Shown here in pieces: positions 1 to 38,161 of a stretch of 38,161 nucleotides of DNA. This DNA is from Pseudomonadales bacterium (GTDB taxonomy: Bacteria > Pseudomonadota > Gammaproteobacteria > Pseudomonadales > Azotimanducaceae). The position numbers and the translations under genes were made by a program. Below the pieces are notes generated by a model, which was given only the letters and a program-made list of their open reading frames with translations, had not been told where the DNA came from and did not search any database. The DNA lies in contig JANQMF010000238.1 of NCBI GenBank assembly GCA_028280225.1, positions 1 to 38,161 of the forward strand, given 5' to 3'. The first letter of the stretch is position 1; each line of letters opens with the position of its first letter.

Positions 1-203
1 TTTCTCCCCACACCCCAACGGTGGTTTCCACAACACCGCCCACTCCGCCTCCCACATCTCAACGCTCAGGTGCCCGTTTGGCCACTGACCATCCCCGGAG
101 ATTGCGGACACTTATGGATTTATTACACAAATATATCAGCTTAGCGCAAGAATCACGTATCATGGTTTGCATGCTTGATTGGTTACGTAACATCAAGCCA
201 CGG

Positions 204-1451
204 ATGAATGCTTTGATTCGTCCCGGTGGCAGGGTTTTCTACGGCTGGTGGATTGTGGCTGCCTGTGCCGGTGTGCAATGGCTGGCGGCGGTCACCTGGA
301 TGAATTCGTACGGTGCCTACGTGGTGATGATGCAGGACGAATTTGGTTGGAGCATGTCCCTGCTGTCCCTGGCCTTTGCACTGACCCGGCTGGAAAGCGG
401 CCTGCTGGGGCCTTTACAAGGCTGGCTGGTGGACCGCTTTGGGCCGCGGCTGATTCTGACCATCGGCACCCTCATCTTCAGCGTGGGCTTTTTTGTTTTT
501 GCCACGGTGGATTCCATCACCACCTATTTTGTCGCCTTTATCCTTATAGCCCTGGGCTCCAGCCTGGGTGGTTTTGCCACCCTGATGGTTTCCCTGGTCA
601 ACTGGTTTGACCGTCACCGGGCCACGGCCATCGCCTGGTCACAAATCGGATTTTCCGTGGGCGGACTGTGTGTACCCCTGGCCATCTGGATTATGGAAAC
701 CTACGGCTGGCGCAACATGGCGTTGTTGTCCGGGTTCAGCGTGCTGATCATTGCGGGTTTGCTGGTCCAACTGGTCAGGCACCGGCCTGAAGAGCTGGGT
801 GAAGTACCTGACGGTATCATTGCCCCCCAGGCCACTGCGGAGAAACTGGTGAGCGGCACCAGCCTGAGCTGGCGGCAAGCGGTTCGTGAACCTTCCTTCT
901 GGCTGATCTCCAGCGGCCATGGCCTTGCCCTGTTTACCGTTTCCAGCATGCTGGCTCATCTCATTCCACACTTAACCAAGGGGTTGGGTTACACCACCAT
1001 TCAAGCCGGCCTGGTCTTCAGCGCCATGACCGGTGTACAACTGGTTGGCTTGTTCCTGGGCGGTTATCTGGGTGACCGCTTTAACAAGCGATTCATATGC
1101 ACCCTGTGCATGGTTGCCCACAGCGTGGGCCTGTTAGCCGTTACCTACGCTGACAGCCTGTTGATGATCGGCATCTTTATCCTGCTGCACGGGCTGGCCT
1201 GGGGCGTTCGCGGGCCACTCATGGTTGCCCTGCGCGCGGACTACTTTGGCACCCGCTCATTTGGCACAATTATGGGCATATCTTCTCTTATCGTGATGAT
1301 CGGCATGACCGGTGGGCCTATTATCAGCGGTGTGATGTTTGATCTGGAGGGCAACTATACCCGTGCGTTTACGATTATTGCCGGGTTGTCATTTGTAGGC
1401 AGCTTGTGCTTCTGGGCCGCAAGTCCACCCAGGCATGCCCAGCCTACTTAA
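204..1451 (+). CDS. MFS transporter, monocarboxylate/OFA-like
   Basis: Predicted inner-membrane secondary transporter of about 415 residues with roughly 12 hydrophobic segments. The first segment begins at an FYGWWIV motif typical of the oxalate/formate antiporter and monocarboxylate-type branch of the MFS. The MFS motif A is seen between TM2 and TM3 (GWLVDRFGPR, about residues 73-82), and its counterpart in the second half is GGYLGDRFNKR. The reading frame is open upstream to position 21, but that extension is proline/arginine-rich and not membrane-like. I chose the ATG at 204, just before the first TM segment; ATGs at 114, 162 and 171 are alternatives and none has a strong Shine-Dalgarno. 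The substrate is probably a small organic anion, inferred only from the family. The next gene starts 8 bp after the stop, so co-transcription is likely. Confidence 0.88.
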   Translation: MNALIRPGGRVFYGWWIVAACAGVQWLAAVTWMNSYGAYVVMMQDEFGWSMSLLSLAFALTRLESGLLGPLQGWLVDRFGPRLILTIGTLIFSVGFFVFATVDSITTYFVAFILIALGSSLGGFATLMVSLVNWFDRHRATAIAWSQIGFSVGGLCVPLAIWIMETYGWRNMALLSGFSVLIIAGLLVQLVRHRPEELGEVPDGIIAPQATAEKLVSGTSLSWRQAVREPSFWLISSGHGLALFTVSSMLAHLIPHLTKGLGYTTIQAGLVFSAMTGVQLVGLFLGGYLGDRFNKRFICTLCMVAHSVGLLAVTYADSLLMIGIFILLHGLAWGVRGPLMVALRADYFGTRSFGTIMGISSLIVMIGMTGGPIISGVMFDLEGNYTRAFTIIAGLSFVGSLCFWAASPPRHAQPT

Positions 1452-1459
1452 GGTTCAAT

Positions 1460-1774
1460 ATGAGTCAAAACAGTAAAAATGCGGGGCGTCGGGCAAAGTT
1501 CAAATATTTGATTAAGGGCATTGTGCCCAGTCGTGAATCTCAACAGGACCTGCAGCGGGAGTTGCACGAGAATTTGCCGAACGCCGTATCGGTTGTGATT
1601 CTACCCGTGGTGGAAGGATACGCTCTGGAGGTTGAAATGGCTGACCTGGCGCCCTTTACCGAGGCCAGTTTTGAACCCTATTTTGCTGAACACGTGGTAC
1701 CGGAAGCGGTATCCATTCATTGCCAAAGCCGGGGACCTGTCCAACTGCAATTGCTCAAGGCGCACTATTCTTAA
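1460..1774 (+). CDS. hypothetical protein, 104 aa
   Basis: I do not recognise this family. The product is soluble, with a basic N-terminus (KNAGRRAKFKYLIKG) followed by alternating hydrophobic and acidic stretches that suggest a small alpha/beta fold. It has no signal peptide or membrane segment. The ATG at 1460 lies 8 bp after the MFS stop; a longer version would overlap the MFS gene. Codon use resembles the neighbours, supporting a real gene. It may be translationally coupled to the transporter. A short stem (GCCTC/GAGGC) follows near 1780 but lacks a T tract, so I do not call it a terminator. Confidence 0.6.
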   Translation: MSQNSKNAGRRAKFKYLIKGIVPSRESQQDLQRELHENLPNAVSVVILPVVEGYALEVEMADLAPFTEASFEPYFAEHVVPEAVSIHCQSRGPVQLQLLKAHYS

Positions 1775-1924
1775 AGCCAGCCTCTCACTGAGGCGCCACA
1801 CACCCCTTTAAGGCCGGCGGAAAACAGTTGCACAAAAGCAGGTGTGCCGGAGCGGGTATGCCTCCATTTAACCGCGAAAACCCGCTATCCTACCGACCTT
1901 GTGCCGCTAACTGAGAGGCCTTGG

Positions 1925-2707
1925 ATGCCAAAGCAAAAAGATATTTCAGCCGCGGTGCGGGAAGTCTGCCTGTCTTTACCGGAAACAGAAGAGTTTTTGA
2001 GTCACGGCGCACCCAACTTCCGGGTGGTCGACGGCAAGACCTTTGCCACTTATGCCATTAACCACCACGGTGACGGCCATCTGGCCCTGTGGCTGCGTGC
2101 CCCCGCCGGAGCCCAGGCGTTGTACACTCAGGGTGACCCGGAACACTATTACGTCCCACCCTATGTTGGCCCAAGTGGCTGGTTGGGGGTGGACTTGGAC
2201 AAGGGGTTAAGCTGGCTGACCATTGCAGACCTGGTGCGGGAGGCCTACGTCACCGTTGCGCCAAAACGCCTGACCACCAGCCTTGGGCCCAGCGTCGAAA
2301 TTGATCCCCCCACAAAAACCATTCACCCGGAGGAATTTGATCCTTTTGTGGCCAAACATGCACAAAAAAAACTCGCCGGTATTTCATCCATTTGTCTGGC
2401 TATGCCGGAGGTTGTGGCTACCCATCAGTTTGGCAACCCTTGTTTTAAGGCGGGCAAGAAAAATTTCTGTAACCTCCACTTCAGCAACCGCCGCCTGAAA
2501 TTGTCCACCTGGGCAGGCCGCGACGCTCAAGCCACACTCACCTTCGACAAACGCTACACCATTCCAGTGTTTACCGGTCACAATGGCTGGATTGACCTGG
2601 ATATTCACCAGAATTTCAACAAAACCGAAGCTGCAGGATTAATCGAAACGAGTTACCGGCATTTTGCCTTAAAGCGAATGCTCAAAGCCCTGGATGGCCT
2701 GGTATGA
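1925..2707 (+). CDS. tandem MmcQ/YjbR-like protein
   Basis: Protein of about 260 residues made of two related MmcQ/YjbR-type domains. The first (about residues 1-120) has CLSLPETEEFLSHGAPNFRV and ends with DLVREAYVTVAPKRL. The second (about 140-260) repeats the pattern with CLAMPEVVATHQFGNPCFKA and ends LIETSYRHFALKRML. YjbR-fold proteins are small and usually single-domain, with a CyaY-like fold and no firmly established biochemical role; this one is an internal duplication. The ATG at 1925 is preceded by a GAGAGG purine stretch. An upstream in-frame GTG at 1844 would add 27 residues with no similarity to the domain. The function is unknown. Confidence 0.75.
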   Translation: MPKQKDISAAVREVCLSLPETEEFLSHGAPNFRVVDGKTFATYAINHHGDGHLALWLRAPAGAQALYTQGDPEHYYVPPYVGPSGWLGVDLDKGLSWLTIADLVREAYVTVAPKRLTTSLGPSVEIDPPTKTIHPEEFDPFVAKHAQKKLAGISSICLAMPEVVATHQFGNPCFKAGKKNFCNLHFSNRRLKLSTWAGRDAQATLTFDKRYTIPVFTGHNGWIDLDIHQNFNKTEAAGLIETSYRHFALKRMLKALDGLV

Positions 2708-2760
2708 TGCCTGGTGAATAACAACCACCAATAACAATCAAAAATATGGGCGGAGGACAA

Positions 2761-3993
2761 ATGCCAGCACCCTTGGATGACGTACTAGTAATAGAGATCG
2801 ACAATTGGATGGCAGCCCCCAGCGCGGCAGCCATTTTAGCGGACCTGGGTGCCCGGGTGATCAAGATAGAACCGCTGACCGGTGATCCCATGCGGGGTTT
2901 GTCCAGACCCATTAAAACCGAAGATGTCAGCGAAGAACTGCGCGGCTACGATTTTCAATTTGACGTGGATAACCGCGGCAAACAGTCCATTGCCGTTGCC
3001 TTGGATAAACCCGAGGGCGCTGAACTGGTGCGGAAACTGGTAGCCAAGGCGGATATATTCATGTGTAACCTGCTGCTGGAGCGGCAACAGAAGTTTGGCC
3101 TGGATCCGGACACCTTGTTTGCCATTAAACCCAACCTGGTACATGCCACTCTGACAGGATACGGCACCAGCGGGCCGGATGCCTGGCGGCCGGGCTACGA
3201 TGTCACCGCTTTTTTTGGCCGTTCGGGACTATATGATGCTACCCGGGAGGGTGACGATGGCGTTGTGCCCATGGCACGCCCGGCCCAGGGTGACCACACC
3301 ACCGGCCTGGCTCTGGTGGGGGGGATATTATCCGCCCTGCGTCTGGCGGAAAGAACCGGCGAGGGTCAAGCGGTTGAAACCTCACTCTATGAAACCGCAG
3401 TCTGGACCCAGGCATCGGACTATGCGGTGACGGCGGTAGACCACGCCCCGGTCCGCCGCCGCGCAAGAAAACAAATGTTAGCCATTACCGCCAACCGCTT
3501 TCCCTGTGGTGACGGTAAATGGGTGGTTTTTAACATGTTGCCGGATGTCGCCTATTGGCCACGTATGTGTCAAGCCCTGGACGTTGAACACTTGATTGAT
3601 GATAAACGTTTTGTCGATTCCAGCAGCCGTTACCGCAATATGGAGGAGTTGGTCGAGTTAATTGATGCGGCCATGGCCAAACGCAGCCGGGATGAATGGG
3701 GCAAAATTTTCGACAAAGCCGGGCTGATCTGGGGCACAGTGCTGGGATTGCACGAAGTCCCCCAGGATCCTCACGCCGTCGAGCTGGGGATGTTCCCGGA
3801 AATAGACCACCCGGACCTGGGCGCCTATCCCACGGTGAACATTCCCATACGCTTTAACACTGCTGACGTCCGCCCCCGCGGGCCTTCGCCCAAGGTGGGT
3901 GAGCACACCACCCGCATTCTGGCTGAAGCCGGTTTAAGCGAAGAAGACATCAGCCAATTGATCGAGACAAAGATTGTCGGCAGTGCTGACTAA
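2761..3993 (+). CDS. CaiB/BaiF family III CoA-transferase
   Basis: Transfers CoA between carboxylic acids, or acts as a racemase of acyl-CoA esters, in the cytoplasm. The 410-residue length matches the family. The N-terminal region has the typical LADLGARVIKIEPLTGDPMRG nucleotide-fold start, and the conserved aspartate expected to form the acyl-anhydride with substrate is in QGDHTTG (about D178), followed by GGILSALRLAERTGEGQ. The ATG at 2761 is chosen because GGAGG lies four bases upstream; an in-frame ATG at 2746 would sit before that site. It is followed 11 bp later by a thiolase, so the pair probably activates and cleaves the same acyl-CoA. The substrate is not readable from sequence. Confidence 0.9.
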   Translation: MPAPLDDVLVIEIDNWMAAPSAAAILADLGARVIKIEPLTGDPMRGLSRPIKTEDVSEELRGYDFQFDVDNRGKQSIAVALDKPEGAELVRKLVAKADIFMCNLLLERQQKFGLDPDTLFAIKPNLVHATLTGYGTSGPDAWRPGYDVTAFFGRSGLYDATREGDDGVVPMARPAQGDHTTGLALVGGILSALRLAERTGEGQAVETSLYETAVWTQASDYAVTAVDHAPVRRRARKQMLAITANRFPCGDGKWVVFNMLPDVAYWPRMCQALDVEHLIDDKRFVDSSSRYRNMEELVELIDAAMAKRSRDEWGKIFDKAGLIWGTVLGLHEVPQDPHAVELGMFPEIDHPDLGAYPTVNIPIRFNTADVRPRGPSPKVGEHTTRILAEAGLSEEDISQLIETKIVGSAD

Positions 3994-4004
3994 CGGAGCA
4001 TCTT

Positions 4005-5192
4005 ATGCATAACATTGTGATCGTCGACTGTATACGAACCGGGCTGGCAAAAGCCCACCGGGGAACCTTTAATCTTACCCGCAGCGACGATCTGGTGGCC
4101 CACTGCATCAACGCTTTGCTGACCCGCAATCCCCAGGTCGATCCGGGTGCGGTGGAAGATGTCATTCTCGGCTGCGGGCGGCAGGTGGGTGAACAATCGG
4201 CAAACGTGGCCCGGCATGCGGTGGCCCTTTCGGCATTGCCCATTACCGTCCCCGCCACCACCATCAGCCGGGCTTGTTCTTCGGGTCTAAACTCCATCGC
4301 GTTTGCCGCCAACCAGATTAATTCCGGTTGTGCGGAAATTATTATGGCCGGTGGTGTGGAATCGATCACCGGCTTATCCCGGGGTAAACCGGCGGAGTTT
4401 GATGAACATCCGGGGTTGTTGGCAAAAATGCCGGATATGTACATGGCCATGGGCAATACCGCGGAAGTTGTTGCCCGGCGTTACCAGGTGACCCGGGATG
4501 CCCAGGATGAATACGCCCTGCAAAGCCAGCAACGTTATGCCGCCGCGGTACAGGCCGGGCATATCGCTGATGAGATTACCCCCATGACGGTGCATTGGCG
4601 CAAAGTGGTGGACAAAGAAAGCCAGGCGGTAGAAGAAGTTTCGGGTGTGGTTGACCGGGATGAATGTAATCGCCCGGATACCCAGCTTGCGGGGCTTGCC
4701 AAGCTACCCCCTGCCTTTGAAGAACAGGGTTCGGTGACCGCCGGCAACGCCTCACAGCTGTCTGATGGCGCTGCCATGGCCCTGCTGATGAGCGAAGCCA
4801 AGGCGGAAAAATTGGGCTTGACCCCCATGGGCTACTTCAGAGGCTTTACCGTGGCCGGATGTGAACCCGATGAAATGGGTATTGGTCCGGTCTTTGCCAT
4901 CCCCAAATTGCTCGAATATACCGGTCTGAAGCTTGAGGACATTGATCTGGTGGAACTGAACGAGGCTTTTGCCAGTCAATGTTTATACTGCCGTGATCGC
5001 CTGGGTATTGATAACAGCAAATACAACGTTAATGGCGGGTCCATCGCCATTGGCCACCCCTTCGGCATGACCGGAACCCGGTTAACCGGCACCCTGCTGC
5101 GGGAGCTAAGCCGACGCAAGCAAAAATATGGGATTGTCTCCATGTGTATCGGCAAAGGCATGGGTGCGGCGGGTTTATTCGAGGCCATTTAA
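4005..5192 (+). CDS. thiolase (acetyl-CoA C-acyltransferase)
   Basis: Cytoplasmic thiolase II-type enzyme of 395 residues, cleaving or condensing 3-ketoacyl-CoA with CoA. The acyl-accepting cysteine is C91 in [10 protein letters not shown], the catalytic histidine H351 is in [10 protein letters not shown], and the second cysteine C381 is in [10 protein letters not shown]. The usual CIGGGMG has a lysine in place of one glycine here. The NEAFA motif is present near residue 319. It follows the CoA-transferase by 11 bp and precedes the iron-sulfur aldo-keto reductase by 27 bp, consistent with one transcript. Chain-length preference is unknown. Confidence 0.93.
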
Positions 5193-5219
5193 CCAGTCCT
5201 ACGTTAAAGGAAGAAAGAT

Positions 5220-6467
5220 ATGGATCAGCACAACAATCCCGGCCGGCGCAAGTTTCTCAAAACCGGGGCTATTGCCGGTGCCGCCAGCCTGCTGCCAGGC
5301 ACCCAGACTAGCGCTGAAACGCCCCCCGAGCCCACCGGAGTACGCAGCTACCGGCGCCTGGGCCGCACCAATCTGGAAATTTCGGATATCTCCTTTGGCA
5401 CCAGCCGCCTGCGCACCCGCGAAGAACATCTTATTCATCATGCCCTGGATCTTGGCATCAACTACTTTGACAGCGCAGAAAGTTATACCTCCGGACAGTC
5501 GGAAACAGTCCTCGGCAATGCCCTTAAGGGAAAGCGCCAGGACGTTTATCTGGTATCCAAGACCATCACCCGGGCCAGAACCCGGGCGGAACGTATGATG
5601 CACGATCTGGAAGAATCCCTGCGGCGTTTACGCACGGAATATGTAGACGTCTATATGAATCACGCGGTAAACAGCACCGATGTGGTGGGTAACCCGGAGT
5701 GGCTCAGTTTTGTGGACAAGGCCAAAGCCCAGGGAAAAATCAGATTCACCGGTGTATCCGGGCACGCCGGGCGCCTGATTGAGTGTTTAGACTATGCGCT
5801 GGATAAAGACCTTATTGATGTCATGCTCGTCGCCTACAATTTTGGTCAGGACCCAAAATTCTACGAAGGGCTAACCCGGGGTATCGACTGGGTTTCCACC
5901 CAACCTGACTTACCCAGAGTGATCAAAAAGGCCAAGGCCCGGGACGTTGGGGTGATTGCCATGAAAACCCTGATGGGTGCCCGGCTCAACGATATGCGGC
6001 CTTATGAAAAAAGTGGCGGCACCTTCTCCCAGGCTGCGTTCAGCTGGGTATTGGCCAACCCGGATGTAGACGCCCTGATCATTTCCATGACCAGCCGGGC
6101 AGACATCAACGAATACCTGGGGGCATCCGGCAACCAGCAGGTGAGTCAGGCTGCCCGGTCCCTGCTGGACCGGTACGCACATCTGAACGGTGCCAACTAT
6201 TGCAAACATGCCTGCAACCTGTGCACTGGTGCCTGCCCTTATGGCGTGCCGATATCTGATGTATTGCGCACCCGCATGTATGCAACAGACTATCAGGACG
6301 TTGCCTTCGCGCGCAGCGAATATGCTTTGTTGGAAGTTGACGCCTCCGCTTGTCTGAATTGCTCCGGCGAACCCTGTCGGGATGCCTGCCCCAACGGCAT
6401 CAACATCGACCAGCTTTGTGCACCCACCCACCGTATGTTGACGCACAAAAATCAGCGTCTCGCCTAA
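5220..6467 (+). CDS. Tat-exported iron-sulfur aldo/keto reductase
   Basis: A 415-residue three-part protein. Residues 1-33 form a twin-arginine signal (GRRKFLKTG, then a hydrophobic stretch and a TSA-type cleavage region), implying export of a folded, cofactor-loaded protein. Residues 41-320 are an aldo/keto reductase barrel with the expected tetrad: D84, Y89, K114 and H148. The C-terminus has two four-cysteine clusters, C328/C332/C335/C339 and C378/C381/C386/C390, able to bind [4Fe-4S] centres. Such iron-sulfur AKR-like proteins are widespread but poorly characterised. NADPH-dependent chemistry in the periplasm would be unusual, so electrons may arrive through the clusters (inference). larB starts 6 bp downstream. 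Confidence 0.9.
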   Translation: MDQHNNPGRRKFLKTGAIAGAASLLPGTQTSAETPPEPTGVRSYRRLGRTNLEISDISFGTSRLRTREEHLIHHALDLGINYFDSAESYTSGQSETVLGNALKGKRQDVYLVSKTITRARTRAERMMHDLEESLRRLRTEYVDVYMNHAVNSTDVVGNPEWLSFVDKAKAQGKIRFTGVSGHAGRLIECLDYALDKDLIDVMLVAYNFGQDPKFYEGLTRGIDWVSTQPDLPRVIKKAKARDVGVIAMKTLMGARLNDMRPYEKSGGTFSQAAFSWVLANPDVDALIISMTSRADINEYLGASGNQQVSQAARSLLDRYAHLNGANYCKHACNLCTGACPYGVPISDVLRTRMYATDYQDVAFARSEYALLEVDASACLNCSGEPCRDACPNGINIDQLCAPTHRMLTHKNQRLA

Positions 6468-6473
6468 ACGCAC

Positions 6474-7211
6474 ATGGCTAAACTGGAAGAGGTGCTGCAG
6501 GCCTATAAGCTGGGCAATCTGGAACTGTCGGATGCCCTTACGCAAATTCAGGAAAACTACTTTCAGGACCTGGGGCATACCGTGGTGGACCACAACCGGC
6601 CAAGCCGCAACGGCGCTGGTGAGGTGGTTTTTGGCAGCGGCAAAACCCCGGCGCAGATCAACGACATTATCAGCGCCTTGCTGGCAAAACAGACCAATGT
6701 CCTGATTACCCGCCTGGCGCCGGAAAAATTTTCACAGCTGAATCTGCCGCAAGCGGGGGAATACCATGCCGAGGCACAACTTCTGTCTATCCGGGTGGCC
6801 CCAACTCCACCGGTTGAAACCACAGTTGCTGTGGTTACCGCCGGCACATCCGACCACAAGGTGGCTGAAGAAGCGGCTTTGACGGCGGAATTTTACGGTA
6901 ATCCGGTCACGCGGATCACCGATGTTGGGGTAGCCGGCCTGCATCGCCTGCTGGCGCGTATTGACGACCTGCGCCAGGCCAAGGTGCTGATTGTGGTTGC
7001 CGGCATGGAAGGTGCCCTGCCCAGCGTAGTCGGAGGTCTGGTCGACAAACCCGTGATAGCCGTACCCACCAGCGTGGGTTATGGTGCCGCCTTTGACGGC
7101 GTGGCTGGCCTGCTGGGCATGCTAACCAGCTGCGCTTCCGGTGTCTGCGTGGTCAACATCGACAACGGCTTCGGCGCCGGCTATCTGGCCAACACCATGA
7201 ACCGCCTGTAA
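6474..7211 (+). CDS. larB: nickel-pincer cofactor carboxylase/hydrolase LarB
   Basis: LarB carboxylates nicotinic acid adenine dinucleotide and cleaves its phosphoanhydride, the first step of nickel-pincer nucleotide synthesis. The 245-residue protein has the family N-terminus (LEEVLQAYKLGNLELSDAL), the conserved HNRPSRNGAGEVVFGSGK segment, and a C-terminal PurE-like domain with VVTAGTSDHKVAEEA, VVAGMEGALPSVVGGL and PTSVGYGAAFDGVAGLLGML. The start follows the aldo-keto reductase stop by 6 bp with no clear Shine-Dalgarno, suggesting translational coupling. larE lies downstream after a repeat element. Neither larC (nickel insertion) nor larA (lactate racemase) is in this window. Confidence 0.93.
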   Translation: MAKLEEVLQAYKLGNLELSDALTQIQENYFQDLGHTVVDHNRPSRNGAGEVVFGSGKTPAQINDIISALLAKQTNVLITRLAPEKFSQLNLPQAGEYHAEAQLLSIRVAPTPPVETTVAVVTAGTSDHKVAEEAALTAEFYGNPVTRITDVGVAGLHRLLARIDDLRQAKVLIVVAGMEGALPSVVGGLVDKPVIAVPTSVGYGAAFDGVAGLLGMLTSCASGVCVVNIDNGFGAGYLANTMNRL

Positions 7212-7217
7212 TATTAT

Positions 7218-7296
7218 CCGCTAACGTTGGGGTCAGACCCCAGCGTAAGCGGTTTCTCTATCTGCTAACACTGGGGTCTGACCCCAACGTTAGCGG
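7218..7296. repeat. REPIN-like double palindrome
   Basis: Two 35-bp imperfect palindromes, 7218-7252 and 7262-7296, each centred on GGGGTC-N-GACCCC, lie in opposite orientation. The outer 26 bases (7218-7243 and 7271-7296) are perfect reverse complements with a 27-bp spacer. Two REP units in inverted arrangement are what is called a REPIN, a non-autonomous element mobilised by REP-associated tyrosine transposases. No such transposase is in this window. The element fills almost the whole gap between larB and larE. Without a T tract it is not a classical terminator, but the RNA would fold strongly and could reduce larE expression. Confidence 0.8.
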
Positions 7297-7319
7297 TTAG
7301 CACTGGATATCGGATTAGA

Positions 7320-8156
7320 ATGGATACAGCACTTGCAGCCAAGTACAAGCAACTGAAGGACTATCTCAGCCAATATGAGACAGCGATTATTGCCTTCTCC
7401 GGTGGTATAGACAGCTCCCTGGTAGCCTTTGTCTGCGGCGAGGTGCTTGGCAAAAATGCCCTGGCCGTAACCAGCGCTTCCGCCAGCCTCAAGCGTTCGG
7501 ATCTGGCCCTGGCGGAGGAACTGGCCGAAAGTTGGGGAATTCGGCACAAGGTTATTGTAACGGATGAATTGTCAAAACCCGAGTACCGGGCCAATCCCAC
7601 AAACCGCTGCTTCCACTGTAAAACCTCGTTGTATACCTACTTGGACGATATGGCCCAATATGAATCTGTTGAGGTGGTATTTAACGGCACTAACCTGGAC
7701 GATCTGGGGGATCACCGCCCCGGTCTTGTTGCCGCCAATAATTTTGAAGTCAGATCACCCCTGGTAGAAGCCGGATTTCACAAGGCGGATATTCGCGCCT
7801 TAGCCCGGCACCTGGGTCTTAAAAACGCGGAAAAACCCCAGGCCGCATGCTTGTCCAGCCGATTTCCCTACGGCACACATATCACCCTGGAACTGCTGTC
7901 CCAAGTGGAAGCCGCGGAAGATGTCCTGCAGGGCCTGGGCTTCAGCCAATACCGGGTGCGCCATCATGGGGATGTGGCCCGTCTGGAGATTCCCCGGGTT
8001 GAATTTGCCCGGGCGCTGGAGATGCACGACGAGTTGCAACAACGTATTCAAGCGACCGGATACGCCTACGTTGCCCTGGACCTCGGCGGCTTCCGCTCCG
8101 GATCCCTGAACGAAAGCCTGGCAGACAGTGATATACAAATTGTTGAGGTCGGCTAA
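7320..8156 (+). CDS. larE: sulfur transferase LarE, three-cysteine type
   Basis: LarE is an ATP-dependent PP-loop enzyme that puts sulfur on the pincer nucleotide made by LarB. The 278-residue protein has the pyrophosphatase loop FSGGIDSSLVA (about 26-36). Some LarE proteins sacrifice one cysteine; others have a CxxC plus a distant Cys that holds a [4Fe-4S] cluster and may use it for sulfur transfer. Here C97 and C100 (NRCFHCK) and C177 (AACLSSRFPYG) fit the three-cysteine type, so a catalytic rather than sacrificial mechanism is inferred. It is separated from larB by the REPIN-like element. It converges on the transporter operon, with only 6 bp between the two stops. Confidence 0.92.
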   Translation: MDTALAAKYKQLKDYLSQYETAIIAFSGGIDSSLVAFVCGEVLGKNALAVTSASASLKRSDLALAEELAESWGIRHKVIVTDELSKPEYRANPTNRCFHCKTSLYTYLDDMAQYESVEVVFNGTNLDDLGDHRPGLVAANNFEVRSPLVEAGFHKADIRALARHLGLKNAEKPQAACLSSRFPYGTHITLELLSQVEAAEDVLQGLGFSQYRVRHHGDVARLEIPRVEFARALEMHDELQQRIQATGYAYVALDLGGFRSGSLNESLADSDIQIVEVG

Positions 8157-8162
8157 CCACCC

Positions 8163-9350
8163 TCAGTAGGTAATGGCTTGCTCCAGTTTTACCCAACGGC
8201 CATCTTGTACCTGTGAGAGTACAGACTCCGTTGCACCACTATGCTTGTCCGGCCCGAACGAAACCCGGTAGCCAAAAATATCCGTGTACTCGTTAATACT
8301 CTCCATGGCGGTGATCAACCCCTCCGTGGTCAGGTCCGGTCCCGCCCGCCGCAGCGCTTCAACGGTCAGGTCAGCCGCCCGATAACCTTCCATGGCTGCC
8401 AGACCCGGCTCAACATCGTAGCGGGCCACATAGGCATCCCACCAGGCACGTACTTCCGGGCTCATAGGATCATCAGCATAAATTTTGGCCATATGCACAA
8501 AGGAGTAGTAGCCCTGACCACTTTCCTGGTCGGCAATAACCTGGGCATAAGCGGCATTATTTCCCACCCAGGCCACCCCGTCCCAACCCATCTTACGCGC
8601 TGCATCCAGCACCAGAATGGTATCCCGGTGCACTGTGCCCATCAGCATCAGGTCACAGCCGGCATTTTTCAGACGTAAAATAGCTGCGGTAAATTCACTG
8701 TCCGTCGGTTTGTGTGCAGACACCTCACCCAGGGTCAGCCCCATAACTTCCGCCTGATCCCGGGCACCTTCCAAGATCTCAACCCCGTAGTCGGTATCCT
8801 GGTAGATCACACAGGGGGTGGTTTTGCCCTTTTGCTCAACAAAGTACTTAACCGAGGCGCGCACCTCGTCATAGTAAATACCCCGCTGGGTGAATTTCAT
8901 CCTGTGAAAAGGTTCCACCATCTGACGGCCGCCACTGATAGGAAACAGATTCAACACATTGGCCTCAAACAGCACCGGCATAATGGCATTGTTCAGCGGT
9001 GTGCCCACCCCAAGCACTATGGCCAATACATCATCCCGGTTGATCAATTTGTTGGCCGCAGAAATCGCCTTAGGCACCTGATACGAGGTATCTTCCACCA
9101 CATAACGAATTTTGCGCCCGTGCACCCCGCCTTGGGCGTTGACCTCGGCAAACCGCATACGGGCAGCGTTGGTGGCTCCCACACCCCAAACCGCGGTGGG
9201 CCCGGAAAGGTCGGTATATACCCCCAGAACAATCTCACTCTCGGTCACCCCCCGGTTTTTTGTAACCGCACCGGCATCCCCTTCCCCGGTGTCCCCGCAA
9301 CCCGCTGACAATAAAACAAAAAGGGCAATTAACCCTCGGGTGATATTCAT
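8163..9350 (-). CDS. Liv-type ABC substrate-binding lipoprotein
   Basis: Extracytoplasmic solute receptor of the LivK/Peripla_BP_6 type, 395 residues from the ATG at 9350. It has a lipoprotein signal (FVLLSAGC, lipid-modified C18), so it is likely anchored in the periplasm. The mature part begins with the family pattern ESEIVLGVYTDLSGPTAVWG, then MRFAEVNAQGGVHGRKIRYVVEDTSY. The start at 9350 has AAGGAG ten bases upstream; an earlier in-frame start at 9374 would add an unneeded eight residues. It is last in a minus-strand array behind the acyl-CoA ligase and livFGMH. The family binds amino acids, aromatic acids, amides and other small polar compounds, so the ligand is open. Confidence 0.92.
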   Translation of the reverse strand: MNITRGLIALFVLLSAGCGDTGEGDAGAVTKNRGVTESEIVLGVYTDLSGPTAVWGVGATNAARMRFAEVNAQGGVHGRKIRYVVEDTSYQVPKAISAANKLINRDDVLAIVLGVGTPLNNAIMPVLFEANVLNLFPISGGRQMVEPFHRMKFTQRGIYYDEVRASVKYFVEQKGKTTPCVIYQDTDYGVEILEGARDQAEVMGLTLGEVSAHKPTDSEFTAAILRLKNAGCDLMLMGTVHRDTILVLDAARKMGWDGVAWVGNNAAYAQVIADQESGQGYYSFVHMAKIYADDPMSPEVRAWWDAYVARYDVEPGLAAMEGYRAADLTVEALRRAGPDLTTEGLITAMESINEYTDIFGYRVSFGPDKHSGATESVLSQVQDGRWVKLEQAITY

Positions 9351-9401
9351 GTGCACAAATCTCCTTGGCTCCACGGTGCAACGATATCCAAAAATTGGAC
9401 A

Positions 9402-11216
9402 TTAATACATTTCGTTGATCAGATTGGCGTACTTCTGGTTGACCACCTTGCGTTTCAATTTCATTGTTGGCGTCAGCTCTTCGTCTTCAGGGTCCAGCAA
9501 CTGATCAATAAGGCGAAACTTCTTGATGGTCTCAACCCGTGCAAACTTGGTATTCACCCCTTCAATTTCTTCCCAGATCAGATCCTGAACCGGTTGGGCA
9601 TGGCACAGGCTGGTATAGTTGGTAAAGGGGACATTCTTGTCCTGGGCAAACTTCTCCACATTCTCCTGATCGATCATGATCAGACAAGTCAGATAGGGGC
9701 GTTTGTCTCCAACCACAACAGCGTCGGAAATAAAGGGGGAAAATTTGAGCTGATTTTCTATTTCGCTTGGAGTGATATTTTTCCCCCCGGCGGTGATGAT
9801 AATGTCTTTCATGCGATCCACAATGTAGACATAACCGTCGTCGTCTATCCGGCCCACGTCACCGGTGTGTAACCAGCCCTGCACGAAGGTTTCAGCGGTC
9901 TTCTCCGGTTTATTCCAATAGCCCTGAATAACCCCGGGGCCCCGAATAAGAATCTCCTGCTGTTCCGACAGGGTGACTTCCACCCCCTCGTTGGCCCGGC
10001 CCACAGAACCCACACGATTTGCCCCTTCCACATTGGCGGTGGCTATGCCGGAACACTCAGTCTGCCCGTAAACCTCGTACATGGGTTTGCCCAGCGCCCA
10101 GTACCAATCAATCAGGTCCGGAGCAATGGGTGCCGCTGCGGTAGACAGCCACCGGCACCGGTCGATGCCTAAGAGTATGCGAATGTTCTTCAGGACCAGA
10201 AAGTCGGCCAGACGATGTATAACCCTTAACATGAGGGCGGGCCGTTCTCCCACCTTGGTTTTCTCCGCCACCCGGCCGCCAATGCCAATGGCCAGTTTAT
10301 AAGCCCAACGTCCCGGTGCGGTGGCATCCTTAAGTTTGATGTTGATCAGCGAATATTGTTTTTCCCAGATCCGGGGCACGGCAAAGTGAATAGTCGGCGC
10401 AATTTCCTGTTGATCCGCCGTTGCGGTCTCCGCTTCCTCCACCAGATTGACCACCGAGCAGGACTCGATGGTCAAAAAAGTATAAAACATCCGCCCGGCC
10501 ACATGGGCCAGAGGCAAAAACCCCAATTGTTCGTCGTCGGGCCTGACCCCGTAGATCTTTTGCAGATTATCCGCCATAAACAACATGTTAGACTGGCTGA
10601 TCATTGCTCCCTTGGGCGGACCCGTGGTGCCCGAAGTATAGGTCAACACCATCAAGTCCTGCGGCTGAGCTGCCCGAATTTCCCGGTCCCACACATCAGG
10701 GTGAGCCTTATCGTAATCCCTGCCCAGTTCTAAAAGTTCAGCAAAACTCATGCACATCGGATCGGAAAAGTCACGCAAACCTTCCATGTCAAAAATAATG
10801 ACCTTGGCCAGGCTGGGGGTACGGTCGCGCACATTGAGCACCTTGTCCAACTGCTCTTCGTCTTCCGCAAAATAAAACTTCGTGCTGCTGTCCATGATCA
10901 GATATTCAACCTGATTAGCTGCGTCCGTGGGATAAACACCGTTGGTGACCCCCCCAATCCCAATCACCCCTAAATCCGCGAACAGCCACTCTTTGTTCAC
11001 TTCAGAGGCGATGGAACACACATCACCGCGTTGCAGCCCCAGCGACTTCAGCCCACATCCGACATACCGGGCCATTTGCCCATAGTCCCGCCAGGTGTAT
11101 TCATTCCAGATGCCAAAGTCCTTTTCGCGCAGGGCTACCTTATCCGGGAACCGGGTCACCCGGTCCCAAAATAGCTCGCTAATGGTTGTACAGCCGTGTA
11201 CCACAACGTCATTCAT
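9402..11216 (-). CDS. AMP-forming long-chain acyl-CoA ligase
   Basis: Adenylate-forming CoA ligase of 604 residues, converting a carboxylic acid, ATP and CoA to acyl-CoA, AMP and pyrophosphate. The phosphate-binding loop is TYTSGTTGPPKG (about 192-203). The adenine-binding YEVYGQTECSG and the hinge and C-terminal region VDRMKDIIITAGGKNITPSEIEN are intact. The N-terminus (PDKVALREKDFGIWNEYTWRDY) fits the group often found beside Liv-type transporters. It lies between livF (48 bp upstream) and the substrate-binding protein (51 bp downstream), implying that the imported solute is a carboxylic acid trapped as its CoA ester. That role is an inference from context. Confidence 0.93.
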   Translation of the reverse strand: MNDVVVHGCTTISELFWDRVTRFPDKVALREKDFGIWNEYTWRDYGQMARYVGCGLKSLGLQRGDVCSIASEVNKEWLFADLGVIGIGGVTNGVYPTDAANQVEYLIMDSSTKFYFAEDEEQLDKVLNVRDRTPSLAKVIIFDMEGLRDFSDPMCMSFAELLELGRDYDKAHPDVWDREIRAAQPQDLMVLTYTSGTTGPPKGAMISQSNMLFMADNLQKIYGVRPDDEQLGFLPLAHVAGRMFYTFLTIESCSVVNLVEEAETATADQQEIAPTIHFAVPRIWEKQYSLINIKLKDATAPGRWAYKLAIGIGGRVAEKTKVGERPALMLRVIHRLADFLVLKNIRILLGIDRCRWLSTAAAPIAPDLIDWYWALGKPMYEVYGQTECSGIATANVEGANRVGSVGRANEGVEVTLSEQQEILIRGPGVIQGYWNKPEKTAETFVQGWLHTGDVGRIDDDGYVYIVDRMKDIIITAGGKNITPSEIENQLKFSPFISDAVVVGDKRPYLTCLIMIDQENVEKFAQDKNVPFTNYTSLCHAQPVQDLIWEEIEGVNTKFARVETIKKFRLIDQLLDPEDEELTPTMKLKRKVVNQKYANLINEMY

Positions 11217-11264
11217 CTTCAGCCCTAAAACCTCCGCATAACCGCTTATATTATTTGATTAAGA

Positions 11265-12032
11265 TTATCGCCAGGTTTTACGCTGTTTCCAGCGGCGGCG
11301 GCCACGCACCCCCTGATCCTTCATGCCCAGATAAAATTCCTGGATGTCGGTTGCGTCCCGCAGGCGTTCGCAACTGTCTTCCATAACAATTCGCCCCACC
11401 TCCATAACATAACCGTAGTCACCTACCTCCAACGCCATTTTTGCATTCTGCTCAACCAGTAGCACAGTGACGGCTTGTTCTGTATTCAAGCGCCGGATAA
11501 TTTCCGCAATCTCTTGAACCAGTTTGGGCGACAGCCCCAGGGAAGGTTCATCCAGCAACATCAACCGCGGCCGCAGCATCAGTGCTCTGCCAATCGCCAA
11601 CATCTGCTGTTGCCCGCCGGATAAGTTGACTGCTTGAGATTTAATCAGCGTTTTGAGGACCGGGAAATAGTCGTATACCATCTCAATGTCAGCCTGGATG
11701 TCCCCGTCGTGTCTGGAAAAGGCCCCCATGCGCAAATTTTCGTCAACATTCAGAAAGGGGAAAACCTCTCTGCCTTCCGGTACGTGGGCAATACCCTGCC
11801 GGGCCACCCAATCCGGGTCTTTGCCCTGGATGGCCTCACCTGCATAACTAACCATTCCTTTCTGCGGATCCATGGCGCCACTGATGGTTTTGAGCACGGT
11901 GGTTTTCCCTGCACCGTTGGCCCCCAACAAAGACACAATCTGACCCTCCGCCACCTGCATACTCACGCCGCGGATGGCCATCACCGGACCGTAATAGGTT
12001 TCTATATTTTTAATGTCTAACAGCACCGTCAC
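11265..12032 (-). CDS. livF: Liv-type ABC transporter ATPase LivF
   Basis: One of two cytoplasmic ATPases of the branched-chain amino acid type importer. The 255-residue protein has Walker A GANGAGKTT, signature LSGGQQQM, Walker B LMLLDEPSLGL, and the LivF-style VLLVEQNAKMALEVGDYGYVMEVGRIV ending. The C-terminal tail is unusually basic (VRGRRRWKQRKTWR). The start is GTG, two bases after the livG stop, indicating translational coupling. The symbol reflects transporter architecture, not proven leucine transport. Confidence 0.93.
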   Translation of the reverse strand: MTVLLDIKNIETYYGPVMAIRGVSMQVAEGQIVSLLGANGAGKTTVLKTISGAMDPQKGMVSYAGEAIQGKDPDWVARQGIAHVPEGREVFPFLNVDENLRMGAFSRHDGDIQADIEMVYDYFPVLKTLIKSQAVNLSGGQQQMLAIGRALMLRPRLMLLDEPSLGLSPKLVQEIAEIIRRLNTEQAVTVLLVEQNAKMALEVGDYGYVMEVGRIVMEDSCERLRDATDIQEFYLGMKDQGVRGRRRWKQRKTWR

Positions 12033-12034
12033 GA

Positions 12035-12793
12035 TCAGTCTCCAAGATAGGCGCGCAGCACCTCGGGATGTGCCTGCACCGCCTGAGGCGCGCCGATAGT
12101 GATAAGTTGCCCGTCCGCCACCGCCATGACCCGGTCGGACGCCTGGCTGACCAGATTCATGTCGTGTTCAACCATAATCACCGTAATTCCCAACTCCTGG
12201 TTGATATCTTCCAGCCAAAAGACCAGATCTTCAGTCTCTTCCGGGTTCAAGCCCGAAGACGGCTCGTCCAGCAACAGCAGTTTTGGCGCCAGGCAAAGGG
12301 CCCGGGCAATTTCAACCATCTTGCGCACCCCATAGGGTAGGTTGGCAATCACCTGCTCCCGGTAACTTTGCAAGTCCAGCAGGTCAATGACATCCTCCAC
12401 CCGCCGTCGAAATTGCAGTTCCTGTTTACGCACCCCGGGAAGAAATAACAACTCGCTGAACAAATTCGTGCGCCGATGGGTATGGCAGCCGATTAACATG
12501 TTGTTCAACACGGTTTCCTGTTCGAACAATTCGGTATTTTGAAAGGTTCTGGCAATACCTAACTGCGCAATTTTGTGGGTGGGTACGGTGGTAATGTCCC
12601 GGCCGTTAAACCACACGCGCCCCCCGGAAACATCGTAGATACGGCTGATGAGGTTAAAGATGGTGGTCTTACCCGCTCCATTGGGTCCCACTATGCTGAA
12701 AACCTCACCCTCTTCTACGGCAAACGATACCTGTTGGACTGCCTTGACACCGCCAAAGTGTACTGAAATCTCCTCAGCCCGGAGCAAGCTCAA
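12035..12793 (-). CDS. livG: Liv-type ABC transporter ATPase LivG
   Basis: Second ATPase of the importer, 252 residues. Walker A is GPNGAGKTT, the ABC signature region is the LivG-like LPYGVRKMVEIARAL, and Walker B is LLLLDEPSSGLNP with the following EHDMNLV switch. LivG proteins characteristically have a Y-G in place of the S-G of LSGGQ, as here. The start is TTG and overlaps the livM stop by four bases (TTGA), so translation is coupled. It forms the heterodimer with LivF under the LivH/LivM pore. Confidence 0.93.
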   Translation of the reverse strand: MSLLRAEEISVHFGGVKAVQQVSFAVEEGEVFSIVGPNGAGKTTIFNLISRIYDVSGGRVWFNGRDITTVPTHKIAQLGIARTFQNTELFEQETVLNNMLIGCHTHRRTNLFSELLFLPGVRKQELQFRRRVEDVIDLLDLQSYREQVIANLPYGVRKMVEIARALCLAPKLLLLDEPSSGLNPEETEDLVFWLEDINQELGITVIMVEHDMNLVSQASDRVMAVADGQLITIGAPQAVQAHPEVLRAYLGD

Positions 12794-13866
12794 TGTAACC
12801 GCTCCGTGCGCAAAAAGGACTTTTGCCGCTTGTAGGTGGATTTTCGATACAACGGGAATTCTTCAAAAAACAGGCGGATCTTCCGCCAACGGCCATAAAT
12901 TCCCAGGGGTTCATAAATCAGGAACAAGATCAATATCAGCCCGAAAACCGCAGGTTCAAGCCCGGGGATTTGTGATATGGCCGGCGGCACGGTATCGCGT
13001 AACAAGGCGATCCCCTGGGGCAACAGACCAATAAAGATGGCCCCGTAAATGACCCCGTGCAGCGAACCCAGCCCGCCGACAACAACCATCAACAACAATT
13101 GGATGGAAGTAATCAGGGTAAAGGCATCCGGTGCCAGGTAGGTCAGCCGGTGGGCAAACAGGGCACCCGCCAGGCCGGTGAAGGCGGCGGAAAGGGCAAA
13201 GGCTAGGGTCTTGGTCCTGGCCAGATGCACCCCCATGCTCTCCGCCGAGGTTTCCGAATCCCGTACCGCGGTCATGGACCGTCCGGTGGGACTGCGCAGA
13301 ATGTTCATGACCAGCAGCATACAGACCAACAATATACCTAGGCACAGGTAGTAAAAGCTGACCGGCTGACCGAGCTGAATACCCAATAGTTGTGGCCGGG
13401 GCACCGCCATGCCGCGAAAGCCTCCGGTCACAGATTCCCAATGTACCAGCACCTGTTCAACAATCACCGCAAATGCCAGTGTCGCCACCGCCAGGTATAT
13501 TCCTGTCATGCGCAACGCGGGAATACCCACCAGACCACCAATCAAGGCGCTGAACAGAGCGGCGCTCAGCATGGCTCCCGGCAGGGGCACACCAAGATTC
13601 AGTAAATAAGCATGGGTATAGGCGCCAATAGCCAGAAAGGCTGCATGGCCCAGACTAACCAGGCCCGTATAACCCACCAGCAACATCAGACCCAGACCCG
13701 CGATGGCATAGATAAAAACCAGGCTGAATTCACCCAGAAGAAACCGGTCCAGCCACAACGGACCGCTGAAGACCAGTGCCAGCAACAAGCCATACCAAAG
13801 CAAGTGGCCGCCGTGTTTTACCAGATTGATGTCTTGTTCGTAGCTGGTTTTTCGAATAAAACGCAT
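12790..13866 (-). CDS. livM: Liv-type ABC permease LivM
   Basis: Inner-membrane permease of 358 residues with about nine hydrophobic segments. The family signature LVGYTGLVSLGHAAFLAIGAYTHAYLL is near the N-terminus, and the EAA-like coupling region is in AVRDSETSAESMGVHLARTKTLAFALSAAFTGLAGAL. The basic C-terminal tail (YRKSTYKRQKSFLRTERLH) is longer than usual. It follows livH by 21 bp and overlaps livG by four bases. It pairs with LivH as the transmembrane pore. Confidence 0.93.
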   Translation of the reverse strand: MRFIRKTSYEQDINLVKHGGHLLWYGLLLALVFSGPLWLDRFLLGEFSLVFIYAIAGLGLMLLVGYTGLVSLGHAAFLAIGAYTHAYLLNLGVPLPGAMLSAALFSALIGGLVGIPALRMTGIYLAVATLAFAVIVEQVLVHWESVTGGFRGMAVPRPQLLGIQLGQPVSFYYLCLGILLVCMLLVMNILRSPTGRSMTAVRDSETSAESMGVHLARTKTLAFALSAAFTGLAGALFAHRLTYLAPDAFTLITSIQLLLMVVVGGLGSLHGVIYGAIFIGLLPQGIALLRDTVPPAISQIPGLEPAVFGLILILFLIYEPLGIYGRWRKIRLFFEEFPLYRKSTYKRQKSFLRTERLH

Positions 13867-13887
13867 GCTTAGATGATCACTCCGGTA

Positions 13888-14757
13888 CTAAACCTTTTTC
13901 TTCTGCATGGTGGCAAACAGGCCTTGGGGACGCACCAGCAGCATGACAAGAAGCAGGACATAGGCGCTCATGTCGGAAAATCCCGGCGGCAAATACAGCC
14001 CGGCAAACTGCTCTACCAGGCCAATTAACAAACCCCCGATGATGGCGCCGGGCATGCTGCCGAAACCACCTACAATGGCCGCGGCAAAAGCCTTTATGCC
14101 AACAAAACCAATAAGCGGATCGACGAGAGAAACCGGCGCTGTGAGAATGCCCGCCACCCCCGCAATGGCGGCAGACAGGGCCCATACCAGAGAATACATG
14201 CGTTTGACAGGTATCCCCACGTAGAACGCCGCCAGTTGATTCTGCGACGCCGCCTGCATGGCGATCCCCAACCGGGAAAAGCGGAAGAACAACCACATAC
14301 ACAGACACAAAACCGCGGTGCCCGCGATGATGGCAATGTTTTCATAGCCAATAACCGCGCTGCCCAGTTCCAATACTTCTCCCACATAGGGTGTGGGCAG
14401 GGCACGGGGTTCGTTTCCCCAGATAGCGCCTGCAATTGCACGCAGGACAAAACCCAGCCCAATGGTCAGCATCAGTACCGCAAAATGCGGTTCGCCAATC
14501 ATTGGCCTGAGCAGCAGCCGCTCAAGCACCACCCCAACCAGCGCCATCACCCCAATAGTTGCCGGCAGCGCCCACCAAAAGGGCCAATCCCAGATACTGA
14601 TAAAGGTAATACCCACATAGGCACCCAGCATCATAATGTCACCCTGGGCGAAGTTGACCATCTCCGTCGCCTTGTAGATCAACACAAAACCTAACGCAAT
14701 CAGGCCATAAACACAGCCTTGGGATACGCCACTAATGATTAGTTGGAATACTTCCAC
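13888..14757 (-). CDS. livH: Liv-type ABC permease LivH
   Basis: First gene of the minus-strand transporter operon, 289 residues with about eight hydrophobic segments. Typical LivH features are the N-terminus SGVSQGCVYGLIALGFVLIYKATEMVNFAQGDIMMLGAY and the C-terminal GIKAFAAAIVGGFGSMPGAIIGGLLIGLVEQFAG. The start codon is GTG (reading GTG GAA GTA TTC). Upstream are AT-rich runs that could hold a -10 element and an inverted repeat at 14796-14820. The operon order livH-livM-livG-livF-ligase-binding protein is uninterrupted. Confidence 0.93.
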   Translation of the reverse strand: MEVFQLIISGVSQGCVYGLIALGFVLIYKATEMVNFAQGDIMMLGAYVGITFISIWDWPFWWALPATIGVMALVGVVLERLLLRPMIGEPHFAVLMLTIGLGFVLRAIAGAIWGNEPRALPTPYVGEVLELGSAVIGYENIAIIAGTAVLCLCMWLFFRFSRLGIAMQAASQNQLAAFYVGIPVKRMYSLVWALSAAIAGVAGILTAPVSLVDPLIGFVGIKAFAAAIVGGFGSMPGAIIGGLLIGLVEQFAGLYLPPGFSDMSAYVLLLVMLLVRPQGLFATMQKKKV

Positions 14758-14795
14758 TTGAGCTATCTTATTATCTTATATGCTGTTTCGATTGG

Positions 14796-14820
14796 TGTTT
14801 ACCTTTCGCGCGGGTAAACA
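14796..14820. promoter_or_regulatory. inverted repeat, candidate operator
   Basis: Perfect 8-bp arms TGTTTACC and GGTAAACA separated by nine bases lie 39 bp upstream of the livH start. On the minus strand the repeat overlaps where a -35 element would sit relative to the AT-rich TATAAG/GATAAT stretch next to livH. It also lies upstream of the divergent halohydrin dehalogenase gene at 14992. I infer an operator for an unidentified regulator; no regulator gene is adjacent. Confidence 0.45.
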
Positions 14821-14991
14821 ATCTCTCTCCATTAACTGTCGTATTTTGTGGACTATCTGAACGTTTGTCACCCTATATAAATCCCCCGTCCCGGTGCGGA
14901 TCATAAACCCCGCCGGTGAAAAGCCGACAAAATGGCTTTCGCGCCGACCAGGATTGACTAGACTAGCTGGAATTTCTTCAAGGAGGTCAAC

Positions 14992-15675
14992 ATGGCAAAT
15001 CGATTAACAGGCAAGCGGGTGCTGGTCACCCAGGCCGATGACTTTATGGGACCGGCAACCATGGCGATATTTGCCGCTGAAGGGGCCGACATGCTGGCAG
15101 ACACATCGGACCTGATGACCCCCGGTGCCTGTGAGGCCCTCATTGAAAAGAGTGGTCATGTGGATGTGCTGATTGCAAACTTAGCCACACCCAACTTCTC
15201 CGGGATTGCCGCCACCAACCTGCCCGATGACGCCTGGCATCAGGTTTTTGACGGCATGGTCCATCCGCTGCACCGGCTATGCCGGGCGGTATTACCACAG
15301 ATGCAGGCCCGCAGGGCGGGGAAAATAGTAGTGTACGGCAGCGCCACCGCACTGAAAGGCTTAAAAACCCTGTGTGCGTACAGTGCCGCCCGCGCCGCCC
15401 AGGTGGGTTACGTGCAATCCCTGGGGGTGGAAGTCGCCCCCGATAACATTCAGGTTAATTTAATTGCACAAAACTATGTGCAAAACCCGGTGTATTACCC
15501 GCCCGAACTTCAGGCCAAGGCATCCTTTCAAAAATCTCTGCAACGCCAGGTGCCCCTGGGCCGGTTAGGCACCGCTGAAGAGGATGCAAAATTTGCCCTG
15601 TTCTTGGCCTCGGATGAAAGTGACTTCTTTGTGGGCCAGGCCATTCCCTTTTGTGGGGGGTGGGTGCAGCGTTGA
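14992..15675 (+). CDS. halohydrin dehalogenase (SDR-derived)
   Basis: Looks like a short-chain dehydrogenase at first sight but lacks the NAD(P)-binding TGxxxGxG. In its place is T13-QADD-F18-M-G20, exactly the T-X4-F/Y-X-G motif of halohydrin dehalogenases. The triad is S117, Y130, R134, exactly S-X12-Y-X3-R, with arginine instead of the SDR lysine. These enzymes remove halide from vicinal halohydrins to give epoxides and can open epoxides with azide, cyanide or nitrite, without a nucleotide cofactor. Length (227) fits the family, and the segment QNYVQNPVYYPPE resembles the halide-site region of known members. The ATG has an optimal AAGGAGG upstream. It is divergent from the liv operon and convergent with the methyltransferase gene. 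I could not assign a subfamily. Confidence 0.87.
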   Translation: MANRLTGKRVLVTQADDFMGPATMAIFAAEGADMLADTSDLMTPGACEALIEKSGHVDVLIANLATPNFSGIAATNLPDDAWHQVFDGMVHPLHRLCRAVLPQMQARRAGKIVVYGSATALKGLKTLCAYSAARAAQVGYVQSLGVEVAPDNIQVNLIAQNYVQNPVYYPPELQAKASFQKSLQRQVPLGRLGTAEEDAKFALFLASDESDFFVGQAIPFCGGWVQR

Positions 15676-15717
15676 GGCGCCTGGACAATAGCCTCCCAAC
15701 AAAGTTGTCGAATAGCT

Positions 15718-16419
15718 TTACCGTGCGTACCCCACCCATCCGCTCCAGGTAAACGCGGAATAAAACGTGGACACTGCTGTAAGTCCAGCTTCTCTCATGA
15801 TCGCCATGTCTTGTTCTGACTCAAATATTGTGGACATCGAGGCAACCGCTTGACGCGCATTGCGCGCAAAGTCCGGGGCTACACCCGAAGCGACGGCAAA
15901 GGCTTCGTAACGTGATAACCAAAGCTCACGGTCCGATTTGTTCTGAGCAAAGCTGCTGTGAACGGCAACAAGCGGTGCTCCCGGTTTGAGCCGGGCAACA
16001 ATTTGCCTGAGCGTCTCTATTCGCTCGTCTGCTTCAAGAAAGTGCAGCGTCAGCAAACTGGTCGCCGCATCAAAGGGCCCCTCTGGAGCGGTATCAATAT
16101 AGCCGTGATGTAAGGTTACCCTATCCATGGATGACTTAAGCCTTGCTTCGGCTTCGTCCAGCATCGGCTTGGCGGGATCAACACCAACAAAACCCCAACC
16201 GGGATTTGCATCCGCTAACGCTTCGATTTCGAGGCCGCCACCCGCACCGTGCACAAGAATTCTTGCATCGTTTGCGACCCGTTCTCGAATGAGGACACTG
16301 ACCATTGTATGGACGTCCGAGAATCCGGGCGTGAATTTTTTTGGCCCGTCGCTGTAGGTGCGTGCGCGTTCGGGGTCTTCAAACATGGCTAAAAATGGGT
16401 TCGGTGTTGCCTGTGTCAT
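15718..16419 (-). CDS. class I SAM-dependent methyltransferase
   Basis: Soluble 233-residue protein with a Rossmann-like SAM-binding region. Motif I is ILVHGAGGGLEIEALA (about 54-69), followed by the acidic loop FVGVDPAKPMLDEAEARL and the motif-IV-like PFDAATSLLTLHFL. The C-terminus ends in FTWSGWVGYAR. It resembles small-molecule methyltransferases and has no target-recognition domain. The ATG at 16419 is preceded by GGGAG at good distance; a TTG at 16431 is less likely. It starts 12 bp after the Rrf2-type regulator's stop and is surely co-transcribed with it, so it is probably controlled by that regulator. The substrate is unknown. Confidence 0.85.
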   Translation of the reverse strand: MTQATPNPFLAMFEDPERARTYSDGPKKFTPGFSDVHTMVSVLIRERVANDARILVHGAGGGLEIEALADANPGWGFVGVDPAKPMLDEAEARLKSSMDRVTLHHGYIDTAPEGPFDAATSLLTLHFLEADERIETLRQIVARLKPGAPLVAVHSSFAQNKSDRELWLSRYEAFAVASGVAPDFARNARQAVASMSTIFESEQDMAIMREAGLTAVSTFYSAFTWSGWVGYAR

Positions 16420-16431
16420 CGGATCTCCCAA

Positions 16432-16893
16432 TCAGCCCAGGTGAACACGCTTATCGCTTGAGGCTCTAACCGCAGCCATATCTCTACTGAAGCCTTCATA
16501 TATGTCCTGCAGGGTGATTGCGCCGAACCGTTCTAATAAAAGCGCCTCGGCTTCTTTAAAAGCGTCAGATATGGCTTCGTTGACAGCTTTCTCAACAAGA
16601 CATCCGGGCGACTCATTGCGGGCACCCATCGCAAACATCGTGGGTTCCCCAACAGCCTGGTAGATTTCAAGAAGTGTGATCTCCGACAAATCACAGGTTA
16701 ATCTCCAGCCTCCTGTTCTACCCTGGGTTGAACCCACTAAACCCCTTTTCCTTAGACCACTTAGAGTACGCCGCACCACAACCGGGTGAGTGCCCATCAT
16801 CCGGGCCAGAGCATCTGAAGTTAAAGGCAGGTCCTGGTCCGCCATGTGCAATAACACGTGTAATACATCAGAGACTTTGCTGTCTTTTCTCAT
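16432..16893 (-). CDS. Rrf2 family transcriptional regulator
   Basis: A 153-residue winged-helix regulator. The recognition region is LTSDALARMMGTHPVVVRRTLSGLRKRGLV (about 24-53), followed by the Rrf2 wing GSTQGRTGGWRLTCDLSEITLLEIYQAVGE. It has only C67 and C98, not the three-cysteine cluster motif of IscR or NsrR, so it is probably a redox- or ligand-sensing YwnA-like type rather than an iron-sulfur protein. It heads an operon with the methyltransferase. A perfect palindrome covers its start codon, implying autorepression. There is no Shine-Dalgarno upstream, so the message may be leaderless. An internal ATG at 16845 would remove helix 1 and is unlikely. Confidence 0.9.
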   Translation of the reverse strand: MRKDSKVSDVLHVLLHMADQDLPLTSDALARMMGTHPVVVRRTLSGLRKRGLVGSTQGRTGGWRLTCDLSEITLLEIYQAVGEPTMFAMGARNESPGCLVEKAVNEAISDAFKEAEALLLERFGAITLQDIYEGFSRDMAAVRASSDKRVHLG

Positions 16894-16919
16894 AATGTAA
16901 CATACAATGTTACATTATG
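16891..16919. promoter_or_regulatory. perfect palindromic operator for Rrf2 regulator
   Basis: Two perfect 13-bp arms (CATAATGTAACAT at 16891-16903 and its complement at 16907-16919) flank the three bases ACA. The left arm contains the regulator's start codon on the minus strand. Position, symmetry and AT-rich composition fit an autoregulatory operator, so bound protein would block initiation directly. Binding itself is inferred. Confidence 0.75.
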
Positions 16920-16925
16920 AGCAGC

Positions 16926-16953
16926 GCGTCAATACCCATGCGTCAATACCCAT
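16926..16953. repeat. 14-bp perfect tandem duplication
   Basis: GCGTCAATACCCAT occurs twice head-to-tail (16926-16939 and 16940-16953) between the Rrf2 operator and the SOS box. It is likely a slippage duplication that changes spacing in this divergent control region. No function is evident. Confidence 0.7.
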
Positions 16954-16975
16954 AAAGTTCCATATGCCATCAATA

Positions 16976-16995
16976 GACTGTATTTACATACAGTA
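16976..16995. promoter_or_regulatory. LexA/SOS box
   Basis: CTGT-N8-ACAG is present exactly (16978-16993, CTGTATTTACATACAG), flanked by A and T as in the extended gammaproteobacterial consensus. It lies 28 bp upstream of the small gene at 17024, with a TACAAT -10-like hexamer at 17011-17016 between. The site implies LexA repression and DNA-damage induction of the plus-strand gene; it could also affect the divergent Rrf2 operon. Confidence 0.78.
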
Positions 16996-17023
16996 TTCCG
17001 GCAAATGCACTACAATCCAAACA

Positions 17024-17257
17024 ATGAAAAAACTCTTACGCCCACTGCACAGACAACGGGTGCGCAAACAAAGCCGCGCGGAGGTGCTCAATAGCGCCGG
17101 CCTTTGTGCCTTGTTTGACCTTGAACCCCAAAGCCTGGAAACCTACTTATCCACACATAACATTGGATATCATCGGGACAGCAACGGGGAAATATGGGCA
17201 TCTCTTATCCCGGATGAGTTTTCCCCGAAACATTCTCAACCCACTAAACCCAACTAG
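17024..17257 (+). CDS. small basic protein under SOS box
   Basis: A 77-residue protein of unknown family. The first 20 residues are strongly basic (MKKLLRPLHRQRVRKQSRAE); the middle (LNSAGLCALFDLEPQSLETYLSTHNIGYHRDSNGEIWASL) looks like a compact helix-rich DNA-binding-type or excisionase-like fold, a tentative reading. The frame is open upstream to 16907, but that extension would span the tandem duplication and the SOS box, so the ATG at 17024 is chosen. It has no Shine-Dalgarno and lies about 7 bases after a -10-like TACAAT, suggesting a leaderless message. It does not resemble SulA, DinI or RecX. Its stop overlaps that of the convergent protease gene by 4 bp. Confidence 0.65.
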   Translation: MKKLLRPLHRQRVRKQSRAEVLNSAGLCALFDLEPQSLETYLSTHNIGYHRDSNGEIWASLIPDEFSPKHSQPTKPN

Positions 17258-18798
17258 GGGTTATGCAGCGCAGCAGATACCGCATAAGCCCGAATATTTG
17301 TCGCCTGTTGCAGGCTGTTGTCCAATCTGGAGGCACGGCCATCCCCGGCGGCCAGCAAAGGTACCGACACGTTACGCGCACCCAGTTGGTTGTTCAGCAG
17401 AAATTCCACCTGGACCACAATATTTCTTAACGCTACCGGGGCCCGGTTCACCACTTGTAATACCAACAAACCATCCTGACCGCGGACCACTCTGGCGGAG
17501 ACATACTTCCCGGGCTGGTCCGGCAACTCCAGCCGCACCAGGCTCGCCCGGGCAGCGGTGCCCGCGGCACCCTGACCTTGTCCGGCCTGGGCATAGTAAC
17601 GTTTGGCGGCTTCAGCATTTCCCTCCGCCTCCGCCAGCCTCCCCAGGGCATTGTACGCGGTGCTGGTGGGTAACAAGCGCACGGACCGGCCCAGATCCGT
17701 CTTTGCCGAGCTGTTTTGCTCAAGCTGCATATGTGTGAGTCCGCGTTGCAGAAAATAGACGAAGTACTGGTCATCCAAGGCCACAGCCCGATCAAAATTT
17801 GTGATCGAATCCCTGTAGCGGTCCTGTTGATAACGGATTGCACCACGCAGACCGTGGAAAATAGCCTCCCCGTTATCCAGGGCCAAGGCTTGATTAACCA
17901 GCTTCAGGGCTGATTGATAATCCTTTTCCTGATAAGACGCCTGGGCTTCATCAAACTTCTCAAACGCAGGACCAGCCTTGCGAACATTGGCCAGGGCACT
18001 GGCATAGGCCGGGCCGCCGAATTCTCCCTGGCTAAAACCTTGTTCACGCAGGCTCGCCACCAGACGCTTATTGTTGGCTACCCGCTCCGTTGAGGGGGGA
18101 TGGGAAGCAAACAGACCCTGAATAAAGTCGCTGCGTCTTTCCCCGGAAAGACGCACAAAGGTTTCCTGCAAGGTAACGGCCGCGTATGGATCGTAGCCCG
18201 CCTTGGCCATAAATTGGGTGCCGTAATAGTCGGCTTCCCGCTCAGCATCCCTGGAGTACTTCTGGTTAAGCAAACCCGCGGCAAGCTGGGCACCCTGAAG
18301 CATCTCACCGCCGTACTCCCGGCCGACGCTTAACACCGCTGTGCCCAACAATACCCCCTGAGCGAGCATGCCCCGCTCGATGCGTTTGGCGCCATGCCGG
18401 GCCGCTGCGTGAGCCACTTCGTGGCCCAGCACCGCTGCTAATTCCGCTTCGTTTTTGAGTTCGGTCAACAAACCACGGTTAATGGCAATCTTGCCACCCG
18501 GCAACGCCCAGGCGTTGGGCACGGAATGATTCAGCACCACAAATTCGTAAGGCAGATCCACCCCACTGTGAGCAGCCACACGCTGCCCCACCCGGTTAAC
18601 ATAGGCGGTCAACTGCTGGTCGGTGTTGTACGCCCCCCCTTGCATCTGCTGGGAGGGACCGTACTGCTCCCGGCCAATGGCTATTTCCCGGGCAGTGCTG
18701 ACCAGGGTAATTTCTCTTTGCCCGGTCACCGGGTTGACCGCACATCCCGCAACAAACAAGACCAACAGCAACAGTCGAGCTTTCATACGTCCAACCAT
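17254..18798 (-). CDS. M48 metalloprotease with TPR repeats, lipoprotein
   Basis: A 514-residue BepA/YfgC-like periplasmic protease. It carries a lipoprotein signal (LLVLFVAGC, C19). The M48 domain has zinc motif HEVAH (126-130) and third ligand E188 in SRDAEREADYYG. About residues 280-400 contain tetratricopeptide-like repeats (YQEKDYQSALKLVNQAL, YQQDRYRDSITNFDRAV). A C-terminal beta-rich domain of about 100 residues resembles those that bind partner proteins. BepA-like proteins act in quality control of outer-membrane proteins and lipopolysaccharide transport. Two in-frame ATGs (18798 and 18786) lie in a 12-bp tandem duplication; GGAG is well placed for the first. Confidence 0.9.
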   Translation of the reverse strand: MVGRMKARLLLLVLFVAGCAVNPVTGQREITLVSTAREIAIGREQYGPSQQMQGGAYNTDQQLTAYVNRVGQRVAAHSGVDLPYEFVVLNHSVPNAWALPGGKIAINRGLLTELKNEAELAAVLGHEVAHAAARHGAKRIERGMLAQGVLLGTAVLSVGREYGGEMLQGAQLAAGLLNQKYSRDAEREADYYGTQFMAKAGYDPYAAVTLQETFVRLSGERRSDFIQGLFASHPPSTERVANNKRLVASLREQGFSQGEFGGPAYASALANVRKAGPAFEKFDEAQASYQEKDYQSALKLVNQALALDNGEAIFHGLRGAIRYQQDRYRDSITNFDRAVALDDQYFVYFLQRGLTHMQLEQNSSAKTDLGRSVRLLPTSTAYNALGRLAEAEGNAEAAKRYYAQAGQGQGAAGTAARASLVRLELPDQPGKYVSARVVRGQDGLLVLQVVNRAPVALRNIVVQVEFLLNNQLGARNVSVPLLAAGDGRASRLDNSLQQATNIRAYAVSAALHNP

Positions 18799-18807
18799 AC
18801 GTCCAAC
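18784..18807. repeat. 12-bp tandem duplication at protease start
   Basis: CATACGTCCAAC is repeated perfectly (18784-18795 and 18796-18807). On the minus strand each copy supplies an ATG, giving MVGRMKAR. Slippage here would alter the N-terminus by four residues without a frameshift and change spacing to the GGAG ribosome site. Confidence 0.7.
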
Positions 18808-18965
18808 TCCAATTCACACCTTGTAGACTAAGGCATCCGGTGATCCACATCAGCAAATGTGGACAGTTTTACAACGTTCCTACAATTCTGTCACAGAACA
18901 CCGGCCATGGCCCCGCTATTCTAATCCCACCGGATTGACAGGAAGTATTCGTCTAGGCAGCTGTT

Positions 18966-19163
18966 ATGGACCAGGACACCAAGCACACCCCAGCCCCATA
19001 CGGGGACACCACGGCACCCATCCTGGAGCAGGAAATCCAACGTTTAAAGCAGGATCTTGCCCAGAGAAAACAGCAATCGAGACCTGTGTCACATAGTGTA
19101 CTGACCGCCTACCGGCAAACCATAGCCAACTTCGAAAACGAAAAAAGCCAATACAAACAATAA
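18966..19163 (+). CDS. small hydrophilic protein, 65 aa
   Basis: Candidate small gene. The product is highly charged and glutamine-rich, with a predicted helix (ILEQEIQRLKQDLAQRKQQ, about 19-37) having heptad-like spacing, then a second helical stretch ending in FENEKSQYKQ. No signal or membrane segment and no recognised family. The ribosome site is weak. An overlapping 79-codon frame from 18857 exists but looks less protein-like. Codon use resembles the neighbours, which is my main support. Confidence 0.4.
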   Translation: MDQDTKHTPAPYGDTTAPILEQEIQRLKQDLAQRKQQSRPVSHSVLTAYRQTIANFENEKSQYKQ

Positions 19164-19520
19164 CTTAACCAGGTTATTGGCTTACCTGCACACCGTGTAC
19201 GCGGATATTTTCATTTTCATTCCATTTTCGTTGCAACAACCTTTCAGCTTTGCCCCCTACTATGAAACCCTGACTTGATCAGAGGGGCCTGCTAGCAATA
19301 GCGGCATACGCCCAGGCGGCACTGAGGTTACGGAATTAGAGGACTCCACCAACCCCAGGCAATGCGCAGAGACAACGCGTCTTGAGAGACATTAAACGGA
19401 CGCATCTCCACGCCACCGCCAGCGGCAAACGTTAACAACAGGATGGTTGTTAGCGCAGTAGGACAGCAACGCGACATAAAAGCATTGCGAACACAAAGTT
19501 AGGAAGATAAGGAAGAGAGA
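19164..19520. other. 357-bp intergenic stretch, no gene seen
   Basis: No frame longer than about 20 codons starts here on the plus strand. The region contains a small hairpin (TAACAAC/GTTGTTA, 19433-19452) and otherwise mixed sequence ending in the ribosome site of the next small gene. It could be a long 5' leader or hold a small RNA; I recognise no known RNA family. Confidence 0.5.
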
Positions 19521-19676
19521 ATGCAACCGGTAGATTACACCACACATCAACAACCACGAGCCCAAGCCCATGCGGCAGCCCTGGATGACGAAATGTTGTC
19601 CACCGCCGAGAGCTTTTTGTTACTGGCTGCATTCTGCACCCTGGCTACCAGCATATTTTCTTTTTCTTTAATTTGA
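19521..19676 (+). CDS. small single-pass membrane protein, 51 aa
   Basis: A short frame preceded by a clear ribosome site (GGAAGAG, four bases before the ATG). The first 30 residues are polar (MQPVDYTTHQQPRAQAHAAA, then LDDEMLSTAE) and the last 20 are a hydrophobic helix (FLLLAAFCTLATSIFSFSLI) ending at the stop, as in tail-anchored or small regulatory membrane proteins. A terminator follows at 19801. An antisense 60-codon frame also exists but lacks a good ribosome site. I do not recognise a family. Confidence 0.5.
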   Translation: MQPVDYTTHQQPRAQAHAAALDDEMLSTAESFLLLAAFCTLATSIFSFSLI

Positions 19677-19724
19677 AGCATTTCCCCAGGAGATAAAAAA
19701 GCAAAAATCGCATAAGGACTAAAT

Positions 19725-19775
19725 CAACTCTCCAATTTTAGTTACTCTCCAATGACCCTAACTCTCTATAGAGTT
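19725..19775. repeat. three 17-bp direct repeats
   Basis: The core ACTCTC(C/T)A recurs at 19727, 19744 and 19761, exactly 17 bp apart; the first two copies share ten bases (ACTCTCCAAT). The third copy is part of a 7-bp stem (TAACTCT-CTAT-AGAGTTA, 19759-19776). This could be a regulator-binding array or leader-RNA structure upstream of the terminator and gloA. Confidence 0.55.
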
Positions 19776-19800
19776 ATTCAAAATATGACCAATCTGGCCA

Positions 19801-19825
19801 ACCCTGCATAAGCAGGGTTTTTTTT
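19801..19825 (+). terminator. rho-independent terminator
   Basis: Stem ACCCTGC (19801-19807), loop ATAA, stem GCAGGGT (19812-19818), then an uninterrupted T run to 19825. It ends plus-strand transcription from the small membrane gene or a leader RNA, and lies only 42 bp before gloA, so it might also serve as an attenuator. Confidence 0.9.
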
Positions 19826-19867
19826 GTCCGGCAACCGGCGCAAACTAAACCCTGGACAGGAGGGCTT

Positions 19868-20293
19868 ATGAAATATTTACACACCATGGTTCGGGTGACG
19901 GATATTGACCGTTCCCTGGACTTTTATTGCAACGCCCTGGGTTTAACTGAACTGCGCCGTTACGAAAACGAAGCCGGCAGATTCACACTGGTCTTCCTGG
20001 CGGCCCCCGGTGACGAAACCGCCCAGGTAGAGCTTACCTACAATTGGGATCCGGACCCGCAACCCTTATCTGGTGGCCGAAACTTTGGCCATCTGGCTTA
20101 TCAGGTGGACAATATTTATGCCACCTGCACCCAGCTGAGCGAACACGGGGTCACCATCAATCGGCCGCCCAGAGACGGCCGCATGGCCTTTGTCCGTTCC
20201 CCGGATGGCATCTCTGTCGAAATACTGCAAAGTGGGGAAGCCCTGCCGCCGGCTGAACCCTGGCAGAGTATGGAAAACATCGGAGATTGGTAA
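19868..20293 (+). CDS. gloA: glyoxalase I (lactoylglutathione lyase)
   Basis: Isomerises the hemithioacetal of methylglyoxal and glutathione to S-lactoylglutathione in the cytoplasm. The 141-residue length is typical. All four metal ligands are seen: H5 (KYLHTMVRV), E55 (QVELTYNW), H75 (GHLAYQV) and E118 (ISVEIL). The sequence FYCNALGLTELRRYENEAGRFTLVFL matches the Ni-dependent bacterial class (short, without the long insert of the Zn class). The start has a strong AGGAGG at 19858. A glutathione S-transferase follows 58 bp later, so the two probably form a glutathione-based detoxification unit. Confidence 0.94.
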   Translation: MKYLHTMVRVTDIDRSLDFYCNALGLTELRRYENEAGRFTLVFLAAPGDETAQVELTYNWDPDPQPLSGGRNFGHLAYQVDNIYATCTQLSEHGVTINRPPRDGRMAFVRSPDGISVEILQSGEALPPAEPWQSMENIGDW

Positions 20294-20351
20294 ACCCCAA
20301 CCGCCCCGGTAACCGGCCCTTCACAATCACCCAAACATAACGAGGAAAACC

Positions 20352-20966
20352 ATGAAACTGTATAACTCTATTGGACCCAACCCCCATGTGGTACGCATGT
20401 TTGCCGCGGAAAAAGGTCTGAATCTGGCGCTTGAGGATATCGACATAATGGCCGGCGCTAATCGTCAGGATGACTACCTGAAAATTAACCCCGCCGGGCA
20501 ACTGCCCTGCCTGGAACTGGAGGATGGCACGCGTATTTCCGAAATCACCGCCATCTGCGAATATCTGGACGAAGTCGGGGATGGTCCTTCTCTGGTTGGT
20601 GAGACCGCCGCGGAGCGTGGCGTCACCCGCATGTGGACCCGCCGCGTGGACCTCAACATTTGTGAACCCATGGCCAACGGCTTTCGTTACAGTGAAGGCC
20701 TGCCGATCTTCAAAGACCGCATGATTACACTTCCGGAAGCCGCGGAAGGTCTAAAAAGCATTGCCAGGGAAAAAATTGCCTGGCTGGACGGTCTGATGGC
20801 GGATGGCCGGCAATTTATTGCGGGGGACAAAATCACGCTGGCGGATGTGCTGCTGTTTTGCATCGTTAATTTTGGCAATGCCGTGGGTCAGCCCTTTGAT
20901 GAAAACCTGGCCCACTTTAAAGCCTGGTTTGAGCGCATGCAGGCACGCCCGTCAGCCACGGCATAA
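20352..20966 (+). CDS. glutathione S-transferase family protein
   Basis: A 204-residue cytosolic GST. The N-terminal thioredoxin-like domain contains the glutathione site cis-proline motif GQLPCLELEDG and the following RISEITAICEYLDE (the usual E-S/T pair becomes S-E-I). The helical C-terminal domain begins near residue 85 and contains FIAGDKITLADVLLFCIV, the conserved folding motif. The usual catalytic Ser/Cys/Tyr near the N-terminus would be in YNSIGPNPHVVRM. Start supported by GAGGAAAACC upstream. Substrates are unknown. Confidence 0.92.
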   Translation: MKLYNSIGPNPHVVRMFAAEKGLNLALEDIDIMAGANRQDDYLKINPAGQLPCLELEDGTRISEITAICEYLDEVGDGPSLVGETAAERGVTRMWTRRVDLNICEPMANGFRYSEGLPIFKDRMITLPEAAEGLKSIAREKIAWLDGLMADGRQFIAGDKITLADVLLFCIVNFGNAVGQPFDENLAHFKAWFERMQARPSATA

Positions 20967-21262
20967 CCATTCCGGGCGGTTGCCTGCCGTTGACCTCACA
21001 TTCACAGTCAATGGTGTGACATTACCCATTTTAACGCCGCAGCAAATCAGGTTGCGGCTCCGGGGACGTGGACAGGGCGGCAATTCGCATAAGCTTATGT
21101 TTATCTGGTATCAATAATGTGTTACTTTTGGTAGCACATGTGGGTTTGCCCTGCCGCGCCAAATCTGTGCGCTTCAGCCTGTGTGCAGGCTGGGCAAAAA
21201 ATCTTTCTGTAACAAGAACTTAAGCGGCACTAGGCAGCAACAACCAAGACGAAGCCATCACT
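20967..21262. promoter_or_regulatory. upstream region of RND operon with inverted repeat
   Basis: A 296-bp gap without a convincing gene. At 21118-21138 an imperfect inverted repeat (TGTGTTAC, five bases, GTAGCACA; one mismatch) could be an operator for efflux control, but no regulator gene is adjacent. No strong ribosome site is seen before the adaptor start. A 104-codon frame across the GST end and this gap overlaps the GST and is not gene-like. Confidence 0.4.
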
Positions 21263-22477
21263 ATGCGCAAAACCTACATTACAGCAGGCATTATTGCGGT
21301 TGCCTTAGCCGCCTGGTTACTTTCCGGGCAACTCGGCAAAGACAAGACTCCTCCCCCACAGACCCTTGCTGACATCAAGCGCCAGCAGCAACAGATTCAG
21401 GCTGAACAGGCCCCCACCCGGGTGCGGGTGGCGGTCATTCAGGCTTCTGAGCAAAACCGTTACGTTAAGGTGCGGGGGAAAACCGAAAATAAGCGTACCG
21501 TGGACGTCAAGGTTGAACTGGCCGGGCGTATTGTTAAACGCCCGGTGGAACGGGGTAGCCGGGTGGCGGAGAACGCAATCCTTTGTCAGATCTCTTTAGA
21601 AGACCGGCGCGTGGCCCTGGCCGAAGCCAATGCCGCTTTAAATCAGGCAAAAATTGAATACCAGGGTGCTTTAAGTCTGAAGGAACGGGGATTTAACTCA
21701 CAAACCGCCATTGCCGGCGCCAAGGCCCGCCTGGCTGCAGCCGAAGCTGAAGTCAGCCGGCGTAAACTGGACTTGGCCAAGGTCCACGTGCGCGCGCCCT
21801 TTGGCGGCATTGTTGAAGAAGTCCACCAGGAGGTAGGCGACTACGTAACTCCGGGGCAAAGCTGTGCCACGGTTGTGGACTTAGATCCCATGTTGTTACG
21901 CGGCCGGGTTACGGAACAGGAAGTGATTCATCTCATGCCGGGGACCATTGCCCAGGGACATCTCAGCAACGGCCTGGTCGTGGCGGGACCGCTGACCTTT
22001 ATCGGTCAGCAGAGTGATCCCAACACCCGTACCTACCCGGTGGAAATTGAGCTGCCCAACGGCAAACACCTGCTGCGCTCGGGTATTACCACGGAAATCC
22101 GCATTCCCGTGGAAAACGTCCTGGCCCAGAAAATCAGCCCGGCGTTATTTGCCCTGGATGACAATGGCGGTATTGGCGTGCGTACCGTAAACGCGGACAA
22201 CATTGTGGAATTTCATTCGGTCAACATTCTCTCCGACGACGAAGACGGGGTATGGGTCACCGGCTTGCCCAACCGGGCCGGGGTGATCACCGTTGGCCAG
22301 GAACTTGTTACCGCGGGGGAACGCGTGGATCCCATTTTCCAGAGCAGTCCAAACATGCCCGCCCAGAACAAACAAAGAGGTGACACTCAGGAGGCCCCTC
22401 CGGCACCAAGAACGCTGCCTAATTCCAGCGGTCTGTCCGGAAATCTGGGGGCCAACGTGGGGGCTCGGCCCCGCTAA
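21263..22477 (+). CDS. RND efflux periplasmic adaptor subunit
   Basis: Membrane-fusion protein of 404 residues linking an inner-membrane RND pump to an outer-membrane channel. An N-terminal membrane anchor (ITAGIIAVALAAWLLSG) is followed by a beta-barrel/lipoyl region (VDVKVELAGRIVKRPVERGSRV), a helical hairpin (ALAEANAALNQAKIEYQGAL to AAEAEVSRRKLDLAKVHVRAPFGGIVEEV) and a beta-barrel domain. The C-terminal 45 residues are proline- and asparagine-rich and low in complexity, an unusual tail. The pump gene follows 23 bp later. No outer-membrane factor is present, so a shared TolC-like protein is presumably used. Confidence 0.92.
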   Translation: MRKTYITAGIIAVALAAWLLSGQLGKDKTPPPQTLADIKRQQQQIQAEQAPTRVRVAVIQASEQNRYVKVRGKTENKRTVDVKVELAGRIVKRPVERGSRVAENAILCQISLEDRRVALAEANAALNQAKIEYQGALSLKERGFNSQTAIAGAKARLAAAEAEVSRRKLDLAKVHVRAPFGGIVEEVHQEVGDYVTPGQSCATVVDLDPMLLRGRVTEQEVIHLMPGTIAQGHLSNGLVVAGPLTFIGQQSDPNTRTYPVEIELPNGKHLLRSGITTEIRIPVENVLAQKISPALFALDDNGGIGVRTVNADNIVEFHSVNILSDDEDGVWVTGLPNRAGVITVGQELVTAGERVDPIFQSSPNMPAQNKQRGDTQEAPPAPRTLPNSSGLSGNLGANVGARPR

Positions 22478-22500
22478 CCCCGCCATCACCGACCCAGCCC

Positions 22501-25500
22501 ATGTACGCCTTTATCGAAGCCGCCATCAGCCGAACCCGCACCACCCTGCTGATTATGCTGATGGTGGTCATTGCCGGTCTTATTGCCCGGGCGCAAATAC
22601 CCGTGGCCAACGATCCGGACATCGACGTACCGTTTTTTGTGGTCACCGTAGTCCATGAGGGGATTTCTCCCGAAGACGCCGAGCGCCTTTTAGCCATGCC
22701 CTTGGAAACCGAGGTGCGCAATGTTGAAGGCATTGAGGAGATGACCACCTTTGCCTCGGAAGGCGCCGCCACCCTCATGGTTGAATTTGACGCAGACCAG
22801 GATTTAAACAAGGCACTGATCGACATCCGCGAGGCGGTAGACCGCGCCAAGGCTGAGTTCCCTTCAACCGCGGAGGAACCCATTGTCCAGGAGGCCAGCG
22901 TTGCCGACTTTCCCATATTGCAGATCAATCTGGTGGGTGATGTCCCCGAGCGCATGCTCTACAACATTGCCCTGGACCTGCAGGAAAAAATTGAAGGCCT
23001 GGCTGAAGTCTTGTCAGCAGATATGTTTGGTCACCGCGAGGAAATGCTGGAGGCGGTGATTGACCCCAATCAGCTTGAGGCCTACCAGATCTCATCCGAG
23101 GAGCTCTTAAACACCATTGTCAGAAACAATCGCCTCATTCCCGCGGGCAGCCTGGACAATGGTGAAGGGCGGTTTTCGGTAAAAGTCCCCAGCATCATCG
23201 AACAGGCCAACGACGTATTTGACCTGCCGGTCCGGGCTGATGGAGACACTGTAGTCACATTAAAAGACGTGGCCACCATTCGCCGTACCTTTAAAGATCG
23301 CACCTCGTATGCCAGGGTAAACGGACGGCCCACGATATCCCTGCAACTGGTCAAACGCTCAAATGCCAACATCCTCAGCACCATTGCCGCCGCCAAGGCG
23401 GCGGTAGATGAATATCGTCCGCAATTGCCGGGCCGGGTAGATATCTTTTATACCTCCGACCAGGCACCCTTTGCCCAGGGCCAGGTTACCGAATTGCAAG
23501 GCAACATATTCACCGCGCTTGGCCTGGTGATGGTTGTAGTGGTTGCCGCCATGGGATTTCGCAGCGGTATTATCGTGGGCCTGGGCATCCCCATTTCATT
23601 TCTGTTTTCCCTGATATTTGTCTACCTGCTGGGGTATACCTTCAACTTCATGGTCATGTTCGGCATGTTGTTGGGGCTGGGTATGCTCATCGACGGCGCC
23701 ATTGTGGTCACCGAATATGCGGACCGGAAGATGGTTGAAGGATACCAGCGCCGGTCCGCCTATATCCTGGCTTCCCGGCGCATGTTCTGGCCGGTCACCG
23801 CCTCCATTGCAACCACCCTGGCAGCTTTTTTGCCGCTGATGTTCTGGCCCGGGGTACCCGGTAAATTTATGCGTTATCTGCCGGTGACGGTATTTACCGT
23901 GTTGTCCGGCTCGCTGTTGTACGCTCTGATCTTCGGTCCTGTTTTGGGCACTCTGTTCGGCAAAGCCGGCAGCCGGGACACAAAGTCCATGGACACCCTG
24001 AAACAACTTGAAGAAGGTGATCCGACAAGCCTCAACTCCATTACCGGCTGGTACGCGCGGCTGTTATACGTTGCTACCCGCTACGCTTCGGTCACTCTGC
24101 TGATCACCTTCACCATTTTATTTGCCACTGTGTGGGCCTATGGCAAATATGGCGCCGGGTTTATGTTCTTCTCTGCGTCTGAACCAAAGTATGCGGAAAT
24201 TGCCGTCCGCGCCCGGGGTAATCTCAGCGTGGAGGAGATTAATACCCTGGTCACGGAAATTGAGCGCGAAGTATTGGAGGTGGAAGGCATCCAGTCCGTC
24301 AATTCCGCCACCCAGCTATCCGGCAAACCCTCCCGCAACGGGGGCATGGACCGCATTGGACAGATGTTTCTTGAACTGCACGACGAAGACCTGCGTGAGC
24401 AGTCCGCCACCGAGATCTTTGAAGCCATTCGGCAGCGCACCCGGGACTACGCCGGGGTTGCCGTGGAAATCGAAAAACTGGAACAAGGCCCACCCACCGG
24501 CAAACCCATTGTCCTGGAGTTCAGCTCGCATAATCGCACACTGTTAGAACCCGCGGTCACTCGAGTGGTGGAATATATGCAGGAAGGCATGGAGGGTCTG
24601 CGCGATATCGACGATACGCGTTCGCTTCCGGGGGTGGAATGGAAACTCACCGTTGATCGCGCTCAGGCCGCAATCTACGGTGCTGATGTCAGCCAGGTTG
24701 GCATAGCGGTACAACTGATCACCAATGGTGTGAAGGTGGGTGAGTACCGGCCCGACCGGGCAGATGACGGGGTGGATATCCGGGTACGTTACCCGGCTGA
24801 ATATCGCGGCATTAATGCCCTGGACGAACTTAAAATCGCCACCGCAAACGGGCTGGTACCCATTTCCAATTTTGTGTCTAAGTCTCCCGCCGCAAATGTC
24901 GACACCATCCAGCGCAACAACGGCATCCCGGTTGAACAAATCCTGGCTAACGTGGCGCCGGGTATTTTGGCGGACAACAAGGTTACGGAACTCAAAACAT
25001 GGTTGGATAGCCAGAATTGGCATCCCGACCTGACCATAAAGTTCCGCGGCGCCAACGAAGAACAGGCTGAATCCATGAGCTTCGTTTTTGTTGCCTTTGG
25101 CCTCAGCCTGCTGCTGATGTTTGTACTGCTGGTCACCCAGTTTAACAGTTTTTACCAAAGCGGATTAATCCTGTTTGCGGTGGTCCTGTCCACGGCGGGT
25201 GTTCTGCTGGGTCTGCTCATCACCGGCAACCCGTTCAGCGCGGTATTGACCGGGGTTGGGGTGGTTGCCCTGGCCGGGATTGTAGTCAACAACAATATTG
25301 TGCTGATCGATACCTACAATCACCTGCGCCGGGAACACCCGGACCTGGACTATCTGGAGCTGATTGTCCGCACCGGTGCCCAGCGGTTGCGGCCGGTCAT
25401 GTTGACCACCATCACCACGGTGTTTGGTTTATTGCCCCTGGCCAGCAATTTCAGTATCGACCTGGTTAACCGGAACATCGTTTACGGTGGAATGTTATCT

Positions 25501-25680
25501 TCCTTTTGGGTCCCCCTTTCCCAGGCTATTGTCTCCGGGCTGACGTTCTCCACCCTGCTGACCCTGGTTACCACACCAGCCATGTTAGGTTTACGCCACC
25601 AGGCCGGTACCCTGGTAGACAAATACATTCGCAACCGGAAACCGCAGTCGCCGCCCGCCAAAGCCGCAAGGCAAACCTGA
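22501..25680 (+). CDS. RND efflux permease (HAE-1-like)
   Basis: Inner-membrane proton-driven efflux pump of 1059 residues with the two repeated halves and large periplasmic loops of the AcrB superfamily. TM4 carries GMLIDGAIVVTEYADRKM: one proton-relay aspartate (D398) is kept, but the second of the AcrB Asp pair is glycine. In TM10 the AcrB lysine region reads GIVVNNNIVLID (N930-932). These changes are common in a branch of environmental RND pumps. It forms an operon with the adaptor. Substrates are not predictable; the nearby PEP-utilising enzyme and detoxification genes only hint at a xenobiotic role. Confidence 0.94.
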   Translation: MYAFIEAAISRTRTTLLIMLMVVIAGLIARAQIPVANDPDIDVPFFVVTVVHEGISPEDAERLLAMPLETEVRNVEGIEEMTTFASEGAATLMVEFDADQDLNKALIDIREAVDRAKAEFPSTAEEPIVQEASVADFPILQINLVGDVPERMLYNIALDLQEKIEGLAEVLSADMFGHREEMLEAVIDPNQLEAYQISSEELLNTIVRNNRLIPAGSLDNGEGRFSVKVPSIIEQANDVFDLPVRADGDTVVTLKDVATIRRTFKDRTSYARVNGRPTISLQLVKRSNANILSTIAAAKAAVDEYRPQLPGRVDIFYTSDQAPFAQGQVTELQGNIFTALGLVMVVVVAAMGFRSGIIVGLGIPISFLFSLIFVYLLGYTFNFMVMFGMLLGLGMLIDGAIVVTEYADRKMVEGYQRRSAYILASRRMFWPVTASIATTLAAFLPLMFWPGVPGKFMRYLPVTVFTVLSGSLLYALIFGPVLGTLFGKAGSRDTKSMDTLKQLEEGDPTSLNSITGWYARLLYVATRYASVTLLITFTILFATVWAYGKYGAGFMFFSASEPKYAEIAVRARGNLSVEEINTLVTEIEREVLEVEGIQSVNSATQLSGKPSRNGGMDRIGQMFLELHDEDLREQSATEIFEAIRQRTRDYAGVAVEIEKLEQGPPTGKPIVLEFSSHNRTLLEPAVTRVVEYMQEGMEGLRDIDDTRSLPGVEWKLTVDRAQAAIYGADVSQVGIAVQLITNGVKVGEYRPDRADDGVDIRVRYPAEYRGINALDELKIATANGLVPISNFVSKSPAANVDTIQRNNGIPVEQILANVAPGILADNKVTELKTWLDSQNWHPDLTIKFRGANEEQAESMSFVFVAFGLSLLLMFVLLVTQFNSFYQSGLILFAVVLSTAGVLLGLLITGNPFSAVLTGVGVVALAGIVVNNNIVLIDTYNHLRREHPDLDYLELIVRTGAQRLRPVMLTTITTVFGLLPLASNFSIDLVNRNIVYGGMLSSFWVPLSQAIVSGLTFSTLLTLVTTPAMLGLRHQAGTLVDKYIRNRKPQSPPAKAARQT

Positions 25681-25776
25681 GCCGTTGATCTTTGGTTTAA
25701 AATAAAGATACCTTCCCCGGTATACGGGCTGGATAGTTGCCTGCCACATCGCTACTCTTAGCCCGCGCTAACAGCA

Positions 25777-28278
25777 TTGAAAGCCTTGACCTGGACAAAA
25801 CCCTTATCTGAAATCACCCTGGCGGATGCACCCCTGGTTGGGGGCAAGGCCGCCCACCTCGGCGCCATGTTACGCGCCGGATTTCAGGTGCCTGCAGGTT
25901 TTGTGATTACGGTTGATGCCTTTGTTGATCATTTTGGACAACTGACCGACCCCCTGGTCAAACCCACACCCCCACGTATACAGCCGGAGCTGATGGCCGA
26001 GGTGGTGAACAACATTGTTGAACATCTGGGCCACGAAACTTCGTTTGCCGTACGCAGTTCATCAACGGACGAAGACAGCAGCCAGGCGAGCTTTGCCGGT
26101 CAGCACTCCACCTACTATTTTGTCACCCCCAACCGCATAGACCAGGCAATTCTGGACTGCTGGATGTCGCTGTGGTCCAGCGCCGCCATTGCCTATCGCC
26201 GCGCGGGTTGGGCTGATATCGCTGCCGTTGAGCCGGTGCGCATGGCGGTCATTGTCCAGCAGATGCTGCCCGCCACCCGCTCCGGGGTCGCCTTCAGCCG
26301 GGACCCGGTGGATCAAAAAAATACCGATGTGGTCATCGAAGCCTGCTGGGGGTTAGGCGCGGCATTGGTGGACGGGCGGGTCAGCCCGGATCACATTCGG
26401 GTCAGTGAAGCCGGAGCACTCACCAACTACAAGATCAGCACCAAAAAACATCAGGTACAACCCACCAGCAAAAACTACACCGGTGCCCGTTTACAGGAGG
26501 TGCCAAAGGCGCAGCAGCATGAGGCTGTGCTGTCCACCCCGGAAGCAGAACACATCGCCAACATAAGCCAACAGCTCGAAACCCTGTTTGAATACCCCCA
26601 GGATGTGGAATGGGCCTACGTGGACGAGGATCTGTATCTTCTGCAATCCCGGCCAATTACAACCTTTCCGGGACAACACAGCATTCAGCAACCCCTGGTG
26701 ATCTTTAAGCCGATGGCTGAAAATTTTACCGAACCCCTCACCCCCATGGCGGAGGATCTGTTCGCCTCGGTTCTGCCACGGTGTGGCGCTTTGTACAACG
26801 GCCGGTTTTACCTCTACCTGGATTTTTTGCGGAGCTTCACACCTTGGAAGGTAGCTGATCATGAACTGGCGGAAATTGCCCTGTTACGCCAGCCGGAAAC
26901 CAGCGGTAAACTCAGTATTGCCAAGCTGATAGGGCTGGGTGGCTTGTTATCGCTGGGGTTTCTTGCTGACGGCATCAACTGGCTGCGTACCTCAAGAGTG
27001 TCAAACCGGGCACTGTTGGGATTTAAACAGGTTGTCCAAAAAGTGGCCGCAGATCCAAAACTCAATGCCAAGCAGACCTTGCAACGGCTGATCTGGGGCA
27101 GGCACCCCTTTGAACCCATCAGCCACCAGATGTTCTATACCAACGTATCCGCCGGGCGCTACTTTATCCTCATCAGTGTGCTCAACAAGATAGTGACTAC
27201 CTTTTTGCCGGACTACGACACCAACGAACTGCCAAAGATCTATCACAGCCAAAACGATATGGCCTCCATGAGCATGCTGAATCGTATCGAAGGCCTCACC
27301 CAGACCCTGCGGGATTTATTGGCCAGCAATTCACCCACCTACACCCAGGAGCGCGAGGAAGTGCTTGCCGCCCTGGAAGGTAAACATCACACGCTGCCCT
27401 CCCAGGGCGCATTTACCCAGGAGTTTGAACAATTTCTGGACGAATACGGCCACCGCGGGGCCCGGGAGCTGGAATTGGCTGCACCGCGCTGGCGGGAGGC
27501 CCCGGCGGATTTATTATCCCTGATCTACAGTAACGCCAAACATCCCCCGGCTGAGGATCGTACTTACAGCAGCCACCTTGTGGCCCGAGACAACTTGCAT
27601 CAACGGTTAAAACCCTGGCAACGCCGGATTGTGGACAATCTTGTTGCCAAAGTTTCCCATTATATCCGGCTGCGCGAGAACACCCGGCATCTGCACATCA
27701 TGGCATTCAGCGCAACCAGAGATAAACTGTTAGCGATGGAGGCGGAATATCTGCGCCTTGGCCTGGTGCAAATTCCCACGGATATTTTTTTCTTAACCTT
27801 TGCCGAAAGCCAGGACCTGGGTGCGGGAAAACTTGACCCCGAAGACGCCCAACTGACCATCCGCAAACGCCGGCGAAATTGGCAGCGGCTGTCACGGCAG
27901 CCGACCCCGCATACCATAAATATCCAATACCCGGAACGGGCATCCGGCGCGGATCAGACCGGGCAGTGTGCCAGCCCGGGCATTGTCAGCGGCAAAGCCC
28001 GGGTGATGTTCTCGTTGACCCAAGGCCACGAGCTGCAACCCGGGGAAATTATTGTTGCCCCCTATACCGACCCGGCGTGGACTCCTTTGTTTTCCAAAGC
28101 GGGGGGAATTGTTGTCGAAACCGGTAGTTTCTTATCCCACGCGGGCACCGTGGCCCGGGAATTGCACCTGCCTTGCCTGGTAGATGTTAACGGCTGTACA
28201 CAGTCGATCAAAACCGGGCAAACCATCACCGTCAATGCAACGGAAGGTTATGTCAGTCTGCCTGGGGTGGAGGTATAG
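25777..28278 (+). CDS. PEP-utilising enzyme, rifampin phosphotransferase-like
   Basis: An 833-residue multidomain phosphotransferase. The N-terminal PPDK-type ATP-grasp domain (about 1-300) includes GGKAAHLGAMLRAGFQVPAGF, VRSSSTDEDSSQASFAG (92-108) and WAYVDEDLYLLQSRPIT. A middle, poorly conserved domain follows (about 310-720), and a C-terminal swivelling domain has the phosphohistidine H788 in GSFLSHAGTVAREL. The PEP/pyruvate barrel of true PEP synthase is absent, so it more closely matches rifampin phosphotransferases, which use ATP to phosphorylate rifamycins. Homologues with other acceptors are common and the acceptor here is unknown. The start must be TTG at 25777, since a stop lies five codons upstream and no other start intervenes. 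Confidence 0.85.
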   Translation: MKALTWTKPLSEITLADAPLVGGKAAHLGAMLRAGFQVPAGFVITVDAFVDHFGQLTDPLVKPTPPRIQPELMAEVVNNIVEHLGHETSFAVRSSSTDEDSSQASFAGQHSTYYFVTPNRIDQAILDCWMSLWSSAAIAYRRAGWADIAAVEPVRMAVIVQQMLPATRSGVAFSRDPVDQKNTDVVIEACWGLGAALVDGRVSPDHIRVSEAGALTNYKISTKKHQVQPTSKNYTGARLQEVPKAQQHEAVLSTPEAEHIANISQQLETLFEYPQDVEWAYVDEDLYLLQSRPITTFPGQHSIQQPLVIFKPMAENFTEPLTPMAEDLFASVLPRCGALYNGRFYLYLDFLRSFTPWKVADHELAEIALLRQPETSGKLSIAKLIGLGGLLSLGFLADGINWLRTSRVSNRALLGFKQVVQKVAADPKLNAKQTLQRLIWGRHPFEPISHQMFYTNVSAGRYFILISVLNKIVTTFLPDYDTNELPKIYHSQNDMASMSMLNRIEGLTQTLRDLLASNSPTYTQEREEVLAALEGKHHTLPSQGAFTQEFEQFLDEYGHRGARELELAAPRWREAPADLLSLIYSNAKHPPAEDRTYSSHLVARDNLHQRLKPWQRRIVDNLVAKVSHYIRLRENTRHLHIMAFSATRDKLLAMEAEYLRLGLVQIPTDIFFLTFAESQDLGAGKLDPEDAQLTIRKRRRNWQRLSRQPTPHTINIQYPERASGADQTGQCASPGIVSGKARVMFSLTQGHELQPGEIIVAPYTDPAWTPLFSKAGGIVVETGSFLSHAGTVARELHLPCLVDVNGCTQSIKTGQTITVNATEGYVSLPGVEV

Positions 28279-28635
28279 ATGCCGGATATTCTCACCGTCA
28301 TAATCTTTCTACTGGGGTTACCCGTCAGTGTCTGGGTATGGGCAAACATTTACGCAATCATTGACGAAACCGACCGGGCTGTACCCCTGGTCAGGCTGGC
28401 GGCAACAGGTTGCGTGATCCTTGCCGGCCTGTTATTGATTGGTCGCACCTATGTCTGGCCGCTGCTGGCGGCCTGGATCACCATCATGGTCATCTACGTT
28501 GGGGTATTTTACGCCTATCGTCACCTGGCTCTGGGGGTTGAACAACATACCGACCGGCCAGTACCTTTCTTAACCGACGAACTCACCCGGGACGAAGAAG
28601 AGGAACTGGATCTGCCCGACCCCCCTCAGACCTGA
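28279..28635 (+). CDS. small membrane protein, 118 aa
   Basis: Unrecognised protein with three predicted TM helices (about 4-26, 38-56 and 62-83) and an acidic C-terminal tail (TDELTRDEEEELDLPDPPQT). The ATG directly abuts the previous stop codon, with GGAGG just upstream inside the preceding gene, so translation is tightly coupled to the PEP-utilising enzyme. Its role may be to anchor or assist that enzyme, an inference from coupling. The 3' end overlaps the convergent hydrolase gene by 10 bp. Confidence 0.75.
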   Translation: MPDILTVIIFLLGLPVSVWVWANIYAIIDETDRAVPLVRLAATGCVILAGLLLIGRTYVWPLLAAWITIMVIYVGVFYAYRHLALGVEQHTDRPVPFLTDELTRDEEEELDLPDPPQT

Positions 28636-29429
28636 CAGGCTAGCCTGAGCCATTGAATGATTTCCGGGTAAGCGTGCTTATCTTGAAGTAAAAACATGTG
28701 GCCCCCGTCAAACAGGCGCAGCGTGCTGCCGGAAATTTGCCCGTGCAGGGCTTGCATATTCTCAACCGGTGCAATGCCGTCCCGGCGCCCACCCGCCAGC
28801 AGCACAGGCATTTTGATTTGCCCCAAACGGTCAAAGGTATCGTGGTGCCGGCGAGCCTCGAGTTGGCGCTGTGCACCCGCCGGGGCTTGCGAATCCGGCC
28901 TGGCTGTCATACTCATGGTAATCCGCTTTTCCCACTTTTCCGGATTTTCCCGGATCCAACTTTCAGTGTGCATCAGATCCGCAACCCGCAGATGTGCCAC
29001 TGCCCGCTCCCGGGGCTCGAGGTGCTGCAACTCATGGAGTGGATACGACGCCCCGCCGGCACCCCCGGAAGAAGTACAGGCCAACACCATGGCCTTAACT
29101 CTTTGCGGGTGCCGCAACGCAAACTCCTGGGCCACCATACCCCCAAAGGACACACCCATCACCGCAACAGCATCAATCTCCAGGCTATCCAACAACGCTG
29201 CCGCATCATCAGCATAGTCCGCCATGGTGTATTCAACCTCAGGTTTGGCGCTGCGCCCCAGTCCGCGCTGATCGTAACCAATCAGGTTAAAGTACCCGGT
29301 GAGAGGCGAGTCAAACTGATTGGGTTTGTTGCGCAGATCACCGCCACTGCCACTGATAAAGAGCAGCGGATCTCCCCGACCCTGTTGTTCCACATATAGA
29401 TCAATTCGCGCTGTGCTGATCATGGGCAT
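28626..29429 (-). CDS. alpha/beta hydrolase
   Basis: A 267-residue alpha/beta-fold hydrolase. The nucleophile is S94 in the elbow GVSFGG, the acid is probably D217 (GGRRDGIAP) and the base H244 (DGGHMF). The oxyanion region is FISGSGG and the domain has GYDQRGLGRS. It resembles 3-oxoadipate enol-lactonase-like and other carboxylic-ester or C-C hydrolases but cannot be assigned a substrate. It starts two bases after the CitE-like lyase stop and is co-transcribed with it. The second in-frame ATG (29423) is possible. Confidence 0.88.
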   Translation of the reverse strand: MPMISTARIDLYVEQQGRGDPLLFISGSGGDLRNKPNQFDSPLTGYFNLIGYDQRGLGRSAKPEVEYTMADYADDAAALLDSLEIDAVAVMGVSFGGMVAQEFALRHPQRVKAMVLACTSSGGAGGASYPLHELQHLEPRERAVAHLRVADLMHTESWIRENPEKWEKRITMSMTARPDSQAPAGAQRQLEARRHHDTFDRLGQIKMPVLLAGGRRDGIAPVENMQALHGQISGSTLRLFDGGHMFLLQDKHAYPEIIQWLRLACQV

Positions 29430-29431
29430 GG

Positions 29432-30310
29432 CTAAGGGTTCTCGTTGGCTTGCGTTGATACTCTTGCCTGCAATGCCTGGGCAAACGCCACCACCCGTTC
29501 CGCTTCCGCAGCGTGCAGATTTTCGATCAATTTGCCATCCAGCACCGCCACCCCCTTACCCTCCGCCAACGCAGCCTGCCACACTTCCAGGGTACGCCGG
29601 GCTTCTTCAATCGCTTCATCCGAGTAACCATATATCTGGTTGGTCAATTCAATCTGGGCGGGGTGGATCAGGGTTTTGCCGTCAAAGCCCATGGCCCGCC
29701 CCCCTGCACACGCCGTGCGCAGGCTGTCCAGATTACGGAAATCCAGATGTACACCATCAAAAATTTCCTTGCCCAGCAAGCGCGCCACCAACACACACTG
29801 TTGCAGGGCAAATGCCAGATTGTGCCGGCTCTGCGTATGTTGAGCACGCAGCTCCTTAACCAGATCGCTGGTACCCATAACAAGGCATTCAACCCTGGGG
29901 TGGTCAGCAAACTCCTGAAGGCGCAGAACCCCCCGGGGGGTTTCAATCATCAACCAGATGGGCAAATGACTACTCCCGCAACCGTCAACCTGCTCGATAA
30001 TCCGCGTCACCATCGCCCTGCTTTCTACCTTGGGAAATAACAGAGCCGCAATGGGCAACCCGGCAAAAGCCGCCACGTCCTCCGCTCCCCAGGGTGTATC
30101 CAAACTGTTTACCCTGACCACCAATTCTCGATAGCCGTAACCGCCACCCTGCAAGGCTGCAACCACCTGCTGCCGCGCCTGGTCCTTAACGTCCGGCGAG
30201 ACCGCGTCTTCCAGGTCAAAAATAATCGTGTCGCAAGCCAGATTTCTGGCTTTCTCCATGGCCCTGACATTTGCCCCCGGCATATACAGCAGTGATCTTC
30301 GTGGTTTCAT
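29432..30310 (-). CDS. CitE-like CoA ester lyase (HpcH/HpaI family)
   Basis: A 292-residue TIM-barrel lyase related to citrate lyase beta, malyl-CoA lyase and (S)-malyl-CoA thioesterase. Diagnostic segments: RRSLLYMPGANVRAMEKA, IIFDLEDAVSP (32-38 contains the acidic loop), metal-binding E123 (MIETPRGVL) and D149 (MGTSDL), and GFDGKTLIHPAQIE. It is cytoplasmic and Mg-dependent, cleaving or forming a C-C bond in a 3-hydroxyacyl-CoA. Paired with the alpha/beta hydrolase, it could split a CoA ester and hydrolyse the product (inference). It is divergent from the diguanylate cyclase gene, with the CRP site in the shared 193-bp gap. Confidence 0.9.
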   Translation of the reverse strand: MKPRRSLLYMPGANVRAMEKARNLACDTIIFDLEDAVSPDVKDQARQQVVAALQGGGYGYRELVVRVNSLDTPWGAEDVAAFAGLPIAALLFPKVESRAMVTRIIEQVDGCGSSHLPIWLMIETPRGVLRLQEFADHPRVECLVMGTSDLVKELRAQHTQSRHNLAFALQQCVLVARLLGKEIFDGVHLDFRNLDSLRTACAGGRAMGFDGKTLIHPAQIELTNQIYGYSDEAIEEARRTLEVWQAALAEGKGVAVLDGKLIENLHAAEAERVVAFAQALQARVSTQANENP

Positions 30311-30426
30311 GTTTATTTTGCTCCTATCCGGATTTGCCAGGCATCCCTGCCCCAGCTACCGGACCTCATCCTGGCGGCGACACAGCGCCCATTTCTTGAC
30401 TTAATCATACGTGATCAAACCTTCAA

Positions 30427-30442
30427 TGTGATGCTTATCACA
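30427..30442. promoter_or_regulatory. CRP/Vfr-type binding site
   Basis: TGTGATGCTTATCACA matches TGTGA-N6-TCACA perfectly. Its centre (30434.5) is 41.5 bp before the start point predicted from a TAACAT hexamer at 30464-30469, the classic class II activator position for the cyclase gene at 30504. It also lies in the intergenic region of the divergent lyase operon, which it could influence. Confidence 0.72.
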
Positions 30443-30503
30443 CCCGCCAGACAACAGAATTTCTAACATAGGCAAAGTCATCGCGCGCAAGGACGCGAAC
30501 CAA

Positions 30504-31247
30504 ATGGGCCTAAAAATAAAGACACCCAGAGACGTGATTGTCTTCACAATCTCAATTACCGCCTTATCCATCGTTGGGTCTGAACTAAGTATCGCCTTGC
30601 TCTACATTTTTGGCGGCCCCGCTGCATTCCACGTGACCAACGCCATGATTTTTGCCGCGCTTGTGCCCATTATCATTGCCACACCCATCAGTTTATGGGT
30701 TGCCACAATGAGCCTTAAGCTGTCCGTAACCCAAGGTGAACTTCAACACCTCGCTGATACCGACCCCCTCACCCAGTTACCCAACCGGCGCGCATTCTTC
30801 CAGGCAGCCCAGGACTGTCTGGAAAATCAGGAACGTGGCGGTCAGACCTGCGCCCTGATGGTTATTGATGCTGACCATTTTAAGGAACTGAACGACAGTT
30901 ACGGCCATGCTGCAGGAGACCAGGCCCTGATCGCCATTGCCGATGTGCTGAGGGAGAACTTCCGCGCCAGCGATCTGATCTGCCGGGTTGGCGGGGAGGA
31001 GTTCGCCATTCTGGTACCCGATATGTCTTTGAACGAAGCTGCGCACCTGGCCCGGCGGGTGGTCGAAAAGGTGGCGGACAGCCCCTTGCTGATCGACAAT
31101 GCCATTATTGAATTTTCCGTCAGTTGCGGGATTGCTGATACCCAATCCAGCTACGATCTGGCCACTCTGTTTAAGACCGCTGACGATGCCATGTATGTGG
31201 CCAAGCGCCAGGGCCGAAATCAGGTTTTTTTGCGTCAGGTTGCCTGA
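30504..31247 (+). CDS. membrane diguanylate cyclase (GGEEF)
   Basis: A 247-residue c-di-GMP synthase. Two N-terminal TM segments (about 10-38 and 44-70) are followed by a short linker and a GGDEF domain. The active site is GGEEF (163-167), and the product-inhibition I-site R154-ASD-157 lies five residues before it, both intact. The DTDPLTQLPNRRAFF and DADHFKELNDSYGHAAGDQ motifs are canonical. There is no sensory domain beyond the membrane helices. A perfect CRP-type site upstream suggests cAMP control. Confidence 0.93.
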   Translation: MGLKIKTPRDVIVFTISITALSIVGSELSIALLYIFGGPAAFHVTNAMIFAALVPIIIATPISLWVATMSLKLSVTQGELQHLADTDPLTQLPNRRAFFQAAQDCLENQERGGQTCALMVIDADHFKELNDSYGHAAGDQALIAIADVLRENFRASDLICRVGGEEFAILVPDMSLNEAAHLARRVVEKVADSPLLIDNAIIEFSVSCGIADTQSSYDLATLFKTADDAMYVAKRQGRNQVFLRQVA

Positions 31248-31330
31248 CCCGCGGCGCGGCTTAAACCCGGCTGTCACTGAGGAAAAGCCGTGGTAGGATA
31301 ATTTGCTCCAACCAGACTTTTGGGGCATCT

Positions 31331-32104
31331 ATGTCTGAACCCTTTGATCTCTCCGGCAAGGTCATTGCCATTAGCGGCGCATCTTCAGGTTTTGGCCGCC
31401 ACTTTGGCGGGGTGCTCGCCCAAGCCGGCGCTACCGTCGTCCTGGGCGCCCGCCGCAAAGATAAGTTGGCGGAGCGGGTCAGCGAAATTCAGGCCCAGGG
31501 CGGTAAGGCCATGGCCATGCCGCTGGATGTGCGGGAAAAGTCCAGCATAACCGGGTTTATCGACACAATTTACAGCGAGTTTGGCCAGCTTGATGTGATC
31601 GTGAACAACGCCGGGGTAGAAGCAGGCGCCAAAACCTACACGATGATTGATGAGCAGGATTGGGACTACGTCCTGGATACCAACCTGAAGAGCGCGTGGA
31701 TAATCTCCAAATACTATACTGAACAGGTGGTTGCCCATAATCAGGGCAGCGGCAATATCATCATGATCTCCTCCATCACAGACACGCGCACCATCAAGGG
31801 ACAATTTCCATACGCGGTTTCAAAGGGGGCGCTGTCAAGAATGACTCAGGTCATGGCTTTAGAAGCAGCCCGCTATAATATTCGGGTGAATGCTCTGGCC
31901 CCGGGTTATATCCTCACCGATGTCAGCCGAATTTTACTGGAAAGTGATCTGGCCCCTGAGTTTGTCAAAGGTATCCCCATGCGGCGCTTTGGCGAATTTG
32001 ACGATCTGGATGGTCCCATTCTCCTGCTGGCCAGCAACGCATCAAAATATATGACCGGCTCCATCCTGACCGTTGACGGTGGGCATGTGTGCGGGTCTTT
32101 GTGA
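31331..32104 (+). CDS. SDR family oxidoreductase
   Basis: A canonical 257-residue NAD(P)(H)-dependent short-chain dehydrogenase/reductase. It has the glycine motif SGASSGFGRHFG (16-26), NNAGV (92-96) and the triad S148, Y161, K165 (YAVSK). This contrasts with the altered motifs of the dehalogenase at 14992. It is followed 33 bp later by an epoxide hydrolase and then acetoacetyl-CoA synthetase on the same strand, likely one operon. Its substrate may be a secondary alcohol or 3-hydroxyacyl compound, not determinable from sequence. Confidence 0.93.
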   Translation: MSEPFDLSGKVIAISGASSGFGRHFGGVLAQAGATVVLGARRKDKLAERVSEIQAQGGKAMAMPLDVREKSSITGFIDTIYSEFGQLDVIVNNAGVEAGAKTYTMIDEQDWDYVLDTNLKSAWIISKYYTEQVVAHNQGSGNIIMISSITDTRTIKGQFPYAVSKGALSRMTQVMALEAARYNIRVNALAPGYILTDVSRILLESDLAPEFVKGIPMRRFGEFDDLDGPILLLASNASKYMTGSILTVDGGHVCGSL

Positions 32105-32137
32105 CATAACAACAGATTTTATTGGCGAGGAGAGAGC

Positions 32138-33277
32138 ATGACGGATATTAGGGCATTTGAAATCAGCATCAGCGACAACACCATTAGTGATTTGCGGCGG
32201 CGTCTGAGTGCCACGCGCTGGCCCGAGGCAGAAACCCCGCAGGACTGGAGCCAGGGTATTCCGCTTGCCTACACCCAGGAAATTGTCTCCTACTGGGAGA
32301 ACCAATACGATATGCAGCGCCTGGCGACACGCCTGAACGCCTACCCTAATTTTGTCACCAATATTGACGGGCTGGATATCCACTTTATGCATGTCCGATC
32401 CAGCCATGCCCAGGCCAAACCCCTGATTCTCACCCACGGGTGGCCTGGCTCCGTGGTGGAGTTTTTAAAGGTTATCGATGCACTGACCGAACCCGAACGC
32501 TACGGCGGCACCACTTCCGACGCTTTCCATCTGGTGATACCTTCGTTGCCGGGATTTGGCTTTTCCGGAAAACCAACAACCACGGGATGGGGGGTGGAGA
32601 AGATCGGCAAGGCCTGGGCCAACCTTATGACCCGCCTGGGTTACCCCCAGTATCTCGCCCAGGGTGGAGATTGGGGGGCCATCGTCACCACGGCCATCGG
32701 CAGATCGGACCCGGACAACTGCAAGGCGATTCACCTCAATATGGTTATCAGCCCCCCGGACCCAAACGCCCCGGATCTTACGGACGGGGAAAAATCCGGC
32801 CTGGCCGGCCTGCAACACTACAACGACTGGGACTCCGGTTATGCCAAGCAGCAGAGTACCCGTCCCCAGACCCTGGGTTATGCTCTGGTTGATTCCCCCG
32901 CCGGGCAAGCCGCCTGGATACTCGAGAAATTCTGGTCCTGGATGGACTGCCAGGGTAACCCGGAAAATATCCTGACCAAGGACGAGTTGCTGGACAATGT
33001 CATGGTCTACTGGGTTAACGCAGCTGCGGCATCATCAGCAAGAATCTACTGGGAAAGTTTTGGTTCCGCCATGGCCGGCCAACAGGTGACGGTCCCCACC
33101 GGGGGAACAATTTTTCCCAAGGAAATATTCCGTACCAGCCGCAGATTCGCCGAAAACGTCTACCCAAACATTATCTACTGGTCGGAACAGGACCAGGGCG
33201 GACACTTTGCCGCTTTTGAGCAACCGGAAGTTTTTGTCGGCGAGGTGCGCAACTGCTTCCGGCAAATTACGGTCTAG
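32138..33277 (+). CDS. epoxide hydrolase
   Basis: A 379-residue alpha/beta hydrolase with the N-terminal epoxide hydrolase domain (FEISISDNTISDLRRRLSATRWPE, about 7-30). The oxyanion motif is HGWPGS (100-105), the nucleophile D178 is in GGDWGA and the base is probably H356 in QGGHFAAFEQPE. Family members open epoxides to vicinal diols, without cofactors, in the cytoplasm. The start has a good GAGGAGAG. The lid-domain tyrosines are probably present but I did not place them. A halohydrin dehalogenase 17 kb away would provide an epoxide source, an inference. Confidence 0.93.
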   Translation: MTDIRAFEISISDNTISDLRRRLSATRWPEAETPQDWSQGIPLAYTQEIVSYWENQYDMQRLATRLNAYPNFVTNIDGLDIHFMHVRSSHAQAKPLILTHGWPGSVVEFLKVIDALTEPERYGGTTSDAFHLVIPSLPGFGFSGKPTTTGWGVEKIGKAWANLMTRLGYPQYLAQGGDWGAIVTTAIGRSDPDNCKAIHLNMVISPPDPNAPDLTDGEKSGLAGLQHYNDWDSGYAKQQSTRPQTLGYALVDSPAGQAAWILEKFWSWMDCQGNPENILTKDELLDNVMVYWVNAAAASSARIYWESFGSAMAGQQVTVPTGGTIFPKEIFRTSRRFAENVYPNIIYWSEQDQGGHFAAFEQPEVFVGEVRNCFRQITV

Positions 33278-33285
33278 GCCCGGCG

Positions 33286-35277
33286 GTGAATCAACTGATC
33301 TGGCGGCCGGATGCCAAGGCGATTCAAAACAGTCAGCTTACGGCATTCAGCCGCGGGGTAGATGCGCAGCACAACATTGGCCTGGACGGCGACCCGGCAG
33401 AAGACTACGCCAAACTCCATGCCTGGAGTACCCAATACCCGGGAGAATTCTGGCAAGCGTTCTGGACCTTCACCGGGATCCGCGCTGAACAGGCCTCTGA
33501 AGAGGTTGTACTTGACCCGGATAAATTTCCCGGTGCCCGGTGGTTTCCACAAGCGCGCTTGAATTACGCTGAAAACCTGCTCAGCGAACCCGGTGACAAA
33601 ACCGCCTTTATATCCATGCTTGAGAATGGTCATCGGGAAACCCATAGCTACGCGGATATTTACCGGCAGACCGAACGGATTGCCTGGCAGCTGTGTAAAC
33701 TGGGTATAAGCCCGGGTGACCGGGTGGCCGGCTGGCTGCCGAATATTGTCCCAACGGCCACCACAATGCTGGCATCTTCCAGTATCGGGGCGGTATATTC
33801 CTCCTGTTCCCCGGATTTTGGGGAACCCGGTGCCCTCGACCGCTTTGGCCAGATTGAACCCAAGGTGCTGTTCGCTTGTGACGGGTACTTCTATGCCGGC
33901 AAAACCATCAGCATCCGCGACAAAGTCCGGCGCGTGGCCGGGCAGGTGCCCTCCATCCACACCATCGTCTGGGTCGGCGTGCCGGGCCTGCCCGAGCCTG
34001 TGGATCCATCACCGGATAACACTATGCAGGAAGTAAGCCTGCAAGATTGGTTAAACCAACCGGCGGAGCCCCTGACCTTTACCCAGCTTCCATTTGACCA
34101 CCCCCTGTATATCCTGTACTCCAGCGGCACCACCGGCAAACCCAAGTGTATTGTCCATGGCCAGGGCGGCACCCTGATGCAGCACAAAAAGGAACATCAG
34201 CTTCACCTGGATCTTCGCGCTGACGATACCCTGTTCTTTTTCACCACCTGTGGCTGGATGATGTGGAACTGGTTGATCAGCGCGCTGGCCAGCCATTGTA
34301 CTGTGGTCTTGTTTGACGGCTCCCCCTTTCATCCTACCCCCTCAGCCATGTTTGACCTGTGTCAGGCAGAGCAAGTGGATATATTCGGCATCAGCGCCAA
34401 GTTCTTGAGCGGGGCTCACAAGGCCGGGATTAAACCCCGGGAAACACACAACCTGAGCCGCATGCGCATGCTCATCAGCACCGGCTCACCCCTCACCCAG
34501 GAGGGTTTCCAATATGTCTATCGCGATATTGATCCCAATTGCCACTTAGTATCCATGTCGGGAGGTACCGATCTTATTTCCTGTTTTATGCTGGGTAATC
34601 CAAACCTGCCCGTCTACGACGGTGAACTGCAATGTGCCGGTCTGGGCATGGCGGTGGATATCTGGGACGAGCAGGGTAACAGTGTCATCAATGAGAAAGG
34701 CGAACTGGTGTGTACCACGGCCTTCCCAAGCGCCCCGGTGGGCTTCTGGAACGACCCTGATAACAAAAAGTATCACGGGGCTTACTTCGAACAGTACCCC
34801 AACGTGTGGGTCCACGGTGACTATGCCGAAAAAACCGCAAATGGCGGCTATATCATCCACGGGCGCAGTGACGCTGTTTTAAATCCCGGCGGGGTTCGCA
34901 TTGGCACCGCGGAAATATACCGCCAGGTGGAAAACTTCGCCGAAGTGGCAGATGCCGTTTGTATTGGTCAGGAATGGGAGGACGACGTTCGTGTTGTGCT
35001 TTTTGTTGTAATGCAGGCAGGCGCGCGATTCAGCACCACACTGGCTGATGCCATAAAGTTGAGAATCAGGAATTTTGCCTCCCCCAGACATACCCCCGCG
35101 CTGATCCTGGAGGTGGATGATATTCCCAGGACCATGAGCGGAAAAATTGCTGAACTGGCTGTTAGAGATGTGGTCCACAACCGCCCGGTAAAAAATACCT
35201 CCGCTCTGGCTAATCCAGAGGCATTGGAGAACTTTCGCCATTTACCGGCCTTACAAGTCCCCGGCGGGCACCCTTAG
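33286..35277 (+). CDS. acetoacetyl-CoA synthetase
   Basis: Activates acetoacetate to acetoacetyl-CoA with ATP in the cytoplasm; 663 residues, as expected for AacS. The phosphate-binding loop is LYSSGTTGKPKC (277-288), and the signature GWMMWNWLISAL follows in the expected place. The C-terminal lysine region is RTMSGKIAELAVRDVVHNRPVKNTSALANPEAL. Start is GTG, eight bases after the epoxide hydrolase stop, so translational coupling is likely. It converges with the formamidase-like gene and their stops overlap by 4 bp. It may feed acetoacetyl-CoA to a thiolase such as the one at 4005. Confidence 0.94.
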   Translation: MNQLIWRPDAKAIQNSQLTAFSRGVDAQHNIGLDGDPAEDYAKLHAWSTQYPGEFWQAFWTFTGIRAEQASEEVVLDPDKFPGARWFPQARLNYAENLLSEPGDKTAFISMLENGHRETHSYADIYRQTERIAWQLCKLGISPGDRVAGWLPNIVPTATTMLASSSIGAVYSSCSPDFGEPGALDRFGQIEPKVLFACDGYFYAGKTISIRDKVRRVAGQVPSIHTIVWVGVPGLPEPVDPSPDNTMQEVSLQDWLNQPAEPLTFTQLPFDHPLYILYSSGTTGKPKCIVHGQGGTLMQHKKEHQLHLDLRADDTLFFFTTCGWMMWNWLISALASHCTVVLFDGSPFHPTPSAMFDLCQAEQVDIFGISAKFLSGAHKAGIKPRETHNLSRMRMLISTGSPLTQEGFQYVYRDIDPNCHLVSMSGGTDLISCFMLGNPNLPVYDGELQCAGLGMAVDIWDEQGNSVINEKGELVCTTAFPSAPVGFWNDPDNKKYHGAYFEQYPNVWVHGDYAEKTANGGYIIHGRSDAVLNPGGVRIGTAEIYRQVENFAEVADAVCIGQEWEDDVRVVLFVVMQAGARFSTTLADAIKLRIRNFASPRHTPALILEVDDIPRTMSGKIAELAVRDVVHNRPVKNTSALANPEALENFRHLPALQVPGGHP

Positions 35278-37445
35278 ACCTGAACGGGGTCACCAGGCAT
35301 TGGGAAAGGGGTAGCGTCCAGGAAACGGCTCAGCACGTTGTTGGTAATGGTGGCAATGTCGTTTGTATAGCCTGCATGGGCCAGTGAACCCGCGTAAGAT
35401 ATAGAACCGGTGCTGAATACGGCCCCACCTCCGGGGACTTCAAAAAAGACCATGTCGGCCCGCACCTTGGGGTCTTCTCCCAACGGCTCCATCATGTGGA
35501 ACTCCTCTTTTACCCGCAACATACCCGGTTTGTGGTTTTCGGAACTGGCAATAATCACCGCGTGTGCGGGAGAACCCAATTCTGCATCCCACCTGTCCAG
35601 TTCTTCACCCGCAGCACCCCCACCCTGACTACCGTAATTTCCCCAGACCTCAGCATTGCTGATCCCTTGAAGAATAAAGGCAATGCGCGCATACGCATCT
35701 GATGACAAACCGGCAGCCGGGCGGTAGTAGGTGCCGCCATCAAAACCCTGGGCGGCAAAGCCTATACCAACCAATTCATTGGGGGGCTTGCCCAGCCGGC
35801 GCCACAGGCCCCCATACTCGCCGCCAAACTGATGATAATACTCTCCGGGACGCGCTATCCAGGCCCGGGTACCGTCTTCTGCCCGGCGCACCTCCATAAT
35901 GGCGGGATTATCCGGCTGAAAGGCAACCCGCCAATAGAAACCATTCCCCCCCATGTACATCAAGCGCCCGCCTCGGCCCAGCCAATCGGATAAACCGTTG
36001 CGCATCCTGGTGGAATAGTATTCAGGATGGGTGCCGGTGATCACCACCCGGTAGCCCGCCAGGGCAGCCGCCCCCTCCAGATGTAAATCTTCATCCGTCA
36101 GCACATCAAAGGGCTCGCCGCGCTGATCCAGCCAGGCGGTAATGTGGGTGTCGGCGTTAAAGGCCCACGTCCCGGTTTTGGGTTTCATATTTAATATGGG
36201 GCGCAGACGCGAGGAATAGTGCACCCCGCTGCCGTCAGCATGGTATTCATACATGCTAAAACCCACCTCCTTGTGGGCAAACAAAAAGGCATCGTTAGCG
36301 TGATGCAGCCGGCGGCTACCAAATGGCCCGGGCACAAAAGCCAGCCGTTGATTGGCATACGCCAGATAGGTGGCCGTCGGCACCAGGTAAGCTACTTTGT
36401 TGCGCCGTTGACCCTGCCCCGGCCGCACAAAAAAAGGCACATATTCATCACTGACAATTTCACCCTCCGCCCACACCAACAGCTTCAGAGCATATTGTCC
36501 GCTGGACAAATTCCGGGGGGTTTGCCAGCTCAGGGTGTTGTGCCAACCGGCGTCGGTGAAGTCGTCCGCGTGAAAATGTATGGCCCCATAGTGTGCGGGT
36601 CGCTGTGCATATGCTTGCACACTGCCGTCCCACAGATGTCCGCACACACCCCGGGTAGGGTTTTGAAACAAACGACCATGATAAGCATTTGCACTGATGT
36701 CGGTCACCGTCTGTGCGGGAATGTCCGCCGCAAAATCCCAGTGTGCAACCACTTCGGTACTGCCCCCCGGCTCCCCGGCAACGACCATGGGTGCCTCCAA
36801 CCGGCCATTAAAGTGCCCTTCACCCGGCGCGGAAGCCGCAAAATAAAGATCACCCCCGGGAAAACTACAGCCCGTCGTGGGCTCCGTCTGGTCAGTGCGG
36901 TCCGTTTCCGCCCGGCCGGCAGCATATCGCGTGACTTCCAGGCGGGAATCCACGCCAAGGGTCAGCCGCACCTTGTACCAGCGTTGACTGACCACGGCAG
37001 TGTCTAAAAACAGCTCCCCGGTTGCCCAGACAGCGTAGAACCCCAGGGCGGAAACCTGCAACAGCAGGGTGCCGTTACAGACCAGGGTTTGGCGCCGGGC
37101 GTCCACCAGGGTGGGCTGGCAGTATAGTTGCAGACTACCGGAAGCCACCGGCGGAAAATCTTTCACCAGAGCGTAAGAACCCGGGCGCAGGGGTTGATGG
37201 GAAACCTCCAGGCCCACATCCCGGGGGACCAGATCCGCAGCCACAATCTCTTCAATCAAGCCGGTGCCGTGTGGCCGGTCATCTCCGCTGCTTAGCCGCA
37301 CCACATCAGCGGTGATCACACCTTCTCCATAGCGGCTGAGTTTAAAGTGAACAGTCTCCCCTGCCCGTACCGACAACGGGTCACAGTAGCCAACAACATC
37401 TTTTCGAAATCCTGCAGCCGGATTATGCCCGGAGCGATCTGTCAT
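35274..37445 (-). CDS. N,N-dimethylformamidase large-subunit homologue
   Basis: A 723-residue protein matching the large (beta) subunit of N,N-dimethylformamidase: a beta-rich, LamG-like N-terminal region (VVAHWDFAADIPAQTVTDIS) and a C-terminal catalytic domain. The Paracoccus enzyme holds one iron by two tyrosines and a glutamate. Likely equivalents here are Y360 and Y401 (41 apart) and E475 in THPEYYS, with H473 next to it. Known enzymes also need a small alpha subunit; none is adjacent. The ATG at 37445 has a strong GGGAGGAAC; the frame extends upstream to 37499. Substrate may be another amide, so I give no symbol. Confidence 0.87.
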   Translation of the reverse strand: MTDRSGHNPAAGFRKDVVGYCDPLSVRAGETVHFKLSRYGEGVITADVVRLSSGDDRPHGTGLIEEIVAADLVPRDVGLEVSHQPLRPGSYALVKDFPPVASGSLQLYCQPTLVDARRQTLVCNGTLLLQVSALGFYAVWATGELFLDTAVVSQRWYKVRLTLGVDSRLEVTRYAAGRAETDRTDQTEPTTGCSFPGGDLYFAASAPGEGHFNGRLEAPMVVAGEPGGSTEVVAHWDFAADIPAQTVTDISANAYHGRLFQNPTRGVCGHLWDGSVQAYAQRPAHYGAIHFHADDFTDAGWHNTLSWQTPRNLSSGQYALKLLVWAEGEIVSDEYVPFFVRPGQGQRRNKVAYLVPTATYLAYANQRLAFVPGPFGSRRLHHANDAFLFAHKEVGFSMYEYHADGSGVHYSSRLRPILNMKPKTGTWAFNADTHITAWLDQRGEPFDVLTDEDLHLEGAAALAGYRVVITGTHPEYYSTRMRNGLSDWLGRGGRLMYMGGNGFYWRVAFQPDNPAIMEVRRAEDGTRAWIARPGEYYHQFGGEYGGLWRRLGKPPNELVGIGFAAQGFDGGTYYRPAAGLSSDAYARIAFILQGISNAEVWGNYGSQGGGAAGEELDRWDAELGSPAHAVIIASSENHKPGMLRVKEEFHMMEPLGEDPKVRADMVFFEVPGGGAVFSTGSISYAGSLAHAGYTNDIATITNNVLSRFLDATPFPMPGDPVQV

Positions 37446-37524
37446 GGGTTCCTCCCGGGATCTGACCCGATCCTGTCCAAGCCATGGTAAAAAGCCCACC
37501 CGTGGTCAACATGAGCCTGCTAAC

Positions 37525-38161
37525 ATGACCAAAAAATTAAACATGACTATGCCAAGCACGGAACATTACAACAAGGTTGCCCAACTGCTGCATTGGACTG
37601 TTGCGGGGATGATCCTGGTCCAATATGTCCTGGCTGAAATGGCCGAGGCTGCGGAGGATACACCCCTCCAACAGCTTGCCCTGCTGGCTAACCATAAATC
37701 CCTGGGTTTGACCATCTTGTTGTTAGCCGCGGTCCGGGTGGGATGGCGGATGAAATATCCGCCACCGGCCTTACCCGGGACCATGCCTGCCTGGCAACAG
37801 GTACTATCCAACTGGACCCACCGGGCGCTGTACATTTGCCTGTTCAGCCTGCCGATCAGCGGGTGGCTGATGTCCTCTGCAAGCGCTTATTCGGTCAGCT
37901 GGTTTAATTTATTTTCATTGCCGGACTTTGTGGGCCCGGACCCGGCCCTGAAAGATACCCTGTACCTGGTCCATGAGATCCTTGCGGTGTCCTTAATCGT
38001 ACTCGCGGCACTGCATATCAGCGCGGCTGTTAAACACCTGGCCTGGGATAAAGACGGCATTTTACAGCGCATGTCATCCTGGTGGTCCGTGGCCGCCTTT
38101 GCCGCTGGGGTTGGCGTGTTTTTGAGCTTTCTGGGCACACCTTTGCCGCACCGGGACAAGC
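37525..38161 (+). CDS. cytochrome b561 family protein, 3' truncated by window
   Basis: A frame open to the window end, reading at least 212 residues. The pattern fits bacterial di-haem cytochrome b561 (CybB/YceJ type): basic start, LLHWTVAGMILVQYVLAEM, then NHKSLGLTILLLAAVRVGWRMKYPPPALP, WTHRALYICLFSLPISGWLMSS, and VHEILAVSLIVLAALHISAAVKH. Histidines in four helices would bind b-type haems. It is an inner-membrane electron-transfer protein oxidising quinol. Possible starts are ATG 37525, 37543 or 37549; none has a clear ribosome site. It is divergent from the formamidase-like gene. Confidence 0.85.
   Translation, partial: MTKKLNMTMPSTEHYNKVAQLLHWTVAGMILVQYVLAEMAEAAEDTPLQQLALLANHKSLGLTILLLAAVRVGWRMKYPPPALPGTMPAWQQVLSNWTHRALYICLFSLPISGWLMSSASAYSVSWFNLFSLPDFVGPDPALKDTLYLVHEILAVSLIVLAALHISAAVKHLAWDKDGILQRMSSWWSVAAFAAGVGVFLSFLGTPLPHRDK

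Follow-up and report, generated by a model that had tools for sequence, protein, structure and literature searches.

A predicted halohydrin dehalogenase found in most genomes of one bacterial genus and linked to epoxide hydrolase and acyl-CoA ligase genes

Results

The gene at 14992..15675 (+) of the window, by which we mean the whole 38,161-nucleotide stretch of DNA analysed here, encodes a protein of 227 amino acids whose sequence, fold and position in phylogenetic trees support its assignment as a halohydrin dehalogenase (HHDH), against a generic SDR. Judged from these comparisons, it is a new member of an already known family, whose enzymes remove halogens from small alcohols and thereby form epoxides. 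What is new is the presence of the gene in most genomes of one genus and its linkage, in 21 of 81 loci, to a gene for an EHN-type epoxide hydrolase. The linkage of HHDH to this gene and to that of an acyl-CoA ligase is shown to be conserved. No published account of this locus was found among the titles and abstracts listed in searches on halohydrin dehalogenases.

The open reading frame runs exactly from 14992 to 15675 (+), starts with ATG and is preceded, five bases ahead, by AGGAGG. The assembled genome contains one copy of the gene, and a search of that genome with the HHDH returned the protein itself (E-value 7.5e-152) and a runner-up of SDR type (1.3e-22). The original prediction held that the SDR cofactor motif TGxxxGxG is replaced by T-X4-F-X-G and that the catalytic triad reads S-X12-Y-X3-R, and both matches are exact. 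The first motif is TQADDFMG (T13-QADD-F18-M-G20, residues 13-20; 15028..15051, +) and the second is S117-x12-Y130-x3-R134 (15340..15393, +), in which Arg replaces the SDR Lys; each occurs once in the protein. That the two together form the published HHDH signature, in which motif 1 may have F or Y (T-X4-F/Y-X-G), agrees with the definitions given in two papers (PMC4989007, PMC11976700). When the protein was shuffled 200,000 times, the pair arose at a spacing of 80-140 residues in 17 cases; of the 101 open frames of at least 100 aa in the window, one has it, which is the HHDH.

Both motifs are present in 79 of 81 loci, a sample made up of the window and the best 80 of at least 487 relatives. 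The two exceptions are L091, where Ser replaces Thr in motif 1 within a stretch containing unread bases, and L098, where the N-terminus is lost at a contig end. The family had been described as small, a description weakened by the at least 487 relative-encoding stretches that tblastn returned at an E-value of 1e-3. Comparison with the nearest relative, L028, indicates purifying selection (dN 0.118, dS 1.52); dS was saturated in the comparisons with the other three relatives. Pfam places the protein in SDR families alone, with adh_short_C2 above its cut-off, and the 25 NCBIfam models listed, out of 182 matched, all stayed below their cut-offs, so that annotation as a generic SDR, as was predicted, is likely. 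A relative on a plasmid, 56% identical, is indeed named 'SDR family oxidoreductase'.

Alignment with eight SDRs from its own genome shows that the protein lacks four features of the cofactor site: TGxxxGxG and the triad Lys, by which classical NAD(P)-dependent SDRs are recognised, together with NNAG and the nicotinamide-loop PG. By these residues, the NAD(P) binding site appears to have been lost. The HHDH has ANLA at the NNAG position, Arg at the triad Lys and AQN at the PG, whereas the eight SDRs keep Lys and PG without exception, an exact TGxxx[GA]xG in five cases and NNAG in five. The loop IAQNY (residues 158-162; 15463..15477, +), which takes the position of this PG, can be aligned with the corresponding loop in HheB and the HheD enzymes; its AQN is identical in HheD2 and HheD8, and HheB has AQH. 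IAQN with Y, F or W as the next residue was found at every one of the 81 loci in the sample of the window and the best 80 of at least 487 relatives.

A sequence search of the PDB retrieved HheB (4e-73), 7b73 (2e-70) and 8xxb (1e-69), then 6a41, titled a 'dehalogenase' (1e-35), with the top NAD-dependent SDR (8xwk) at 1.4e-26 and the top FabG at 2e-23. The best hits, all HHDHs, thus have E-values over 40 orders of magnitude better than the best SDR, and identity to the nearest solved structures (HheB, HheD2 and HheD8) is 50-53%. The structure was modelled from 51 aligned sequences, the relatives among them being 50 of the 80 loci, and the model reached a pLDDT of 90.9. In a fold search with this model, chains of HheD2, HheB or HheD8 took ranks 1-9 (TM 0.89-0.92 by query length) and 6a41, 'Dehalogenation enzyme', took rank 10; SDRs have this fold too but score lower. 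In a tree of 96 rows, from which the truncated L098 was left out, the protein fell with HheB, HheD2 and HheD8 into a group of 87 rows (100/100), with the eight SDRs of its own genome outside. The clustering with NAD(P)-dependent SDRs that the original prediction had named as contrary evidence was not seen in this tree, and the sequence and fold searches concur.

An ordinary NAD(P)-dependent SDR carrying the motif pair by chance would likewise be placed in the superfamily by Pfam and NCBIfam and would have the common fold. FabG-type and KDF-dehydrogenase SDRs (1q7b, 8y11) do have the Rossmann fold and Ser-Tyr in common with the HHDH, although they differ in being cofactor-dependent and are only 25-34% identical in the fold-search rows. 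We regard this explanation as exceedingly improbable and reject it, given the loss of the four cofactor-site features, the separation of the protein from SDRs in the 96-row tree, and PDB E-values that place HHDHs first.

The subtype was addressed with a tree of 48 rows, without SDRs, that took in 38 of the 80 loci. This tree separates the D-type (8 rows) from the rest (40 rows) with 100/100 support and leaves the window protein outside the group of HheD2 and HheD8, so D-type membership was rejected. HheD2 (7b73) and HheD8 (8xxb), 51% and 52% identical to the window protein, share both motifs with it and appear alongside HheB in the first nine fold ranks, yet they form this D-type group of their own. 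Because the 48-row tree splits it from the D-type, the protein is read as an HHDH of the HheB side of the family, which may be of subtype B or E. E-type HHDHs come from marine Gammaproteobacteria. HheB of Corynebacterium sp. N-1074 (4zd6, 5b12) is 52% identical to the window protein, has the same length, carries both motifs and an aligned pocket loop, and stands on the same side of the tree. It differs in belonging to a separate subgroup of nine rows (99/93) with Halieaceae and Rhodobiaceae rows, whereas the window protein belongs to a group of 27 rows (93/83) in which no enzyme has a solved structure. The triad and the motif pair are also present in HheC of Agrobacterium radiobacter AD1 (1pwx; PMC11976700), an enzyme of the A/C side. 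HheC fell outside the 87-row HHDH group of the 96-row tree on a very long branch, which makes its placement unsure.

The near neighbours of HHDH are transporter, methyltransferase and Rrf2 genes. Divergent from it on the minus strand lies a LIV-type ABC transporter operon, identified by Pfam, NCBIfam and comparison of loci, that comprises, in order away from HHDH, a LivH-like permease (13888..14757), a LivM-like permease (12790..13866), LivG-like (12035..12793) and LivF-like (11265..12032) ATPases, a FadD11-like AMP-binding acyl-CoA ligase (9402..11216, below its NCBIfam cut-off) and a periplasmic binding protein of LIV-type transporters (8163..9374). At 6474-8156, a gene with an AIR-carboxylase domain adjoins a NAD-synthase/QueC-like gene, a pair that we take to resemble LarB and LarE of nickel-pincer cofactor synthesis. 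On the plus strand, HHDH is followed by genes for a VOC/glyoxalase-like protein (19868..20293), a glutathione S-transferase (GST; 20352..20966) and, as two genes, an HlyD-type adaptor with an RND efflux pump (21263..25680). Further downstream on the same strand are an ordinary SDR oxidoreductase (31331..32104), the EHN-type epoxide hydrolase (32138..33277) and an acetoacetate-CoA ligase above its NCBIfam cut-off (33286..35277). The hydrolase was recognised by Pfam EHN and matches the crystallised 5f4z with an E-value of 2.5e-116; the match to the EHN epoxide hydrolases 5f4z and 4i19 is near full-length and includes HGWPG and GGD. The order SDR, EHN, acetoacetate-CoA ligase (31331-35277) recurs at L119 and L120 and may represent a pathway ending in acetoacetate. 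In the window, EHN is 16.5 kb from HHDH and the two do not share an operon. The original placing of the gene among SDR-like genes is weakened by the Pfam scan of 30 window proteins, in which the SDR ahead of EHN is the only other SDR.

The 234-bp divergent gap between LivH and HHDH contains a 30-bp element, TATTnTGTGGAC-N10-TTTGTCAC (14842..14871, no strand assigned). Allowing up to four mismatches, it has six sites in 1.35 Mb of loci, every one of them upstream of HHDH where the LIV operon is present; shuffled versions of 40 loci contained no site. It was spotted by eye in the same sequences that were used for its count. We infer a candidate promoter or operator, and the minus-strand sequence is reminiscent of a sigma-70 promoter that would point to the LIV operon. 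Descent may partly account for it, because all six element-bearing loci are close kin and ten of the 16 ligase-bearing loci are without it.

Linkage was examined at the same 81 loci, the window and the best 80 of at least 487 relatives, many of which have short contigs or flanks. Genes were called with a custom ORF script and neighbours labelled by BLAST to Pfam-identified reference genes, with identity cut-offs set by hand. HHDH clustered with its family in 67 of 81 loci at the first gene calling; a second pass forced inclusion, and even then the copy at L072 stayed outside the identity cluster. EHN at 50% identity or more is present in the flank of the 21 loci, always downstream and on the same strand, and within 600 bp in six; it is absent from the fetched flank, in many cases a short one, of the other 60. 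Among loci with at least 8 kb downstream, the count is 19 of 57. The FadD11-like ligase of the LIV operon, at 45% identity or more, occurs at 16 loci, always upstream and divergent (15 of the 58 having at least 7 kb upstream), and is absent from the fetched flanks, again many of them short, of 65. The ligase-linked loci include L101 and L104 from Rhizobiaceae. A search of 20 genomes chosen out of the 81 loci, a choice that leans towards transporter-bearing loci, found the ligase (E 1e-60) in 16, and at about 20 kb or less from HHDH in 14 of these 16; at the same threshold it was not found in the genomes of L039, L050, L058 and L061. Within the genus of the window, EHN was matched (E 1e-100) in 34 of 35 genomes with HHDH, at just 56-59% identity in G007, G014 and G036, and 22 genomes have both genes on one contig, 7.4-26.3 kb apart. 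Shared descent alone may suffice to explain neighbours that are common to one genus.

VOC, GST and HlyD genes accompany HHDH at 27, 28 and 28 of the 81 loci, in every case downstream and in the same orientation; at 12 loci VOC is no more than 600 bp from HHDH, and RND follows HHDH at 23. Three of the ligase-less genomes (L039, L050, L058) still have the VOC-GST-HlyD-RND right flank. These genes would be expected if HHDH, VOC, GST, RND and EHN served to handle toxic halohydrins and epoxides, with no gain of carbon. GST also adjoins HHDH at five loci of alphaproteobacterial MAGs (L082, L090, L092, L094 and L096), where TauD-GST-HHDH-OGT (an O6-methylguanine methyltransferase domain) forms a second conserved context, and another GST lies just upstream of HHDH at L054. 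Two of the six D-type loci examined carry a VOC-like gene close to HHDH: at L128 (39%) it immediately precedes HHDH, and at L130 (40%) the distance is about 1.8 kb. The natural role is presumed to be detoxification and degradation of haloalcohols in a 2024 paper (PMC11536340). Against detoxification without catabolism, the complete VOC-GST-HlyD-RND set is confined to the window and its closer relatives (L028-L065, L080), so shared descent could account for it, and ligase, importer, enoyl-CoA hydratase and acyl-CoA dehydrogenase genes beside HHDH elsewhere suggest degradation. We consider detoxification as the sole role somewhat doubtful.

Other lineages present further contexts. At L078, L086 and L087 the order LivK-ligase-LivFGMH-ECH is divergent from HHDH-EHN-PPOX, followed by TauD and an acyl-CoA dehydrogenase, and the order at L107 resembles it. 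At L101 (Pararhizobium) and L104 (the cultured Flavimaribacter sediminis WL0058), the LIV transporter with its ligase and an acyl-CoA dehydrogenase are beside HHDH, with two zinc-type alcohol dehydrogenases between HHDH and these conserved neighbours at L101. The ligase link at these two loci is suggestive only, because a second ligase in each genome is almost equally similar (49-51%, against 51-52% for the linked ligase). No EHN match was obtained at an E-value of 1e-40 in the genomes of L101, L102 (the cultured Nitratireductor sp. XY-223) and L104. Two genomes, those of L085 and L089, have an LIV-ligase operon that faces EHN without an intervening HHDH (L116, L117), and HHDH is far off. The D-type loci examined (18.7-19.9 kb), which cover six of seven D-type genomes, the L111 contig being left out, gave an EHN or ligase match in none of the six. 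A gene for an HpaB-type flavin hydroxylase is directly downstream of HHDH at eight of the 81 loci (for example 9176-10579 of L028). Neighbours at other loci are unlike these, such as Glu cyclotransferase, Sir2, a sodium symporter and nitrile hydratase, and several loci have none of the linked genes.

HHDH was found in 35 of 40 genomes of the window's genus (E 1e-60), and in 21 of 21 of those with a completeness of 90% or more and a contamination of 5% or less. It is scarce in wider samples: four of 368 other genomes of the class had a match (E 1e-30; L108-L111), all D-type, and four of 397 genomes of the phylum sample, three D-type and one a weak 39% match with an internal stop. Only one of 72,556 plasmid records had a match (E 1e-25), the 56% identical relative whose annotated feature was cited above, and spread on known plasmids was rejected on this basis. 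Among the matches listed, most of the named relatives are MAGs under the titles Gammaproteobacteria or Pseudomonadales, the K189A and OM182 clades among them, with others from Rhodobiaceae, Nitratireductor, Pararhizobium and Flavimaribacter. One HHDH of the same clade (L073) comes from a MAG contig under the title Klebsiella pneumoniae, probably through mislabelling or misbinning, and the same may apply to L098, titled Poribacteria.

Discussion

HHDHs are in industrial use, and their natural role is in question. We believe that the protein is probably a cofactor-free HHDH of the HheB side, forming an epoxide that EHN would convert to a diol, which would then enter CoA-dependent degradation. 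The chemistry is inferred from homology, and the direction and order of the steps are likewise a proposal. In the HHDH family, Ser positions the hydroxyl, Tyr takes the proton, Arg lowers the pKa of Tyr, and a halide pocket stands in place of the cofactor site, as described in a 2016 review (PMC4989007). By analogy, Ser117 would position a vicinal haloalcohol and Tyr130, its pKa lowered by Arg134, would take the proton; the alkoxide would then displace the halide into the pocket of the lost NAD(P) site, giving the epoxide. Hydrolysis to the diol by the EHN-type enzyme encoded in the same region could pull the reversible HHDH step forward, and the carbon might then pass into CoA-dependent degradation.

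It is also conceivable that the natural reaction is something other than dehalogenation, for example the opening of an epoxide by another anion or some other cofactor-free step, with dehalogenation as a side activity. The 2016 review allows for further physiological functions, and notes that HHDHs accept many anions (PMC4989007). At L070, the gene immediately after HHDH (11050-12012) encodes a nitrile hydratase alpha chain, which could fit a hydroxynitrile product of the kind that HHDHs can form from epoxides and cyanide, and no other dehalogenase was recognised in the Pfam scan of 30 window proteins. However, the catalytic triad and pocket loop are kept as in HheB, HheD2 and HheD8, and a nearby epoxide hydrolase fits an epoxide product. 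We therefore think a different natural reaction quite unlikely.

Returning to dehalogenation followed by epoxide hydrolysis, the neighbouring genes hint at what the pathway may serve. The LIV-type importer and the ligase, together with the enoyl-CoA hydratase and the acyl-CoA dehydrogenase, point to the uptake and degradation of an organic acid, and a protective role is suggested by the efflux pump, the GST and the VOC protein; the two are compatible and do not exclude each other. We tentatively propose, with less confidence than for the reaction itself, that HHDH belongs to the standing core metabolism of one Pseudomonadales genus and of scattered Alphaproteobacteria, as the entry step of an importer-ligase-HHDH-EHN-beta-oxidation route for natural marine halohydrins or epoxy acids. 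The order Pseudomonadales and the sea habitat of the genus are judged from the record titles of its members. If this proposal is true, HHDH would not be a rare acquisition for degrading industrial chemicals.

According to the 2016 review, an epoxide hydrolase gene stood in the same operon as HHDH in only two known cases (PMC4989007). The EHN, importer and ligase genes near HHDH are a clue to the natural role of the family, and the group to which the window protein belongs has no solved structure in the 48-row tree. Linkage to EHN in one clade, together with presence in most genomes of a genus, turns the question of that role into a testable pathway with a short list of candidate partners.
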